This document shows, one piece after another, positions 1-64,000 of a stretch of 64,000 bases of DNA. The stretch comes from Cellulomonas timonensis. Its GTDB lineage: Bacteria; Actinomycetota; Actinomycetes; Actinomycetales; Cellulomonadaceae. The number at the start of each line of letters is the position of its first letter. Positions within the stretch are counted from its first letter, which is position 1. Location: contig NZ_FCOT01000013.1 in assembly GCF_900046455.1 (NCBI RefSeq), positions 124,001 to 188,000 of the forward strand. The letters run 5' to 3'. The position numbers and the translations under genes are program-made. Below the pieces are notes generated by a model. That model ran no database searches. It saw only the letters and a program-made list of their open reading frames with translations, and had not been told where the DNA came from.

Positions 1-138
1 GTGCTCGAGCTCGCGCGGTCCGTGGGCGTGGAGATGCCCATCACCGCCGCCGTGGTGCAGGTGCTGCACGAGGGGCTGCCCGTCGAGGAGCTCGCCCCGC
101 TGCTGCTGTCCCGCCCGCACAAGGCCGAGCGGGTCTGA
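1..138 (+). CDS. gpsA: Glycerol-3-phosphate dehydrogenase [NAD(P)+], C-terminal fragment
   Basis: The window opens inside this gene. The first 45 codons are open and end in TGA at 136-138. The encoded tail (MPITAAVVQVLHEG, then LLSRP) matches the C-terminal helical domain of GpsA, which reduces dihydroxyacetone phosphate to sn-glycerol-3-phosphate for phospholipid synthesis. The position just before ddl fits the usual actinobacterial order gpsA-ddl-thiL. The start and catalytic parts lie outside the window, so the call rests on a short tail plus context. Confidence 0.72.
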   Translation: MLELARSVGVEMPITAAVVQVLHEGLPVEELAPLLLSRPHKAERV

Positions 139-174
139 CGACCGAGCGCCTCTAGCCGGCCAGCGGGACTGACC

Positions 175-1371
175 TCAGGCCCCGGCGACCTCGTCCGCGA
201 GCTCCCCGGCGGCCGGCTCTGCCGTGCGTGTCGCGCGCAGGGCCTGGTCGAGGTCGCGCCACACGTCCTCCACGTCCTCGATGCCGACGGACAGCCGCAG
301 CAGGTCCTCGGGCACCGTGAGCGACTCGGTGGCGAACCGGCGCCGGCGCTCCAGTGTCGACTCGACCCCGCCGAGGCTCGTCGCCGGCACCCACAGCCGC
401 ACCGCGCGAGTCACCGCGTCGGCCGCGTCGGCGCCGCCGCGCGGGCGCACCCCGATGATGGACCCGAACCCGTTCATCAGGCGGGCGGCCCGCTCGTGGC
501 CCGGATCGCCCGGCAGGCTCGGGTGGCGCACCTCCAGCACGTCCGGGTGCTCGGCGAGGCGGCGGGCGAGCTCGACGGCGGTGGCCTGCGAGCGCTCCAC
601 CCGCAGGGCCAGCGTGCGCAGGCCGCGCAGCGCGAGCCACACCTCGAATGGCCCGGCGATGGCGCCGTGCAGCGTGCGGTGGGCCAGCACGCGGGCGTGC
701 AGCGCCGCGTCGTCGGCCAGCACCGCCCCGAGCACCACGTCGGAGTGGCCCGCGAGGTACTTCGTCACCGAGTGGACCACCAGGTCCGCGCCCAGGGACA
801 GCGGGCGCTGGCCCAGCGGTGTGGCGAAGGTGTTGTCGACGGCGACCAGCGCGCCGACGGCGTGGGCGCCCGCCACCAGCGCGGGCAGGTCCGCGACCTC
901 GAGCATCGGGTTCGTGGGCGACTCGACCCACAGCATCGACGTGGGGGCGGCCGACAACTCGGCGAGGACCGCTGCGGTGTCGTCGATGTCCACGAGGACC
1001 ACCTCGACGGACGAGCGCTCGGTGAGCTCCTGGGCGTAGCCGAGGGTCACCTGGTACGAGTGGCGCGGCATGACCACGCGCCCACCGACCGGGACCAGGG
1101 AGAACGCCGCGGCGATGGCCGCCATGCCCGAGCCGAAGACCAGGCCCGGGCGGGTCGAGCCCTCAAGCGCCGCCAGGGCTTGCTCGAACGGCTGCCAGGT
1201 CTCGGTGCCGCCCCGCGCGTACAGCAGCTCGCCGGGTCCGGGAACGCCCGTCGAGACGTAGGTCGAGGACAACACGAGCGGGGGGTTCAGCGGGGAGCCC
1301 TGTGCCCGGGCGGGGCGGCCGGCCGTCACCGCGACGGTCGCCGGGGACAGGTCGGCAGGCTCATGGGGCAT
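175..1371 (-). CDS. Cys/Met-metabolism PLP enzyme (cystathionine gamma-synthase/lyase type)
   Basis: A 398-residue protein of the Cys/Met metabolism PLP-dependent family, cytosolic. These enzymes make or cleave cystathionine or related thioethers. Visible landmarks are the N-terminal PLVLSSTYV, the YARGGTET cofactor region near residue 50, FGSGMAAI near 80, VESPTNPML near 150, VDNTFATP near 175, and the PLP lysine in HSVTKYLAGHSD near 203. Length is normal for the family. It stands alone on the minus strand between gpsA and ddl and is divergent from ddl with about 110 bp between the starts. Gamma-synthase and gamma-lyase cannot be told apart from sequence alone, so no symbol is given. Confidence 0.88.
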   Translation of the reverse strand: MPHEPADLSPATVAVTAGRPARAQGSPLNPPLVLSSTYVSTGVPGPGELLYARGGTETWQPFEQALAALEGSTRPGLVFGSGMAAIAAAFSLVPVGGRVVMPRHSYQVTLGYAQELTERSSVEVVLVDIDDTAAVLAELSAAPTSMLWVESPTNPMLEVADLPALVAGAHAVGALVAVDNTFATPLGQRPLSLGADLVVHSVTKYLAGHSDVVLGAVLADDAALHARVLAHRTLHGAIAGPFEVWLALRGLRTLALRVERSQATAVELARRLAEHPDVLEVRHPSLPGDPGHERAARLMNGFGSIIGVRPRGGADAADAVTRAVRLWVPATSLGGVESTLERRRRFATESLTVPEDLLRLSVGIEDVEDVWRDLDQALRATRTAEPAAGELADEVAGA

Positions 1372-1482
1372 ACGCGCAGATTACTCGCGCCGCTGTGCCG
1401 GGGGGATCGGGCTGCAGCCAGCGGACGCCGAGATGTCCGGTCTTGCCGGTCCGTGGCGCGACCCGCGGTAAGGTCGCACGCG

Positions 1483-2640
1483 ATGGAGACGAGCACGCAA
1501 TCCCACGACATCCCCACGACCCCGGCCCCTGTGGCGCGACCACGCGTCCTGCTGCTCTTCGGCGGCCGATCGGGGGAGCACGCGATCAGCTGCGCGACGG
1601 CCGGCGGCGTGCTGCGCGCGATCGACGCCGACCGCTACGACGTGCTCGCCGTCGGCATCACGCCGACGGGCCGCTGGGTGAGCGTCGACCCGGACCCGGA
1701 CCACTGGGCGATCACCGACGGCCGGCTGCCCGAGGTCGCCGACGCGCCCGAGCGCATCCTGCTGCCGCAGTCTGCTGACGAGCGCTCCGTCCACGTGCTC
1801 GACGGCGGCGGCCTGCCGCGCGACCTCGGCCAGGTCGACGTCGTGTTCCCGCTGCTCCACGGGCCGTTCGGCGAGGACGGGACGCTGCAGGGCATGCTCG
1901 AGCTGGCCGACCTGCGCTACGTCGGCGCCGGGGTGCTGGCGTCGGCCGTCGGCATGGACAAGCAGTACATGAAGCTCGTCCTGGCCGGGCAGGGGCTGCC
2001 CGTCGGCCCCTACACCGTGCTGCGGCCCGGCGAGCTGGAGCGCGACCCCGACGGCGTCCTCGCGCGGGTCGCCCCGCTCGGGCTGCCGCTGTTCGTCAAG
2101 CCCGCGCGGGCGGGCTCCAGCCTGGGCATCACCCGCGTGACCGACTTGGCCGACCTGCCCGCCGCGGTCGCCGAGGCCCAGCGCCATGACCCCAAGGTGA
2201 TCATCGAGGCCGCCATCGTCGGCCGGGAGATCGAGTGCGCGGTGCTTGGCAGCCCCGGGGTCGAGCGGCCACGGGCGTCGCTGCCCGGCGAGATCGTGGT
2301 GACCGACGTCAAGCACGACTTCTACGACTTCGAGGCGAAGTACCTGGCCGAGGCCGATGTCGAGCTGCGCTGCCCGGCCGACCTGCCCGCCGAGACCGTC
2401 GAGCGGGTGCGCGACATCGCGGTGCGCACATTCGAGGCCGTCGACTGCGAAGGGCTGGCCCGGGTCGACGTGTTCGTGACCGAGGCCGGCGAGGTCATCG
2501 TCAACGAGATCAACACGATGCCCGGCTTCACGCCGTTCTCGATGTACCCGCGCATGTGGGAGGCGTCGGGGCTGCCCTACCCCGAGCTCGTCGACGAGCT
2601 GCTGCAGCTCGCGCTGAACCGGCCCACCGGGCTGCGCTGA
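1483..2640 (+). CDS. ddl: D-alanine--D-alanine ligase
   Basis: Joins two D-alanines with ATP for the peptidoglycan stem peptide; cytosolic ATP-grasp enzyme of 385 residues. The start chosen is the ATG at 1483, giving METSTQSHD; an in-frame open stretch continues upstream but is antisense to the preceding gene. Motifs: LLFGGRSGEHAIS near residue 20, PLLHGPFGEDGTLQG near 125, KPARAGSSLGI near 206, and the metal-binding end NEINTMPGFTPFSMYP near 345. The insertion between these is typical of the longer actinobacterial Ddl. The family identification is secure. Confidence 0.96.
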   Translation: METSTQSHDIPTTPAPVARPRVLLLFGGRSGEHAISCATAGGVLRAIDADRYDVLAVGITPTGRWVSVDPDPDHWAITDGRLPEVADAPERILLPQSADERSVHVLDGGGLPRDLGQVDVVFPLLHGPFGEDGTLQGMLELADLRYVGAGVLASAVGMDKQYMKLVLAGQGLPVGPYTVLRPGELERDPDGVLARVAPLGLPLFVKPARAGSSLGITRVTDLADLPAAVAEAQRHDPKVIIEAAIVGREIECAVLGSPGVERPRASLPGEIVVTDVKHDFYDFEAKYLAEADVELRCPADLPAETVERVRDIAVRTFEAVDCEGLARVDVFVTEAGEVIVNEINTMPGFTPFSMYPRMWEASGLPYPELVDELLQLALNRPTGLR

Positions 2641-2660
2641 GCCACGTCGCCGGCCGCCTG

Positions 2661-3206
2661 TCACAGGCAGGAGCGGGTGGCCTCCACCTGGGCGATCGCT
2701 GGCCCGAACTGGTCCACGAAGCTCGTCGAGTGGCTCGCGGTGACCTCGGCGGGCACCACGACCTCGACGGCGGGATCGCGTCCGTAGGTGGTGAACGTCC
2801 AGTCCGCGGCGCCGTCGGCGTCGGGCTCGCCGGCCACCGTGACCCAGTCCACCGACGGTCCGCCCGGAGTCTCCACGGTGACGCAGCGGTCGGTGGTGGG
2901 CCCAAGGGGCTCCACGCCGCAGCGCAGCACCACGGCGGACGTCGTGGACCCCCATGCGGCGCTCGCCTGGCTCGTGGTGTCCATTCGCTCGAGGTCCCCG
3001 AGGGCGTCGGGCAGGGCGAGCACGATGCTCGCGCAGTCGGGCTCCTGGGCGTGGGGCGCCGCCTGCACCGACACCGCCGACGTGCAGCCGGCGAGCAGCA
3101 GGAGCCCCGAGGTCGCGGCGAGCGCTGAGACCGCCGGTCGGATCGCCGTCGCGCGGCGGTGGCGTCGTCGTGCGGGGTGTCTTGTCCCCACGTGCACCGG
3201 GTTCAC
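2661..3206 (-). CDS. DUF3515-type lipoprotein
   Basis: A 181-residue predicted lipoprotein with a GTG start. An Arg-rich N-region is followed by a hydrophobic segment and the lipobox LLAGC near residue 41, so the mature protein should be tethered outside the membrane. It resembles the actinobacterial DUF3515 family, which regularly lies between ddl and thiL and has no known function. The body has paired cysteines (DCAS, RCGV, RCVT, RSCL) that could form disulfides. It is convergent with ddl. Confidence 0.82.
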   Translation of the reverse strand: MNPVHVGTRHPARRRHRRATAIRPAVSALAATSGLLLLAGCTSAVSVQAAPHAQEPDCASIVLALPDALGDLERMDTTSQASAAWGSTTSAVVLRCGVEPLGPTTDRCVTVETPGGPSVDWVTVAGEPDADGAADWTFTTYGRDPAVEVVVPAEVTASHSTSFVDQFGPAIAQVEATRSCL

Positions 3207-3305
3207 GCCGCCACGCTAACCCGGCCCGGCCGGTCCCGATGACCATGCGGCCCCAGGGCGTGCCCGGGGAACGTCACGTCGGCCTGGCCGGGATACCGTG
3301 ACGCA

Positions 3306-4289
3306 GTGACCGCACCCGACGACCCCACCGTCGCCGACCTGTCCGAGGACGCGATCCTCGCTCGGATCTTCCCCCACCTGCCGCAGGCCCCGGGCACCGT
3401 GGTGCCGCCGGGCGACGACGCCGCAGTGGTCCTCGCGCCGGATGGGCACGTGGTCGTGTCCACCGATGTGCTGGTCGAGGGCCGGCACTTCCGGCGCGAG
3501 TGGTCCAGCGGCGCCGACGTCGGCTGGCGCGCGGCGGCGCAGAACCTCGCCGACATCGCCGCGATGGGCGCACGGCCCACGGCCCTCGTCGTGGCGCTCG
3601 TCGCCCCCGCCGACCTGCCCGCGTCCTGGGTGGAAGGGCTCGCGCGCGGGCTCGCGGCCGCGTGTGAGCCGCATGGCGCCGGGGTGGTCGGCGGTGACCT
3701 GTCGGGCGGCCCGGCGGTGGTGGTGTCGGTGACAGTGCTGGGCGACCTCGAGGGCCGCGCCCCGGTGCGCCGCTCGGGCGCGCGGCCCGGCGACGTCGTC
3801 GCGCACGCGGGTGTGCGGGGCCGCTCGGCCGCCGGCCTGGCCCTGCTGGCCGCGGACCGGGCCCTGCTGGACCCCGGGCTGGTCGCCGCCTACCTGCGCC
3901 CCGACCCGCCCGTCGGCGCCGGTGTCGCCGCCGCCCGATCGGGGGCGAGCGCGATGCTGGACGTCTCGGACGGGCTGCTGCGCGACGCCGGCCGGATCGC
4001 CGGGCCGAGTGGCGTGCGGGTCGACCTGGACCCCGTGGAGCAGGCCTTCGCCGTCGACCTCGGGCGCCTGTCGGCCGTCGCCGACGCGCTGGGCGCCGAC
4101 GCGCGCGGCTGGGTCCTCACCGGAGGCGAGGACCACGGGCTGCTCGCCACGTTCCCGGCGGGGACGGCACTGCCGGCTCCGTTCCGGTCGATCGGGCGGG
4201 TGCTCCCGGCAGGGGAGGGCGCGTCGGTGACGGTGGGCGGCGCCGCGCCCGGGGTCGACGGCTCCGGGTGGGACCACTTCGCCCGATAG
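3306..4289 (+). CDS. thiL: Thiamine-phosphate kinase
   Basis: Phosphorylates thiamine monophosphate to thiamine diphosphate with ATP, the last step of thiamine cofactor synthesis. The 327-residue product is of normal length and starts at GTG 3306. It shows the AIR-synthase fold motifs: PPGDDAAVV near residue 35, STDVLVEGRHFRREW near 53, NLADIAAMGARP near 80, VGGDLSGG near 128, LDVSDGLLRDAGRI near 220 and LTGGEDHGLL near 275. It is divergent from the DUF3515 gene, 99 bp apart. Confidence 0.95.
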   Translation: MTAPDDPTVADLSEDAILARIFPHLPQAPGTVVPPGDDAAVVLAPDGHVVVSTDVLVEGRHFRREWSSGADVGWRAAAQNLADIAAMGARPTALVVALVAPADLPASWVEGLARGLAAACEPHGAGVVGGDLSGGPAVVVSVTVLGDLEGRAPVRRSGARPGDVVAHAGVRGRSAAGLALLAADRALLDPGLVAAYLRPDPPVGAGVAAARSGASAMLDVSDGLLRDAGRIAGPSGVRVDLDPVEQAFAVDLGRLSAVADALGADARGWVLTGGEDHGLLATFPAGTALPAPFRSIGRVLPAGEGASVTVGGAAPGVDGSGWDHFAR

Positions 4290-4308
4290 CCCGGGCCTGG
4301 AAGCGGCG

Positions 4309-4833
4309 TCAGCCGCGGCGGTAGCGGACCTGGAGCAGCTCTGCCCCGCCCACGTCCTCATAGCGCTCGGTGCCGTCGGCCTGGAACCCGTTGCGGCGGA
4401 AGAAGTGGCGTGCCCGCTCGTTCTCGGCGAGCACCCACAGCGCCAGGGGGAACGTGCCGCCGACCTCATGCACCACCGTCCGGGCCAGGTGGCGCGCGAC
4501 GCCGTGCCCCCAGGTCCCGGGGTCGAGGCACATCGAGTAGATCTCGCGCTCACGCGGACGGGCGTCCTCGTCGCGGCTGGGGCCGACCGTCACGAAGCCG
4601 AGCAGCGTGCCCTGCGACTCCGCGATCCACGTCCGGACATGGTCGTGCGGGCCGGTCTCCAGGTGGCGCACCCACTCCTCGGCGCGGGTCTCCGGGTCGA
4701 GTGAGGCGAGGTGCGCGGCGGGCACGATGCTCTCGTACGCCTCTTGCCACGACCGCACGTGGACGCGGGCGATCGCGGGCGCGTCGTCCACCTGGGCGAT
4801 GCGGATGGTCACCTCGTCGAGATCGTCCGGCAT
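4309..4833 (-). CDS. GNAT family N-acetyltransferase
   Basis: A 174-residue GNAT acetyltransferase using acetyl-CoA; the substrate is unknown. The start at 4833 (MPDDLDEVTIRIAQ) is preferred over one further upstream because GGTGAGGG lies just before it. Family marks: RVHVRSWQEAY near residue 25, the beta-strand pair YSMCLDPGTWGHGVARHL (acetyl-CoA loop, degenerate Q/RxxGxG/A), and FFRRNGFQADGTERYED near the end. Convergent with thiL, 19 bp apart. It probably uses the same direction of transcription as rpmB but the strong hairpin at 4879-4916 separates them. Confidence 0.85.
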   Translation of the reverse strand: MPDDLDEVTIRIAQVDDAPAIARVHVRSWQEAYESIVPAAHLASLDPETRAEEWVRHLETGPHDHVRTWIAESQGTLLGFVTVGPSRDEDARPREREIYSMCLDPGTWGHGVARHLARTVVHEVGGTFPLALWVLAENERARHFFRRNGFQADGTERYEDVGGAELLQVRYRRG

Positions 4834-4878
4834 GCCCTCACCCTGCCACATCGCCCCTCGGCGCATCAGGCTGAGCAG

Positions 4879-4916
4879 CACGAAGGCCCGTGAGGATCTC
4901 CTCACGGGCCTTCGTG
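4879..4916 (-). terminator. Strong intrinsic terminator hairpin after rpmB
   Basis: A perfect 16-bp inverted repeat (4879-4894 with 4901-4916, six-base loop) lies 16 bp beyond the rpmB stop and upstream of the GNAT start. There is no long U tract, as is usual in high-GC actinobacteria. It most likely ends rpmB transcription. Confidence 0.85.
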
Positions 4917-4932
4917 GCAATACGGGAAATGC

Positions 4933-5124
4933 TCAGATAGCGCGCTGGACCTTGCCGGCCTTGAGGCACGAGGTGCAGACGTAGAGCCGCTTCGGGGTCC
5001 CCGCGACGACGGCGCGCACACGCTGGATGTTCGGGTTCCAGCGACGCTTCGTCCGCACGTGAGAGTGCGAGATGCTGTGCCCGAAGCTCGGGCCCTTGGC
5101 GCAGACTTCGCAGTTGGCAGCCAC
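4933..5124 (-). CDS. rpmB: 50S ribosomal protein bL28
   Basis: A 63-residue ribosomal protein of the large subunit. GTG 5124 is the start: AGGAGA sits seven to eight bases upstream and the product then begins with the conserved MAANCEVCAKGP. Further marks are SHSHVRTKRRWNPNIQ and the C-terminal LYVCTSCLKAGKV. Four cysteines in two pairs (CEVC, CTSC) make this the zinc-ribbon (C+) form. Divergent from the DAK-kinase gene. Confidence 0.97.
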   Translation of the reverse strand: MAANCEVCAKGPSFGHSISHSHVRTKRRWNPNIQRVRAVVAGTPKRLYVCTSCLKAGKVQRAI

Positions 5125-5329
5125 GGTGTTCTCCTGATTCGGTCTTGACACGCCGCAGCGCGGCGAAGTTCTGGTCCGGGGGCGGGCGCACAACCCGGAA
5201 TGGGGCGCGACCCGTGCCCGGACGCAGCCGGGCAACCGCTACAGACTAGCCCACCTCGCCGATGGACCCAAACGTGGGCGCCATGCGGCATCGTGGGGCC
5301 CGCACAAGCCGGAGGGAGGACGGGATCGC

Positions 5330-7107
5330 GTGACACTGCTCGACGGGTCTGCTGTGCGCGCGTGGGCGCATGCGGCGCAGGAGGCGCTGGCCGCCGCGCG
5401 CGACCGCATCGACGCGGTCAACGTGTTCCCGGTGGCCGACTCAGACACCGGCACCAACCTGCACCTCACGGTCGCGGGCGGGGCAGCCGAGGTCGCCGCG
5501 CTGAGACCTCCACATGGGTCGCCCGAGGGCGCCGGCGACGTGGCGCGCGCGTTCGCCCGCGGCGCCCTGCTCGCGGCCCGCGGCAACTCCGGGGTGATCA
5601 TCAGCCAGTACCTCGCCGGGCTGGCCGACGCGCTGCCCGGCCAGGCCGACGGCGCGCAGGTCGCCCAGGCGCTCGCCGCCGCCGCGACAGCCGCCGCCCG
5701 CGCGGTCGCCGATCCGCAAGAGGGCACAGTGCTCACGCTCGCCCGCGTCATGGCCGAGGCCGCGACGACGGCCGCCGAGGGCCAGGGGCAGGGCCACGAC
5801 GTCGAGGGCGTCCTGCGGGCCGCGACCGAGCGGGGGCGCGCGAGCCTCGGCACGATCAGCGCGGCGCATCCGCAGCTGCGCGCCGCCCATGTGCTGGACG
5901 CCGGCGCCTGCGGGCTCCTCGTGCTCGTCGAGTCGCTCACCCGGGTGCTGGCGGGCCGGGGCCACGAGCCTCCCGACCTCGACTGGCTCCCGGCGTCGGG
6001 GCCGCAGCCCTTCGCGCAGCCGCTCGCCGGGGGCGCCTATGAGGTCATGCTGCTGGTCCGCGCGGACCCCGCGAGCGACATCGGCGACCAGTTGCGCGCG
6101 CGGATGCAGGCGGTGGGGGACTCAGTCGCGGTGGTGGGGGTCGAGGGGGTCTGGAACGTGCATGTGCACACCGACAGCCCGGCGACCGCGGTCTCCCAGG
6201 CGGCACTCCTCCCGCCCGACCACGTGGTGGTTCTCCCGCTCCGCCCCCACCCCCCCGAAACGTCTGCCCCCCCTGCTGACCGCTGCACCCGCCGCTGCGC
6301 CCTCCGCGGCGCGTGGTGGGGGTCGAGGGGGTCTGGAACGTGCATGTGCACACCGACAGCCCGGCGCTCGCGATCTCCGAGGCGGCACTCGGCACGCGCG
6401 ACCAGGTGGTGGTCCGCCTGCTCACCCCCGACCACCCGGAACGGCATGCCGCGCATGACGACGCGGCTGTCGACCGTGCGGCCGTCGCGGGCGATGTCCC
6501 ACTCGGCGAAGGCCCTGCCAGTGAGCCGCTCGGGGTCGTCGCCTGCACCGGCTCCGCCGAGCTGGCCGCGGCGCACGCCTCGGCCGGGGCCGTCGTCGTG
6601 GTGCGGTGCGACGGCGAGGAGATCGGCGTCCGGCACCTGGAGCGCGCGCTCACCGACGCCGGGTCGCGGCATGTCGTGGTGCTGCCCGGCGACGCGGCCA
6701 CCGCCGACGTCGCGCGGTCCGCGGCCCTCACGCTCGCGTCGGCAGGGGTGCGGGTCGACGTGCTCGACGCCTTCGACGAGCTGCGGGTGCTGGTCGGGCT
6801 GCTCGCGCTGCACGAGGGCCCGGAGGACGCAGCGGGGCGGATCGCGGCAGGCGCCGCCGCGCTGGGCCGGCTGCGGACGTCAGCCGTCGGGCAGCCGGAC
6901 GCGGCCGCGCTGGACGCCGCGCTCGACGAGCTCGTGGCGGGTTGCGGCGGCCCGCCGGAGTCACTCACGGTGCTGCTGCGCGAGGCCGTCGACGACGGGC
7001 TGCGCGCCGAGATCGAGGCCGCCGCGGCACGGCGCCGCCTCGAGCTGACAGTGGCCGTCGCCGGCTCCGGGGACGGCCTGCCCGGCGCCTGGCTGGGAGT
7101 CGACTGA
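5330..7107 (+). CDS. DAK2-domain (FakA/YloV-like) kinase, frame broken by a 182-bp duplication
   Basis: Relative of the fatty acid kinase subunit FakA/YloV and dihydroxyacetone-kinase DhaL domains. From GTG 5330 the frame reads AVNVFPVADSDTGTNLHL near residue 30, the metal/ATP loop of DhaL domains with DSDTGT in place of the usual DGDTGT, then ARGNSGVIISQYLAGLA near 85. Bases 6131-6184 recur exactly at 6313-6366 and the reading frame is lost in between; the C-terminal domain continues in another frame to TGA 7107. Removing 182 bp restores one frame of 531 codons, the normal length. I infer an assembly fault. The lipid-kinase role is family-based; no FakB partner is seen here. Confidence 0.85.
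6131..6312 (+). repeat. Decaying 182-bp duplicate (likely assembly artefact)
   Basis: The first 54 bases are identical to 6313-6366; similarity then falls away steadily and the last part is C-rich low-complexity sequence. Decay in one direction is what a poor-quality read end looks like, and 182 is not a multiple of three, so it breaks the DAK-domain gene. See the finding for the test. Confidence 0.8.
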
Positions 7108-7138
7108 TGGCGGGGAGCCGTCACGGGGAGGCGAGCAG

Positions 7139-9439
7139 ATGAGCGTGCCCGACGACGCCGTCGTGCGGCCAGGCGCCCGGATGGACGAGCCGCTGGCCCG
7201 GGTGCTGGGGGAGCGCAGCGCCGCCCCGCTGGCCAAGCTGGGCCTGCGCACCACCGGGGACCTGCTGCGGCACTACCCGCGCCGGTACTCCGAGCCGGGC
7301 ACGCTCACCGACCTCGCGAGCCTGGCGATTGGCGAGCACGTGACGGTCATGGCGCAGGTGCAGCAGGCCACCGTCCGCGAGATGCGCTCCCGCGGCGGCG
7401 CCATGCTGCAGGCCGTCGTCACGGACGGCTCGCGCAACCTCCACCTGACGTTCTTCGCGAAGCGCCGCGGCGCGCTGCGCGTGCACGAGCAGCGCCTGCT
7501 GCCCGGCCGCACCGGGATGTTCACCGGAGTCGTCTCGGACTACCGGGGGCAGCGCCAGCTCACCCACCCCGACTACCAGCTCGTCGGCGTGGACGCCGAC
7601 GACGAGGCAGCCGCCCTGGTCGAGGCGAGCCGGCCCATCCCGATCTACCCCGCGTCCGCATCGGCCCCGACGTGGCGCGTCCAGCGTTGCGTGCGGACCG
7701 TCCTGGACCCGCTGACCGACGCCGACCTGCCCGACCCGTTGCCCGAGCAGGTGCGCGCGCGGCGCGGGCTGGCAGGGCTGCGCGAGGCGCTCGGGCTCGT
7801 GCACGAGCCGTACGACGACGACCAGTGGCGCCGTGGGCTGGACCGGCTGCGCTTCGAGGAGGCGTTCGTGCTGCAGGCCGAGCTGGCCCGGCGCCGGGCG
7901 CGCACGGCCCAGCAGGAGGCGGTGGCGCGGCCCCGGGTCTCCGGCCGCCTGCTGGACCTGTTCGACGAGCGACTGCCGTTCACGCTGACCGCCGGGCAGC
8001 GCGAAGTCGGCTCGGTGCTGGCCGAGGAGCTCGCGGGAGCCCACCCCATGCAGCGCCTGCTGCAGGGCGAGGTCGGCTCCGGCAAGACGGTCGTGGCGCT
8101 GCGCGCGATGCTGCAGGTTGTCGACGCGGGCGGCCAGGCGGCGCTGCTGGCGCCCACCGAGGTGCTCGCCGCGCAGCATGTGCGCACCCTGCGGGCGCTG
8201 CTCGGGGACCTCGCCGAGGGCGGGTTCCTGGGCGGCACGGACGTGAGCACCCGGGTCGCCCTCCTCACCGGGTCGCAGGGAGCCGCGGCGCGCCGGGAGA
8301 ACCTGCTCGACGCGGCCAGCGGGCGCGCCGGCATCGTGGTGGGCACCCATGCGCTGCTCACCGACACCGTGCAGTTCGCCGACCTCGGCCTGGTGGTGGT
8401 CGACGAGCAGCACCGCTTCGGCGTGGAGCAGCGCGACCTGCTGCGCGCGAAGGCCGCCCAGACCCCGCACCTGCTGGTGATGACCGCCACGCCCATCCCG
8501 CGCACCGTGGCGATGACGGTGTTCGGCGACCTCGAGACCTCCACCCTGCGCGAAATCCCGGCCGGGCGCAGCGGGGTCACCACGCATGTGGTGCCCGCCG
8601 ACAACGCCGCCTGGGTGGAGCGCGCCTGGCAGCGCGTGCGCGAGGAGGTGGACCGCGGTGGGCGGGCATACGTGGTGTGCCCGCGGATCGACCCCGACGA
8701 CGTGCGGGGCGCCCGGCGCGGTGGCGACGACGACGGCGCGGACCTGCTCGCCGAGGACCTCGACGCCGGTGTCGGCATCGGCGACCCGGCGGATGGCCCG
8801 GGGGCAGGGGGCCTGCCAGCCCGCCAGCTGCGCTCGGTCGTGGAGGTGGCCGCCGAGCTGCGGGCCCGCCCCGCGCTCGCGGGAGTGCCGGTGGGCGAGC
8901 TGCACGGGCGCATGGGCCCGGACGAGAAGGAGCGGGCGCTCGCGGACTTCACCGCCGGGCGGGTCCCCGTGCTCGTGTCCACGACGGTGATCGAAGTCGG
9001 CGTCGACGTGCCCGAGGCCACCGTGATGGTGGTGCTCGACGCGGACCGGTTCGGCATCTCCCAGCTCCACCAGCTCCGTGGGCGGATCGGCCGCGGCTCG
9101 GCTCCGGGTCTGTGCCTGCTGGTCGCGAGCGCGCCCGACGGCACCCCGGCCGCCACCCGGCTCGCGACCCTTGCCGCGACCTCCGACGGCTTCGAGCTGG
9201 CGGCCGTCGACCTCGGGCTGCGCCGCGAGGGGGATGTGCTGGGCGCGGCGCAGTCCGGCGCGGCGAGCTCGTTGCGCCTGCTGCGGGTGACCCGCGACGC
9301 GCAGGTGATCGCCGACGCGCGCGCCGACGCCCGCGAGCTCGTCGACGCCGACCCCGAGCTGACCGGATGGCCGGCGCTGCGCGCGGCGATCGACCAGCAG
9401 CTCGCCGGGGAGCGCGAGGAGTTCCTCGACCGCGCCTGA
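7139..9439 (+). CDS. recG: ATP-dependent DNA helicase RecG
   Basis: Branch-migration helicase that remodels stalled forks and Holliday junctions. The 766-residue product starts at ATG 7139 behind GGGGAG. The N-terminal wedge (OB) domain occupies about residues 60-170. Helicase motifs follow: Walker A GEVGSGKTVVAL near 310, the DEQH box VVVDEQHRFGVEQR near 420, MTATPIPRTVAMTVFGD near 445, and in the second RecA lobe STTVIEVGVDVPEATVMV near 620 and QLRGRIGRG near 645. A roughly 45-residue insertion with acidic DDDGADLLAEDLD (near 535) is longer than in E. coli RecG. Confidence 0.96.
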   Translation: MSVPDDAVVRPGARMDEPLARVLGERSAAPLAKLGLRTTGDLLRHYPRRYSEPGTLTDLASLAIGEHVTVMAQVQQATVREMRSRGGAMLQAVVTDGSRNLHLTFFAKRRGALRVHEQRLLPGRTGMFTGVVSDYRGQRQLTHPDYQLVGVDADDEAAALVEASRPIPIYPASASAPTWRVQRCVRTVLDPLTDADLPDPLPEQVRARRGLAGLREALGLVHEPYDDDQWRRGLDRLRFEEAFVLQAELARRRARTAQQEAVARPRVSGRLLDLFDERLPFTLTAGQREVGSVLAEELAGAHPMQRLLQGEVGSGKTVVALRAMLQVVDAGGQAALLAPTEVLAAQHVRTLRALLGDLAEGGFLGGTDVSTRVALLTGSQGAAARRENLLDAASGRAGIVVGTHALLTDTVQFADLGLVVVDEQHRFGVEQRDLLRAKAAQTPHLLVMTATPIPRTVAMTVFGDLETSTLREIPAGRSGVTTHVVPADNAAWVERAWQRVREEVDRGGRAYVVCPRIDPDDVRGARRGGDDDGADLLAEDLDAGVGIGDPADGPGAGGLPARQLRSVVEVAAELRARPALAGVPVGELHGRMGPDEKERALADFTAGRVPVLVSTTVIEVGVDVPEATVMVVLDADRFGISQLHQLRGRIGRGSAPGLCLLVASAPDGTPAATRLATLAATSDGFELAAVDLGLRREGDVLGAAQSGAASSLRLLRVTRDAQVIADARADARELVDADPELTGWPALRAAIDQQLAGEREEFLDRA

Positions 9440-9529
9440 CCGTGCGGCGCGGCTGGGCGATGACGGCGGTGGGGCTGGCGGCGCCCAGCTCCCGGCGCGT
9501 GATCGCCGTGGACGCGTACTCTGGCGCCC

Positions 9530-10222
9530 GTGTCCAAGGCCCCTGTGATCCGCGCCCGCAACCTCCTCGTCGGGTACGGCGGTGAGCCCGTGTGCGCCCC
9601 CGTCACGTTCACCCTCGCGCCCGGCCGTGTGCTGGCGCTGGTGGGCGCGAACGGGTCCGGCAAGTCCACGGTGCTGCGCGCGGTGCTCGGCCTGCTCGAC
9701 CCGGCGGGTGGCACGGTGGAGGCCTTCGGCCGCCCGGTCGACGAGCGCGAGACCGGCTTCCGCATGCGGGTCGCCAGCGTGCTCGACGACGACGCGTACT
9801 TCCCGGCCCTGACGGTGGCGGAGCACCTGTACCTGACGGCGCGCGGGCACGGCGTGCGTGACGCCGACGACGTCGTCGCGCACGTGCTCGACGACTTCGG
9901 CCTCACCGAGCACGGCACGTCCCTGCCCGTGGCGCTCTCCTCGGGCCAGCGCCGTCGGCTGCTGCTCGCCGCCGGGTTCGTCCGCCCGCGCGGGCTGCTC
10001 GTGCTCGACGAGCCGGAGCAGCGGCTCGACCTGTCGATGCGCAGCCGGCTCGCGGAGCGCCTGGTGCAGGAGCGGGCCTCGGGCGGCTCGGTGCTGCTGG
10101 CCACCCACGACCCGGTGCTGCTGCGGGCCGTGGCCGACCGCGCGGTCCTGATCGCCGATGACGAGTGCCGGCTCCTGAGCGCTGACGACGCCGCAGCCGC
10201 GATCGCGCCGGGCGTGCTGTGA
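9530..10222 (+). CDS. ABC transporter ATP-binding protein
   Basis: A single 230-residue ATPase domain with Walker A GANGSGKSTVLRAV near residue 40, a degenerate signature SSGQRRRLLLAA near 135 and Walker B LLVLDEPEQRLD near 155. Its stop overlaps the start of the polytopic membrane protein by four bases, so the two form an exporter-like ABC pair with translational coupling. GTG 9530 is the first start that gives the complete nucleotide-binding domain. Substrate unknown. Confidence 0.9.
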   Translation: MSKAPVIRARNLLVGYGGEPVCAPVTFTLAPGRVLALVGANGSGKSTVLRAVLGLLDPAGGTVEAFGRPVDERETGFRMRVASVLDDDAYFPALTVAEHLYLTARGHGVRDADDVVAHVLDDFGLTEHGTSLPVALSSGQRRRLLLAAGFVRPRGLLVLDEPEQRLDLSMRSRLAERLVQERASGGSVLLATHDPVLLRAVADRAVLIADDECRLLSADDAAAAIAPGVL

Positions 10223-11904
10223 GCGCATACGTGGACCCGGAGGAGAGCCGCTCGCCGGACGACGTCGTGTCGGACGACGACTCCGCGGCGCCGGCAGGCG
10301 CCTGGGAGGCGCCCCTCGTCGGCCCCACGGACGTCGGCCCGCCGCCGCCCGGCAGGTCGATCCGCCGCTACACCGCCGCCGCCGCGAACCAGCGGGGCGG
10401 CGCCAGCGTCGGGCAGCTCCTCAACGACGTGTACTACGTCGTGATCTCGCTGGCCATCGGCATCGGCATGGCGCTGGGCGTCGCGGGAACCCTGCGCGAG
10501 GCGCTGCCCGAGCCGCCTGCCGGCGGTGTCGACGCGGGCATCAGCCTCCCGGCGCTCGTCGCCGTCATGGTGGTGGGCCTCGCGGGCGTCCTGCTCTCGT
10601 TGGCCGGCCGGCTCGGCCCGGTCGGCGCGGGTGGCGCGGAGGCGGCCTGGTGGCTGTCCCTGCCGGTGGACCGGCGCGGCCTGCTGCGCCCGGCGTCGCG
10701 ACGCCTGCCCCTGCTGGCGGCAGCCGCCGGGGCCGTCGTCGTGGCCCTGTTCGACACCGGGCTGCTGGCGGCGAGTGATCCCGCGCGGGTCATCCGGGCG
10801 ACCGTTGGCGCGGCCCTCGGCGCGGCGCTGGTGGTGCTCGCGGCGGGTGTCGGGCAGTCGTTCCTCATCACACGGCGGACCACGGCGCTGGTGGGCGACC
10901 TGGTCCTGGCCGCGGCGCCCCTCCTGGCGCTCGCCGGCGCGGTCGCGGGCTGGCGCCTCGACGTGCTGCCCGTGGCGCCCGCCTGGCTGTTGGGGGTCCT
11001 GGCGGTGGTGGTGGCACTGCTCGCCTGGACGCTGGACCGCAGGCTCGACCTCATCCCGTCCCGGTCGCTGCGCGAGAGCGGCTCGGTGGCCAACCAGGCT
11101 GTCGGGGCTGTGGTCTCCCTCGACTCCCGCGAGCTGGGCCGTGCCCTCACCGATGGCGCCGCCCGCGCCCGCCGCCGCCGCTCGGTGCGGTTCCGCGGCG
11201 TGTCCGGGGCGCCTGCGGCGCTGCTCACCGCCGACGCGATGGTGCTGCTCCGCTCGACTCGGCACCTGGTGCAGATCGCCGTCGCGGCGCTCGTGCCGGT
11301 GCTCGTGGCCCTGGTGCCGCAGCTCGCCGGGCCGGTGGGCTTCCTCCTCGCCGTCCTCGTCGGCGGCTACGCGGCGATGACGGCCACCGGCGAGGGAGCC
11401 CGTCGGGCCGAGATGGCCCCCGTGCTGGACCGCTTGCTGCCGCTGCCCGCCGGGCATGTGCGGCGCTGGCGCATGGTCGTGCCCGCCGTGGTGATGCTGG
11501 CGTGGTCGATCGTCGCGTTCGGAGCCGTCGGCGTCTGGGCCGGGGACCTGCCGACGTGGCTCGCACTCGGGATCGCGTCCGCGCCGGTGTGGGCGGGCGC
11601 CGCGATCCGCTCGGCGTACCGGCCGGCGCCGAACTGGCAGGGGCCGCTCGTCGCGACGCCGATGGGCGCGCTGCCCACAGGCGTGACCTCCGTGCTGGCC
11701 CGCGGGCCGGACGTGGTGATCATCGGCATGATCCCGGTGGCCATCGCCATCCTGCTCGGCTCTGTGCTGCCGGCGCTGTTGATCGCGCAGATGGTGCTCT
11801 CCGCGATCGTCGTGGCGGTGTCCTCAGGCACCCGCACGATGATGGAGCGCATGCAGGACACCCTCGACCAGGACGCGGCCAAGCCCGCAGGGGCGCGCCG
11901 ATGA
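10219..11904 (+). CDS. DUF6297-like polytopic membrane protein, partner of the preceding ATPase
   Basis: A 561-residue integral membrane protein with about ten to twelve hydrophobic helices. The first about 70 residues are hydrophilic, acidic and Pro-rich (cytosolic tail); helices start near VYYVVISLAIGIGMALG. It is translationally coupled to the upstream ATPase and to rsmD downstream, each through a four-base overlap. The arrangement suggests the membrane half of an ABC exporter. I recognise the general family (DUF6297, actinobacterial) from length and position, not from a decisive motif. Confidence 0.72.
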   Translation: MSAYVDPEESRSPDDVVSDDDSAAPAGAWEAPLVGPTDVGPPPPGRSIRRYTAAAANQRGGASVGQLLNDVYYVVISLAIGIGMALGVAGTLREALPEPPAGGVDAGISLPALVAVMVVGLAGVLLSLAGRLGPVGAGGAEAAWWLSLPVDRRGLLRPASRRLPLLAAAAGAVVVALFDTGLLAASDPARVIRATVGAALGAALVVLAAGVGQSFLITRRTTALVGDLVLAAAPLLALAGAVAGWRLDVLPVAPAWLLGVLAVVVALLAWTLDRRLDLIPSRSLRESGSVANQAVGAVVSLDSRELGRALTDGAARARRRRSVRFRGVSGAPAALLTADAMVLLRSTRHLVQIAVAALVPVLVALVPQLAGPVGFLLAVLVGGYAAMTATGEGARRAEMAPVLDRLLPLPAGHVRRWRMVVPAVVMLAWSIVAFGAVGVWAGDLPTWLALGIASAPVWAGAAIRSAYRPAPNWQGPLVATPMGALPTGVTSVLARGPDVVIIGMIPVAIAILLGSVLPALLIAQMVLSAIVVAVSSGTRTMMERMQDTLDQDAAKPAGARR

Positions 11905-12479
11905 CCCGCATCGTGTCCGGCTCAGTCGGCGGGCGCACCCTGCAGGTCCCCGCCAAGGGCACCCGGCCCACGAGCGACCGCGTGCGTGAGGCGCTGTTCG
12001 CGCGCCTGGAGCACCTCGGGGTGGTCGACGGCGCGCGCGTGCTCGACCTGTACGCGGGGTCGGGGGCGCTGGGCATCGAGGCCGTCAGCCGGGGCGCGGC
12101 GCACGCCACGCTCGTCGAGGCCGCCCGGCCCGCGGTCGAGGTGTGCCGCCGCAACGTCGCCGCCCTCGGGCTCGCCGCGCAGGTGGCCGTCGTCGCGGAC
12201 CGCGCGGAGCGGTTCACGGCCCGGGGCGCCGCGCAGCCCTGGGACCTGGTGCTGCTCGACCCGCCCTACGACGTGCCGGAGAAGGACCTGGCCGCGGTGC
12301 TCGCAGGCCTGCCGGGCCATCTATCGCCCGATGCCGTGGTCGTGGTGGAACGGTCCACGCGCAGCCCGGAGCCGACCTGGCCTGCCGGGCTCGAGCGATT
12401 CGACGAGCGCGCCCACGGGGAGACCCGGGTGTGGAGTGCCCAGCCTGTCACGCAGCAGTCCGAGGACGTGCTCGCGTAG
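11901..12479 (+). CDS. rsmD: 16S rRNA (guanine(966)-N(2))-methyltransferase RsmD
   Basis: SAM-dependent methyltransferase that modifies G966 of 16S rRNA. The 192-residue product starts at ATG 11901, overlapping the upstream stop (ATGA). Motifs: N-terminal RIVSGSVGGRTLQVP and TRPTSDRVREALF, the SAM loop LDLYAGSGALGIEAVSRGA near residue 50, and the NPPY-type catalytic motif LVLLDPPYD near 118. The neighbour coaD, 10 bp away, is the standard partner. Confidence 0.95.
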   Translation: MTRIVSGSVGGRTLQVPAKGTRPTSDRVREALFARLEHLGVVDGARVLDLYAGSGALGIEAVSRGAAHATLVEAARPAVEVCRRNVAALGLAAQVAVVADRAERFTARGAAQPWDLVLLDPPYDVPEKDLAAVLAGLPGHLSPDAVVVVERSTRSPEPTWPAGLERFDERAHGETRVWSAQPVTQQSEDVLA

Positions 12480-12489
12480 GTTGGCATCC

Positions 12490-12990
12490 GTGACCACAGC
12501 CGTCTGCCCGGGATCCTTCGACCCGATCACCCTCGGCCACCTGGACGTGGTGCGCCGGGCCGCCAGCCTCTTCGACGAGGTGGTGGTCGGCGTCGCCCAG
12601 AACTCGTCCAAGAAGGCGCTGCTGCCGGCCGACGTGCGCGTCGAGCTGGCCCGTGCGGCCCTCGCCCGCCTCGACGGGGTGCGCGTCCAGGTGATCCCCG
12701 GCCTGCTGGCCGACTTCGTGCGCGAGGTGGGCGCCGTGGCTGTGGTCAAAGGGCTGCGGGGTGGCGCCGACTTCGACGCCGAGGCTCCGATGGCCCTCAT
12801 GAACCGCCACCTGACCGGGGTGGAGACGGTGTTCGTCATCGGCGACACCGCCCTCGCCCACATCGCGTCCTCGCTGGTCAAGGACGTGGCCCGGTTCGGT
12901 GGGGAGATCGACGACCTGGTGCCGCCTGGCGTGTCCATGGCGGTCCGTGACGCGCTGGGCGCAGGCCCGGCGGGGGGAGGCAGCACATGA
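12490..12990 (+). CDS. coaD: Pantetheine-phosphate adenylyltransferase
   Basis: Transfers AMP to 4-phosphopantetheine, the penultimate step of coenzyme A synthesis. Product 166 residues from GTG 12490. The nucleotidyl-transferase motif reads CPGSFDPITLGHLDVV near residue 6, with KGLRGGADFDAE near 87 and ASSLVKDVARFGGEIDDLVP near 128; the last replaces the usual ISSS with IASS. Overlaps the next gene by four bases. Confidence 0.96.
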   Translation: MTTAVCPGSFDPITLGHLDVVRRAASLFDEVVVGVAQNSSKKALLPADVRVELARAALARLDGVRVQVIPGLLADFVREVGAVAVVKGLRGGADFDAEAPMALMNRHLTGVETVFVIGDTALAHIASSLVKDVARFGGEIDDLVPPGVSMAVRDALGAGPAGGGST

Positions 12991-13496
12991 CGACGGCAGA
13001 CGCCCACGATGGCGCCCAGGACCGGAATCAGCCCGAGGGGCTGACGGGCATACTCGAGGCGCTCGCGGCGTCGATCGAGACGGCGCGGGCGATGCCCATG
13101 TCGTCCTCGGTGCTGGTGAACCGCGCCGAGCTGCTCGACCTGGTCGAGCAGGCGCTCGACGCGCTGCCGACCCAGCTCGTGCGGGCGGACGCCGTGCTGG
13201 CCGACGCCGCCGCCGCCCGGGAGGCCGCACAGGCCTCCGCGGACGTGATGCTCCGCGAGGCCCGCGCGCAGGCCGCCCGCCTGGTCGAGCGCGAGGAGGT
13301 CGTCGAGCAGGCCCGCGCACACGCCGCAGAGCTGATCGCCGAGGCCGAGCGCACCGCCGAAGTCCTGCGCCGTGACGCCGACGACTACTGCGACCGGCGG
13401 CTCGCGGACTTCGAGATCGATCTCGGCAAGGTGCTCAGCCAGGTCCAGGCGGGCCGGGCGAAGCTCGCGGGCCGGCTGGCCGGCTCGGACGGCTAG
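12987..13496 (+). CDS. Coiled-coil protein conserved after coaD (DivIVA/V-ATPase-H-like)
   Basis: A 169-residue hydrophilic protein starting at ATG 12987, overlapping coaD. Residues about 60-150 form an Ala/Glu/Arg-rich coiled coil (AREAAQASADVMLREARAQAA and following). Proteins of this kind commonly sit between coaD and the YceD/DUF177 gene in actinobacteria and are named after DivIVA or V-ATPase subunit H by loose similarity. No catalytic motif or membrane segment is visible; a role in cell envelope growth is only a guess. Confidence 0.75.
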   Translation: MTTADAHDGAQDRNQPEGLTGILEALAASIETARAMPMSSSVLVNRAELLDLVEQALDALPTQLVRADAVLADAAAAREAAQASADVMLREARAQAARLVEREEVVEQARAHAAELIAEAERTAEVLRRDADDYCDRRLADFEIDLGKVLSQVQAGRAKLAGRLAGSDG

Positions 13497-13507
13497 CCGG
13501 CGCCGGT

Positions 13508-13536
13508 TTGGGACGCGGCCCGCGGTGCCGTAGGAT
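13508..13536 (+). promoter_or_regulatory. Candidate sigma-70-type promoter for the DUF177-rpmF-rnc-mutM genes
   Basis: TTGGGA at 13508-13513, a 17-bp spacer and TAGGAT at 13531-13536, about 44 bp before the ATG at 13581. Four of six bases match the consensus in each box. It lies in the only gap of this gene run. Confidence 0.5.
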
Positions 13537-13580
13537 TCTTCTTTGGTCCTGCCGGTCATCGTGCGGACCGAGACACCTCT

Positions 13581-14177
13581 ATGACGGGAACCTGGACCGT
13601 GCAGCGCGCGACACACCTCGATCCCCGCTCGCCCTTCGTGCTCGACACCCACGAGCTCGGACGACGTCCGGGATCGATGCGGACCGTGCAGCGGACGGTG
13701 CCCGCCCCAGAGGATCTCGGCACCGAGGTGATCGGCGTCCCCGCCGGGAGCGACCTGGAGCTGGATGTCCGGCTCGAGGCTGTGATGGAGGGGGTCTTGG
13801 TCACCGGATCCGTCCGCGGCCGGGCGGTCGGGGAATGCGTGCGCTGCCTGGAAGAGGTCGTCGAGGACTTCGACGTCCCGTTCCAGGAGTTGTACGTCTA
13901 CCCTGAGCGTGCGGCGGTCGCTGTCGAGGATGGCGACGACGAGGAGGACGTGCGCGAGCTCGACGGCGATTTGGTCGACATCGAGCCCGCGATTCGGGAC
14001 ACGGTGGTGCCTGCGCTACCCTTTCAACCGCTCTGCGGACCCGACTGCCCGGGCCTGTGCTCCGAGTGTGGAGCACGCCTGGCGGACGACCCGGACCACA
14101 CGCATGAGATCCTTGACCCTCGGTGGGCCGCCCTCGGGCGCCTCCAGGGCACGTTCGACGAGACGAAAGAGAGCTAG
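13581..14177 (+). CDS. YceD/DUF177 family protein
   Basis: A 198-residue acidic cytosolic protein of the DUF177 (YceD) family, almost always encoded directly before rpmF. Marks: the CVRCLEEV pair of cysteines near residue 88 and the second pair in CGPDCPGLCSECG near 155, which look like a zinc-binding set. YceD proteins are linked to 23S rRNA/ribosome metabolism in plants and bacteria; the exact role is unresolved. rpmF follows after two bases. Confidence 0.9.
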   Translation: MTGTWTVQRATHLDPRSPFVLDTHELGRRPGSMRTVQRTVPAPEDLGTEVIGVPAGSDLELDVRLEAVMEGVLVTGSVRGRAVGECVRCLEEVVEDFDVPFQELYVYPERAAVAVEDGDDEEDVRELDGDLVDIEPAIRDTVVPALPFQPLCGPDCPGLCSECGARLADDPDHTHEILDPRWAALGRLQGTFDETKES

Positions 14178-14179
14178 CC

Positions 14180-14377
14180 GTGGCTGTTCCGAAGCGCAAG
14201 ATGTCGCGCAGCAACACCCGTGCGCGTCGGTCGCAGTGGAAGACCACTGCCACGACGCTCATGACCTGCCCCCAGTGCAAGGCTGACAAGCAGCCGCACA
14301 TCGCCTGCCCGTCGTGCGGTGCGTACAACAACCGTCGTTACGCCGAGGCGGTCCGCACCGAGCACGAGGCACGCTGA
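14180..14377 (+). CDS. rpmF: 50S ribosomal protein bL32
   Basis: A 65-residue large-subunit protein. GTG 14180 gives the conserved opening [20 protein letters not shown]. Two CxxC pairs (CPQC, CPSC) form the zinc ribbon, so this is the C+ paralogue type. Directly follows the DUF177 gene. Confidence 0.97.
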
Positions 14378-14435
14378 CGGTCTTCCGACCGTTGAGAAGC
14401 ATCATGCTGCGCACGCGCCGTCCCTTGACCTGGTC

Positions 14436-15143
14436 ATGAGCGACGCGGCCACACAGCTCGTCGAGAAGCTCGGGGTCCAGTTGGACCCCGAGCTTCTTGT
14501 GCTGTCGCTCACGCACAGGTCCTTCGCCCATGAGGCGGGCGGCATCCCGACCAACGAGCGCCTCGAGTTCCTCGGGGACACGGTGCTCGGGCTCGTCGTG
14601 ACGGAGGCGCTCTACCGCACGCACCCCGGGCTGTCCGAGGGGGAGTTGGCGAAGATGCGCGCCGCGACCGTCTCGCAGCGCGCGCTGGCCACCGTGGCAC
14701 GCGAGCTCGACCTCGGCGCCTACGTGCTGCTCGGCAAGGGCGAGCTGGCGACCGGGGGCAACGACAAGGACTCGATCCTGTCCGACACGCTCGAGGCGCT
14801 ATTCGGCGCCGTCTACCTCGCCCACGGGCTCGAGGAGGCACGCGGCGTCGTGCTGCGCCTGGTCGGCCCCACGCTGACCGCCGCCGCCGATCTGGGCGCC
14901 GGCCTCGACTGGAAGACCAGCCTGCAGGAGCTCGCCGCCGAGCTGGGCCTGGGCGCCCCGGTCTACGAGGTGGTGGGCGAAGGCCCGGACCACGCTCGCA
15001 CCTTCACCGCGCACGCCATCGTCGGCGGGGAGGCGCGCGGGACCGGCACCGGCCCCGCGAAGAAGCTCGCCGAGCAGGAGGCCGCCGCGAACGCCTACGG
15101 CGCCCTGGAGGCGTTGCCACGCTCCACGGCCCCCCCGGCCTGA
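14436..15143 (+). CDS. rnc: Ribonuclease III
   Basis: Double-stranded RNA endonuclease for rRNA and mRNA processing, 235 residues. The start at ATG 14436 ([13 protein letters not shown]) is chosen as the first in frame after rpmF. The catalytic domain carries LTHRSFAHE and the signature [16 protein letters not shown] near residue 45, with the second acidic pair in [15 protein letters not shown] near 118. The double-stranded RNA-binding domain begins near [13 protein letters not shown] (about 158) and ends with [16 protein letters not shown]. Confidence 0.96.
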
Positions 15144-15155
15144 GCCGGTCCAGGC

Positions 15156-16082
15156 ATGCCGGAGCTGCCTGAGGTCGAGACCGTCAGGGACGGGCTCGAG
15201 CGCCACATCGTCGGCCGCACCGTCGCCGACGTGGAGGTGCGGCGCGACTACAGCGTGCGCCGGCACGAGGGCGGCCCGCTGGACTTCGCCGGGCGGCTCA
15301 GGGGCCGGCGCCTCGACGCGGCGGCCCGCAGGGGCAAGTTCCTGTGGCTGCTGCTGGACGCGCCGGACACCGAGCTGCCGGACGCCGCCCTGATGGCGCA
15401 TCTGGGCATGAGCGGGCAGCTCCTGGTGCGCAGCACCGCCGACGACGCCCGGGCCGCCGAGCCGCATCCGCACCTGCGCGTGCGGCTGCGCCTGGACGAC
15501 GGGGGAGCGCTGGACTTCGTCGACCAGCGCACCTTCGGCCACCTGTCGGTCGCGGAGCTCGCGCCCACGCCCGACGGCGCCCCCGGCGGGGCCGGCTCGC
15601 CGCTGCCGTTGGCGCCCGAGCCGGTGGCGCACATCGGACGCGACCTGCTCGACCCGGCCCTCGACCGCGCCGCGCTCGTAGCCCGGTTCCGCCAGCGCAA
15701 GACGGGTCTCAAGCGCGCGCTGCTCGACCAGACGCTCGCGTCGGGGGTGGGCAACATCTACGCCGACGAGGGGCTGTGGCGCGCCAGGCTGCACTACGCC
15801 CGGCCCACCGACACCCTCCGCCGTTCCGAGGTCGAGCGCGCCCTGGACGGCGCCACCGAGGTCATGCGCGAGGCGCTCGCCCAGGGCGGCACCAGCTTCG
15901 ACGCGCTGTACGTCGACGTGAACGGGGCCTCCGGGTACTTCGACCGCTCGTTGGCGGTCTACGGCCAGGAGGGGCGTCCCTGCCCGCGCTGCGGGACGCT
16001 GGTGCGGCGCGACACCTTCATGAACCGGTCGTCGTACACCTGCCCAACCTGCCAGCCGCGCCCGCGCAACGGCCGCTGGTAG
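15156..16082 (+). CDS. mutM: Formamidopyrimidine-DNA glycosylase
   Basis: Removes 8-oxoguanine and formamidopyrimidines and nicks the abasic site. The 308-residue protein begins [16 protein letters not shown], so after Met removal Pro is the Schiff-base nucleophile and Glu2 the partner. Other marks: [12 protein letters not shown] near residue 80, [14 protein letters not shown] near 200, and the C-terminal zinc finger CPRCGTL...YTCPTCQ (about 278-301). About 30 residues longer than E. coli MutM, with extra loops around residue 145. 12 bp after rnc. Confidence 0.96.
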
Positions 16083-16157
16083 CCGCACGCCCAGCCGAAC
16101 TCGGTCCGATCGGTGGGTCTCGTGAGGCTGTGCCCGAGTCCCTGGATACGATGAGGT

Positions 16158-16838
16158 GTGCCCCCCACGAATCCTGCACCGAAGCCCGAACGCAGCGGCC
16201 CCATCACCGTGATGATCGTCGACGACCACGAAGTCGTGCGTCGCGGCATCGCGGAGGTCGTGGAGCGCGCTGAAGGCATGACAGTGATCGCCGAGGCCGG
16301 ATCGGTCGCCGACGGCGTGCGCCGCGCCACGCTGGTCCAGCCGCAGATCCTGCTGGTCGACCTGCAGCTGCCGGACGGCACCGGCATCGACCTCATCACC
16401 GCGGTGCGCAAGCTGCACCCGGAGGCGCGCGCCATCGTGCTCACGTCCTTCGACGACGATGACGCGCTCACGGCCGCCCTCGAGGCCGGGGCGTCGGCCT
16501 ACTTGCTCAAGAGCGTGCGCGGCGCGGAGATCACCGAGGTCGTGCGCGCCGTGGCCGCCGGCCGGACGCTGCTCGACGAGCGGACCGTCACGCGCCGCCG
16601 CGCCGGGCACGACGACCCGACGGAGAACCTCACGCCGAGCGAGATGAAGGTGCTCGACCTGATCGGCGAGGGCCTGTCCAACCGCGAGATCGCCGAGCGG
16701 CTCGGCGTCGCGGAGAAGACCGTCAAGAACCACATTACGTCGCTGCTCGCCAAGATGGGCCTGCAGCGCCGGACCCAGGTCGCGGCGTGGGTCTCGGCCC
16801 GCAAGCACAGCGGCTGGCGCGCCGAGACCGGTCGCTGA
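16158..16838 (+). CDS. DevR/DosR-like response regulator (NarL/LuxR family)
   Basis: A 226-residue response regulator. The receiver domain has MIVDDHEVVRRGI with the acidic pair at 22-23, the phosphorylated aspartate at about 68 (LLVDLQLPDGTG) and LKS near 122. The C-terminal LuxR helix-turn-helix reads LTPSEMKVLDLIGEGLSNRE then AEKTVKNHITSLLAKMGLQRR, very close to mycobacterial DevR, including the EKTVKN recognition helix. It is convergent with a DevS-like kinase. TACGAT at 16147-16152 lies only five bases before GTG 16158, so a leaderless transcript is possible. Target inferred: the cyd operon (see the palindrome at 24953). Confidence 0.88.
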   Translation: MPPTNPAPKPERSGPITVMIVDDHEVVRRGIAEVVERAEGMTVIAEAGSVADGVRRATLVQPQILLVDLQLPDGTGIDLITAVRKLHPEARAIVLTSFDDDDALTAALEAGASAYLLKSVRGAEITEVVRAVAAGRTLLDERTVTRRRAGHDDPTENLTPSEMKVLDLIGEGLSNREIAERLGVAEKTVKNHITSLLAKMGLQRRTQVAAWVSARKHSGWRAETGR

Positions 16839-16845
16839 GCCCGGC

Positions 16846-16901
16846 GGCCTGACCAGCCCCGCTGGTCAGGCCCGGCTGGTCAGCCCAGCGGGGCTGACCA
16901 G
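16846..16901. terminator. Back-to-back hairpins between convergent genes
   Basis: Two perfect 11-bp stems lie side by side: 16846-16856 with 16862-16872, and 16876-16886 with 16891-16901. The second overlaps the last codons of the histidine kinase gene. They share the CTGACCAG/CTGGTCAG core and probably terminate transcription from both sides. Confidence 0.75.
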
Positions 16902-18583
16902 CTCAGCAGGGTGCCGTCGCCGCTCGGCGACACTCCCAGGCTGAAGGACCCGCCGTGCTGGCGTGCCCGGGCGGCCAGGTTGCCGGTGCCGGAGCGGCGG
17001 TCGCGCACGGGCGGCAGGCCCGAGCCGTCGGCCTCCACCTCCACCTGCACCGAGCCGGTGGGCCCGGCCCCGCGCACGGACACCCGCACGATGACGCCCG
17101 AGGCGTGCGCGTGGCGGGCCGCGTTCGCCAGGCCCTCCCGCACCACCGCGACGACGTCGTCGGTGAGGTCGGTGCCGACGCGGGCGTCGAGCTGGTCGGC
17201 CTCGAGGTAGTCGCCGTCCGGCACGGGGACGTCGTCGAGAGAGACCACGAGCGACGGGGCGAAGCCCAGCCCGGTGCGGGCCAGGCTGGCCTCCCGGCGC
17301 AGGCGCTCCACCAGGCCGGTGGCGGCGTCGGGATCGCGCAGTGCGTACACGATCTGGCGGATCTGGCGCACCGAGCCGTCGACGTTGTCCAGCGCCTCCT
17401 CGACGATGCTCGTGAGCTCGCTCGGGTCGACGCCGCGGGCCGCGCGCCGGCGCACCGTCTCGAGCTGCATGCCGGTGGCGAAGAGCTGCTGGATGGCCAG
17501 GTCGTGCAGGTCGCGGGCGATCCGCTCGCGCTCGTCGAGCAGCGCCGCGACGTCCTGCGCGTGCCGGGCCTCGGCGAGCACGAAGGCCAGGGCGGCCTGG
17601 GACGCGAACGACTCGGCGGTCACGAGGTCGCTCGGGTCGAACGGGGGGCTGCCGATCCGGCGGAGCAGGATGAGGACGCCGACGCCGCGCCCTGAGGTCT
17701 GCAGCGGGGCGAACAGCGCCGGCCCGAAGGCCCGCATCGGCACGACGCGCACGACGCGCGACCTCGACAGCGACTCGACGAGCAGGCCGCGGCCCTCGCT
17801 CATCACCGACCAGGAGCGGCCGTCGCGCGGCATCACCTCGCCGATCAGGCTGTCCGCGTTGTAGCCGTCGGCGAGCTCGATCATCAGCTCGCCGCCCATG
17901 CCGGGCAGCGCGAGGGCGGCCGTGTCGGCGTCCGCGACGTCGCGGGCAGTCGCGGCGATGTGGGCGAGCGCGTCCTCCTCGTCGACCCCGGAGAGCAGCA
18001 TCGTGGTGATGTCCTGGCCCGCGCGCAGCCAGTGCTCGCGCTGGGCGGCCTCGGTGTACAGCTGGGCGTTGGCGACGGCGACGCCCGCGGCGGCGGCCAG
18101 CGCGACGACCACGGCGGCGTCGTGCTCGGTGAAGCCGCCCGGCTTGTCCGACAGGTACAGGTAGCCGTACACCTGCTCGCGCACGCGCACGGCCGCGCCG
18201 AGGAACGAGCCCATCGGGGGGTGCCCGGCGGGGAAGCCCTCGAACGCCGGGTGCTGGGTGAGGTCGTCCAGGAGGAGCACGCCGTCGGCGGGGATGCGGC
18301 TGAGCACCCCGATCTTGTGCGGCGGGTGGCCGAGCATGGCCGCGACCGCCGCGGGGACGCCGGTTTGCACGAACGTCGTGGAGGCTCCCCGCTTGTCGAG
18401 CACGTTGATCGCGCCGTACGGGGCGCCGGTGAGGTCGGCGCACAGGTGCACGAACCGCTCGAGCACCCCGGTGAGGTCCAAGTCGCTGGCCACCGACAGG
18501 ACGGCGTTGAGCAACTCGGTCAGACCGTCGCCGGTCGGGGCGTCCTCCACTGCGGCGCCACCGCTGGTCGGGCGGTCGGTCAT
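16880..18583 (-). CDS. DevS/DosS-like GAF-domain sensor histidine kinase
   Basis: A 567-residue soluble kinase: GAF domain about 25-165 (GHPPMGSFLGAAVRVREQ and GYLYLSDKPGGFT are very DevS-like), second GAF about 185-335, HisKA_3 dimerisation with RERIARDLHDLAIQQLFATG near 355 (phospho-His in DLHD), and HATPase_c with VREGLANAARHAHAS near 470 and GTGNLAARARQ near 535. DevS GAF-A binds haem and senses O2, NO or redox; the haem histidine here needs an alignment. ATG 18583 overlaps the cydC stop by four bases, so the kinase is the last gene of the cydABDC operon. Likely partner: the convergent DevR-like regulator. Confidence 0.88.
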   Translation of the reverse strand: MTDRPTSGGAAVEDAPTGDGLTELLNAVLSVASDLDLTGVLERFVHLCADLTGAPYGAINVLDKRGASTTFVQTGVPAAVAAMLGHPPHKIGVLSRIPADGVLLLDDLTQHPAFEGFPAGHPPMGSFLGAAVRVREQVYGYLYLSDKPGGFTEHDAAVVVALAAAAGVAVANAQLYTEAAQREHWLRAGQDITTMLLSGVDEEDALAHIAATARDVADADTAALALPGMGGELMIELADGYNADSLIGEVMPRDGRSWSVMSEGRGLLVESLSRSRVVRVVPMRAFGPALFAPLQTSGRGVGVLILLRRIGSPPFDPSDLVTAESFASQAALAFVLAEARHAQDVAALLDERERIARDLHDLAIQQLFATGMQLETVRRRAARGVDPSELTSIVEEALDNVDGSVRQIRQIVYALRDPDAATGLVERLRREASLARTGLGFAPSLVVSLDDVPVPDGDYLEADQLDARVGTDLTDDVVAVVREGLANAARHAHASGVIVRVSVRGAGPTGSVQVEVEADGSGLPPVRDRRSGTGNLAARARQHGGSFSLGVSPSGDGTLLSWSAPLG

Positions 18584-20548
18584 GGTTCCTCCGGTGCCTC
18601 GTGCTCTCGTGCGAAGCCCTCACGGTAGCCCGGGTGGGAGGCGAGGAGCGCAGTGTGAGATCCGCGTCCGGTCACGCGGCCCCCGCTGAGCACGATGATC
18701 TCGTCGGCGGCGTCGAGCGGGGAGAGGCGGTGTGTGACCAGCACCACTCCACGCTCGGACCGCTGGGAGAGCAGGTCGCGCACCAACCGGTCGGCGGTGG
18801 CCGAGTCGAGGTGCTCCGCGGGCTCGTCCACCAGGAGCAGCGGCGCGGGGGAGACCAGCGCGCGTGCCAGTAGCAGACGTCGGCGCTCGCCCCCGGAGAC
18901 GCTCTGGGCGTCGGGGCCGAGCTCGGTGTCCACCCCGTCGGGCAGTGCCGCGAGCCACGACCCCAGCCCGGCGCGCTCGAGCGCGTCGACGGCCTCGTTG
19001 GGCGTGACATCGCCGCGTGCCACACGGAGGTTCTCGAGCACCGAGGTCTCGAAGACGTGCGCGTCCTCGGACGTGAGCACCACGCTGCGCGCGACGTCCT
19101 CATGCGCGAGACCCGCGACAGGCGTTCCGTCGAGGGCGAGGTCGCCCGCCCGGGCGGGGATCAGGCCGGCGAGGGTGAGCAGCAGCGTCGTCTTGCCGGC
19201 GCCGCTCGGGCCGACCACGGCGATCGATCGGCCGGGGCGCACGTCGAGGTCCAGGCCCTCGACGACGGGGTCCCGGCCGGGCCAGCCACAGGAGAGCGCG
19301 CGAGCGCTCAGCGCGGGGACGTCGTGCTGGGGGGAGGCGTGCCCGGGGAGCGCGGTCCGGGCGGGGTCTGAGTCGGCGACGGGTGCCCCGTCGGCCTCGT
19401 CCGGCGCGGCGGAGTCCAGCAGCGACATGATGCGCCGGGCCGCCGCGCGGGAGCGCTGGAGCTGGATGGCCGCGGTGGGCAGCACGCTGACGGCCTCGAA
19501 GGAGGCCAGCGGGGTCAGCACGATGACGGCCAGCTCCACGGGCGTCATCGTCCCGGCCTGGACGGCGGGCACCCCGAGCACGAGCGCGGCGAGCGTCGCC
19601 ACACCTGTGGCGAGCGACCCGAGCAGGGCGCCGAGGGCGGCAGGACGGGCGCCGGCGTCCGACGCTGACGCGAGCTCGCGGTCCGCCTCGCGCAGCGCGG
19701 CCAGCTCCTGGGGCGTGCGGCCCTGCACGGTGAGCGGCCCGGCGTCGTCCAGCAGGCCGAGCGACACGGTCGACAGGGTGGCCCGGGCGCTGGCGGCGCG
19801 CTGCTCGGTGGTGCGGGCCGCGCGTGCGGCGAGCCAGGGCGCCACCACGCCCGCGAGCAGCAGGCAGGCCGCGAGGCTCAGCCCGGCGGCCGGGAGGAAC
19901 AAGCCCATCGCGATCACGGTGCCGACGCCCAGCACCGTCGCCACGGCGATGGGCAGCAGGCCGCGCACCACGGCGTCTCCCACGGCGTCGACGTCCGCGC
20001 CGACCCGCGTCAGCAGGTCGCCGCGACGCAGTCGGAGCGTCGCCTCAGGGCGCCCCACCGCGAGCCGCTGGTACAGCGCCGTGCGGAGGTTGGCCATGCC
20101 GCGCAGTGCCACGTCATGCGAGGTGAGCCGCTCGACGTAGCGGAACACCCCACGCCCGATGCCGAAGGTCCGCACGCCGACCGTGGCGATGGACAGCGTC
20201 AGCACCGGGGGCATCTGTGACGCGCGGGCGATCAGCCACGCGGACACGGCCCCCAGCGCGACGGCGGACCCGAGGCTGAGCACGCCGAGCAGCACCGCCA
20301 AGGCGACGCGCGCCGGGCGCACGTCGAGCAGTGCCACCGCGCGCCACAGCGGGTCGCGGCTGCGGCCGAGCCTGCCCGGCCGGCTCGGCCGCGGGGTGGG
20401 GGCGGCGGGGGGCGGGGGGGGGGGGGTGCGGTCTCTTATACACATCCGGGGCCGCCGACGGGGGTCCGGGGTGGAGGCATCCTGGGGCGCGCGTTGCTAC
20501 GGGCTCGTGGGGCGTGATGGGGGTCGATCGGGGCGTCGTGGCGGTCAT
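18580..20548 (-). CDS. cydC: CydC half of the CydDC thiol exporter, 5' part corrupted by adapter sequence
   Basis: ABC exporter subunit (membrane domain plus ATPase) that with CydD exports glutathione/cysteine-type thiols and is needed for cytochrome bd assembly. The ATPase end shows GPSGAGKTTLLLTLAGL, VSGGERRRLLLARAL and LLLVDEPAEHLD. The natural start should be ATG 20548, overlapping the cydD stop (ATGA) and giving MTATTPRSTPITPHEPV; about 100 bases later the sequence contains Nextera adapter and a poly-G run and the frame changes. The intact frame resumes from about 20420 (SRPGRLGRSRDPLWRAV). A start placed inside the adapter (MCIRDR) would be spurious. Confidence 0.9.
20400..20460. other. 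Nextera transposon adapter remnant and poly-G run (artefact)
   Basis: The plus strand at about 20431-20445 reads TCTCTTATACACATC, the Nextera mosaic end, and continues for about 18 bases as a corrupted copy of the read-2 adapter tail (ends GCCGCCGACGG for GCTGCCGACGA). Just before it is a run of 14 G, typical of dark cycles on two-colour instruments. Translated on the minus strand it gives the known contaminant peptides MCIRDR and DVYKR. Confidence 0.95.
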
Positions 20549-22272
20549 CGGAGGGCCTCCGCGTCGGCCTCGGCGGGCAGGTCTGCGTCGGCGGGCACGT
20601 CGACGGACCGGACCTCGACCACCTGGTCGGCCAGCGCGATCAACGACGCGCGGTGCGCGACGAGCAGCACCGTCCGGCCCTCGCGTCGCAGCGCCTCGAC
20701 TGTCTCGAGGACAACGTCCTCCGACGCCGCGTCCAGGTGGGCGGTGGGCTCGTCGAGCACGACGAGCGGCGCGTCGGAGAGCAGCGCCCGGGTCAGCGCG
20801 ACCCGCTGGCGCTGGCCCACCGAGAGCCCGGCGCCGCCACGGCCCAGGAGGGTCTGCCATCCGGCGGGCAGTGCCGCCACGACCTCGTCCAGCCCGGTGA
20901 GGGCCGCGGCCCTGTCCCGTCGGGTCGCGTCTGTCAGCCGTCCCGACGCGTCGGCGTCGGCTCCGGTCACCACCGCGTCGATCGTCCCCGGCTCCAGCAC
21001 CGGGCGCTGCGGCAGCCAGGAGACCTGCCGCCAGTAGTCGGCAGAGTCGATGTCCGCCAGGGGCACGGCCGGGCCGTCGGAGGGGAGGACGTCCACCGTG
21101 CCGGTGTCCGGCCGCAGCAGCCCGAGCAGCACGGACACGGCCGTGGACTTGCCGCCGCCGCTGGCGCCTGTCAGGGCGAGGACCTGCCCGGGGCGCAGCT
21201 CGAGGTCCAGGCCAGCGGGCGCCAGCACGTCGCGACCGGGCGCCCGCACGCTCACGTCCCGCAGTCGGAGAGTCGCCGCGCGCAGGTCCGGGCACGGCAG
21301 CGAGCCGCGCTCGGGCAGCGGGGTCTCGAGCACCTCGAAGACCTGCTCGGCGGCGGCGACGCCGTCCGTCGAGGCGTGGAAGTGGGCGCCGACCTGGCGC
21401 AGCGGCAGGTACACCTCGGGCGCGAGCACAAGCACGGTCAGCCCCGTCACGAGGTCGATCTGGCCGTAGACGAGTCGCATCCCGATCGCGACGGCCACGA
21501 GGGCCACCGCCAGCGTCGTGAGCAGCTCCAGCACCATCCCCGACAGGAACGCGATGCGCAGCGTGCCCATCGTCGCCCGGCGGTGCGCCTGGCCGAGCTC
21601 GCGCACCCGGCGCGTGGCGCCCCGCTCGCGGCCGAACCCGCGCAGCGTCGGCAGCCCGGCGAGCAGGTCCAGCACCTGGGAGCCGAGCCGCTGCATGACG
21701 CGCAGGCCGCGCTCGGAGCGCCCCTGCGTCAGGCGGCCGACCAACGTCATGAAGATCGGCACCAGCGGGATGGTGCCCGCGATGATCGCCGCGGACAGCC
21801 AGTCCAGGCCCAGCACCACCAGCAGGGTCGCCGGCGTGACCGTCGCGGCGAGCACGAGCTGGGGGAGGTACTTGACGAAGTACGGCTCGAGGTTCTCCAG
21901 CCCGCGCGTCACCAGGGTCACGACGCGGGGGCCCTCGCCGCCCGCCAGCCAGCGTGGTCCGAGCGCGGTCGCCCGCTCCACCACCTGCGCGCGCAGCTCC
22001 CCGATCGCCCGGGTCGCGGCCCGGTGGGCGTACCGCTCCTGCGCGCCCGTGACGAGGGCGCGCGCGGCCACGACCAGCACGAGCCAGCCGATCAGCGGAC
22101 GGAGGTCGTCGAGGCTCGCGCCGTCCTGCACAGCCGAGCCCAGCGCGTGGCCGAGCAGGAGCGCCTGGGCGATGACGAGCCCCGCGACGGCCAGGCCGAG
22201 CACGACGGTGAGGGCGACGTACTGCCGGGCCGCGCGCGCGTGGCGCAGCAGCCTCGGGTCGAGGGGCTTCAC
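20545..22272 (-). CDS. cydD: CydD half of the CydDC thiol exporter
   Basis: A 575-residue ABC half-exporter: six membrane helices in about residues 10-310 followed by an ATPase domain with Walker A GASGGGKSTAVSVLLGLL near 370, signature LSVGQRQRVALTRALL near 480 and Walker B LVVLDEPTAHLD near 500. GGEGPRVVTLVTRGLENLEPYF in the membrane domain is a CydD hallmark. CydDC supports cytochrome bd maturation. It lies 13 bp after cydB and couples to cydC through ATGA. Confidence 0.93.
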   Translation of the reverse strand: MKPLDPRLLRHARAARQYVALTVVLGLAVAGLVIAQALLLGHALGSAVQDGASLDDLRPLIGWLVLVVAARALVTGAQERYAHRAATRAIGELRAQVVERATALGPRWLAGGEGPRVVTLVTRGLENLEPYFVKYLPQLVLAATVTPATLLVVLGLDWLSAAIIAGTIPLVPIFMTLVGRLTQGRSERGLRVMQRLGSQVLDLLAGLPTLRGFGRERGATRRVRELGQAHRRATMGTLRIAFLSGMVLELLTTLAVALVAVAIGMRLVYGQIDLVTGLTVLVLAPEVYLPLRQVGAHFHASTDGVAAAEQVFEVLETPLPERGSLPCPDLRAATLRLRDVSVRAPGRDVLAPAGLDLELRPGQVLALTGASGGGKSTAVSVLLGLLRPDTGTVDVLPSDGPAVPLADIDSADYWRQVSWLPQRPVLEPGTIDAVVTGADADASGRLTDATRRDRAAALTGLDEVVAALPAGWQTLLGRGGAGLSVGQRQRVALTRALLSDAPLVVLDEPTAHLDAASEDVVLETVEALRREGRTVLLVAHRASLIALADQVVEVRSVDVPADADLPAEADAEALR

Positions 22273-22285
22273 AGCCGGATGCGCC

Positions 22286-23386
22286 TCATGACGTCGTGCC
22301 GTCCGTCCGCGAGCTGGAGGCCGCCGAACCGTTGTCCGTGCCCGTGCCGCCGCTGAAGGCCGCGGCCTTCACGCGGGCGAAGGTGAGGCCGATGGAGTCG
22401 GGGATCTGCTCGGACGAGATGCGCTTGCGGAAGACCCAGTACGTCCAGCCCTGGTAGAGCAGGACGAAGGGCACCAGGCACACCGCGACCCACGTCATGA
22501 CCGTCAGCGTGTACGACGACGACGACGCGTTGTCGATGTTCAGCGAGTTCGCCGGGTCGAAGGCGGGCATCACGTCGGGGTACATCGAGCCGAAGATCAG
22601 CACGACGGCGGCGACGAGAGTCACGGCCGAGGCGATGAACGCCCAGCCCTCACGCCGGGCGCGGGTTGCCAGGACGAGCGCCACCAGGGCGATCGCCGCG
22701 ACGGCGACAGCAGCCCAGGTCCAGGCCACCGAGTAGGCGACCTGCGCCCAGATGGCCCACGCGGCCGCGACGACCAGCGTGACCACCGAGAGTCGGGAGG
22801 CCAGCGCGCCAGCGCGCTGGCGGACCACGCCGTCCGACTTCAACGCCAGGAACACGGCGCCGTGGGTGAGGAACAGCAGCGCCGTGGTGACGCCGCCCAC
22901 CAGGGCGAACGGATTGAGCAGCGCGAAGAAGCCGCCCACGTATTGGTGGTTCGCGTCCAGTTCGACGCCGCGCACCAGGTTCGCGAACGCGACGCCCCAC
23001 AGGATCGCGGGGACCCAGGAGCCGATCGTCAGCGCCCAGTCGGCGCGGTCACGCCACGCCTGGTCGTTGATCTTGCCGCGCCACTCGAACGCGACCACCC
23101 GCACGATGAGCGCGAGGAGGATGAGCAGCAGCGGCAGGTAGAACCCGGAGAACATCGTGGCGTACCACTCGGGGAACGCCGCGAACGTCGCGCCGCCCGC
23201 GGTCAGCAGCCACACCTCGTTGCCGTCCCACACCGGGCCGATGGTGTTGATCATCACGCGACGTTCCTTGTCGTCGCGCCCCAGCAGCTTCAGCAGCATG
23301 CCGACGCCGAAGTCGAAGCCCTCGAGGACGAGGTAGCCCGTCCACAGGAGGGCGATCAGCAGGAACCAGACTGTCGTGAGCTCCAT
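22286..23386 (-). CDS. cydB: Cytochrome bd ubiquinol/menaquinol oxidase subunit II
   Basis: A 366-residue subunit with eight to nine membrane helices. Family marks: GYLVLEGFDFGVGMLLKLLG near residue 18, the motif GPVWDGNEVWLLTAGGATFAAFP near 50, and FALVGGVTTALLFLTHGAVFLALK near 160. The C-terminus has an added Ser/Gly-rich cytosolic tail (TGTDNGSAASS) not seen in E. coli CydB. Ten bp after cydA. Confidence 0.95.
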   Translation of the reverse strand: MELTTVWFLLIALLWTGYLVLEGFDFGVGMLLKLLGRDDKERRVMINTIGPVWDGNEVWLLTAGGATFAAFPEWYATMFSGFYLPLLLILLALIVRVVAFEWRGKINDQAWRDRADWALTIGSWVPAILWGVAFANLVRGVELDANHQYVGGFFALLNPFALVGGVTTALLFLTHGAVFLALKSDGVVRQRAGALASRLSVVTLVVAAAWAIWAQVAYSVAWTWAAVAVAAIALVALVLATRARREGWAFIASAVTLVAAVVLIFGSMYPDVMPAFDPANSLNIDNASSSSYTLTVMTWVAVCLVPFVLLYQGWTYWVFRKRISSEQIPDSIGLTFARVKAAAFSGGTGTDNGSAASSSRTDGTTS

Positions 23387-23396
23387 GACGCCTGCC

Positions 23397-24869
23397 TCAG
23401 TAGGCGAACGACAGCGGCTTGTCGCCCGCGTCGTCGCTGTGGTTGTCGGGGTTGTCGGGGCTCGGGTCGTGCTCGGTGTCAGCCACGCCCTCGACCGCGT
23501 AGCGGTGCATGAGCTTGTACCAGATGACCGCGAGCACGCCGTAGAGCGCGGTGAAGGCCACCATCGAAATGATGACGGTGGTGGGGCTCACCACCTCGGA
23601 GACCCCGCGCTGGGTGAGCAGCCACACGCCGTCGACGCCCGCGGGGTTCGGGGCGACGACCCAGGGCTGGCGGCCCATCTCGGTGAAGATCCAGCCGAAC
23701 GAGCTGGCCAGGAACGGCATGGGGATCGCGATGAGCGCGAGCCGCGAGAACCAGATGTTGTCGGTCACCCGGCCCTTGCGGGTCAGCCACAGCGACGCGA
23801 GGGCCAGCGCGGCGGACCCGGCGGCCAGGCCGATCATCAGGCGGAAGCTCCAGAAGGTCACCGCGAGGTCGGGGGAGTAGTCGATCCCCTCGCCGTACAG
23901 CTCCTCGTAACGCTCCTGGATCTGGTTGACGCCCTCCAGGTGGCCGTCGAAGTCGCCCGACGCGAGGAACGAGGTGACGCCCGGCAGCTCGATCAGGTGG
24001 GTGACCCCGTCGCAGTCGGTGTTGATGTTGCCGATCGCCAGGATCGTGAAGGACGCGCCGTCGGTGCTCTCGCACAGCGCCTCGGCCGCGGCCATCTTCA
24101 TGGGCTGCTGCTCGAACATGAGCTTGGCCTGGAAGTCGCCGGACAGGGCCAGGCCCGCGCCGGACAGCAGCATGGTCACCATGCCGAGCACCACGGCCGG
24201 GCGGTAGACGTCGCGGGCCTTCTCGACCTCGCCGCGGCGCACCAGCTTGACCATCCACCAGGCGGCGATGCCCGCGACGAACGTGCCCGCCGTCAGCCAC
24301 GCGGCGGTGATGGTGTGCGGGAAGGCCGCCAGCAGCGTGCTGTTGGTGAGCACCGCCCAGATGTCGACCATCTCGGCGCGGCCGGTCTCGATGTTGAACA
24401 CGGTGCCGACGGGGTGCTGCATCCACGAGTTCGCGGCCAGGATGAAGTAGGCCGAGAGGTTGGTGGCGATCGCCACGGCCCAGATGCACGCGAGGTGGAT
24501 CTTCTTGGGCAGCTTGTCCCAGCCGAAGATCCACAGGCCCAGGAACGTCGACTCGACGAAGAACGCGGCGAGCGCCTCCATCGCGAGCGGGGCGCCGAAC
24601 ACGTCGCCCACGAAGCGCGAGTACTCACTCCAGTTCATGCCGAACTGGAACTCCTGGACGATGCCGGTGGCGACGCCGATCGCGAAGTTGATCAGCAGCA
24701 GCTTGCCGAAGAACTTGGTCAGGCGTAGCCAGCGCTCGTTGCCGGTGCGCACCCAGAACGTCTGCATGAGCGCCACGAGCGGGGCCAGGCCGATGGTCAG
24801 GGGGACGAAGATGAAGTGGTAGACGGTGGTGACACCGAACTGCCATCTGGCCAGGTCAAGGGCTTCCAC
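23397..24869 (-). CDS. cydA: Cytochrome bd oxidase subunit I
   Basis: High-affinity terminal oxidase subunit carrying haems b558, b595 and d. GTG 24869 gives a 490-residue protein. The b595/d axial histidine is His18 in VYHFIFVPL; NSWMQHPVG near residue 150 and FPHTITAAW near 182 follow with the second haem histidine; GRQPWVV near 400 is the conserved quinol-site motif. The Q-loop region (QAKLMFEQQPMKMA) is short, as in actinobacterial and Bacillus enzymes. First gene of cydABDC-kinase; a DevR-type palindrome lies 84-103 bases upstream. Confidence 0.96.
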   Translation of the reverse strand: MEALDLARWQFGVTTVYHFIFVPLTIGLAPLVALMQTFWVRTGNERWLRLTKFFGKLLLINFAIGVATGIVQEFQFGMNWSEYSRFVGDVFGAPLAMEALAAFFVESTFLGLWIFGWDKLPKKIHLACIWAVAIATNLSAYFILAANSWMQHPVGTVFNIETGRAEMVDIWAVLTNSTLLAAFPHTITAAWLTAGTFVAGIAAWWMVKLVRRGEVEKARDVYRPAVVLGMVTMLLSGAGLALSGDFQAKLMFEQQPMKMAAAEALCESTDGASFTILAIGNINTDCDGVTHLIELPGVTSFLASGDFDGHLEGVNQIQERYEELYGEGIDYSPDLAVTFWSFRLMIGLAAGSAALALASLWLTRKGRVTDNIWFSRLALIAIPMPFLASSFGWIFTEMGRQPWVVAPNPAGVDGVWLLTQRGVSEVVSPTTVIISMVAFTALYGVLAVIWYKLMHRYAVEGVADTEHDPSPDNPDNHSDDAGDKPLSFAY

Positions 24870-25319
24870 GGGAGGACTCCGTCACGTGCGTGGCTACTGG
24901 GGGGTCGGACCGATGCACCCAGGTCGAACGGTAGGTCGGCGCACAGGGGGCGTTCGGGACCTTGGTCCCGGGTCCCACGCCGGGATGACGACGACGGCCC
25001 CATACTGCCCCGTCGTGTCGCCTCCCCGTCTGAAGGGTGCTGTGCGATACTGACAGAGGATTCCAGGGCGCCCACACCGTTCTGATTCCGTGACCGTGCT
25101 CGCAGTACCTAGCGTGTCGAGCTCGCCAGGCGCCGCCGGATGTGACCGATCCCCACTGTGGGGCTCTCGAACGACATGCTGGCTGGCGATGGCGCCGACC
25201 GCGGTGCAGCAGCCGCCACCGACGACTTCCGTCGCAGCGCACAGCGCGAGCGACGACCGACCGCCCCTGGGGCGCCGAGGAGTGTGGCCGGCTCCGAGGG
25301 GCATGCAGGAGTACCACGA
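24870..25319. promoter_or_regulatory. Divergent control region between cydA and rne
   Basis: About 450 bp with no convincing gene. It holds the DevR-type palindrome at 24953-24972 on the cydA side. On the rne side, TGCGATACT at 25043-25051 is a possible extended -10; if used, the rne mRNA has a leader of about 260 bases, as is common for RNase E genes. Short stems are present (GATCCCCACTGTGGGGCTC at 25149) but no recognised riboswitch. Confidence 0.5.
24953..24972. promoter_or_regulatory. DevR/DosR-type operator upstream of cydA
   Basis: TTCGGGACCTTGGTCCCGGG matches 16 of 20 positions of the mycobacterial DevR box (TTSGGGACTWWAGTCCCSAA) on the plus strand, and 16 of 20 on the other. Both GGGAC/GTCCC cores are intact. 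It is 84-103 bp before the cydA start and the same operon encodes a DevS-like kinase. Confidence 0.7.
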
Positions 25320-28300
25320 GTGACGCTCGACACCACCCCCGAGAACAGCAACAGCACGTCACAGGTCGACGCCGGGGGCCCCGCTCCCGATGCTGCCCCC
25401 ACGAAGCCCGCACGACGTCGGGCCACCCGCAAGACCGCGCCGCCGACGGACGCGACTCCCGCCGAGGCCTCCGCACCGGTCGAGGCTGTCGCCCCCGTCG
25501 AGGCCGCTGCGCCTGTCGAGGCCGCCGAGGCTCCGGCTGCCGCCCCCCGCACCCGGTCCCGCCGAGTGACGAAGGCGCCCGCGTCAGCCGTCCCGGCGCC
25601 CGCAGACGCTCCCGCCGAGGCCGACGCCTCTGCCCCAGAGGCGGCTCCGGCCGTCGAGGCCGCGGCGCCGCGGACGCGCTCACGCCGTGCGGTGCGCCCC
25701 GCTGCCAGCGCCGAGGCGGCGAGTGTCGAGCCGGCCAGCCTTGCTCCTGACGCCGCGAAGGCCTCGGCTCCCGACGCCCCCGCGTCCGCCGAGGTCGCGG
25801 CCGCCGACGCCGACGCGCAGCCGGCCCGCAAGCGCAGCCGCCGTTCCACCCGCCCGGCCACGGCGCCGACCGCTGAGCCGGCCGATGCCGCCGCCGAGCA
25901 GGCCCCCGAGGCCGCCCCGGCTGAGGCCGTCGCCCCTGCCAAGCGCACGACCCGGCGGACGCGCAAGGCGCCGGAGCCGGTGATCGAGGTCGTCGACGAG
26001 GTCGAGGATGAGGACGCCGAGGCAGTCGAGGCGGACGAGAAGTCGTCGCCCGCGCCCGCGCTGGACGTGCTCGCCGAGCTCGCCGCGACCACAGGCCCCG
26101 CCACCGGCTCGGCTCGGCGCGCCAGGACCCGCGCCACGCGCTCCAGCGCCGCCGCTGCCCCCGCAGCCGCCGAGGCCCAGCCCGAGGCTCAGGAGCAGCC
26201 CGCCGAGCAGGCGCCCGCGGCGCCGCGCGGAGCGGCCCGCCTGGCCACGACGGCCCTGCTGTTCCAGGCCCCGGACCCGGACGCCCGCCCGCGCCGTCGG
26301 CGCGCACAGGCCCCCGCCGGCCCGCCGGAGCTCGTCTCGGAGGCCGCCGCGGTGCAGCACGCCGAGGAGCGCGCCGCCGAGGAGTCTGCCGACGAGTCCC
26401 GTGCGGAGGCGCCGGCCGCCGCCGAGCGGCCGTCGCGTCGTCGTGGCCGGCGCGCCCCGCAGAGCGAGGCCGCGCAGGACCAGGACGAGGAGCTGACCCC
26501 GGCGGACACCGCCGACCAGGCGCAGGACGGCGCCGCGGCAGACGAGTCCGACACGGATGAGTCGCGTGAGGGCGAGTCGCGTGAGGACGAGCAGTCCGCG
26601 CAGCGTCGTCGCCGTCGCCGTGGCGGCCGCGGCCGCCGTGGGCGCAGCCAGGACGAGCAGTCGGACGAGCAGGGTGACGCCGGCGAGCGCGCTGAGTCCT
26701 CCGAGGGCTCCGGCTCCTCGACGGACGACACGCACGATGAGGATGCCGAGCACGAGGGCGACCACGACGCCGAGCACGACGGCGAGCACGACGAGCAGGG
26801 CGGTTCGAGCCGTCGTCGCCGTCGCCGTCGCCGCAGCAGCCGGGGCGAGTCCTCCGAGCAGGAGCCGTCGGCCCCCACCCGCTCGCGCAGCTCGCGCAGC
26901 ACGTCCAGCGACGAGGTGACAGCGCTGCGGGGCTCCACGCGGCTCGAGGCCAAGCGCCAGCGCCGGCGGGAGGGGCGCGACGCGGGTCGTCGTCGTCAGA
27001 TCATCACCGAGTCGGAGTTCCTGGCCCGCCGCGAGGCCGTCGAGCGCTCGATGGTCGTGCGCGAGGCCGGTGGCCGCACGCAGATCGCCGTGCTCGAGGA
27101 CGGCGTGCTCGTCGAGCACTACGTCTCGCGCCAGGCGCAGGTGTCGATGGCCGGCAACGTGTACCTCGGCCGCGTGCAGAACGTGCTGCCGAGCATGGAG
27201 GCCGCGTTCGTCGACGTCGGCAAGGGCCGCAACGCGGTGCTGTACGCCGGCGAGGTCAACTGGGACGCCGCGGGCCTCGAGGGCCAGCCGCGTCGTATCG
27301 AGCAGGCGCTGAAGTCGGGCGACTCGGTCCTGGTGCAGGTCACCAAGGACCCGATCGGCCACAAGGGCGCCCGCCTGACGTCGCAGATCACGCTCGCCGG
27401 CCGGTACCTCGTGTACGTGCCCGGCGGTGGCATGACCGGCATCAGCCGCAAGCTGCCCGACAACGAGCGCGCGCGCCTGAAGAAGATCCTGCGCGAGATC
27501 GTCCCGGACTCCGCGGGCGTCATCGTGCGCACCGCCGCCGAGGGCGCCAGCGAGGACGAGCTGCGCGCCGACATCGCGCGCCTGCAGGGCCAGTGGGAGG
27601 CCATCGAGAAGAAAGCGAAGTCGGCGTCCGCGCCGGCGCTGCTGCAGGGTGAGCCCGACATGGCCATCCGCGTGGTGCGCGACATCTTCAACGACGACTT
27701 CAGCTCGCTCGTGGTGCAGGGCGACGAGGCGTGGGCCACGATCTCCGGCTACATCGGCGAGCTCGCCCCCGACCTCGCCGAGAAGGTCACCCGCTGGACG
27801 GGCAACGGCGACGTGTTCTCCGCGCACCGGGTCGACGAGCAGCTCGCCAAGGGCATGGACCGCAAGGTGTGGCTGCCCTCGGGCGGCTCGCTCATCATCG
27901 AGCGCACCGAGGCCATGACGGTCGTCGACGTCAACACGGGCAAGTTCACCGGCTCGGGCGGCACGCTCGAGGAGACGGTGACGCGCAACAACCTGGAGGC
28001 GGCCGAGGAGATCGTCCGCCAGCTCCGGCTGCGGGACATCGGCGGCATCATCGTCATCGACTTCATCGACATGGTGCTCGAGTCGAACCGCGACCTGGTG
28101 CTGCGTCGCCTCGTCGAGTGCCTGGGCCGTGACCGGACCAAGCACCAGGTGGCCGAGGTCACCTCGCTCGGCCTGGTGCAGATGACCCGCAAGCGCGTGG
28201 GCCAGGGCCTGGTCGAGGCGTTCAGCGAGACGTGCGAGCACTGCCACGGGCGCGGGTTCATCGTGCACACCGACCCGATCGAGAAGAACGGCCGCCCCGA

Positions 28301-28847
28301 CGCGGGCGCCGCTCAGCAGCCTGCCCCCGCGGCCCCGGCAGAGGTGGAGCCCAAGCGGGCGCGCCGCAAGCGTGGGGCCAAGGAGGCCGCCCCGGCGGCG
28401 TCCTCGACGCTTCCCGCGGTCCCGGTGCTGCCGGAGGCGCGTGAGGCCGTCAAGGCGACTCTCGCGACCATCGCAGCCGCTGCGGCGCATGCGCATGAGC
28501 ACGGTGACGAGGCCCCCGCCCAGGCGCCCGTGCGTGCGACGGCCGCCGAGCTGGACGCCCTGGCGCCGGCTCCGCGTGCCACTGAGGCTCCGGCGCGCGC
28601 TGAGGCCCCGGTGCGGGAGTCCCGTGCCGTGGCGTCTGTGGCGTCTGGCGCGGTGGACGTGGCGCCGGTGGAGGCCCCGCCGGTGCTCGACGTGCTGGCC
28701 GCCTTCGCCGTTCCCTCGGCCGAGGCGACCGACGTGGTCGTGGCCGAGGAGCTGGCACAGGACGAGGCCGTGGAGGCGCTCGCGCTGACGCCGGTGGCGC
28801 CCGAGGTGTTCGAGGCTGACGAGGACGAGGAGTCCCCGACGGCTTGA
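25320..28847 (+). CDS. rne: Ribonuclease E/G family protein
   Basis: Endoribonuclease of the RNase E/G family for rRNA maturation and mRNA turnover; 1175 residues from GTG 25320, which has AGGAG eight bases upstream. The first about 570 residues are low complexity: Ala/Pro/Glu-rich repeats (about 1-340), then alternating acidic and Arg clusters (RRRRRRGGRGRRGR and a DDTHDEDAEHEGDHD type stretch). The catalytic core follows: S1 domain with GNVYLGRVQNVLPSMEAAF near 615, metal site TVVDVNTGKFTGS near 868 and IIVIDFIDM near 915, and the zinc link CEHCHGRG near 973. A further disordered tail closes the protein, as usual in actinobacteria. Confidence 0.94.
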   Translation: MTLDTTPENSNSTSQVDAGGPAPDAAPTKPARRRATRKTAPPTDATPAEASAPVEAVAPVEAAAPVEAAEAPAAAPRTRSRRVTKAPASAVPAPADAPAEADASAPEAAPAVEAAAPRTRSRRAVRPAASAEAASVEPASLAPDAAKASAPDAPASAEVAAADADAQPARKRSRRSTRPATAPTAEPADAAAEQAPEAAPAEAVAPAKRTTRRTRKAPEPVIEVVDEVEDEDAEAVEADEKSSPAPALDVLAELAATTGPATGSARRARTRATRSSAAAAPAAAEAQPEAQEQPAEQAPAAPRGAARLATTALLFQAPDPDARPRRRRAQAPAGPPELVSEAAAVQHAEERAAEESADESRAEAPAAAERPSRRRGRRAPQSEAAQDQDEELTPADTADQAQDGAAADESDTDESREGESREDEQSAQRRRRRRGGRGRRGRSQDEQSDEQGDAGERAESSEGSGSSTDDTHDEDAEHEGDHDAEHDGEHDEQGGSSRRRRRRRRSSRGESSEQEPSAPTRSRSSRSTSSDEVTALRGSTRLEAKRQRRREGRDAGRRRQIITESEFLARREAVERSMVVREAGGRTQIAVLEDGVLVEHYVSRQAQVSMAGNVYLGRVQNVLPSMEAAFVDVGKGRNAVLYAGEVNWDAAGLEGQPRRIEQALKSGDSVLVQVTKDPIGHKGARLTSQITLAGRYLVYVPGGGMTGISRKLPDNERARLKKILREIVPDSAGVIVRTAAEGASEDELRADIARLQGQWEAIEKKAKSASAPALLQGEPDMAIRVVRDIFNDDFSSLVVQGDEAWATISGYIGELAPDLAEKVTRWTGNGDVFSAHRVDEQLAKGMDRKVWLPSGGSLIIERTEAMTVVDVNTGKFTGSGGTLEETVTRNNLEAAEEIVRQLRLRDIGGIIVIDFIDMVLESNRDLVLRRLVECLGRDRTKHQVAEVTSLGLVQMTRKRVGQGLVEAFSETCEHCHGRGFIVHTDPIEKNGRPDAGAAQQPAPAAPAEVEPKRARRKRGAKEAAPAASSTLPAVPVLPEAREAVKATLATIAAAAAHAHEHGDEAPAQAPVRATAAELDALAPAPRATEAPARAEAPVRESRAVASVASGAVDVAPVEAPPVLDVLAAFAVPSAEATDVVVAEELAQDEAVEALALTPVAPEVFEADEDEESPTA

Positions 28848-28872
28848 CGGGTGCGGGGCGCCTCGGGCTCAT

Positions 28873-28901
28873 TTGACCGAGCCAGAGGCGTTCCGTACTC
28901 T
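28873..28901 (+). promoter_or_regulatory. Promoter of rplU-rpmA
   Basis: TTGACC at 28873-28878, a 17-bp spacer and TACTCT at 28896-28901. The -35 matches five of six consensus bases. The predicted start site is about 100 bases before the rplU ATG, leaving a structured leader (hairpin 28906-28931). Confidence 0.7.
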
Positions 28902-28905
28902 TGAG

Positions 28906-28931
28906 CGTCGGTGCCTTAGGGCGCACCGACG
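28906..28931 (+). promoter_or_regulatory. Hairpin at the very start of the rplU leader
   Basis: CGTCGGTGC at 28906-28914 pairs perfectly with GCACCGACG at 28923-28931 (nine pairs, eight-base loop). It would sit at the 5' end of the mRNA made from the promoter at 28873. It could stabilise the message or bind bL21 for autoregulation; neither is shown. Confidence 0.5.
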
Positions 28932-29005
28932 TGCGCGTCCGTGATGTGAGGGTCCAACCCGAGTCCACGTAGAGCGCGCCCCTGACTGAAGTTCGACGAG
29001 CAGAG

Positions 29006-29326
29006 ATGAGCAGCAACGTGGTGTACGCGATCGTGAAGGCTGGCGGCCGCCAGGAGAAGGTCGCCGTGGGCGACGTCGTCGTCGTCGACCGCCTCTCCGC
29101 ACAGGCTGGTTCGACTGTCGAGCTTCCCGCCCTGCTGCTCGTCGACGGTGAGAAGGTCACCCACGACGCTCAGGCTCTCGCGAAGATCACCGTCACGGCG
29201 GAGGTCGTCCGGGACGAGAAGGGCCCGAAGATCGACATTCTGAAGTACAAGAACAAGACCGGGTACCGCGTCCGCAAGGGCCACCGCCAGAAGCTGACCC
29301 GCCTGAAGGTCACCGGCATCAACTGA
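29006..29326 (+). CDS. rplU: 50S ribosomal protein bL21
   Basis: A 106-residue large-subunit protein from ATG 29006. Marks: [17 protein letters not shown] near the N-terminus, [18 protein letters not shown] and the C-terminal [14 protein letters not shown]. First gene of the standard rplU-rpmA-obg order; rpmA starts 60 bp downstream. Confidence 0.97.
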
Positions 29327-29386
29327 TCTTGCGCCGCGGCGTCGTTCGCGGAGCGTTATCCATCTGAGCACGAAGGCAGGTACGTC

Positions 29387-29644
29387 ATGGCACACAAGAA
29401 GGGCGCGAGCTCGTCGCGCAACGGTCGCGACTCGAACGCGCAGCGCCTCGGCGTCAAGCGCTTCGGTGGTCAGGTCGTCAAGGCTGGCGAGATCATCGTC
29501 CGCCAGCGCGGCACGCACTTCCACCCCGGCATCAACGTCGGCCGCGGCAAGGACGACACGCTGTTCGCCCTCGCGCCGGGCGCGGTGGAGTTCGGCCAGC
29601 GTCGTGGCCGCAAGGTCATCGACATCGTGGCGGCGGCGGTCTGA
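29387..29644 (+). CDS. rpmA: 50S ribosomal protein bL27
   Basis: An 85-residue ribosomal protein whose N-terminal tail reaches the peptidyl-transferase centre. It begins [20 protein letters not shown] with no cleavable Firmicutes-type extension and has the conserved [13 protein letters not shown] and [18 protein letters not shown] precedes ATG 29387. A strong hairpin ends the transcript 20 bp after the stop. Confidence 0.97.
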
Positions 29645-29663
29645 CCCCGTCTATCTCGTTCGT

Positions 29664-29696
29664 CGAAGGGGCGCACCGGTGCGGTGCGCCCCTTCG
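29664..29696 (+). terminator. Intrinsic terminator after rpmA
   Basis: A perfect 14-bp stem (29664-29677 with 29683-29696) and a five-base loop, 20 bp after the rpmA stop. It separates the ribosomal protein pair from obg. Confidence 0.85.
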
Positions 29697-29752
29697 TCGT
29701 TGCCAGCACAAGACGCGCGCGCAGCGCGCGTGATTCACAGCAGGACCTGCCA

Positions 29753-29800
29753 GCATTCGCGGCAGTGATGATGGCCGCATTCGCGGCAGTGATGATGGCC
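29753..29800 (+). repeat. Exact 24-bp tandem duplication upstream of obg
   Basis: The 24-base unit at 29753-29776 (starts GCATTCGCGGCAG, ends GATGATGGCC) is repeated without a mismatch at 29777-29800. It lies in the 190-bp gap between rpmA and obg, where an obg promoter is expected. Confidence 0.85.
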
Positions 29801-29832
29801 GGCTGATACCGGCTCGAGGAGAGTGGTGACCG

Positions 29833-31347
29833 ATGGCGACCTTCGTCGACCGCGTCGTCCTGCATGCCAGCGGCGGGGACGGCGGCCACGGGTGGGTCTC
29901 GATCCGCCGGGGGAAGTTCAAGCCGCGCGCCGGCCCCGACGGCGGCAACGGCGGTCATGGCGGCAGCGTGACGCTCGTCGTCGACCCGCAGGTGACCACA
30001 CTGCTCGACTACCACCACGCCCCGCACCGCCACGCGTCGTCGGGCAAGCAGGGCATGGGCGACCACCGTCAGGGCGCCTCGGGCGAGGACCTGGTCCTGC
30101 CCGTGCCGGACGGCACAGTCGTGAAGTCGACCACCGGCGAGGTGCTCGCCGACCTGGTGGGCGCGGGCGCGGAGTTCGTCGTCGCCGCCGGCGGCCACGG
30201 CGGCCTGGGCAACGCGGCCATCGCGTCCCCGCGCCGCAAGGCCCCCGGATTCGCGCTGCTGGGCGAGCCCGGCGAGGCGCGGGACATCGTCCTGGAGCTG
30301 AAGACGATCGCCGACGTGGCGCTCGTCGGCTTCCCGAGTGCCGGCAAGTCGAGCCTGGTCGCGGCGATCTCCGCCGCGCGGCCCAAGATCGCGGACTACC
30401 CGTTCACCACCCTGATCCCGAACCTTGGCGTGGTGCAGGCGGGCTCGGCCCGCTACACCGTCGCCGACGTGCCCGGGCTGATCCCCGGCGCCAGCGAGGG
30501 CAAGGGGCTCGGCCTGGAGTTCCTGCGGCACATCGAGCGCTGCGCCGTGCTGGTGCACGTGCTGGACTGCGCGACGCTCGAGCCCGACCGGGACCCGTTG
30601 AGCGACCTCGAGGCCCTGGAGGCCGAGCTCGCGACGTACTCGGGCGACCTCGGCATCGAGGGTGGCCGGGTGCCGCTCAACGAGCGCCCGCGCCTGGTGG
30701 TGCTCAACAAGATCGACGTGCCCGAGGCCCGCGATCTCGCCGAGCTGGTGCGCCCCGAGTTGGAGGCCCGCGGGCTGCAGGTCTTCGAGGTCTCGACTGC
30801 GAGCCACGAGGGACTGCGACAGCTCACATACGCGCTGGGCGAGTTGGTGGACCGGGCGCGTCGCGAGGCGCCGGTCGCCGAGCCGACGCGTGTGGTGCTG
30901 CGTCCCAAGGCGATCGACGACACGGGCTTCACCGTGACGCACAAGGCCGAGGGCGGCCGCGACTACTTCCAGATCCTGGGCTCCAAGCCGGAGCGCTGGG
31001 TGCGGCAGACGGACTTCCGCAATGACGAGGCCGTCGGGTACCTGGCCGACCGGCTTGCCCGGCTCGGCGTCGAGGAGAAGCTCTTCGCGGCCGGCGCGGT
31101 CGCGGGCGCCGAGGTCGTCATCGGGTCCGGGCCTGACGCTGTCGTCTTCGACTGGGAGCCCACGCTGATGACCGGGTCGGAGCTGCTGTCCGGCCCGCGT
31201 GGCACCGACCTGCGCATCGAGGAGCGTTCGCGGCCCACCCGTGGGGAGAAGCGCGAGCAGTACAAGGACCGCATGGACGCCAAGGCCGAGGCCCGCGCGG
31301 AGCTGTGGACCGAGCGCGAGGCGGGGCTCTGGACGGACGAGGACTGA
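29833..31347 (+). CDS. obg: Obg/CgtA GTPase
   Basis: Essential ribosome-assembly and stress GTPase, 504 residues from ATG 29833. The glycine-rich Obg fold covers about 1-157 ([29 protein letters not shown]). The G domain has G1 [11 protein letters not shown] near 167, the switch [11 protein letters not shown] near 190, G3 [16 protein letters not shown] near 213 and G4 VVLNKIDV near 292. The C-terminal OCT domain (about 345-430) and an extra charged tail typical of actinobacteria follow. Confidence 0.97.
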
Positions 31348-31413
31348 CATGTCAGCGGTCCGGGGTGCGGGCGCGCAGGTGACTGCGGGCCGTCGCGGGG
31401 GAGAATGCCCCCT

Positions 31414-32553
31414 GTGAGCGCAGCCGCACTGTTCGACCGTCGCCAGCTCGTCGACGCGCCCCGCGTGGTCGTCAAAGTCGGCTCCTCGTCCCTCACGGAC
31501 GCGGATGGCCGGCTCGACCCCGCGCGCCTCGACGCGTTGGTCAAGGTGCTGGCCGCTCGCAGGGCGGCTGGCGGGCAGGTTGTGCTGGTGTCCTCCGGCG
31601 CCATCGCCGCGGGCATCGAGCCGCTCGGGCTGTCGGCGCGGCCGCGTGACCTGGCGACGCAGCAGGCCGCCGCATCGGCCGGGCAGGGCCTGCTCGTCGC
31701 CCACTACACGCGGTCGTTCTGGGATCACGGCCTGCGGGTGGGCCAGGTGCTGCTCACGGCGGACGACACGGTGCGGCGCACCCATTACCGCAACGCGCAG
31801 CGCGCCCTGACCCGGCTGCTCGAGCTGGGCCTGGTGCCCGTGATCAACGAGAACGACGCGGTCGCCACGGATGAGATCCGCTTCGGCGACAACGACCGTC
31901 TCGCGGCACTGGTCTCCCATCTGGTGCACGCCGACGCGCTGGTGCTGCTCACCGACGTCAACGGGCTGCACACCGGCCCGCCGTCACGGCCCGGCTCGGT
32001 GCGCATCCCGGAGGTGCGGGGGCCGCAGGACCTGGACGGCATCGACGTGACCGCCCGGGGCAGCGCGATCGGCACGGGCGGCATGGTCACCAAGCTGGAG
32101 TCCGTCGCCATCGCGACGGCCTCGGGCATCCCGGTGGTGCTGACCTCGGCGGAGAACGCCGCCGCCGCGCTGGCCGGGGAGGACGTGGGCACCTGGTTCG
32201 CGGCCACCGGCCGCCGGGCGTCCACGCGGCTGCTGTGGCTCGCGCACGCCGCGCGGACACGTGGCCGGCTGGTGCTCGACGAGGGCGCCGTGCGCGCTGT
32301 CGTGGAGCGGCGGACGTCGCTGCTGCCCGCCGGGGTGACCCGGGTGGAGGGCGCCTTCGAGGCCGGCGACCCGGTGGAGCTGTGCGGCCAGGACGGCGTG
32401 GTGGTGGCCCGTGGGCTCGTCGCGTACTCCTCCGAGGAGGTGCCGGGCCTGCTGGGGCACACGACCTCCGAGCTGCGCGCGGACCTCGGGCCGGAGTACG
32501 GGCGCGAGCTGGTGCACCGCGACGACCTGGTGCTGGTGCGGCGCAGGCGCTGA
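31414..32553 (+). CDS. proB: Glutamate 5-kinase
   Basis: First step of proline synthesis: ATP plus glutamate to glutamyl 5-phosphate. The kinase (amino-acid kinase fold) shows VVVKVGSSSLTD near residue 23, SSGAIAAGI near 65, INENDAVATDEIRFGDNDRLAALVSHL near 150 and GTGGMVTKLESV near 225; a C-terminal PUA domain begins near 285. Two starts are possible: ATG 31405 and GTG 31414. GTG is preferred because GGGGGA (31397-31402) would be only two bases from the ATG but about eleven from GTG. proA is 12.9 kb away, not adjacent. Confidence 0.93.
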   Translation: MSAAALFDRRQLVDAPRVVVKVGSSSLTDADGRLDPARLDALVKVLAARRAAGGQVVLVSSGAIAAGIEPLGLSARPRDLATQQAAASAGQGLLVAHYTRSFWDHGLRVGQVLLTADDTVRRTHYRNAQRALTRLLELGLVPVINENDAVATDEIRFGDNDRLAALVSHLVHADALVLLTDVNGLHTGPPSRPGSVRIPEVRGPQDLDGIDVTARGSAIGTGGMVTKLESVAIATASGIPVVLTSAENAAAALAGEDVGTWFAATGRRASTRLLWLAHAARTRGRLVLDEGAVRAVVERRTSLLPAGVTRVEGAFEAGDPVELCGQDGVVVARGLVAYSSEEVPGLLGHTTSELRADLGPEYGRELVHRDDLVLVRRRR

Positions 32554-32622
32554 CCGCGGCCCTCGTTGGGCTCGCGCGCGTCGAGCGGATGGACTGAATC
32601 GCTTCGTAGCCCGGTTCGTCCC

Positions 32623-32674
32623 GTGACACACGGGTTGTCCGCTCCTAGCCTCTCCTGCGGGAGAGCGCTTGCTC
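32623..32674 (+). promoter_or_regulatory. Candidate promoter and LacI-type operator for the PL11 lyase
   Basis: GTGACA at 32623-32628, 17 bp, then TAGCCT at 32646-32651. Ten bases further, GAGAGCGCTTGCTC (32661-32674) carries the AGCGCT core common in LacI-family operators, placed where a repressor would block transcription. The palindrome is imperfect, so the operator call is weak. Confidence 0.38.
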
Positions 32675-32723
32675 GACGCGGGCGCAGGGCCGGGTCGTCT
32701 CCCATCGCTCGAAGGGGAGACTG

Positions 32724-35012
32724 ATGTCAGTTCGACGCAGAGCCACCGGATGGGCCGCCATCGCGGCATTGGCGGCGGGGATGGGGGTGGTCGCCGCCCA
32801 GGGTGCGGTCGCGGCCACGGCCTGCCGCGTCACCTACGAGGTGACGAATCAGTGGTCGACGGGGTTCGGCGGGTCCGTGTCTATCGCGAACCTCGGGGAC
32901 GCGCTCAACGGCTGGACGCTGGGCTGGGCCTTCGGCGCCGGGCAGACCGTCACGCAGGCATGGAACGGCGTCGCCACCCAGTCCGGCAGCGCGGTGAGCG
33001 TGAAGGACGCCGGGTACAACGCGGCGGTGCCCAGCGGCGGATCCGTGTCGTTCGGGTTCAACGGCGCGTGGAACGGGTCGACGAACCCCGCGCCCACAAC
33101 GTTCACCCTCAACGGCACGGTGTGCACGGGATCGGCCGCGACGCCCACCACCACGCCCTCGCCGACCGCGAGCCCGACCACGAGCCCCACCGCCAGCCCC
33201 ACGGCCTCGCCCAGCGCGTCACCGACGCCCACGCCGGAGCCGACGGCGCCGGTGGCGGGCTCCTGGCAGGCCGAGCGCCTCGACCGCGGGCTGATCAGCG
33301 TGCGCTCCGGCAGCGGCAACCTCGTGCAGTGGCGCCTGCTTGGCACGGAGGCGCGCAGCACCACGTTCCACGTCTACCGCGGCGGCACGCGGATCACCTC
33401 GACACCCGTGGCCGACTCCACGAACTTCTACGACGCCGGCGCGGCGGCGAACGCGTCGTACACGGTGCGCGCCGTCGTCAACGGGACCGAGCAGGCCGCC
33501 TCGGGGGCCAGCCTCACGTTCGCCAACGGCTACCTGGACGTGCCGATCCAGAAGCCCGCTGGCGGGACGACGCCCTCGGGGGAGGCGTACACGTACAGCG
33601 CCAACGACGCGAGCGTGGGCGACCTGGACGGCGACGGGCAGCTCGAGTTCGTGCTCAAGTGGGACCCGTCCAACGCCAAGGACAACTCGCAGTCCGGCTA
33701 CACCGGCAATGTCTACCTGGACGCCTATGAGTTGAACGGGACGCGGCTGTGGCGCGTCGACCTGGGGCGCAACATCCGCGCCGGCGCGCACTACACGCAG
33801 TTCCAGGTCTACGACTACGACGGCGACGGCCGGGCCGAGGTGGCGGTGAAGACGGCGGACGGCACCCGATCGGGCACCGGCCAGCTCATCGGCTCGTCGA
33901 GCGCCGACTACCGCAACTCCTCCGGCTACGTGCTCAGCGGCCCCGAGTACCTCACGGTCTTCAAGGGCCAGGACGGGTCCATCGGCGCCACTGCCGACTA
34001 CGTGCCCGCGCGTGGCACGGTGTCGAGTTGGGGCGACTCCTACGGCAACCGGGTGGACAGGTTCCTCGCGGGCACCGCCTACCTGGACGGGCAGCGGCCC
34101 TCGATCATCATGGCGCGCGGCTACTACACGCGGGCCGTCGTGGCGGCATGGGACTACCGCGACGGGTCGCTCACGCGGCGCTGGACCTTCGACTCGAACA
34201 GCTCGTCCGCGGGCAACAGCGCGGTGGCGGGGCAGGGCAACCACCAGCTCTCGATCGCGGACGCCGACGGCGACGGCAAGCAGGAGGTCGTCTACGGCGC
34301 CGCCGCGATCAACGACAACGGCACGGTGATGTGGAACACGGGGCTCGGCCACGGTGACGCGCTGCATGTCGGCGACCTGGATCCCTCGCGCGCCGGGCTG
34401 GAGGTCTTCAAGGTCAGCGAGGACGCCAGCAAGCCGAGCTCGTGGTTCGCGGACGCACGCACCGGGCAGATCCTGTGGTCCACTCCGGCGGGCGGCGACA
34501 ACGGCCGCGGCGTCTCGGGTGACATCTGGTCGGGCAGCGCGGGGGCGGAGTCGTGGTCGTCGGCGGACTCGGTGATGCGCAGCGCGAAGGGCTCCGACAT
34601 CGGGCGCAAGCCGTCGTCGGCGAACTTCCTGGCCTGGTGGGACGGCGACCCGGTGCGCGAGCTGCTGGACCGGACGTATGTGAACAAGTACACGCCGTCT
34701 ACCGACACCCGCCTGCTCACCGCATCGGGGGTCGTCGCGAACAACGGCACCAAGGCCACGCCGTCCCTGTCGGGGGACCTGTGGGGCGACTGGCGTGAGG
34801 AGGTCGTCTGGCCGACCACTGACTCGACGGCGCTGCGGGTCTACGCGACGCCGGCTGTCACGACCTACAAGGTCCACACCCTCCTCCACGACGCGCAGTA
34901 CCGCACGGCGATCGCGTGGCAGAACACGGCCTACAACCAGCCGCCGCACCCGGGGTTCGCACTGGGTGACCCGTTCACGGCTCCGGCTCAGCCGAAGATC
35001 TACACGCCGTAG
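32724..35012 (+). CDS. Secreted CBM2-PL11 rhamnogalacturonan lyase
   Basis: A 762-residue exported enzyme that cleaves the rhamnogalacturonan I backbone of pectin by beta-elimination. Signal peptide about 1-30 (hydrophobic AAIAALAAGMGVVAAQGAVA, AxA-like cut). CBM2 about 32-135 with paired cysteines (ACRVTYEV, TVCTG) and the aromatic residues W43, W62 and W67 region for cellulose binding. A Pro/Thr/Ser linker about 137-173 follows. The PL11 domain (about 175-762) shows SVGDLDGDGQLEFVLKWDPSNAKDN, YDYDGDGRAEVAVKTADG and SIADADGDGKQEVVYG, the calcium-loop signatures of the beta-propeller. CBM order (N-terminal) and the linker suit Cellulomonas-type secreted hydrolases. Confidence 0.93.
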   Translation: MSVRRRATGWAAIAALAAGMGVVAAQGAVAATACRVTYEVTNQWSTGFGGSVSIANLGDALNGWTLGWAFGAGQTVTQAWNGVATQSGSAVSVKDAGYNAAVPSGGSVSFGFNGAWNGSTNPAPTTFTLNGTVCTGSAATPTTTPSPTASPTTSPTASPTASPSASPTPTPEPTAPVAGSWQAERLDRGLISVRSGSGNLVQWRLLGTEARSTTFHVYRGGTRITSTPVADSTNFYDAGAAANASYTVRAVVNGTEQAASGASLTFANGYLDVPIQKPAGGTTPSGEAYTYSANDASVGDLDGDGQLEFVLKWDPSNAKDNSQSGYTGNVYLDAYELNGTRLWRVDLGRNIRAGAHYTQFQVYDYDGDGRAEVAVKTADGTRSGTGQLIGSSSADYRNSSGYVLSGPEYLTVFKGQDGSIGATADYVPARGTVSSWGDSYGNRVDRFLAGTAYLDGQRPSIIMARGYYTRAVVAAWDYRDGSLTRRWTFDSNSSSAGNSAVAGQGNHQLSIADADGDGKQEVVYGAAAINDNGTVMWNTGLGHGDALHVGDLDPSRAGLEVFKVSEDASKPSSWFADARTGQILWSTPAGGDNGRGVSGDIWSGSAGAESWSSADSVMRSAKGSDIGRKPSSANFLAWWDGDPVRELLDRTYVNKYTPSTDTRLLTASGVVANNGTKATPSLSGDLWGDWREEVVWPTTDSTALRVYATPAVTTYKVHTLLHDAQYRTAIAWQNTAYNQPPHPGFALGDPFTAPAQPKIYTP

Positions 35013-35157
35013 CGGGAGGGCGGAACCGCATGGGTGGGGCGGTGGCCTGGTGGCTGCCGCCCCACTCGTGCGCGCGCATCTATCGAGTTGCCCGAGATGT
35101 GCGCTGCCTGCGTGAGGGGAGTGGTGTTCTGTCGCGTGGCCTTGACGCGACAGCCGC

Positions 35158-35727
35158 TCAGGGGGCGACGACGAAGTACTCCGGGCCCGCCTGCTCTGCC
35201 CACGCGGTGATTGCTGCCGTGACGGTGTCCTTGTCCTCGCTGGCCATCACGCTGTGCTCGTCCATCCAGGGCGTCACCGCCCAGACCGTCATGTAGTTCT
35301 CGCCATCGATCGACCCGTACAGCGGGGAGACCACCAGCGCCGTCCGCCCAGAAGCGTCCGACAGGCGCTTCTGCAGGGTCTGAGCGTCAGCCTCAGCGTC
35401 GCTCATCACGAGCCGCTGCTCAGGGGTTGATCCCGAGCCGTTGGCTGGCAGGTTCGCAGCGGCGAGGGCCGCGACGGTTTCCTGCAAGGCCGCCTGCGCG
35501 TCCGGGATGATCACGTCTGGCAGCGGCTGGTCGGCGTAGATGTCGACCTGCGTGCCGTCGTGCATCTCGTACCAGTCGTCGGGCGTGGGCGTCGCGGACG
35601 GTTCGGCCGTCACAGCAGGCGCTGCTGGCGGCGTTGACGTTGAGCATCCCGTCACTGCGGTGACGGTCAGCAGGGCGCCCAGGAGTGTCCCTGCCACGTG
35701 CTTCATAGAACTCTGCACAGAGCTCAC
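35158..35727 (-). CDS. Hypothetical lipoprotein
   Basis: A 189-residue predicted lipoprotein: MSSVQSSMKHVAG, hydrophobic segment, lipobox AVTGC near residue 28, then a Pro/Ala/Thr-rich linker and a soluble domain of about 135 residues. An alternative start is Met8. No family recognised; the body (PLYGSIDGENYMTVWAVTPW, AWAEQAGPEYFVV) suggests a small alpha/beta extracytoplasmic domain. It stands alone and is divergent from the cysteine-leader operon. Confidence 0.72.
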   Translation of the reverse strand: MSSVQSSMKHVAGTLLGALLTVTAVTGCSTSTPPAAPAVTAEPSATPTPDDWYEMHDGTQVDIYADQPLPDVIIPDAQAALQETVAALAAANLPANGSGSTPEQRLVMSDAEADAQTLQKRLSDASGRTALVVSPLYGSIDGENYMTVWAVTPWMDEHSVMASEDKDTVTAAITAWAEQAGPEYFVVAP

Positions 35728-35861
35728 CTCTATCTTCTTTTGACATTGCCATCACACCTATCGGGACCGAACGTTCGCCCTTGAGGGACTCGCGCCCACG
35801 ACGCCGGGCGACGCCCAGACATCCGTTGAGGCCGGCACAGGGCAGCACAAGGAGTGCACGC

Positions 35862-36011
35862 ATGCGCCGACATATGAGATCAAACCGCTCAATGGTTGCC
35901 AACCCGGGCTCTGCGCCGCTGTACTTCTCGCAGGCACAGAGTGTCGATGCCAAGGCCCGGCTCGTCGACCAGCAACCCCTCGATGTGACGGGGTGCTCCG
36001 GGTACGCCTGA
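35862..36011 (+). CDS. Small ORF 1 in the leader (49 aa)
   Basis: ATG 35862 has AAGGAG seven bases upstream, so translation is likely. The product is Arg-rich at the N-terminus (MRRHMRSNRSMV), has GSAPLYFSQAQSVDAKARL in the middle and ends DVTGCSGYA. The stop TGA (36009-36011) touches a perfect hairpin. Function unknown; it may be a leader peptide or a small product in its own right. No family recognised. Confidence 0.5.
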   Translation: MRRHMRSNRSMVANPGSAPLYFSQAQSVDAKARLVDQQPLDVTGCSGYA

Positions 36012-36031
36012 CCGGTCGGCACCCGACCGGT
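36011..36031 (+). promoter_or_regulatory. Hairpin at the stop codon of leader ORF 1
   Basis: ACCGGTCGG at 36011-36019 pairs with CCGACCGGT at 36023-36031 (nine pairs, loop CAC). It starts on the last base of the ORF 1 stop codon. No U-run follows. Confidence 0.6.
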
Positions 36032-36061
36032 AAGCACACCGCATCTGACGAAGGACTGACC

Positions 36062-36139
36062 GTGGCCCACTGGCAGTGTCCCGACGCCCCCTGTGTGGGC
36101 TGTCGACGCATGCTGCTGGTCCCGCGCGCCTGTCGATAG
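36062..36139 (+). CDS. Cys-rich leader peptide (25 aa), probable cysteine attenuator
   Basis: GTG 36062 follows GAAGGA by six bases. The 25-residue peptide begins MAHWQCPDAPCVGC and ends LVPRACR: four cysteines, three of them within nine residues. The stop TAG (36137-36139) overlaps a perfect hairpin. In mycobacteria, polycysteine short ORFs work as cysteine-responsive attenuators of sulfur operons; the operon that follows here contains the enzyme classes of S-substituted cysteine salvage. Detected by reading the gap directly. Strong Shine-Dalgarno and cysteine density support it; translation is not shown. Confidence 0.68.
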   Translation: MAHWQCPDAPCVGCRRMLLVPRACR

Positions 36140-36154
36140 TTCCGACCCGGAACT
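36138..36154 (+). promoter_or_regulatory. Hairpin at the stop codon of the Cys-rich leader ORF
   Basis: AGTTCCG at 36138-36144 pairs with CGGAACT at 36148-36154 (seven pairs, loop ACC). It would be covered by a ribosome that reaches the stop codon and exposed when the ribosome stalls at Cys codons upstream. Confidence 0.55.
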
Positions 36155-36364
36155 GCCCGACACGGCCTCGCCCGTCCGACTGCGCCTCCAGCGCCTCGTC
36201 CTTCGTCTCTGCCTGTCCCGCTGCGCCATGACGGCCGATCGCCGTCCCCTGCGCCAGGGCCGCCCGCTCCCGCGCCCACCCGTCGATGTGACGGGAGGCC
36301 CGCGACGGGCAGGGTCGAGGACGCCTCCACCGCACCGACCCGACCGATCGAGGAGTCGACCCAC

Positions 36365-37987
36365 ATGCGCACCCTGCACCGTCATGCCCCTGGCACGGCC
36401 CTGGCCTTCACCGCCGCACTGGCCCTGTCCGCCTGCGCCGGCAGCGCAGGCGAACCCGCCGAGGGCGGCTCCACGTCCTCGGCGTCGGCGGAGCCGGTGC
36501 GCGGCGGCGACCTGGCCTTCGCGATCACTGTCGACTCCAAGTGCGTCGACCCGCAGCAGGTCGGCAACAACGACGCCATCGCCATCGCGCGCCAGACGGT
36601 GGCGTCCCTCACGGCGCAGAACCCGGAGTCGGGCGAGATCGTGCCGTGGCTGGCCGAGTCGTGGGAGGTGAACGACGACGCCAGCCAGTTCACGTTCCAC
36701 CTGGTCGACGGCGCCACCTACGCCGACGGCACGCCCATCGACGCGGCGTCGGTCAAGACGAACTTCGAGGCCATCGTCGCGCTCGGCGCGAAAGCGTCGC
36801 TGGGCTCGACGTACCTGGTGGACCTCGAGTCGGTGACCACCCCCGACCCGACCACGGTGGTGGTGGACTTCAGCGCGCCGAGCGCGCAGTTCCTCCAGGC
36901 CACGTCAACGTTCTCGCTGGGCCTGCTCTCGCCGGCCTCGGCGGCGCTGAGCGTCGAGGACCGCTGCGCCGGGAAGTTCGACGGGTCGGGGCCGTTCGTC
37001 GTCCAGGAGTACACCGTGGACCAGCGCGCCGTGCTCGCGCGGCGCGACGGGTACACGTGGGGCGCGGCGGGGGCCAGCTCGCACACCGGCGAGGCGTATC
37101 TGGACACCGTCACGTTCACGGTGATCCCCGAGGCCGGTGTTCGCGCCGGGAGCCTGGCGTCCGGGCAGATCGACGCGACCGCGGCCATCGGCACCGCGGA
37201 CCTGCCGCAGTTCGACGGCAACGGGTTCTGGCTCGCGTACCGCGCCAACCCGGGCGTCGTGTTCAACCTGTACCCGAACGAGTCCCGCCCGCTGCTCGCC
37301 GACGAGCGGGTGCGGGTGGCGGTGCTCAAGGGCATCGACCGCGAGGAGGTCACCGGCACGGTGCTCACCCCGCTCGATGAGCCCGCGAGCGCCGCGCTCG
37401 CCCACACGACGCCGCTGTACGACGGGCTGGACGAGCTGCTCGCCTACGACCCCGAGGGCGCCAAGGAGCTCCTGGAGGAGGCCGGCTGGGTGGAGGGGCC
37501 GGACGGCATCCGGGTCAAGGACGGCCAGCCGCTGTCGACCGAGGTGACGTTCTGGCAGGTGAAGGACCCGCTCGAGCTGGTCCAGCAGCAGTTGCGGCAG
37601 ATCGGGTTCGACCTGCGGCTCCACCAGGTGACGATCGCCGAGGCCACTGCCGCCAGCGCCGACGGGGAGTACGACTTCTCCTACGGGAACCTGACCCGCT
37701 CCGACCCGGACATCCTGCGCAACCTCTTCTCGGTGAACGCGCGCAACACGAACAAGCGGGCGGCGGAGCCAGTCGACCAGCTGCTCGACGCGCAGGCCGC
37801 GGCCGTCGACCCGGCGGAGCGGCAGCGGCTCGTCACCGAGGCGTCGCGCCTGCTGCTGGAGAAGGCGCACTCGATCCCCGTGGTGGAGCTGTCCACGACC
37901 ATCGCCGCGGCCGACACCGTGCACGACCTGAAGTTCGAGGCGTCCACCCGCCTGGACTTCTACGACGCGTGGGTGTCCCAGCCATGA
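36365..37987 (+). CDS. ABC transporter substrate-binding lipoprotein (peptide/opine type, SBP_bac_5)
   Basis: A 540-residue extracytoplasmic binding protein, lipobox ALSACAG near residue 23 followed by a Gly/Ser linker. The SBP_bac_5 body reads GGDLAFAITVDSKCVDPQQ near 48, VPWLAESWEVNDDASQFTFHLVDGATYADGTPIDAASVKTNFE (residues about 95-140), and DERVRVAVLKGIDREEV near 310. Starts at ATG 36365 behind GAGGAG. It is the first gene of the operon and should define the ligand; resemblance to importers found beside luciferase-like monooxygenases supports a small modified amino acid over a true peptide. Confidence 0.9.
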   Translation: MRTLHRHAPGTALAFTAALALSACAGSAGEPAEGGSTSSASAEPVRGGDLAFAITVDSKCVDPQQVGNNDAIAIARQTVASLTAQNPESGEIVPWLAESWEVNDDASQFTFHLVDGATYADGTPIDAASVKTNFEAIVALGAKASLGSTYLVDLESVTTPDPTTVVVDFSAPSAQFLQATSTFSLGLLSPASAALSVEDRCAGKFDGSGPFVVQEYTVDQRAVLARRDGYTWGAAGASSHTGEAYLDTVTFTVIPEAGVRAGSLASGQIDATAAIGTADLPQFDGNGFWLAYRANPGVVFNLYPNESRPLLADERVRVAVLKGIDREEVTGTVLTPLDEPASAALAHTTPLYDGLDELLAYDPEGAKELLEEAGWVEGPDGIRVKDGQPLSTEVTFWQVKDPLELVQQQLRQIGFDLRLHQVTIAEATAASADGEYDFSYGNLTRSDPDILRNLFSVNARNTNKRAAEPVDQLLDAQAAAVDPAERQRLVTEASRLLLEKAHSIPVVELSTTIAAADTVHDLKFEASTRLDFYDAWVSQP

Positions 37988-38937
37988 CCCGTTACGTGCT
38001 CCGCCGGCTGGCGCAGGGGGCAGTCGTCCTGTGGGCCGCGTTCACCGTGACGTTCGCCATCTTGTACCTGCTGCCCAGCGACCCGGTGGAGCTGATGGCC
38101 TCCGGCGGCGGGGAGCAGTCGGTCATCGACCCGGCGCTGCTGGCGGAGCTGCGCGCGGAGCATGGGCTCGACCGGCCGCCGCTCGCCCAGTACCTGCACG
38201 CGCTGGGCGGCGCGGCCCGGCTCGACTTCGGCCGCTCCTACCAGTCCGACGCCCCGGCGACGTCGCTGATCCTGGACGTGCTGCCGCAGACCTTGCAGCT
38301 CACCGTCGCAGGGCTCGCGCTGTCCGTGCTGCTCGGCGTCGGGCTGGCCGTGGCGAGCACGTACCCGCGCACGCGGTGGCTGCGGCACGCCCTCGCGGCG
38401 CTGCCACCGCTGGGGGTGTCCCTGCCGGTGTTCTGGGTGGGGCTGATGCTGGTGCAGGTCTTCAGCTTCCAGTGGCGGCTGTTCCCGGCGATCGGCAACG
38501 ACGGCCTCGCGAGCCTCGTGCTGCCCGCGGTGGCCCTGGCACTGCCGACCAGCGCGTCGATCGCGCAGCTCTTGGCGCGGTCGCTGCGCCAGACGCTGGC
38601 CGAGCCGTACATCGAGACGGCGCGGGCCAAGGGCACCGGGCGGGCGCGCGTGCACTTCCGCCACGCGCTGCGCAACGCGTCGATCCCCGCGTTGACGGTG
38701 CTCGGCGTGAGCGTCGGCCAGCTGCTCTCCGGCGCGGTGGTCACCGAGACGGTCTTCTCGCGGGTGGGGCTGGGCCGGCTCACGATCTCCGCGGTGAACA
38801 CCCAGGACATCCCCGTGGTGATGGCGGTGGTCGTGTTCTCGGCGCTCGTGTTCGTGGTCGTCGCGCTCGCGGTCGACCTGTTGTACCCGCTGGTGGACCC
38901 CCGCATCAGCCTCCGCCGCGCGCCGGTCGCCGCATGA
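37984..38937 (+). CDS. ABC transporter permease 1 (DppB-type)
   Basis: A 317-residue inner-membrane permease with about six helices. ATG 37984 overlaps the binding-protein stop (ATGA). DppB marks are MTRYVLRRLAQGAVVLWAAF, LYLLPSDPVELMA near residue 28, the coupling loop EPYIETARAKGTGRARVHFRHALRNASIP near 205-235 (EAA motif), and VVTETVFSRVGLGRL near 253. Confidence 0.92.
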   Translation: MTRYVLRRLAQGAVVLWAAFTVTFAILYLLPSDPVELMASGGGEQSVIDPALLAELRAEHGLDRPPLAQYLHALGGAARLDFGRSYQSDAPATSLILDVLPQTLQLTVAGLALSVLLGVGLAVASTYPRTRWLRHALAALPPLGVSLPVFWVGLMLVQVFSFQWRLFPAIGNDGLASLVLPAVALALPTSASIAQLLARSLRQTLAEPYIETARAKGTGRARVHFRHALRNASIPALTVLGVSVGQLLSGAVVTETVFSRVGLGRLTISAVNTQDIPVVMAVVVFSALVFVVVALAVDLLYPLVDPRISLRRAPVAA

Positions 38938-38965
38938 CCTGGCGCCCGAGACAAGGAGCGATCTG

Positions 38966-39874
38966 ATGGCAGCAGTCGAGCACCTGCAGCCCGGCGCATC
39001 CCACGCGGCCGGCGCCGTGATCCCGGCCCCCGGACGGCGCTGGCCGGCGTCGGCGGCCCGCCCGGTGTGGCATGCGCTGCGCCGCAGCCCGGGGCTGACG
39101 CTCTCGGTCCTGGTGCTGCTGGGCGTGGCGGCGTGGGTCGTCGCGCCGGGCCTGTTCACCTCTGCCGATCCGATCACCGGCGTCCCGGCCGAGCGCCTGC
39201 AGGGCCCCTCCGCCGCGCACCCGTTCGGCACCGACCAGATCGGGCGGGACCTGTTCGCCCGGGTGGTGCACGGGGCCGCGCTGTCGATCCAGGCGACAGT
39301 CGTCGCCGTGGTCGTGGGCCTGGCCGTCGGCACGTTCCTGGGCCTGCTGGCCGGGTTCCTGCGGGGGTGGGTGGACGACGTGGTGGGGCGCGTCGTCGAC
39401 GTGCTGCTCGCCATCCCGGGATTGCTGCTGTCGCTGGCCCTGGTCACCGTGCTGGGCTTCGGCTCCCTCAAGGTGGCCGTGGCGGTAGGCATCACCAGCG
39501 TGGCGGCCTTCGCCCGGGTGATGCGCTCCGAGGTGCTGCGGGTGAGCGCCTCGGTGTACGTCGAGGCCGCGCGCTCGTCGGGCGCCCGCTGGCATGCGGT
39601 GCTGGGCCAACATGTGCTGCCCAACGCCTCGGGGCCGGTGCTCGCGCTCGTGGCGCTCGAGTTCGGCGCAGCGATCCTGGCGATCTCCGCGCTGAGCTTC
39701 CTGGGCTACGGCGCGGCGCCTCCCGCGCCCGAGTGGGGGTCGCTGGTCTCCGAGGGGCGCAACTACCTGGCCGCCGCCTGGTGGCTCGCCACGTTCCCGG
39801 GCCTGGTGATCGTTGCCGTGGTGCTGTCGGCGAACCGCGTCGCGCGTGCGCTGGAACGACGGGTGGAGGACTGA
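38966..39874 (+). CDS. ABC transporter permease 2 (DppC-type)
   Basis: A 302-residue permease behind AAGGAG. Marks: [20 protein letters not shown] near residue 87, GVLLGLLAGF-like helices, the coupling segment [27 protein letters not shown] (about 200-226), and the closing [22 protein letters not shown]. Partner of permease 1; its stop overlaps the next start by one base (TGATG). Confidence 0.92.
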
Positions 39875-41565
39875 TGGGCACGGTGGCCGAGCAGGGCCCG
39901 CTGCTGAGCGTCGAGGACCTGCGCGTGTCGTACCGGTCCGGGGAGGGGCGGGCCGACGCGGTGCGTGGCGTGACCCTGGAGGTGCGCCCCGGCGAGGTCG
40001 TGGCGCTCGTGGGGGAGTCGGGCTCGGGAAAGAGCACCCTCGCGCACGCCGTCATCCACCTGCTCGCCCGTGGCGGACGCGTGGACGGTGGCAGGCTGCG
40101 CTTCGGCGGCGAGGACCTCACCGGGCTGTCCGAGCAGCAGTGGCGCGAGGTGCGCGGCCGGGACATCGGGCTCGTCCCCCAGGACCCCACGGTGTCTCTC
40201 AACCCCGTCATGCGGGTCGGCGCGCAGGTGGCCGAGGTGCTCGTCCTGCACGGGCTCGCCGGGCGGCGGCAGGCCCGCGCCCGCGCGGTCGAGCTGCTCG
40301 GCGAGGCCGGGCTCGACCGCCCGGAGGTGCGCGCCCGCCAGTACCCCACCGAGCTCTCCGGCGGGATGCGCCAGCGCGTGCTCATCGCCGTCGCGCTCGC
40401 GGCCCGGCCACGCTTGGTGATCGCCGACGAGCCGACCTCGGCCCTCGACGTCACTGTGCAGCGCGGCATCCTCGACCACATTGCCGCGCTCACCTCGACG
40501 CTCGGCACCGCGGTGCTGCTCATCACGCATGACCTGGGCGTCGCCGCGGACCGCGCGGACCGCATCGTCGTGCTCCAGCACGGGCAGGTCGTCGAGCACG
40601 GCCCGACGGCGCACGTGCTGGGCGCGCCGCGCCACCCGTACACGCGGGCGCTGATCGCCGCCGCGCCGAGCCTGGCGGACATCCCCGGGCGACGGGCGCC
40701 GGCCGCCCGGACGGAGCCGGTGGGCGGACCAGGCTCCGCTCTGCCAGACGACGGCCGGGCCGCCCCGCTGCTCAGCGCGCGCGGGCTGGTCAAGGAGTTC
40801 GCCCTGCCCCGCACGGCAGGCGGCGCCCGCACCCTGCGGGCCGTCGACGAGGTGAGCTTCGAGATCCCGCCCGGGCGCACGTTCGCGCTGGTGGGCGAGT
40901 CGGGATCGGGCAAGAGCACCACCGCGCGGCTGGTGCTGCGCTTGGAGCAGCCCACGTCCGGCACGGTCCACCTCGACGGGGCGGACGTGACGCGGGTGTC
41001 GGGGGAGCGGCTGCGCCGGCTGCGGCGACGCGTGCAGGTCGTCTATCAGAGCCCGTACGCGTCGCTGGACCCGCGCTTCACCGTCGAGCGGGTGATCGCC
41101 GAGCCGTTGCGCGCGTTCCGCGTCGGCGACGCCGCGACCCGTGCGGCCCGGGTCTGTGAGCTCCTCGACCGCGTCGCGCTGCCGGCGGGCGTCGCGGGCC
41201 GGCTGCCCGCGGAGCTCTCGGGCGGCCAGCGGCAGCGCGTGGCCATCGCGCGGGCACTCGCCCTGCACCCGGACCTGGTGGTGCTCGACGAGCCGGTCTC
41301 CGCGCTCGATGTGTCCGTCCAGGCGCAGATCCTGGACCTGCTGGCGGAGCTGCAGGCCGAGCACGGGCTGAGCTACCTCTTCATCTCCCATGACCTGGCC
41401 GTCGTGCGGCAGATCGCCGACGAGGTGGGCGTGATGCATCGTGGGCGGCTCGTCGAGCGCGGGACGCCGGAGCAGGTGCTGCTCGACCCGCGGCAGGCGT
41501 ACACGCGCGAGCTCGTCGAGGCCGTGCCCGGGCGGCGGGCGCGTGCGCTGGGGGTGTCCGGGTGA
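39874..41565 (+). CDS. Fused double ABC ATPase (DppD-DppF type)
   Basis: One 563-residue polypeptide with two complete ATPase domains. Domain 1: Walker [15 protein letters not shown] near residue 48, signature [17 protein letters not shown] near 160, Walker [14 protein letters not shown] near 183. Domain 2: [14 protein letters not shown] near 338, [17 protein letters not shown] near 448, [13 protein letters not shown] near 470. Each is followed by the oligopeptide-type C-terminal extension ([27 protein letters not shown]). The fusion supplies both nucleotide-binding subunits for the two permeases. Confidence 0.93.
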
Positions 41566-41733
41566 GGCTGGCAGGCGCGGTCCAGGGTGGTGTCGGGCAT
41601 CGGCCATGCCCGCGTGGTTGGCCTCGTGTGCGCTGCGGGCACCATCCTGGTCCTGGCGACGGCGTCGTTGACCGACGTCCACCCCTCCGAGGCGCCACTC
41701 GGACCGACCCCGCACCACCCAGGGAGACCCACG

Positions 41734-41811
41734 ATGACCGAGCATCCGCTCACCGCCCCACCGCGCGACCGGGGTCTCGACCGGCTGCTGACCGAAAGCC
41801 GCGGGCGATGA
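41734..41811 (+). CDS. Small ORF before the M20 gene (25 aa)
   Basis: AGGGAG lies seven bases before ATG 41734, and the TGA at 41809-41811 overlaps the ATG of the M20 gene (ATGA). Product begins MTEHPLTAPPRDRGLDRLL and ends TESRGR. It may be a translational coupler for the next gene, or a start of a longer ORF from 41587 whose N-terminal part is hydrophobic (VVGLVCAAGTILVLATA). No family recognised. Confidence 0.42.
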   Translation: MTEHPLTAPPRDRGLDRLLTESRGR

Positions 41812-43175
41812 GCGAGGACCGCACACGGCCGGCGCCGCCGAGCACCGCCTATCTCGACGCGCTGCGGGCGCAGACGGAGCGCCGCCGGGCGACCTTCGTC
41901 CCATCGGCCTCACCGCACCAGGGCGCAGCTGAGCGCGATGTGGCACGGGTCCGGTCCGCCGCCGAGGCCCAGCAGGATGACGTCGTCGCGCTCTCGCGCG
42001 TCATCCACGCGCATCCCGAGGAGGCGTTCCAGGAGCGCCGGGCCGCGGCGGAGATCGCCGACCTGATGGCCAGGCACGGCGTCACCGCGACTGTCGGCTC
42101 GCACGGCCTGGCCACGGCGCTGCGCGCCGGGCTGACGGCCGCAGGCCCGGACTCCGGGGATCCCGACCTGGGCGCGGGCCCCACCGTGGCGATCCTCGCG
42201 GAGTACGACGCGCTGCCGGGGATCGGCCACGCCTGCGGCCACAACGTGATCGCCGCGGCGGGCGTGGGGGCGGTCCTCGCGCTGCGCCGGGCGGGGGCCG
42301 ACGGGCTCGCGCTGCCGGGCCGGGTGCTGCTCCTGGGCACCCCGGCCGAGGAGGGGAACTCCGGCAAGGAGATCCTCGCGCGCGCCGGGTTCTTCGACGG
42401 GGTCGACGCTGCGGTGATGGTCCACCCGTTCGGCTATGACGTCGTCGACCACCCGTTCTTGGGGCGCCGCCGCCTGCGCGTGACCTATCACGGCGTCGCG
42501 GCGCACGCGTCGGCGAGCCCGTTCATGGGGCGGAACGCGCTCGACGCCGTCGCACTCAACTACCAGGCGGTCGGTTTTCTCCGCCAGCACATCCCGCCCT
42601 CGGACCGCGTCCACGGCATCGTGCTCGAGGGCGGGGAGCGGCCGAGCGTCGTGCCCGAGCGCGCCACCCTCGAGTACTACGTGCGATCGGCGCACGCCGC
42701 CACGCTCCGCGACCTATCCCAGCGCCTGGAGGACATCGCCCACGGCGTCGCGCTGGCCACCGGCACCACCGCCGAGGTGACCTGGGATCCCGTGCCGTTC
42801 AGCCTGCCGCTGCGCACCAACACCCCGCTGGCCGAGCGCTGGGCCCAGCACCAGGCGGCGCAGGGGCGCACCGCGCTCGCGGGCGGCATCGTGCCGGAGA
42901 TCCTCGCCGCGTCGACGGACTTCGGGAACGTGAGCCAGCGGCTGCCCGGCATCCACCCGATGATCGCCGTCAGCGAGCCCGACGTCGCCCTGCACACCCG
43001 CGAGTTCGCCCACGCCGCGGGCGGGCCGGCCGGCGACCGGGCCGCGATCGACGGGGCCATCGGGCTGGCGCTCACGGCGCTGGACTACCTTGCCGACCCG
43101 CAGCTGCGGGCGGCGGTCCTCCAGGACTTCGAGGACGCCGGTGGCCAGGTGGATGTGCCCGGCTATTTCGAGTGA
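41808..43175 (+). CDS. M20-family amidohydrolase/deacylase (AbgB/HipO-like)
   Basis: A 455-residue zinc-type amidohydrolase of the M20D group. Start ATG 41808 (MSEDRTRPAPPSTAYLD). Catalytic marks: VIHAHPEEAFQERRAA near residue 65, EYDALPGIGHACGHNV near 135 (metal-binding CGH motif), the general-base pair TPAEEGNSGKE near 180 and MVHPFGYD near 205, with the dimerisation domain VAAHASASPFMGRNALDA near 235. M20D enzymes remove N-acyl groups from amino acids. In the Bacillus ytm and yxe operons such an enzyme (SndA/SndB) deacetylates N-acetylcysteine derivatives; I infer the same step here from context. Confidence 0.88.
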   Translation: MSEDRTRPAPPSTAYLDALRAQTERRRATFVPSASPHQGAAERDVARVRSAAEAQQDDVVALSRVIHAHPEEAFQERRAAAEIADLMARHGVTATVGSHGLATALRAGLTAAGPDSGDPDLGAGPTVAILAEYDALPGIGHACGHNVIAAAGVGAVLALRRAGADGLALPGRVLLLGTPAEEGNSGKEILARAGFFDGVDAAVMVHPFGYDVVDHPFLGRRRLRVTYHGVAAHASASPFMGRNALDAVALNYQAVGFLRQHIPPSDRVHGIVLEGGERPSVVPERATLEYYVRSAHAATLRDLSQRLEDIAHGVALATGTTAEVTWDPVPFSLPLRTNTPLAERWAQHQAAQGRTALAGGIVPEILAASTDFGNVSQRLPGIHPMIAVSEPDVALHTREFAHAAGGPAGDRAAIDGAIGLALTALDYLADPQLRAAVLQDFEDAGGQVDVPGYFE

Positions 43176-43231
43176 GCGAGCCGCGGGGGCCAAGCGACGG
43201 CCGAACGGGCAGGACGAGGGACAGGGAACGG

Positions 43232-44242
43232 ATGACCATCGAGATTCGCAGCGCGCGCGTCGACGAGCACCCCGCGGTGGGGCGCCTGACCGAGCACGGC
43301 TTCGCCACCGGGGTGTACGGGCCGACCACGAATCCGGAGCGCGTGCGGCTGCTGCGCGACGCCGCCGGGCGAGCCGCCAGCGGCGACCTGCTGGTGGCCG
43401 TCGAGGGCGACGAACTGCTCGGCACGGCCAGCCTGCTGCGGAACGGCACAGACCACGCCCGCGAGGCGCGGGACAGCGAGGCCGAGCTGCGGCTGCTCAC
43501 GGTCGCCCCCGCCGGGCGGGGCCGGGGCATCGGGGGCGCGATGGTCCTCGAGTCCCTGGACCGGGCGCGCGCCTGGGGCATGGACGCGCTCGTCCTGGAC
43601 ACTGGGCCGGCCAACGTGGACGCGCAGCGCCTCTACGAGCGGCTGGGGTTCACCCGTGACGTCGAGCGCGAGACGGCAGAGGTGCCGGGCGTCGGGCGCC
43701 TCGTGTTCTACAGGTACGACTTCTCCCGACACGGCGTGCTCGTCCGGCTGATCGCCGCGCATGAGCATCAGCGGGTCGCCGAGCTGACCGTCGCGGCGTA
43801 CAGCCACGACTACGAGCTCAGTGACCGGTACCGCGCCGAGCTCGCGGACGTCGAGACCCGCGCGCGCGAGCACGAGGTGTGGGTGGCCCAGGACCTGGCG
43901 ACCGGCGCGCTGCTGGGCGCTGTCGCCACCCCACGGCCAGGGGCCCGCATCTCCCTGGTCGCGGAGGACGGCGAGCTCGACTTCCGGCTCCTCGCCGTCG
44001 ATCCGGCTGCCCGCCGGCGCGGCGTCGGCGAGCTGCTCACCCGGCACGTCGTGGGCCTCGCGCGGCAGCGCGGCCTGCGGAGCGTGGTGATGTACTCCGG
44101 GGCGCAGATGACCGGCGCCCACCGGCTCTACGAACGGCTCGGCTTCACCCGGTTGCCCGAGCGCGAGACCCACATCTTCGAGGGGGGACCGCTCCTCGCG
44201 TTCGGCCTCGACGTCGCGACCCCCGAAGGAGCACGCCGATGA
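43232..44242 (+). CDS. Two-domain GNAT acetyltransferase
   Basis: A 336-residue protein built from two GNAT domains. Domain 1 (about 1-165): LRLLTVAPAGRGRGIGGAMV near residue 87, the full R-x-x-G-x-G/A acetyl-CoA loop, and RLYERLGFTRDVERET near 130. Domain 2 (about 170-336): FRLLAVDPAARRRGVGELLTRHVV near 252 and HRLYERLGFTRLPERETHIF near 293. Start ATG 43232 behind ACAGGGA. The two C-terminal halves are alike, suggesting internal duplication. Context (importer, M20 deacylase, FMN monooxygenase) suggests N-acetylation of a cysteine derivative, as by SnaA/SnaB in Bacillus. Stop overlaps the next start. Confidence 0.88.
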   Translation: MTIEIRSARVDEHPAVGRLTEHGFATGVYGPTTNPERVRLLRDAAGRAASGDLLVAVEGDELLGTASLLRNGTDHAREARDSEAELRLLTVAPAGRGRGIGGAMVLESLDRARAWGMDALVLDTGPANVDAQRLYERLGFTRDVERETAEVPGVGRLVFYRYDFSRHGVLVRLIAAHEHQRVAELTVAAYSHDYELSDRYRAELADVETRAREHEVWVAQDLATGALLGAVATPRPGARISLVAEDGELDFRLLAVDPAARRRGVGELLTRHVVGLARQRGLRSVVMYSGAQMTGAHRLYERLGFTRLPERETHIFEGGPLLAFGLDVATPEGARR

Positions 44243-45330
44243 GGTTCCAGGTCCTCGACATCGTCCCGCACACCCCGCACCCCGTCACCGGCGAGCTGAT
44301 CGGCCCCACGGAGCGGCTCGAGCGGGTGGTGCAGAACGCGGTCCTCGCCGAGCAGCTCGGCTTCGACTCGTACGCCGTGGGGGAGCGGCACGCCGGCGAC
44401 TTCCTGTCCTCCTCGCCCACCGTGCTGCTCGGCGCGCTCGCGCAGGCCACCGAGCGCATCCTGCTGAGCACCGGGGTCACCGTGCTCTCGCTGCTGGACC
44501 CGGTGCGCGTCGCCGAGGACTACGCCACCGTCGACCAGCTCTCCGGCGGGCGGCTCGAGATCATCATCGGCAAGGGCAACGAGGACCGGCACTTCCCGCT
44601 GTTCGGGCTCGACATCGCCCACCAGTACGACTACCTCCAGGAGAACTACGAGCTGCTGCGGCGCCTGCTGCGCGAGGAGCACGTCGACTGGTCGGGCCGC
44701 TTCCATGCCCCGCTGGCCGACGCGACGACGCAGCCCCGCCCCTTCGACGGCCCGTTCCGCGTGTGGCACGGCTCCGCGACGTCGACCTTCGCCGTCGAGC
44801 TCGCCGCCCGATGGGGTGACCCGATCTTCACGGCGAACGCGTTCCAGCCCCGGGAGGCCTACAAGGCGCTCATCGACCACTACCGCGAGCAGTACGCGGC
44901 CTACGGCCACGACCCGGCGAAGGCGTACGTCGGCTCCGGATCGGGCGGGCTGTTCCTCGCCGACACCACCGAGCAGGCGACGGCCGAGTACCGGGCGGTG
45001 TACGAGGCGCAGGCCGCCCGCACCGCCGCCGCGCACGCCGGTGACGGCCGTCCCGGCAAGGCGTCGTCCTTCCCCACCCTCGAGGACGCGGTGGCGCACG
45101 GGCCGGCGCTGGTGGGCTCCCCGGAGCAGGTGGCCGAGAAGATCCTCGGCTACCACAAGGCCTACGGCCACGACGTCCAGTCCGTCTCGCTCAACCCCGT
45201 GCTGCCCTATGAGCAGCAGCAGGACGTGCTGCGCCGCTTCGCCGAGGAGGTGGCGCCGCTGGTGCGCCGCGAGGTGTCGACGACACTGTGGGGGCCGGAC
45301 GACGCGGGCCGGGCGCGCGGGCTCGCCTGA
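44239..45330 (+). CDS. Luciferase-like FMN-dependent monooxygenase
   Basis: A 363-residue LLM-class TIM-barrel flavoenzyme, start ATG 44239 overlapping the GNAT stop (ATGA). Marks: VVQNAVLAEQLGFDSYAVGERH near residue 30, TERILLSTGVTVLSLLDPVRVAEDYATVDQLSGGR (about 70-105), IIGKGNEDRH near 112, and the barrel end VWHGSATSTFAVELAARWGDPIFTANAF near 175. Resembles the luciferase-like families found next to SBP_bac_5 importers (CE1758-type). In the salvage hypothesis it oxidises the S-substituent of an N-acetylcysteine thioether and frees the thiol, like CmoJ/YtnJ or YxeK. Reduced FMN would come from a reductase not seen here. Confidence 0.9.
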   Translation: MRFQVLDIVPHTPHPVTGELIGPTERLERVVQNAVLAEQLGFDSYAVGERHAGDFLSSSPTVLLGALAQATERILLSTGVTVLSLLDPVRVAEDYATVDQLSGGRLEIIIGKGNEDRHFPLFGLDIAHQYDYLQENYELLRRLLREEHVDWSGRFHAPLADATTQPRPFDGPFRVWHGSATSTFAVELAARWGDPIFTANAFQPREAYKALIDHYREQYAAYGHDPAKAYVGSGSGGLFLADTTEQATAEYRAVYEAQAARTAAAHAGDGRPGKASSFPTLEDAVAHGPALVGSPEQVAEKILGYHKAYGHDVQSVSLNPVLPYEQQQDVLRRFAEEVAPLVRREVSTTLWGPDDAGRARGLA

Positions 45331-45411
45331 CGGCCTGGCCTGTGCGGTGAGGCGGGCCCGACGGTCGAGACGGGGCTCGATGGGCGGAGGGCCCCGGACT
45401 ACGCTGGCGTC

Positions 45412-46737
45412 ATGACTGCCTCGCTCGAGAACACGGTCGCGACCCCGACGTCCCACGCCGCGGGCCCGGCCCCCGACGTGGCCGAGCAGGTGCTGGCCGC
45501 CGCGAGGCGCGCGAAGTCGGCCGCGCGGGTGCTCGCGACGGCGACCCGGGCCACCAAGGACGCCGCCCTGGACGCCCTCGCCGACGCCCTCGTCGCGCAC
45601 ACCGACGAGATCCTCGAGGCCAACGCCGAGGACCTCGAGCGCGGCCGCGAGAACGGCACGTCGTCGGGGCTGCTCGACCGGCTCGCGCTGACCGACGCCC
45701 GCATCGTCGCCATCGCCGAGGCGCTGCGCGAGCTGGCCGCGCTGCCCGATCCGGTGGGGGAGGTCGTGCGCGGCTCCACGCTGCCCAACGGACTGCGCCT
45801 GCGCCAGGTCCGGGTGCCGATGGGCGTGGTCGGGATGATCTACGAGGCCCGCCCCAACGTCACTGTCGACGCCGCCGGGCTGGCGCTCAAGAGCGGCAAC
45901 GCCGTCGTGCTGCGCGGGGGCTCGGCAGCCGCCCGCAGCAACGAGGTCATCGTGGGCGTCCTCGGCGCGGCGCTGGCCGCGCAGGGCCTGCCCGCCGACC
46001 TGGTCCAGTCCATCGACGCCTACGGCCGCGAGGGCGCCGTCGCGCTCATGCACGCGCGCGGGCTGGTGGACGTGCTCGTCCCGCGCGGTGGCGCGGACCT
46101 GATCCAGACCGTGGTGCGCGAGTCCACGGTGCCCGTCGTGGAGACGGGCGTCGGCAACTGCCACGTGTACGTCGACGCCAGCGCCGATCCCGCGATGGCG
46201 CTGCCCATCCTGCTCAACTCGAAGACCCAGCGGGTGGGGGTGTGCAACGCGGCCGAGACGCTGCTGGTGCACGCCGACGCCGCCGCCGGGTTCCTGCCCG
46301 CGGCCCTGGCGGCGCTCGCGGGGGAGGGCGTCGTGCTGCACGGCGACGCGGCGACGGCGGCGCTCGCCCCCGAGGGCGTGGCCGTGGTCCCCGCCACCGA
46401 CGAGGACTGGGCGACGGAGTACCTGTCGCTGGACCTGGCCGTGCGCGTCGTGGACGACCTGGACGCCGCGATCGAGCACATCCGCACCTGGTCGTCGGGG
46501 CACACCGAGGCGATCGTCACGCGCGACCTCGCGGCGTCGGAGCGGTTCGTCGCGGAGCTCGACTCGGCGGCGGTCATCGTCAACGCGTCGACCCGGTTCA
46601 CCGACGGCGGCCAGTTCGGGCTCGGCGCGGAGATCGGGATCTCGACTCAGAAGCTGCACGCCCGGGGGCCCATGGGCCTCGCGGAGCTGACCACGACGAA
46701 GTGGGTCGTGCACGGTGACGGGCACGTCCGGGCCTGA
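45412..46737 (+). CDS. proA: Gamma-glutamyl phosphate reductase
   Basis: Second step of proline synthesis, NADPH-dependent reduction of glutamyl 5-phosphate. 441 residues from ATG 45412. Aldehyde-dehydrogenase fold marks: [37 protein letters not shown] (about 138-175), the catalytic cysteine in [20 protein letters not shown] near 280, and [23 protein letters not shown] near 398-420. TACGCT lies six bases before the ATG, a possible leaderless promoter. Confidence 0.96.
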
Positions 46738-46797
46738 GCGCCCGACCGACGTGCGACACTGGACCCGCTTTGTCTCAGGACCTTTCTGGAGGATGAC

Positions 46798-46944
46798 GTG
46801 CACGCTGCCCTGCTCGCTGCTGAGGAAGCCGTCGTGAACCATCTGGAGTTCCCGCCCGTCGTCTACGGGGCGATCACGCTGGCCAGCCTCCTCGCGCTGC
46901 TGGGCGTCACGTACGCGTTCCGGAGCGTCGGCACCCGCCACTGA
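46798..46944 (+). CDS. Small single-pass membrane protein between proA and nadD
   Basis: A 48-codon ORF from GTG 46798, with GGAGG seven bases upstream, to TGA 46944. The product has one membrane helix, [21 protein letters not shown] (about residues 21-41), and ends with basic FRSVGTRH. A short membrane protein at this place is common in related actinobacteria. Function unknown. Confidence 0.65.
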
Positions 46945-46988
46945 GCGCGGCTCCGAGCACCACGAGGACGAGAGCGAGGTTGCAGCCG

Positions 46989-47591
46989 ATGACGCCGCGA
47001 CGGCCACGGCTCGGTGTGATGGGCGGCACGTTCGACCCCATCCACCACGGTCACCTGGTCGCCGCGAGCGAGGTCGCCGCCCAGTTCGACCTGGACGAGG
47101 TGATCTTCGTCCCGACGGGCCACCCGACGTTCAAGCAGGACCAGCACGTCACAGCCGCCGAGCACCGGTACCTGATGGCGGTCATCGCGACCGCGTCGAA
47201 CCCGCGCTTCACGGTGAGCCGCGTCGACATCGACCGTCCGGGGCTGACCTACACGGTCGACACGCTGCGCGACCTCAACCTGCACCGGCCGGGCGCCGAT
47301 CTGTTCTTCATCACCGGGGCGGACGCCGTCGAGCAGATCCTCACGTGGAAGGACCCGGACGAGCTCTTCGGCATGGCGCAGTTCGTGGCCGTGACGCGTC
47401 CCGGTCATACGTTGTCCATCGCCGGCCTGCCCGCGGACAGGGTGAGCCAGCACGAGATCCCTGCGCTGGCCATCTCCTCGACGGACGTCCGGGCGCGTGC
47501 GCGCGCCGGGCACCCCGTCTGGTACCTCGTCCCCGACGGGGTGGTCCAGTACATCGCGAAGCACGGCCTGTATCGAGGTAACGATGAGTGA
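46989..47591 (+). CDS. nadD: Nicotinate-nucleotide adenylyltransferase
   Basis: Adenylates nicotinate mononucleotide in NAD synthesis. The ATG at 46989 gives 200 residues ([20 protein letters not shown]); a TTG nine bases earlier is less likely. Nucleotidyl-transferase motif [15 protein letters not shown] near residue 12, [11 protein letters not shown] near 40, [17 protein letters not shown] near 80, and [13 protein letters not shown] near 163. Its stop overlaps the start of the next gene by eight bases. Confidence 0.95.
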
Positions 47592-48582
47592 ACCCGGAGA
47601 GCGTCGCCGCCGTCGAGAGATGGCCCGAACGGACGACCCTGGAGCCGTGGACGGCGCCGCGGGTCCCGACAGCGCGCCGATGTCCCGTCGCGCGCTGCGC
47701 AGCCAGCCCGTGCAGTCCGTCGGACCCGACGGCCAAGGTGGCGGCCAGGGGCCGTACCAGGTGCCCGGCTTGGCGCCCGAGCCCGCGAGCCCGATGCGCT
47801 CGCGCCGTTCGATCCGCGACACCTCGCTGGAGCCCTCCGGCCCGCGCCAGGGCCCGGTGGCCCCGTCCCCGAGCCCACGAGACAGGCAGCAATCTCGTAT
47901 GCCGTCTTCTGCTTGAAAAAAAAAACAAATTTCATACCAGCCTCACCCTTACCTTCATTATGGTTCTCGTTAGCGACCACGTCCCCTTTATATCCCATCT
48001 ACTCGGCTGCTTTACCGCGTCCAATCGGCCTGGGGCGCCGCCGCGGCGCCGGTGGACGCCCCCGCCGAGAACCCCGCGGCCGGTGTGCCCTGGCGTCCCA
48101 CGGCGAGCCCCGCGGGCCCGTCTTGGGCGAGCACCGCGCCCGCCGCCCCGGCCGCTCCCGCAGCCCGCACCGCTCCGCCCGCCGTGCCGGTCGACGCGCC
48201 TGCCGGCGCCGGGCCCGCGTGGGCGCCGAGCGGAGCGCCCGCCTCCGTCCCCGCCGAGGAGCCGGCGGCTCCGCCGTGGGGCGCCCTGTCGCGCACCACA
48301 CGCGCTGGGGCCGAGGCGCAGCCGGAGCCTGGGGCCAGCGCCACGCCGTACGCTAGTGACGACGACGACGAGGACGACGAGTACGACGAGCGCCCTTCGC
48401 ACCCGTACACCTGGCTGCAGCTCATCGTGCTGGCTCTCGTCGCGTTCGTCCTCGGCTTCCTCATCATGCTGCTCGGCAGCAAGGCAGCCGGTGGCGACGA
48501 GTCGGCCGCTGGCCCGGCCACCACCGACGTGGCTGCCGGCGTCGTGGCCGTCGACATCTCACCCGGTCTGCGCGTGCTCTGA
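47584..48582 (+). CDS. Hypothetical membrane protein between nadD and rsfS, interrupted by adapter sequence
   Basis: From ATG 47584 the frame encodes a hydrophilic, Arg/Pro-rich start ([18 protein letters not shown], then [14 protein letters not shown]) and runs into Illumina adapter sequence near 47869. Genuine coding sequence returns by about 48050 with Pro/Ala-rich low complexity, an acidic patch ([13 protein letters not shown]) and a membrane helix [22 protein letters not shown] near the end, with a short outer tail. An Arg/Pro-rich protein with a C-terminal membrane anchor commonly occupies this place. True length cannot be known from this sequence. Confidence 0.65.
47869..48020. other. 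Illumina i7/P7 adapter, poly-A and AT-rich noise (artefact)
   Basis: 47869-47883 reads CCGAGCCCACGAGAC, the constant part of the Nextera i7 adapter. 47884-47891 reads AGGCAGCA, one base from index N703 (AGGCAGAA). 47892-47915 is the complete P7 flow-cell end (begins ATCTCGTATGCCG, ends TCTGCTTG), then ten A. About 90 bases of low-GC sequence follow before normal 70 percent GC returns near 48015-48030. The order is exactly that of a read running off a short insert. Confidence 0.97.
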
Positions 48583-48616
48583 CGAGCGCCGCAGCGCCCA
48601 TTACACAAGGAGTCCC

Positions 48617-49033
48617 GTGCCGGCAACCGAACGCGCCGTCGAGCTCGCCATCCTGGCAGCCCGCGCCGCAGCCGACCTCAAGGCTGAAGAGATCATCGCC
48701 CTCGACGTGAGCGAGCAGCTCGTCCTCACGGACGCGTTCGTCATCGCGTCGGGCACCAACGAGCGACAGGTCGGCGCCATCGTCGACGCCGTCGAGGAGT
48801 CCCTGCACAAGGCCGGCTCGAAGGCCGTGCGCCGCGAGGGCAAGTCCGAGGGCCGCTGGGTCCTGCTCGACTTCGGCGACATCGTGGTGCACGTGCAGCA
48901 CGCCGAGGACCGCGTCTACTACGCGCTCGAGAAGCTGTGGAAGGACTGCCCGGCCATCGAGCTGCCGGCTGACATCCGCAGCGGCGACGGCACCACCGCA
49001 GACGAGCCCGGCGAGGACGGAACCGCTCTGTGA
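48617..49033 (+). CDS. rsfS: Ribosomal silencing factor RsfS
   Basis: Binds ribosomal protein uL14 and blocks subunit joining under nutrient limitation. GTG 48617 with AAGGAG seven bases upstream gives 138 residues. Marks: ARAAADLKAEEIIALDVSEQ near residue 15, TDAFVIASGTNERQVGAIVDAVEE near 37, and the C-terminal WVLLDFGDIVVHVQHAEDRVYYALEKLW. Overlaps the following histidine phosphatase by four bases. Confidence 0.95.
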   Translation: MPATERAVELAILAARAAADLKAEEIIALDVSEQLVLTDAFVIASGTNERQVGAIVDAVEESLHKAGSKAVRREGKSEGRWVLLDFGDIVVHVQHAEDRVYYALEKLWKDCPAIELPADIRSGDGTTADEPGEDGTAL

Positions 49034-49704
49034 CGGCGGGGCGCGTGCTGCTCTGGCGGCACGGGCGCACCGCGCACAACGCCTCCGGGCGGCTGCAAGG
49101 CCAGGTCGACATCCCGCTCGACGATGTGGGCCGCTGGCAGGCGCACACCGCCGCGGCGGCGCTCACGGCCCGGTACCGGCCCACGCTCATCGTGAGCTCC
49201 GACCTGTCGCGCGCGCGGGCGACAGCCGAGGCGCTCGCCGAGCAGGCCGGGCTCGACCTGGTGCTCGACCCGCGCGTGCGGGAGCGGTCGTTCGGCGACT
49301 GGGAGGGCATGACCTCCCTGGAGATCGCCGAGCGCTGGCCTGCCGACCACGCCGCATGGGCGCAGGGCGGCGAGCCGCACCGTCCCGGCGGCGAGAGCCG
49401 CGCCGACGTCGCGCAGCGCATGCATGAGGCAGTGGTGGAGCACGCCGCCGGGCTCGACGCGGGGGACACCCTCGTGGTCGTCACCCACGGCGCGGCGATC
49501 AGCCTGGCCGTGGGGGCGCTGCTCGGGCTCCCCGCGGACTGGCGGGGCATCACCGGTCCGAGCAATGCCCACTGGGCCGAGCTGCACGCCGGACGCGCCT
49601 CGCATGGCGGCGCCTGGCGGCTCACGGGCTACAACCTGGGCCCGACAGACGCCTCCGCTGACTGGAACGCGGGGCCCGATCAGCAGGTCAGAGATCCCGA
49701 TTAG
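49030..49704 (+). CDS. Histidine phosphatase family protein (phosphoglycerate-mutase-like)
   Basis: A 224-residue enzyme of the histidine phosphatase superfamily. GTG 49030. The catalytic phospho-histidine is in LLWRHGRTAHNASGRLQGQ near residue 9, with SSDLSRARATAEAL near 56, the acid/base region RVRERSFGDWEGM near 82, and the second histidine in VVVTHGAAISLAVGALLG near 150. Commonly placed after rsfS; substrate unknown (phosphoglycerate or a sugar phosphate). Confidence 0.92.
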   Translation: MTAGRVLLWRHGRTAHNASGRLQGQVDIPLDDVGRWQAHTAAAALTARYRPTLIVSSDLSRARATAEALAEQAGLDLVLDPRVRERSFGDWEGMTSLEIAERWPADHAAWAQGGEPHRPGGESRADVAQRMHEAVVEHAAGLDAGDTLVVVTHGAAISLAVGALLGLPADWRGITGPSNAHWAELHAGRASHGGAWRLTGYNLGPTDASADWNAGPDQQVRDPD

Positions 49705-49791
49705 CCATTCGGGGCCTGTCTGACCTACAGTTATCCACGCCCGCAAGGGCACGGGGGATCCGCCCGGGAACACGTTTCCGGTTGATCTCAC

Positions 49792-49866
<75 letters not shown>

Positions 49867-49870
49867 GAAG

Positions 49871-49907
49871 ACGAAGAGCGTCCGACCAATGGTCGGGCGC
49901 TCTTCGT
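49871..49907 (+). terminator. Terminator after tRNA-Ala
   Basis: ACGAAGAGCG with TCCGACC pairs to GGTCGGG with CGCTCTTCGT around a three-base loop; one T-G position. Seven bases after the tRNA and followed by TTGTGCGG. Typical tRNA terminator. Confidence 0.85.
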
Positions 49908-49991
49908 TTGTGCGGGCTCGTTTGTGCGGCGCGGGAGGGTGGCCCTGACGCGGCCTCCCTCGCGTCGCCAGACGTCGGCAGGGTGGATCGC

Positions 49992-50792
49992 ATGACACAC
50001 ACAACGGATCACACCAACCCTGCCCGCCTTCTGACCGGCGCCCCGCTGAGCGGCCGCGTGGCCGTGGTGACCGGAGCCTCCAGTGGCATCGGCGAGGCCA
50101 CCGCTGAGCGGCTCGCGGGCCTGGGCGCGAGGGTCGCCCTCCTCGCGCGTCGTGGAGAGCGCCTCGACGCGCTCGAGGACCGCATTCGCGGGAACGGCGG
50201 CGAGGCGCTGGCGCTGCCCACCGATGTGGTGGACCGAGACGCCCTCCTGGCGACCGCGGACCGCGTCCAGCGTGAGCTGGGCGAGGTCGACCTCGTCTTC
50301 GCCAACGCCGGCGTGCAGCTCATCAGCAGCATCGTGGACCTCGCTGTGGAGGATTGGGACGCCCAGATCGACCTGAACGTCAGGGGCACCATGAACACGG
50401 TGCAGGCGTTCGTGCGCACGCTGGTCAGCAGTGCGGAACGCGGGCCGGCCGACCTCATCGTGACGTCCTCAACGGCAGCGGTGCGCCACCTCGAGCGCTT
50501 CCAGGTGTACTCGGCGACGAAGGCGTACCAGGCCCAGCTGACGCGGTTGCTGCGGATGGAGCTGGGCCGCAGCAAGGTCCGGGTCTCCGCGATCGAGCCC
50601 GGCATGGTGGACACCGAGCTGCCCGACCATGTGACCGACCCGGCGGCGAGCCAGCTGATGGCAGACCTCATCAAGGAGATCGACGTCCTGCAGCCGGCCG
50701 ACATCGCGGAGGCCGTCGCCTTCATCGCGAGCGTCCCGCGCCACGTCAACCTCGCCGAGGTGCACATCCTGCCCACCGAGCAGGTGATCTGA
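49992..50792 (+). CDS. SDR family oxidoreductase
   Basis: A 266-residue classical short-chain dehydrogenase/reductase, start ATG 49992. Nucleotide-binding TGASSGIGEATAERL near residue 27; an Arg at the end of beta-2 (ARRGERLDAL) favours NADP; NAG motif VFANAGVQLIS near 100; catalytic SSTAAVRH near 157 and YSATKAYQAQ with Tyr-x-x-x-Lys near 171. The substrate is unknown; such enzymes are often annotated as NADP-dependent 3-hydroxy acid dehydrogenases (YdfG-like). Confidence 0.9.
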   Translation: MTHTTDHTNPARLLTGAPLSGRVAVVTGASSGIGEATAERLAGLGARVALLARRGERLDALEDRIRGNGGEALALPTDVVDRDALLATADRVQRELGEVDLVFANAGVQLISSIVDLAVEDWDAQIDLNVRGTMNTVQAFVRTLVSSAERGPADLIVTSSTAAVRHLERFQVYSATKAYQAQLTRLLRMELGRSKVRVSAIEPGMVDTELPDHVTDPAASQLMADLIKEIDVLQPADIAEAVAFIASVPRHVNLAEVHILPTEQVI

Positions 50793-50807
50793 GCCCGGGC
50801 CGCGGTG

Positions 50808-50983
50808 TCAGGGGGTGATCACGAGCTCCGCGACGAGGCCGTCCTCGAGCCGGAAGTGCGGGCGGAGGTCGCCTGGCCCGTGAGCGTCGGGGTGGAGGTG
50901 TGCTCGCTCGCCGCGGGGAGCAGGTCGGGGCGGTAGGGCTCGAACGGCGCGTTGCTCTGGTGGTCCTGCTGCTGCTCGGTCAT
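50808..50983 (-). pseudogene. Possible broken small gene (SnoaL-like tail)
   Basis: An ATG at 50983 opens a 54-codon frame (MTEQQQDHQSNAPFEPYRPD...), while another frame on the same strand ends in LRPHFRLEDGLVAELVITP at 50808, which resembles the tail of SnoaL/NTF2-like proteins. The two halves are out of frame, so this may be a decayed or mis-sequenced gene. Weak evidence. Confidence 0.28.
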
Positions 50984-51038
50984 GCCCCGCACGGTGCGCC
51001 TTGCCCCAGGGGAAGGTCAACCGGAGGGCGGCCGGGCC

Positions 51039-51859
51039 TCAGCGGGAGATCCGGAGGATCGGCCAGCCGATCTCGGTGACGGCGTGCGGGTCGATCCGGG
51101 GGAACCCCTCGAGGTAGGTCTCCCGGATCGGCCCGTCGACGCTGAGCTCGTGGCGGGTGACGTGCCCGCCGAGCGCCGCGTACACGTGGGGCACCGTCTC
51201 GTCCGCGCCACGGTGGGTCGCGACGGCGAGCTCCACGGGCGGGAGCAGTATGAGGCGCGCTCGCCCCTCCAGCGCCCAGCTCTCGGGCTCCGCCGCGACG
51301 GGGACGTGGACGGCGGCTGCGCCCTTCTCGTCGAGGAAGAGCTCGGTGGACCACTCGCCGCCGTAGGGCCCGGTCCGGCGGAGCGCGCCGCCATCGGCGA
51401 GGGCGGTCAGCTCCGCCATGGAGCGCTGGAACCAGGTGCCGAGATCGGCCAGCTCGATGGTCTCCCTGATCTCCACCACCAGCGTCTCCGGAACGCTGCG
51501 GTGGGTGATGGGGATCGGGGCGGACGCCTCGTCGAGCAGGCCTCGCAGGCGTCGGACGGCGGCACGGGCCTCGTCGAGCCGCGCCTCCATGCGCTCGAGG
51601 TGCTCGGAGACGAGGGCCGCCCTCGTGGCGATGTCCGGGGCTGTCAGTACCGCGCGGATCACGTAGACTGGCACGCCGAGCGCACGCAGCTCACGGATGA
51701 TCCGGGCGTCGGCCAGCTGCTCGGCGCGTACTGGCGGTAGCCGTTGCGCGCGTCGACGGCCGCAGGGGTGAGCAGCCCGGACTGGTGGTAGAGGCGCAGC
51801 GCCTTCGCGCTGAGGTGGGTGGCCCGGGAGAAGTCGCCGATGGTCATGGAAGCGCGCAT
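51039..51859 (-). pseudogene. MerR-family regulator with GyrI-like effector domain, single-base frameshift
   Basis: The N-terminal MerR helix-turn-helix is clear from 51859 (MRASMTIGDFSRATHLSAKA, then LRLYHQSGLLTPAAVDARNG and YRQYA). About 45 codons in, the frame is lost; one base further on it continues as QLADARIIRELRALGVPVY and runs to 51039 through a coiled linker (about 80-120) and a GyrI-like ligand domain. Adding one C near 51723-51726 (CCGAGCAG to CCCGAGCAG, minus strand) joins both halves to about 273 residues. Either a sequencing error in a C/G run or a true recent mutation. Convergent in space with the SDR; upstream of it lies the DMT exporter in the same direction. Confidence 0.8.
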
Positions 51860-52752
51860 GGCTCCATCTTCCGCCGCCACGGGAGGGAGCGGACGCGCCC
51901 CGTGGTGGCGCTCCGCTGCTGGCTGATCAGCACACCGGCCAGGACGAGCGCGGCGCCCACCGCCTGGCGCGGGCCGAACGCCTCGCCGGCGGCCAGCGTG
52001 CCCAGCAGCACGCCCGTGACGGGGTTGAGCAGCCCGATCGCGCCGACGGCGCCTGCGGGCAGTCGGCGCAGCCCGGCGAACCAGGCGACGTAGGCGAGCG
52101 CTGTCGCCACCAGTGTGACGTAGCCGAACCCCAGCAGCGCGGGGGCGTCGAGCGATGGCGGCGGGCCCTCGACCAGCAGCGCGGCGGGCACGATCAGCGC
52201 GCCACCACCGATGAGCTGCCAGGACGTCACGGCGACCGTCGACTCCGTCGGCGCCCATCGCTTGGTCAGGACGAAGCCGAGGGACGACATGGCCATGGCC
52301 GCGATCGACGCGGCCACGCCCCATCCGCGCACCGCGGCGCCGCCGCCGAGCAGCAGGACCCCGACGCCCACGACGCCGGTGACCGCTCCGATGACGCCTG
52401 GCGCGGCGGGCCGCTCAGAGAGCAACGGCCAGGCGAGCAGCATCAGCACGAGGGCTGAGGAGGCCATGATCGTCGACGCCACGTTGGAGGGCAGGAGCTG
52501 GGAGGCGACGTAGATCAGGATGAAGAACGCGCCGACGTTGAGCGTGCCCAGGACGAGCGACCGCCACCACCACGAGCCGCGGGGGAGCCGGCGCGCGAGG
52601 AGCAGCAGGAGGATCCCGGCGGGCAGCGCGCGCAGCACGGAGCCCCACAGCGGCGATTCGGCGGGCAGGTACTGGCGGGTCACGAAGTAGTTCGATCCCC
52701 AGGCCACCGGGGCGATCGCCGTGATCAGGACCCATCGCCATTTCGCTTCCAT
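51844..52752 (-). CDS. EamA/DMT-family membrane exporter
   Basis: A 302-residue drug/metabolite transporter with ten helices in two EamA repeats (first about 5-135, second about 148-285). Marks: APVAWGSNYFVTRQYLP near residue 13, ASQLLPSNVASTIMASSALVL near 78, and YVAWFAGLRRLPAGAVGAIGLLNPVTGVLLG near 220-250. Start ATG 52752 lies only seven bases after a TATAGT box inside an operator, so the mRNA is probably leaderless. Overlaps the MerR start by 16 bases and is divergent from a MarR regulator. Confidence 0.88.
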   Translation of the reverse strand: MEAKWRWVLITAIAPVAWGSNYFVTRQYLPAESPLWGSVLRALPAGILLLLLARRLPRGSWWWRSLVLGTLNVGAFFILIYVASQLLPSNVASTIMASSALVLMLLAWPLLSERPAAPGVIGAVTGVVGVGVLLLGGGAAVRGWGVAASIAAMAMSSLGFVLTKRWAPTESTVAVTSWQLIGGGALIVPAALLVEGPPPSLDAPALLGFGYVTLVATALAYVAWFAGLRRLPAGAVGAIGLLNPVTGVLLGTLAAGEAFGPRQAVGAALVLAGVLISQQRSATTGRVRSLPWRRKMEPCALP

Positions 52753-52784
52753 GGAAGCGACTATAGCTTCCGGGGAAGCTATAG
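52744..52784. promoter_or_regulatory. Paired MarR operators with mirrored divergent promoters
   Basis: Two perfect palindromes: CGCTTCCATGGAAGCG at 52744-52759, which contains the exporter start codon, and an 11-2-11 palindrome at 52761-52784 (CTATAGCTTCC/GGAAGCTATAG). The second contains a TATAGT -10 box on each strand (52780-52785 plus; 52765-52760 minus), six and seven bases from the two ATG codons. Repressor binding would cover both promoters. Confidence 0.75.
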
Positions 52785-52791
52785 TCGGCGC

Positions 52792-53292
52792 ATGGCAGAG
52801 GCGAGCGACCGGGTGGCCCACATCCAGGCGGAGTGGCGGCGGGAGCGTCCGGACCTCGACGTCTCACCCCAGGGGATCGTCGGGCGCCTGCACCGGCTCG
52901 CCGCGCACCTCACCGCCGAGTTGGTCGCCGTCTACGAGCGCCACGGGCTCGGCGAGGGAGAGTTCGACGTGCTCGCCGCGCTCCGCCGAGCCGGCGCGCC
53001 GTACGAGCGGGCGCCCGTCGACCTCGCGCGGCACACGATGGTCACCACCGGCGCGATGACCAAGCGTGTCGACAGGCTCATCGCCGCGGGGCTCGTGGAG
53101 CGCCGGCTGGCGGAAGGCGACGGCAGGCGTCGGATCGTCGCGCTCACGCCGGCCGGGCTCGAGGTCATCGACGCCGCGTTCGCCGAGCACATGCGCAACG
53201 AGCGGCGCCTCGTGGAGCAGCTCTCGGCCGCGGACCGAGCCGCCCTGGAGCCGATCCTCATCCGCTGGCTGCAGGTCTACGAGGCTGGCTGA
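52792..53292 (+). CDS. MarR-family transcriptional regulator
   Basis: A 166-residue winged-helix regulator. The DNA-binding domain spans about 55-125: EFDVLAALRRAGAPYERAPVDLA, then TTGAMTKRVDRLIAAGLVERR (recognition helix) and the wing EGDGRRRIVALTPAG. Start ATG 52792 has no Shine-Dalgarno and sits six bases after a TATAGT box, so leaderless translation is likely. Expected to repress itself and the divergent DMT exporter through the palindromes at 52744-52784. Confidence 0.92.
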   Translation: MAEASDRVAHIQAEWRRERPDLDVSPQGIVGRLHRLAAHLTAELVAVYERHGLGEGEFDVLAALRRAGAPYERAPVDLARHTMVTTGAMTKRVDRLIAAGLVERRLAEGDGRRRIVALTPAGLEVIDAAFAEHMRNERRLVEQLSAADRAALEPILIRWLQVYEAG

Positions 53293-53443
53293 CGGGGGCG
53301 TGCGCCGCCCGGAGGGGGGCGCGCGGGGCGCGACACCCGGGTGCTCGCGTGGGTCGTTCGTCCTGTGTGGCGGCTACTGGGCCATGCGCGAGCCCCTGAC
53401 CTGCGGCTGCACGCGCGACCGAGTGGTGGAAGGGTGACCTCAC

Positions 53444-53462
53444 TTAGGGAAGGCTCTGCTAA
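53444..53462 (+). promoter_or_regulatory. IdeR/DmdR-type iron box
   Basis: TTAGGGAAGGCTCTGCTAA matches 15 of 19 positions of the actinobacterial iron box (TWAGGTWAGSCTWACCTWA). It lies 55 bp before the ferric siderophore operon, where an iron-loaded DtxR-family repressor would block transcription. Confidence 0.75.
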
Positions 53463-53517
53463 CTTCCAGGTGGCGCGGCGTGGGTCGTGCCCCGAGAACT
53501 CCTGAGGAGCCACCACC

Positions 53518-54525
53518 GTGAAGTCCCTCCGTCTGCGCTCGCTGGCGACCGTGACGCTCGCCGTCGCGGCGCTCGCCCTGAGCGCCTGCAGCTCGTCCGA
53601 GACCGCCGACCCGGGGGACGCCACCCCCCAGGCCGAGGTCACCGAGGACACGTCATGGCCGCGCACCATCACGCACGAGGCGGGTGAGACGGTCATCGAG
53701 GCGAAGCCCGAGCGGATCGTCTCGACGGCCATGAGCGCCACCGGCACGCTGCTGGCCATCGACGCCCCGGTGGTGGCGTCGGCGGCGAGCAAGCCCGACA
53801 CCGCCAGCGCCGACGCGAACGGCTTCTTCCGCCAGTGGGGCGACCTGGCCGTCGAGCGCGGCGTCGAGGTGCTGTACCCGAACCTCGAGTTCGACCTGGA
53901 GGCGATCATCGCCGCCGAGCCCGACCTGGTCATCGTCTCGACCAGCGGCGCCGACAGCGTGCTCGACCAGTACGCCCAGCTCAGCGAGCTGTACCCGACG
54001 ATCGTCGTGGACTACTCCAGCCAGACCTGGCAGGACCTCGCGGCCGAGCTGGGCGCCGCCACCGGCCTCGAGGACGAGGCCGCGGCAGCAGCTGCCGACT
54101 TCGACGCCTACGTGGCCGACGCCGCGAAGAAGATCACCGTCGACCCCGGTGTCGCGAGCATCGTCAGCTACAACGGCGCCGAGTCGGACTCCGCGGTCGC
54201 CAAGACGACCAGCCCGTGGGCGCAGCTCTTCGACGGCCTGGGCATCGAGGTGGTCGCGGCCCCTGACGAGCTCGACACCTCCGAGCAGGTGCGCCAGGAC
54301 GTCGCCTGGGTCTCCTTCGAGAACGTGACGGCAGCCATCGGCGGCGACAGCGTGTTCCTGCTCTCCGGCGAGGCCCCCGACGTCGAGCGGTTCCTCGCCG
54401 AGCCCACGCTCGCGAACCTGCCAGCCGTGCAGAGCAAGCAGGTCTACCCGATGGGCCTGTCCTTCCGGCTCGACCTCTACAGCGCCACCTCGCTCGTCGA
54501 CACGCTCGTCGAGCAGCTGAGCTGA
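53518..54525 (+). CDS. Ferric catecholate siderophore-binding lipoprotein (FepB-like)
   Basis: A 335-residue extracytoplasmic binding protein with lipobox ALSACSS near residue 23. The TroA/FecB-type body shows PERIVSTAMSATGTLLAID near 68 and AAEPDLVIVSTSGADSVLDQYAQLSELYPTIVV (about 138-170). GTG 53518 has GAGGAGCC upstream. It resembles Fe(2+)-enterobactin binding proteins of actinobacteria. First gene of a six-gene operon for uptake and iron release behind an iron box. Confidence 0.9.
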   Translation: MKSLRLRSLATVTLAVAALALSACSSSETADPGDATPQAEVTEDTSWPRTITHEAGETVIEAKPERIVSTAMSATGTLLAIDAPVVASAASKPDTASADANGFFRQWGDLAVERGVEVLYPNLEFDLEAIIAAEPDLVIVSTSGADSVLDQYAQLSELYPTIVVDYSSQTWQDLAAELGAATGLEDEAAAAAADFDAYVADAAKKITVDPGVASIVSYNGAESDSAVAKTTSPWAQLFDGLGIEVVAAPDELDTSEQVRQDVAWVSFENVTAAIGGDSVFLLSGEAPDVERFLAEPTLANLPAVQSKQVYPMGLSFRLDLYSATSLVDTLVEQLS

Positions 54526-54536
54526 CTCGGCCCCTC

Positions 54537-55586
54537 ATGTCGATCGCCCCGGCCCGCACCATGGGCCGCACCCCCGGCCCGTCGCCTCGCATGAGGCGGC
54601 GGGCCGGGCTGGCCGTCTCCTGGGTGTGCCTGGCCGTTCTGCTGCTGGCCAGCCTGGCGCTCGGCTCACGGCAGATCCCGCTGTCGGAGACGATCAACGC
54701 GTTCGTCGCCTACGACCCCGGCAACGACCTGCACCTGATCGTGCGGGAGCTGCGGGTGCCGCGCACGATCATCGCCGTGCTGGTCGGCGCCGCCCTCGGC
54801 ATGTCCGGCGCGCTGATGCAGGCGATGACCCGCAACGCGCTCGCCGAGCCCGGGGTGCTGGGCGTCAACGCCGGCGCCGCGGCCGCCATCGTGCTCGGTG
54901 TCTCCGCCTTCGGGCTCAACGGCATCGGCGGGTACGTCTGGTTCGGGTACCTCGGTGCGGGGCTCGCCGCTGTCGCGGTGCTCGCGCTCGGCCGGGCGCA
55001 CGACGCGGGGACCAATCCGGTGCGGCTCGTGCTGGCAGGCTCGGGGCTGAGCGTGATGCTCGCGGCCCTCACCTCGATCGTCATCATCAACTCGCCCGAC
55101 CGCGCCCTCGACGCGTTCCGGGCCTGGGCCACGGGATCACTGCAGGGCCGGGGCATGGACGCGGTGCCGGTGGTGGCGGCGAGCATCGCCGTCGGCGCGG
55201 TGCTGGCCCTGGCGGTGGCGCCGTCGCTCAACGCCGTCGCGCTCGGCTCGGACATGAGCAAGGCGCTCGGGCTGAACGGCCGCCGCACCTGGACGCTCGC
55301 GTCGGTGGCGGTGCTGCTGCTCGCCGGCTCCGCGACCGCCGCCGCCGGGCCCATCGCGTTCGTCGGACTCGCGGCGCCGCATATGGCGCGGCTCGTGGTG
55401 GGCCCCGACCAGCGGCGCGTGCTGCCCTGGTCGGCGCTGTTCGCCACGATCGTCCTGCTCGGCGCCGATGTGCTGGGACGGCTTGTCGCGCATCCCAGCG
55501 AGATCGGCGCAGGGGTGATGTCGGCAGTCATCGGCGGCCCCTTCTTCATCGCCCTCGTCCGCCGCCGGAGGTTCGCCCAGCTATGA
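54537..55586 (+). CDS. Siderophore ABC permease 1 (FepD-like)
   Basis: A 349-residue FecCD-family permease with about ten helices. Marks: RELRVPRTIIAVLVGAALGMSGALMQAMTRNALAEPGVLGVNAGAAAAIVLG (about 63-115), SGLSVMLAALTS near 165, and GPIAFVGLAAPHMARLVVGPDQRRVLPWSALFATIVLLGADVLGR (about 265-310). Stop overlaps the next start by four bases. Confidence 0.93.
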   Translation: MSIAPARTMGRTPGPSPRMRRRAGLAVSWVCLAVLLLASLALGSRQIPLSETINAFVAYDPGNDLHLIVRELRVPRTIIAVLVGAALGMSGALMQAMTRNALAEPGVLGVNAGAAAAIVLGVSAFGLNGIGGYVWFGYLGAGLAAVAVLALGRAHDAGTNPVRLVLAGSGLSVMLAALTSIVIINSPDRALDAFRAWATGSLQGRGMDAVPVVAASIAVGAVLALAVAPSLNAVALGSDMSKALGLNGRRTWTLASVAVLLLAGSATAAAGPIAFVGLAAPHMARLVVGPDQRRVLPWSALFATIVLLGADVLGRLVAHPSEIGAGVMSAVIGGPFFIALVRRRRFAQL

Positions 55587-56659
55587 CCGCCGCCACCGCC
55601 CTGCCCGACTCCGCTGGCCGTGCGCCCGCGCCGCGCTCACGCGTCTTCCGACGCGGGCCCCTGTCGTGGCGCTGGCACCCCCGCACCACGGCGGTCTGCG
55701 TCGCGCTGACCGTCCTGGTCCTGGTGCTCGGGGTGCTGGTGATGGCCACCGGCACGATCCAGCTCACCCCGTCGGAGGTCCTCGCCGGGCTGACCGGCCG
55801 CACAGACGACGCGGTGGCCCGCAAGGTCGTCACCGACATCCGGCTGCCGCGCCTGCTCACCGCCGTCTTCGTGGGCGCCTGCCTGGGGACCGCAGGCGCC
55901 GTGTTCCAGTCGATCTCCCGCAACGCGCTCGGCTCGCCGGACATCATCGGGTTCACCACCGGCTCGGCCACCGGCGCCGTGGCCCAGATCGTGCTGATCA
56001 ACGCCGGCGCCACGGCGACGGCTGTGAGCGCAGTGGCCGGCGGGCTGATCACCGCGCTGGTCGTCTACGCGCTGTCGTCCAAGGGCGGCGTGACCGGGGG
56101 CTTCCGGCTGGTGCTGGTGGGCATCGGCGTCGGGTCGATGCTCGCCGCCGTGAACACGCTGCTGCTCTCACGGGCCGGCATCGAGCAGGCCATGTCCGCC
56201 GAGATCTGGCTGGCGGGCTCGCTCAACGCGCGCGCCTGGGAGCACGTGTGGCCGGTGGCCGTGGGCTTCGTGGCGCTGCTGCCCGTCATCCTCGCGCTCG
56301 GCCGCCATCTGGACCTCATGGAGATGGGCGACGACGCGGCTCGCCAGCTCGGGGTCCGAGTCGAGCGGACCCGACTGGTGTTGATGGTGGCGGCCGTCTC
56401 AATGACGGCGCTGGCCACCGCCTCGGCCGGCCCCGTCGCGTTCGTCGCCCTCGCCGCGCCCCAGCTCGTGGTGCGCGTGACGCGCTCGGTGCGGGCGCCG
56501 CTGGCCTCCTCGGCGTTCATGGGAGCCGCGCTCGTGGTCGCCGCCGACCTGCTCACCCAGCATCTGCCGGTGAACGCCGCCATCCCGATCGGCCGGATGA
56601 CCGGCCTGCTCGGCGGCGCCTACCTGCTGTGGCTGCTGACCCGATCGCGCCAGGTGTGA
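55583..56659 (+). CDS. Siderophore ABC permease 2 (FepG-like)
   Basis: A 358-residue FecCD-family permease, start ATG 55583. Marks: DIRLPRLLTAVFVGACLGTAGAVFQSISRNALGSPDIIGFTTGS (about 87-130), GSLNARAWEHVWPVAVGF near 215, and AGPVAFVALAAPQLVVRVTRS near 280. Together with the FepD-like protein it forms the membrane channel of the importer. Confidence 0.93.
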   Translation: MTAATALPDSAGRAPAPRSRVFRRGPLSWRWHPRTTAVCVALTVLVLVLGVLVMATGTIQLTPSEVLAGLTGRTDDAVARKVVTDIRLPRLLTAVFVGACLGTAGAVFQSISRNALGSPDIIGFTTGSATGAVAQIVLINAGATATAVSAVAGGLITALVVYALSSKGGVTGGFRLVLVGIGVGSMLAAVNTLLLSRAGIEQAMSAEIWLAGSLNARAWEHVWPVAVGFVALLPVILALGRHLDLMEMGDDAARQLGVRVERTRLVLMVAAVSMTALATASAGPVAFVALAAPQLVVRVTRSVRAPLASSAFMGAALVVAADLLTQHLPVNAAIPIGRMTGLLGGAYLLWLLTRSRQV

Positions 56660-56691
56660 GGCCGCGCGTGAACCACGATGAAGGACGCTCC

Positions 56692-57546
56692 ATGACTTCC
56701 ACGCTCGCCGCCCAGGGCCTCACCGTCGGCTACGACGGCCGGGTCGTCTCGACCGACCTCGACGTCGAGATCCCCACCGGGTCGTTCACCGCGATCATCG
56801 GCCCCAATGCCTGCGGCAAGTCGACGCTGCTGCGCGCGCTCTCGCGGCTGCTCGCCCCGCGCGCCGGGCAGGTGGTGCTCGACGGGAAGGCGATCACCGA
56901 GTACTCCTCCCGCGAGGTCGCCCGGCGCCTGGGGCTGCTGCCGCAGAGCTCCACCGCGCCCGATGGCATCACGGTCGCTGACCTGGTGTCCCGGGGCCGG
57001 TTCCCGCACCAGTCGATGCTGCGGCAGTGGTCCGCCGACGACGAGCGCGCCGTGCTGGCGGCGATGACGGCCACCGGTGTGGCGGACCTCGCCGAGCACG
57101 CCGTGGACCAGCTCTCGGGCGGGCAGCGGCAGCGGGTGTGGCTCGCGCTGGTGCTCGCGCAGGAGACGCCGGTGCTGCTGCTCGACGAGCCGACGACGTT
57201 CCTCGACATCGCGCACCAGATCGAGGTGCTGAGCCTGTGCCGTCGTCTGCACGACACCGGCGACTACACGCTCGTCGCGGTGTTGCACGACCTCAACATG
57301 GCGTTCCGCTACGCCGACCACGTGATCGCCATGAAGGACGGCCGGGTGGTCGCCACCGGCGCCCCTGACGACATCGTCACGGCTGAGTTGATCGGCGCGG
57401 TCTACGACATCGAGTGCGTGTGCGTGCCGGACCCCGTCACGGGCCGGCCCATGGTCGTGCCGCTCGACGCCGACCGGCCCGCCCGCCCTACCCGTCCTGC
57501 CCTGAACGACGCGCCTGCTCTGACCACCACCCGGGAGACCCGATGA
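56692..57546 (+). CDS. Siderophore ABC ATPase (FepC-like)
   Basis: A 284-residue ATPase from ATG 56692, behind GAAGGACG. Walker A GPNACGKSTLLRALSRLL near residue 38, signature [17 protein letters not shown] near 138, Walker B VLLLDEPTTFLDIAHQIE near 160 and AVLHDLNMAFRYADHV near 195, the pattern of FepC/FhuC enzymes. A C-terminal tail of about 25 Pro/Thr-rich residues follows. Couples to the SIP gene through ATGA. Confidence 0.94.
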   Translation: MTSTLAAQGLTVGYDGRVVSTDLDVEIPTGSFTAIIGPNACGKSTLLRALSRLLAPRAGQVVLDGKAITEYSSREVARRLGLLPQSSTAPDGITVADLVSRGRFPHQSMLRQWSADDERAVLAAMTATGVADLAEHAVDQLSGGQRQRVWLALVLAQETPVLLLDEPTTFLDIAHQIEVLSLCRRLHDTGDYTLVAVLHDLNMAFRYADHVIAMKDGRVVATGAPDDIVTAELIGAVYDIECVCVPDPVTGRPMVVPLDADRPARPTRPALNDAPALTTTRETR

Positions 57547-58430
57547 CCGCCGACAGCCTGCCCGTGAGCGCCGAGGTCGTGCGGGTGGTGGACGTGACCC
57601 CGCGGATGCGCCGGGTGACGTTCGCGGGCCCCGAGGTCGAGGAGTTCCTCGCCGTGACCGGGCCGCCCAACATCAAGCTCTACTTCCCCGACGCCGACGG
57701 CCGCCTCGACCTGCCTGCCCGCGAGAACCGCAGGTACGTGTGGGCGCCCGGCCAGCGGGACCGGGTCCGCACCTACACGATGCGCCGCGCCGACGTGCAG
57801 GCCGGCGAGCTCGACGTGGACTTCGTGCGCCATGGCGACGAGGGGCTCGCGTCCGCGTGGGCGGAGCGGGTGGAGCCTGGCGACCGGTTGGGCCTGCTGG
57901 CCGGCGGCGGCCTGGTGCCGGGGGTGTGCGACTGGATCGTGCTGGTGGCCGACGAGACCGGGCTGCCGGCCGTCGGGTGGATCCTCGAGGGCCTGCCGCA
58001 CACGACGCGCGGGCTCGTGATCGTCGAGGTCGCGGACGCCGGCGAGGAGCAGGATCTGCGCAGGCCCCCGGGCGTCGAGGTGCGCTGGCTGCACCGCGAC
58101 GGCGCCCAGCCGGGCTCCACGCGGATGCTGCAGGACGCCGTGCTCGGCCTGGCGCTGCCCCCGCAGGACGTGGTGGCGGCCGGCGGCACGGCCCGGGTCT
58201 GGGTCGCCGCGGAGTCGGCGGTGGTCCGCGAGCTGCGACGGCATCTGCGCGAGACCGGCTTCGACAGGCGCCAGCAGCTCATCATCGGGTACTGGCACCA
58301 CGGGATCACCGAGGTCGGGTACGGCAAGGAGTCCGACCACGACCGGGTCGACGGCGAGCTCGAGGTCGAGCCGGGCGAAGGCTCGCCCGTGGCGGCCGGC
58401 GTCGCGGCGGCAGTCGTGACAGCGCCGTGA
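57543..58430 (+). CDS. Siderophore-interacting FAD/NAD(P)H reductase (SIP)
   Basis: A 295-residue flavoprotein that reduces ferric siderophores to release iron. FAD-binding domain about 1-130 with RMRRVTFAGPEVEEF near residue 20 and the FAD motif RDRVRTYTMRR near 74; the NAD(P)H domain (about 130-275) has VLVADETGLPAVGWILEGLP near 135 and ends with RRQQLIIGYWHHGITE, a SIP family hallmark. Overlaps the FepC-like gene and the esterase gene by four bases each. Confidence 0.93.
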   Translation: MTADSLPVSAEVVRVVDVTPRMRRVTFAGPEVEEFLAVTGPPNIKLYFPDADGRLDLPARENRRYVWAPGQRDRVRTYTMRRADVQAGELDVDFVRHGDEGLASAWAERVEPGDRLGLLAGGGLVPGVCDWIVLVADETGLPAVGWILEGLPHTTRGLVIVEVADAGEEQDLRRPPGVEVRWLHRDGAQPGSTRMLQDAVLGLALPPQDVVAAGGTARVWVAAESAVVRELRRHLRETGFDRRQQLIIGYWHHGITEVGYGKESDHDRVDGELEVEPGEGSPVAAGVAAAVVTAP

Positions 58431-59722
58431 CCCGTCGCACCGCCGCGCCCCCGGAGCCGCGCTCCCACCAGGTCCACGGGCAGCGCTTCGACGAGCGCAA
58501 GCCGGTGGCGGCGCCCGGGATCGAGCGCGTGCCACGGGTCGTCGGCGAGCCCGAGCGTGCCTGGCGCGAGGCCCGGTCCGGGGGCTCCGAGGCCACCGCC
58601 CGCTCGCGTCGGGAGCTCGCCGCGCGGCTGCTCGCCGGGCCGTCACCCGCCATTGACGACAGCGACCCCGGCAGTGGCGAGTGCGTCTACACGTGGGTGG
58701 TGGAGGACCCGGACGCGTCGGCGGTGCTGCTCAGCGCCAATGGGGTGCTCGATGTGCGCGACGTGGGCGCCAGCGAGCTGACCCGGCTCGAGGGCTCCGA
58801 TGTGTGGACGCTGTCGTACCGGATGCCGCGTGACTGGCGCGCGTCGTACGTGGTCACCGCCCACCACGGCGACGGGCTGCCGCCCTGGCGGGTGGCGACC
58901 GACCGCCGGGCCATCCGGCTCGCCGCGATGGCCGGCGCACCCGACCCGCGCAACCCGCTGCGCTCGGCGACCATGCACGACACGGCCGTCTCGGTGGTGG
59001 AGGGGCCCGCCGCGCCCGCCCACCCGTGGCGCGCGGGCCCCGGGGAGCAGGCGCTGAGCGTCATCGACTTTCCCGCCACTCCTGCCCGACGCGCGTGGCG
59101 GGTGTGGCTGTACGAGCCGTCCGGATCCTCGCCCGACGATGTGCTGCCGCTGGCCGTCGTGTTCGACGGGCAGGTGTGGGCGCAGGCCCGGCCGCTCGCC
59201 GGGGGCCTGGACGCCGCGATCCGCGCGGGCGCCCTTCCGCCGCTGCGGGCGGTGCTCGTCGACTCCGGCGACGTGCCCACCCGATGGGAGGAGCTGGGGG
59301 TCCCGGGCGGCGTCACCACGTTCGTGCTGGAGGACCTGCTGCCCGCCCTGCGCATGCGCGTCGGGATCAGCGACGACCCGTCCCAGGTGGTCGCGACCGG
59401 GGCGAGCTTCGGTGGCCTGGCGGCGCTGTGGCTCGTCGCCCTGGGCAGTGGCCAGGTGGGCGCCGCCGTCGCGCAGTCGCCATCGCTGTGGCGCTTCGAC
59501 CTGACCGGGCCGCTGCTCGCCGCGACGCCCGGGCGCGTCGAGCTGCAGGTCGGCACGCTCGAGCCGGAGATGCTCGGCGCCTGCCGTGAGCTGAGCGGCG
59601 AGCTCGCGCGCCACGGACGCGACGTGCGACTCACCGTCGTGGCCGGTGGGCACGACTGGGCGTGGTGGCACCCCGCGATGATCGACGGGCTGGCGCGGGC
59701 GCTGCGCCCGCCGGGCGCCTGA
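58427..59722 (+). CDS. Enterochelin-esterase-like hydrolase (Fes/IroD type)
   Basis: A 431-residue cytosolic alpha/beta hydrolase. The N-terminal domain about 75-185 (VYTWVVEDPDASAVLLSANG, RMPRDWRASYVVTAHH) is the enterochelin esterase N-terminal fold; the catalytic domain about 205-431 has VVFDGQVWAQARPLAGGLDAA near 243, the nucleophile serine in VATGASFGGLAALWL near 325 and the histidine in AGGHDWAWW near 408. It would hydrolyse the triserine lactone of imported ferric catecholates. GTG 58427 overlaps the SIP stop. Last gene of the iron operon. Confidence 0.9.
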   Translation: MTRRTAAPPEPRSHQVHGQRFDERKPVAAPGIERVPRVVGEPERAWREARSGGSEATARSRRELAARLLAGPSPAIDDSDPGSGECVYTWVVEDPDASAVLLSANGVLDVRDVGASELTRLEGSDVWTLSYRMPRDWRASYVVTAHHGDGLPPWRVATDRRAIRLAAMAGAPDPRNPLRSATMHDTAVSVVEGPAAPAHPWRAGPGEQALSVIDFPATPARRAWRVWLYEPSGSSPDDVLPLAVVFDGQVWAQARPLAGGLDAAIRAGALPPLRAVLVDSGDVPTRWEELGVPGGVTTFVLEDLLPALRMRVGISDDPSQVVATGASFGGLAALWLVALGSGQVGAAVAQSPSLWRFDLTGPLLAATPGRVELQVGTLEPEMLGACRELSGELARHGRDVRLTVVAGGHDWAWWHPAMIDGLARALRPPGA

Positions 59723-59741
59723 GGGCCGCTACCGTGACGGC

Positions 59742-61130
59742 GTGAGCAGCACCGACGCCAGCACCGAAGCCAGCACCGAAGCCAGCACCGACGCGAGCAC
59801 CGACGCCACCGACCTGGCGATCCACCCCGACAGCCCCGACTGGCGCCGCGGCCTCCCGACGGCTGCCGAGAGTCGCGCCGACCTGGCGATGGCGGCCGCC
59901 CTCTTCGCCGGGGCGGTGCTGAGCTGGGTGCTGTACCGGACCGCCGGGGTCTATGAGGAGCCTGCCTCGGGGCCGGTGTCGCTGCTGTGCCTCGCGGCGG
60001 CGACGCTGCCGCTCGCGTGGCGCAGGCGCTGGCCGGCGGCCGTGGCCGTGGCGGTGGGCGCGGCGTTCGTGCTGACGTCCACGCTGTCGGTGCCCGAGCT
60101 GCTCGTCGTCAACATCGCGCTGTTCATGGCGTTGTACTCCGTCGGCGCCTGGGAGCCCTCCCGCCGACGCGCCACCTGGGTGCGCGTCGCCGTCATCATC
60201 GCGATGTTCGTGTGGCTGTTGATCGCGCTGTTCCAGGCGTCCACCGACCCCGAGGTGCTCGAGGAGTTCGAGGGGGTGGGCGTGCTCTCCCCGATGGTCG
60301 CGTACATGCTCATCCAGCTCCTCACCAACATCCTGTACTTCGCGGGCGCCTACTGGTTCGGCGACCACGCATGGGCGTCGGCGCGGGACCGGGCCCGCAT
60401 GCGGTGGCGCACGCGCGAGCTGCAGCGCGAGCGGATGCGGGTGGAGAGCCAGGCCGTGACGATCGAGCGGTTGCGGCTGGCTCGCGAGCTGCACGACTCG
60501 GTGGGCCACCACGTGTCGCTGATGGGGGTGCAGGCCGCGGCGGCGCGCACGCTGCTGGACGTCGACGCCGTGCGGGCCGCCACCGCGATGGAGCATGTCG
60601 AGGACGCCGCCCGCGACGCGATCGCCGAGCTGCACGGGCTGCTGGGCACGCTCCGCGAGCACGACTCCGACACCGGGCTGCCCCAGGAGGCGGTGGGCTC
60701 GCTGGGCGTCGGCAGGATCCCCGAGCTGGTCGACGGCGCCGCCGCCGGTGGGGTCCACGCGACGTACCTCGTGGTGGGGGACCCGGTGCCGCTGCCGCCG
60801 GTCACCTCGCTGAACCTGTACCGGATCGCGCAGGAGGCGCTCACGAACGTGCGCAAGCACGCCGGGAGAGGGGCCCACGCCGACGTGCGGCTGCGCTACC
60901 TCGACGGCGCCGTGGAGCTGGAGGTCGCCGACAACGGGGTGGGGCTGCGGCGCGGGTCGTCCGACGGCTCGGCTGGCCGGCTCGGCCTGGTGGGGATGCG
61001 CGAGCGTGTGGCCGCTGACGGCGGGACGCTGCTGACCGCGCAGCGGCGGCTCGGCGGGTTCGTGGTCCGCGTGCAGGTTCCGCTGCGCAGAGAGCCTGCC
61101 GACGTGCGGCGGGAGACTGCCGATGTCTGA
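59742..61130 (+). CDS. Membrane sensor histidine kinase (DesK/LiaS-like)
   Basis: A 462-residue kinase, GTG 59742. A cytosolic Asp/Ser/Thr-rich start containing a five-unit tandem repeat is followed by about five membrane helices (about 50-220: AALFAGAVLSWVLYRTAG, NIALFMALYSVGAWEP, VAVIIAMFVWLLIALFQAS and others). HisKA_3: LRLARELHDSVGHHVSLMGVQAA near 245, phospho-His in ELHDSVGHH; HATPase_c with YRIAQEALTNVRKHAG near 365 and DNGVGLRRG near 400. Pairs with the overlapping LuxR-type regulator; the ABC exporter downstream is a likely target. Confidence 0.92.
   Translation: MSSTDASTEASTEASTDASTDATDLAIHPDSPDWRRGLPTAAESRADLAMAAALFAGAVLSWVLYRTAGVYEEPASGPVSLLCLAAATLPLAWRRRWPAAVAVAVGAAFVLTSTLSVPELLVVNIALFMALYSVGAWEPSRRRATWVRVAVIIAMFVWLLIALFQASTDPEVLEEFEGVGVLSPMVAYMLIQLLTNILYFAGAYWFGDHAWASARDRARMRWRTRELQRERMRVESQAVTIERLRLARELHDSVGHHVSLMGVQAAAARTLLDVDAVRAATAMEHVEDAARDAIAELHGLLGTLREHDSDTGLPQEAVGSLGVGRIPELVDGAAAGGVHATYLVVGDPVPLPPVTSLNLYRIAQEALTNVRKHAGRGAHADVRLRYLDGAVELEVADNGVGLRRGSSDGSAGRLGLVGMRERVAADGGTLLTAQRRLGGFVVRVQVPLRREPADVRRETADV
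59748..59807 (+). repeat. Five 12-bp tandem repeats in the kinase N-terminus
   Basis: Five units of AGCACCGAMGCS from 59748 to 59807 encode STDA/STEA repeats right after the start codon. Only the third-position base of two codons varies. A possible site of length variation by slippage. Confidence 0.85.
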
Positions 61131-61821
61131 GCAGATCCGGGTGCTGCTCGTCGACGACCAGGCGCTGGTGCGCGGCGGGTTCGCGACGATCCTCGACGCG
61201 CAGCCCGACATCACCGTGGTGGGCGAGGCGTCCACCGGGGCGGAGGGCGTCGAGGCCGCGCGCCGACTCGACCCCGACGTCATCTGCATGGACGTGCAGA
61301 TGCCCGACATGGACGGCCTGGAGGCGACCCGGCTGGTCGTGGCGGATCCGCGGATCCGCGCCGGGGTGCTCATGCTCACCACGTTCAACCGGCAGGACTA
61401 CCTCGTCGAGGCGTTGCGCGCCGGGGCCAGCGGGTTCCTGCTGAAGAACTCCCGGCCCGCGCAGCTCGTCGACGCGGTGCGGGCCCTGGCCGCGGGGGAC
61501 GCGCTGCTGGCGCCCGAGGTGACACGTGCCGTGATCCGGCAGGCGGTCGAGGGCGCGGCGCTGGGGGCGCCCGTCGGGGCCACGCCTCCACCGTCCGGGG
61601 GAGGGCTCCCGGTGGAGGCCGCCGCGCTCACGGAGCGCGAGCTCGGGGTGCTGCGGCTACTCGCCCGCGGCCTGTCCAACGACGAGATCGCCGCGGAGCT
61701 CGTGGTGGGCCGGGCGACGGTGAAGACCCACGTGTCCAACGTCCTCATGAAGCTGGCGCTGCGCGACCGGGTGCAGGCCGTCGTGTTCGCCCACCAGCAC
61801 GGACTGGTCGACCACACCTGA
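61123..61821 (+). CDS. LuxR-type response regulator
   Basis: A 232-residue regulator, ATG 61123 overlapping the kinase gene by eight bases. Receiver: VLLVDDQALVRGGFATIL with the acidic pair near residue 9, phospho-Asp in ICMDVQMPDMDGLEATR near 53, and LLKNSRPAQLVDAV near 105. LuxR helix-turn-helix LTERELGVLRLLARGLSNDEIA then GRATVKTHVSNVLMKLALRDR near 170-215. A strong hairpin ends the transcript 8 bp downstream. Confidence 0.94.
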   Translation: MSEQIRVLLVDDQALVRGGFATILDAQPDITVVGEASTGAEGVEAARRLDPDVICMDVQMPDMDGLEATRLVVADPRIRAGVLMLTTFNRQDYLVEALRAGASGFLLKNSRPAQLVDAVRALAAGDALLAPEVTRAVIRQAVEGAALGAPVGATPPPSGGGLPVEAAALTERELGVLRLLARGLSNDEIAAELVVGRATVKTHVSNVLMKLALRDRVQAVVFAHQHGLVDHT

Positions 61822-61828
61822 TCTCAGC

Positions 61829-61858
61829 CGCGAGGCGGAGCTCGATTTCCGCCTCGCG
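61829..61858 (+). terminator. Terminator after the two-component genes
   Basis: CGCGAGGCGG at 61829-61838 pairs perfectly with CCGCCTCGCG at 61849-61858, 10-base loop, eight bases after the regulator stop. Confidence 0.75.
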
Positions 61859-61939
61859 CCGGAGGCGTGACCTGCGGCGACGTCCGTAATCTCGATCTCA
61901 GCGGGCAACGGCCCGGTTCTGAGAACGAGAGAGGGCGAC

Positions 61940-62881
61940 ATGCTGCAGCTCGACGGCATCACCCGGTCCTTCGGAGATCGTCGCGTGCTCGACGACGTGT
62001 CCTTCACCGTGGAGAGCGGGCGCCTGACCGGCTTCGTCGGCGCCAACGGCGCGGGCAAGACCACCACGATGCGGATCATCCTGGGGGTGCTCGCCCCCGA
62101 AGCCGGCACGGTGACCGTCGACGGCCGCCCGATCGACGCGGTGCAGCGCCGGTCCTTCGGGTACATGCCCGAGGAGCGTGGCCTGTACCCGAAGATGAAG
62201 GTCGTCGAGCAGGTGGCCTACCTGGCCCGGCTGCACGGCTTCGACCGCCGCACGGCGACGGACCGGTCGCGTGACCTCCTGGAGCGGCTCGGCCTGGGCG
62301 AGCGCGCCGACGACCCGCTGGAGAGCCTGTCCCTCGGCAACCAGCAGCGCGCGCAGGTCGCGGCGGCGCTGGTGCACGACCCGCAGGTGCTGATCCTCGA
62401 CGAGCCGTTCTCCGGCCTGGACCCGATGGCCGTCGACGTGGTGCTCGGCGTGCTCGCCGAGAAGGCCGCCACCGGTGTGCCCGTCCTGTTCTCCTCCCAC
62501 CAGCTCGACGTGGTCGAGCGCCTGTGCGACGACCTGGTGATCATCGCCGGCGGGCAGATCCGCGCGGCGGGCTCCCGGGGCGCGCTGCACGAGGAGTTCG
62601 GCTCGACGCGTTACGAGATCTCCACGGCCCAGGACGTCGGATGGCTGCGCGCCGAGCGCGGCGTCACCGTCGTGGAGTTCGACGGCGGATCGGCGCTGTT
62701 CGAGGCCGAGCAGGACGCCGCCCAGGCCGTGCTGCGGTCCGCTCTCGAGCGCGGCGCCGTCACCTCGTTCGGCCCGCAACGCCCCACCCTCGGCGAGATC
62801 TTCCGGGAGATCGTCTCCGAGCCAGACGAGCACGCCACCACCGAGACCGCCCAGACCACCGAGAAGGAGATGGCCCGATGA
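61940..62881 (+). CDS. ABC exporter ATPase (NatA/DUF4162 type)
   Basis: A 313-residue ATPase, ATG 61940 behind GAGAGAGGG. Walker A GANGAGKTTTMRIILGVL near residue 36, YMPEERGLYPKMKV near 75, signature SLGNQQRAQVAAALVHDP near 130 and Walker B VLILDEPFSGLDPMAVD near 150. The C-terminal about 75 residues form a DUF4162-like domain. Couples to the permease by ATGA. NatA-type ATPases drive export of sodium, drugs or peptides. Confidence 0.93.
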   Translation: MLQLDGITRSFGDRRVLDDVSFTVESGRLTGFVGANGAGKTTTMRIILGVLAPEAGTVTVDGRPIDAVQRRSFGYMPEERGLYPKMKVVEQVAYLARLHGFDRRTATDRSRDLLERLGLGERADDPLESLSLGNQQRAQVAAALVHDPQVLILDEPFSGLDPMAVDVVLGVLAEKAATGVPVLFSSHQLDVVERLCDDLVIIAGGQIRAAGSRGALHEEFGSTRYEISTAQDVGWLRAERGVTVVEFDGGSALFEAEQDAAQAVLRSALERGAVTSFGPQRPTLGEIFREIVSEPDEHATTETAQTTEKEMAR

Positions 62882-63990
62882 GCGCGCAGCGCCCGGCCGT
62901 GCCGTCGATGTGGGGCTCCACGCTCCTCGTCGCCGAACGTGAGATCACCACGCAGGTCCGCACCAAGTCGTTCCTCATCTCGACAGCGATCACGCTGGGC
63001 CTGGTCTTGGTCGGGATCATCGCGCCCAGCCTGTTCGGCGGATCCGGCGACGACGCCATCAAGGTCGCCGTCGTGGCGTCCACCTCCACAGCTGTGGAGT
63101 CCGCCGAGGGGCTCGAGGCGGTCCTCGCGGACGACGCCGACGCGGCGCGCCAGATGGTCGAGGCGGACGAGGGGGAGGCCGCGGTGCTGCCCGGCGAGGG
63201 CGCGCTCGGCCTCACGGTCGTCGCCCGCACCAGCGCCCCCTCGGACGTGGTCGGCGCGCTGTCCGTGGCGCCCACGGTGGAGCTGCTCGACGGCGACGCG
63301 ACCAGCGAGGGCCTGCGCATGCTCGTCTCGATGGCCTTCGGCTTCGTCTTCATGATGTCGGCGATGGGCTCGGGCAGCATGATCGCCCAGAACACCGTCC
63401 AGGAGAAGCAGACCCGCATCGTGGAGATCCTGCTCTCGGCGGTCCCGGCCCGGGCGTTGCTCGCGGGCAAGATCCTGGGGAACTCGGTGGTCGCGTTCGG
63501 CCAGACCGCGGCCATCGCCGTGGTGGCCGTGATCGGGCTGGTCGTCACCTCCCAAGACGAGCTGCTGGGCGTCCTGGGATCGGCGCTGGTGTGGTTCATC
63601 GTGTTCTTCGTCGTCGGCTTCGTGCTGGTGGCGGCGATCTTCGCGGCGAGCGCGTCGCTGGTCTCCCGCCAGGAGGACGTCGGATCGGTGCTCACCCCGG
63701 TGATGATGATCGTGATGATCCCGTACTTCCTGGTGCTGTTCTTCAACGACAACGCCTTCGCGATGACCGTCATGTCCTACGTGCCGTTCAGCGCGACGGT
63801 GGGGATGCCCGTGCGGCTGTTCCTGGGCGAGGCGCACTGGTGGGAGCCGATCCTGTCGCTGGCGGTCCTGATCGGCTGCACGCTCGTGGTGACGGCGATC
63901 GCGGCGCGCATCTACTCGGGCTCGCTGCTGCGGATGGGCGGGCGCACGTCGGTGCGCGAGGCGCTGAAGGCGAGCGAGGACGCTGTCTGA
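62878..63990 (+). CDS. ABC exporter permease (NatB-like, ABC-2 family)
   Basis: A 370-residue membrane protein: helix 1 about 30-50 (FLISTAITLGLVLVGIIAPSLF), an extracellular domain about 55-150, then five to six helices from about 150 (MLVSMAFGFVFMMSAMGSGSM). NTVQEKQTRIVEILLSAVPARALLAGKILGN near 178-205 is the hallmark of ABC-2 permeases of the NatB/YhaP group. Start ATG 62878 overlaps the ATPase stop. Ends 11 bp before the window closes. Confidence 0.93.
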   Translation: MSAQRPAVPSMWGSTLLVAEREITTQVRTKSFLISTAITLGLVLVGIIAPSLFGGSGDDAIKVAVVASTSTAVESAEGLEAVLADDADAARQMVEADEGEAAVLPGEGALGLTVVARTSAPSDVVGALSVAPTVELLDGDATSEGLRMLVSMAFGFVFMMSAMGSGSMIAQNTVQEKQTRIVEILLSAVPARALLAGKILGNSVVAFGQTAAIAVVAVIGLVVTSQDELLGVLGSALVWFIVFFVVGFVLVAAIFAASASLVSRQEDVGSVLTPVMMIVMIPYFLVLFFNDNAFAMTVMSYVPFSATVGMPVRLFLGEAHWWEPILSLAVLIGCTLVVTAIAARIYSGSLLRMGGRTSVREALKASEDAV

Positions 63991-64000
63991 CGGAATCAGG

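Follow-up and report, generated by a model that had tools for sequence, protein, structure and literature searches.

The window, by which we mean the whole 64,000-nucleotide stretch of Cellulomonas timonensis DNA analysed here, contains an operon of seven open reading frames, all on the plus strand, that encode a peptide-type ABC importer, an M20D deacylase, a tandem GNAT acetyltransferase and a luciferase-like flavin monooxygenase (LLM). An earlier note made from the letters of the sequence had placed and named these seven genes, and its positions are borne out by the open frames and its names by Pfam and NCBIfam matches, which back every gene. The operon start given there, 36365, proved too late, as the unit begins with a SAM-IV riboswitch upstream of the first gene. 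The stops and starts had also been described as mostly overlapping, which holds for three of the six junctions (by 4, 1 and 4 nt) and fails for the other three. Permeases B and C are separated by 28 nt, and the M20 and GNAT genes overlap their upstream neighbors only if the GTG starts of the longest frames (41562 and 43172) are used. In the orthologous frames of genome G005 the first available start codon precedes the residues matching ATG 41808 and ATG 43232 by only one and two codons, respectively, so that these ATGs are the likelier starts, leaving gaps of 242 and 56 nt.

Table 1 Features of the operon and its leader, in window coordinates.
Feature	Position	Strand	Basis
SAM-IV riboswitch aptamer (RF00634)	35933..36042	+	cmscan 67.5 bits, gathering 38
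Leader, aptamer to first start codon	36043..36364	+	322 nt, intrinsic terminator not found
SBP_bac_5 solute-binding lipoprotein, Dpp/Nik-like	36365..37987	+	profile matches
Dpp/Opp-type permease B	37984..38937	+	profile matches
Dpp/Opp-type permease C	38966..39874	+	profile matches
Fused two-domain ABC ATPase, DppD-DppF type	39874..41565	+	two ABC_tran stretches
M20D amidohydrolase/deacylase, PM20D2/HmrA-like branch	41808..43175	+	TIGR01891
Tandem GNAT acetyltransferase, two related domains (about 1-166, 167-336)	43232..44242	+	profile, model
Luciferase-like (LLM) flavin monooxygenase, CE1758/2I7G-like	44239..45330	+	profile, sequence, fold

The SAM-IV match is full-length (positions 1-116 of the 116 in the model; E = 8.5e-10 in 64 kb), ends 322 nt 5' of the first gene, and lies on the same strand as the sulfur-related genes that follow it. 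The family senses SAM rather than cysteine, and the usual effect of SAM riboswitches is to turn genes off. No intrinsic terminators were found between 35000 and 47000 (mean of 1.4 in shuffles), and a promoter consensus scan returned nothing, both of which say little in an actinobacterium. A SAM-IV is also present about 321 nt before the same first gene in C. cellasea ET82 (G006). Because the one close relative differs from the window at only 15 of the 501 columns around the riboswitch, conservation of leader frames cannot be judged, and short Cys-containing leader frames were dropped as uninformative. In the accessible part of one report, cg1478 of C. glutamicum is likewise preceded by a SAM-IV (PMC3890552).

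The linkage between riboswitch and importer recurs across genomes. Orthologs of permease B occur in 28 of 149 genomes, and in at least 17 of these a same-strand SAM-IV lies no more than 3.2 kb upstream, a limit chosen with earlier SAM-IV coordinates in view; in at least 16 it lies within 2.2 kb, the seventeenth (G070) being at 3.1 kb, and in 11 none was found upstream of the importer. All SAM-IV numbers are lower bounds, as only part of the first-look candidates was scored (150 of 1928 in this genome, and 90 per genome or 150 in the cross-genome searches). With a single SAM-IV counted per LLM, the closest one on its contig, at least 20 of 27 LLM orthologs have one within 10 kb on either strand or side, where chance would give 0.76 within 15 kb; for 7 none was found within 10 kb, and for 4 none within 40 kb. 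For the core paralogs used as a control (27, one chosen row per genome) none was found within 10 kb or 40 kb. The LLM of G056, which is in two pieces, fell under the E-value cut-off and is thus outside the 27. In just 6 of the 20 does the nearest SAM-IV lie upstream of the LLM and on its strand; elsewhere it therefore heads neighboring genes. A 65-locus ortholog set, which includes one non-ortholog (L127, 32%), holds 12 loci with a strong SAM-IV in flanks of at most 10 kb, as scored with a model (R1) built from the SAM-IVs on the contigs of L064, L066, L067, L088 and L089 and from that of the window, to which L112 is near-identical; weak matches at L063 and L122 are left out of the 12, and L074, L078, L080, L083, L090 and L109 are absent from the R1 alignment. 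With this recurrent SAM-IV/importer link and a recurrent association of LLM and GNAT, the gene arrangement exceeds chance.

Could the operon have nothing to do with sulfur? General peptide scavenging, or drug or toxin modification by the tandem GNAT under a false or unrelated riboswitch call, would suit the tandem GNATs known, among the GNAT matches, from clavulanate and mycothiol pathways, as well as three genomes (G051, G066, G072) in which a tandem or single GNAT adjoins proA without other operon genes. However, the riboswitch match is far above the gathering score and the same importer follows a SAM-IV in at least 16 other genomes, and we regard this explanation as very improbable. That the operon serves organic-sulfur salvage is well supported.

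The importer of the Bacillus scm operon is of the amino-acid type. The earlier note expected a peptide-type (Dpp) importer in its place here, and the SBP_bac_5 protein and Dpp/Nik-type permeases agree with this; no polar amino acid (cystine-type) ABC importer of the Bacillus kind was found in the operon. For the binding lipoprotein the nearest NCBIfam family is TIGR04028 (KPN_01854), of which it is not a member (298.4 bits, cut-off 468.5).

The M20D protein belongs to TIGR01891 (241.4 bits, cut-off 153.75), and its HACGH (141-145), EE (181-182), H206 and H396, which we take to be metal-site motifs, are kept in all eight aligned sequences. Its closest solved relatives are the PM20D2 Xaa-Arg dipeptidase (217 bits) and HmrA, and orthology to the Bacillus deacetylase was ruled out given only 47 bits to YxeP (1ysj). 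The Bacillus enzymes YtnL, YhaA and ScmP (YxeP) share 35-50% identity with one another, according to the accessible part of one report (PMC12757645). Unlike PM20D2 and HmrA, the operon M20 is partnered by a GNAT and an LLM. Its closest orthologs (at least 72% identity) have the LLM ortholog within 16 kb in seven of eight genomes. More distant orthologs, at 51-61% identity, are present in 28 genomes, 23 of which have no LLM ortholog, and only that of G141 is near the LLM. The dipeptidase likeness, together with the Dpp/Nik/Gsi likeness of the importer, would fit uptake of an S-substituted cysteinyl dipeptide or gamma-glutamyl conjugate on which the M20 acts first, with the GNAT serving another purpose. 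In G025, G045, G084 and C. rhizosphaerae (L109), however, it is an MFS transporter gene, and not the Dpp genes, that M20, GNAT and LLM follow; the more constant partner of the M20 is therefore the GNAT rather than a peptide importer, and such a peptide route seems improbable to us.

The acetyltransferase is, as had been proposed, duplicated, with two related GNAT domains fused in one protein. The predicted structure (pLDDT 88.1) matches GNAT folds in both halves, with YncA-type acetyltransferases among the many tied matches to the first; inferring the substrate from this ranking was abandoned, since the ties carry no substrate information. The names SnaA and SnaB are absent among the protein's 11 PDB matches. 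Each domain is also found alone in relatives; the second half alone occurs in 12 genomes, eight of which gave no M20 match at E 1e-70. Four genomes of 20 (G005 and the three with proA) have the GNAT but no LLM ortholog, and there it is not close to a SAM-IV.

The LLM is closest in sequence and fold to the Agrobacterium monooxygenase 2i7g/Atu2307 and CE1758 families but scores under the curated cut-offs of both, its nearest family being that of CE1758 (TIGR04036, 261.9 bits, cut-off 479.1). It falls well outside the CmoJ/ScmK (NtaA/DszA) family (TIGR03860, 55.8 bits, cut-off 279.7) and scores 25 bits to YtnJ versus 152 bits to 2i7g, and orthology to Bacillus CmoJ/YxeK was ruled out. YxeK/ScmK is not among the best 50 fold matches listed, a ranking that excludes nothing.

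This genome has at least three SAM-IV riboswitches, which precede this operon, an FMN reductase gene and a SufS-like gene. The FMN reductase gene adjoins an MsnO8 LLM, a GNAT and a cystine-type ABC importer. As CmoJ-family (NtaA-type) and MsnO8-family monooxygenases are encoded at other loci of the genome, S-alkylcysteine salvage may happen there. The LLM ortholog of Actinomycetospora soli and that of Pseudonocardia endophytica each has a SAM-IV with a SufS-like gene next to it. Gene maps of relatives, drawn with a simple gene caller and tblastn with chosen queries and showing query-set genes only, reveal SAM-IV-linked sulfur islands that share with the window an LLM, a GNAT domain (the second), an importer and SAM-IV. 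The islands differ in having up to four LLM families (including MsnO8, SsuD-like and NtaA-type), cystine-type importers, an oxidase, nitroreductase and rhodanese, whereas the window holds a reduced Dpp-M20-GNAT-LLM form. A DUF1684 protein is found in the same islands, and that of G075 contains an NlpA/MetQ-like lipoprotein.

YncA acts on methionine sulfone. The YncA-type matches, the SsuD-like LLMs that adjoin the LLM in many relatives, the MetQ-like lipoprotein and a riboswitch that responds to SAM would all be compatible with SAM-controlled salvage of another sulfur amino compound (methionine sulfone or sulfoxide, S-methylmethionine, a sulfonate-bearing amine or N-acylated methionine), in which the GNAT acetylates the amine and the LLM is SsuD/SfnG-like. 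Yet cystine-type importers recur in the islands and tied GNAT folds say nothing about substrate, and we consider this reading possible but unlikely.

The cluster had been equated with the Bacillus ytm/scm set. The likeness holds in that a GNAT, an FMN monooxygenase, an M20D and an importer share one operon; the types of LLM, M20 and importer differ. As described in the accessible parts of two reports, the B. subtilis scm (yxe) cluster combines an ABC importer, a GNAT, an LLM-superfamily FMN monooxygenase and an M20D, and acetylation, breakdown and deacetylation of S-(2-succino)cysteine have been demonstrated in that organism (PMC12757645, PMC9706529). The operon here has another LLM family, another M20D branch, a Dpp-type importer, a tandem GNAT and a SAM-IV. 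A further proposed parallel is B. subtilis ytm/ytn (CmoO/CmoJ), with flavin-dependent C-S cleavage of an N-acetyl intermediate (accessible part of PMC10863075); the operon here has one LLM and lacks a CmoJ-family enzyme, the NtaA-type LLM being encoded elsewhere. Of 102 yxe loci surveyed, 11 have neither known cleavage enzyme, in the part of that survey available (PMC9706529). Among the open-licence papers listed, titles and abstract openings yielded nothing on this operon, on CE1758 or KPN_01854 function, or on SAM-IV with such an importer.

We favor, at a probability of about 0.55, a SAM-repressed organic-sulfur salvage operon that acts on an S-substituted cysteine or a derivative by acetylation, cleavage and deacylation. 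The genes, the riboswitch and their recurrent linkage are shown, and we infer the substrate, the direction of switching and each chemical step. At low SAM, and hence low methionine or cysteine, the SAM-IV would permit expression, and the Dpp-type importer would take up a cysteine with an S-substituent, either as such or as its acyl or small-peptide derivative. N-acetylation of this substrate would fall to the tandem GNAT, and the LLM, supplied with reduced FMN by the separately encoded, SAM-IV-headed FMN reductase, would oxygenate either the sulfur or the carbon next to it and thereby break the C-S bond. Alternatively, the LLM may yield only a sulfoxide, with cleavage by the NtaA-type LLM. The M20D would then strip the acyl group to give cysteine or a close product, from which the SAM-IV-headed SufS-like PLP enzyme may free sulfur. 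A more specific proposal, which we hold tentatively and at slightly under even odds, is an actinobacterial, SAM-IV-controlled salvage route, not found in the literature searched, that recovers cysteine (or a similar sulfur amino acid) from S-substituted derivatives. In it, C-S cleavage would fall to a CE1758/2I7G-type LLM, acetylation to the tandem GNAT (perhaps at two steps or on two different substrates) and deacylation to a PM20D2-type M20, with the SufS-like enzyme and the FMN reductase as the remaining members of the regulon.

Such a role would place several orphan families in a class of function and in a regulon that can be tested, namely CE1758-like LLMs, KPN_01854-like binding proteins, PM20D2-like bacterial M20Ds, the tandem GNAT and DUF1684. 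Should N-acetyl cysteine thioethers indeed be cleaved by the LLM, this step would have another enzymatic solution in addition to CmoJ/ScmK and the succino-lyase. More broadly, these loci suggest that organic-sulfur scavenging in actinobacteria is under SAM riboswitches and draws on several kinds of monooxygenase in parallel.

The one-strand set of importer, M20D deacylase, double GNAT and luciferase-like monooxygenase (LLM) described in the earlier note is present, and Pfam and NCBIfam profiles agree for each of the seven genes; the mostly overlapping stops and starts it reported hold at three of the six junctions, while the other three lack overlap. The M20 and GNAT frames most likely begin at ATG 41808 and ATG 43232, because the first usable start codon in the orthologous frames of another genome (G005) lies just one and two codons earlier, respectively. 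The operon is headed by a SAM-IV riboswitch that the earlier sequence-only note did not contain. We put the probability that the operon serves SAM-controlled organic-sulfur salvage at about 0.9.

Features of the operon region and SAM-IV riboswitches of the genome (C12, a contig of the same genome)
Feature	Position	Strand	Context	Basis
proB-like gene	31405-32553		upstream of operon	name from translation
Large secreted polysaccharide-lyase-like protein	32724-35012	-	between proB-like gene and riboswitch	name from translation only
Small lipoprotein-like frame	35158-35727	-	between proB-like gene and riboswitch	name from translation only
SAM-IV no. 1	35933-36042	+	322 nt 5' of first start codon, operon's strand	Rfam, full-length, 67.5 bits (gathering score 38)
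Operon: binding lipoprotein, two permeases, fused ATPase, M20D, tandem GNAT, LLM	36365-45330	+	seven open frames	Pfam, NCBIfam
proA-like gene	45412-46737		81 nt past operon end	name from translation
Exact Illumina P7 primer sequence	47892-47915	-	then A-run and odd AT-richer stretch (about 47890-48015)
SAM-IV no. 2	C12:466386		precedes FMN reductase, then second flavin-reductase-like gene
SAM-IV no. 3	C12:933985 (together with the enzyme gene, G000:C12:932485-935599; loci L001, L043)		precedes SufS-family-like class V aminotransferase (PLP enzyme)	110.5 bits

The Illumina P7 stretch is an assembly artefact, about 300 nt past the gene at 46980-47591, and its translations (16 protein letters) are spurious.

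A genome-wide search, in which 150 of 1928 first-look candidates were scored, gives at least three SAM-IVs. The FMN reductase behind the second is nearest to TIGR03567 (89.6 bits, under cut-off). Beside this riboswitch, the opposite strand encodes an LLM that passes the cut-off of the MsnO8 family (TIGR03558), as well as a cystine-type ABC importer with a GNAT encoded within its permease frame. That single frame (L044:4023-5588, minus strand) carries a GNAT domain (35-148) and the permease (256-455), which are separate genes in relatives, and is an apparent fusion. Two LLMs lie 7-10 kb from the third: one passes the NtaA-family cut-off, and the other, a weaker match, falls under its cut-off. 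From these targets, every SAM-IV found in this genome therefore heads sulfur or flavin genes.

The association recurs in a panel of 149 genomes, our own included. Orthologs of the first Dpp-type permease (permease B, 37984-38937; E 1e-85) occur in 28. In at least 17 of these a SAM-IV precedes the permease gene on its own strand by no more than 3.2 kb, and in at least 16 by no more than 2.2 kb, a spacing expected if the riboswitch heads the binding-protein or permease gene; among the candidates scored, none was found upstream of the importer on that strand within 3.2 kb in 11 of the 28. LLM orthologs (at least 50% identity) occur in 27 genomes. Counting both strands and both sides, at least 14 of them have a SAM-IV within 5 kb and at least 20 within 10 kb; under uniform placement, 0.76 would be expected within 15 kb. 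The nearest SAM-IV is upstream and on the same strand in six of these 20. For none of 27 core LLM paralogs (37-42% identity, a single row taken from each genome) was a SAM-IV found within 40 kb. A SAM-IV-headed SufS-like gene directly adjoins the LLM ortholog in Actinomycetospora soli (L074) and Pseudonocardia endophytica (L080), which links two of our genome's three SAM-IV targets in other families. An FMN reductase homolog lies within 3 kb of the LLM at three Oerskovia loci (L088-L090) and five Cellulomonas loci (L097, L099, L102, L107, L125). Among the named genomes found, that of Cellulomonas cellasea ET82 is nearest (LLM, 99%); its ABC ATPase homolog falls in two frames (L024:11133-12867, break near residue 400), either a real frameshift or an assembly error.

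Counting against the salvage reading, the parts also occur apart from one another. The GNAT adjoins proA, away from SAM-IV and with no LLM ortholog, in four genomes (G005, G051, G066, G072), and an M20 match is absent in 8 of 12 genomes having the second GNAT half only. M20 orthologs at 51-61% identity occur in 28 genomes, near the LLM in one only; those at 72% or above lie within 16 kb of it in seven of eight. These GNAT, M20 and importer cases therefore indicate that parts are recruited modularly, with none exclusive to the proposed pathway. The interval before proA, whose product has a relative matching Pfam Aldedh, holds, depending on the genome, tandem GNAT alone, M20-GNAT or a whole sulfur island (window 31405-46737, L025, L026, L028-L030, L037), and is a variable site in this family.

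The acetylation, breakdown and deacetylation logic is demonstrated in B. subtilis for S-(2-succino)cysteine (PMC12757645, PMC9706529) and studied for S-alkylcysteines (PMC10863075). The equivalence to the ytm and yxe operons proposed earlier survives as similar working logic; the operon is not a member of the Bacillus orthologous set, because its LLM family, deacylase branch and importer type all differ. We lean slightly towards cysteine-thioether salvage by acetylation, cleavage and deacylation. On the reading with most support, SAM would repress the operon through SAM-IV; substrate would be imported, N-acetylated, oxygenated by the flavoenzyme with C-S cleavage and finally deacylated, and the SAM-IV-headed reductase would supply reduced flavin. 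Because the CmoO/CmoJ route divides sulfoxide formation and cleavage between two flavoenzymes (PMC10863075), the single LLM could perform both, cleave in one ScmK-like step, or depend on the NtaA-type LLM at C12:941 kb. The substrate of the operon probably differs from that of the CmoJ- and MsnO8-family enzymes, since these are encoded elsewhere in the genome.

Larger islands in relatives, mapped by tblastn and family checks, contain NtaA-type, MsnO8, SsuD-like and window-type LLMs, often a Dpp-type importer and FMN reductase, and further GNATs, a cystine-type importer, FAD amine oxidase, nitroreductase, rhodanese and DUF1684, a composite list of which one locus need not contain every member. 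In a Rhodococcus qingshengii IGTS8 proteome study (PMC8557817), a cystine-type ATPase and binding protein with sarcosine oxidase (peg5783-5785), SsuD/SfnG and the NtaA-type 'ScmK' are raised on dibenzothiophene versus sulfate and two rhodanese-type proteins lowered, which fits the islands at protein-family level, rhodanese excepted. Divergent SAM-IV pairs a few hundred bases apart face genes on both strands (L027:9006-9381, L030:3979-4366, L052:4636-5038, L053:1259-1687, L109:85-452), and a MocR-like PLP protein (L030:2753-4126, minus strand; YczR model, 200.7 bits, under cut-off) sits between two island SAM-IVs. DUF1684 proteins repeatedly stand together with LLMs and importers, often adjoining the NtaA-type LLM (L031, L039, L040, L042, L049-L058, L060, L061), and this recurrence in sulfur islands is a lead to their function.
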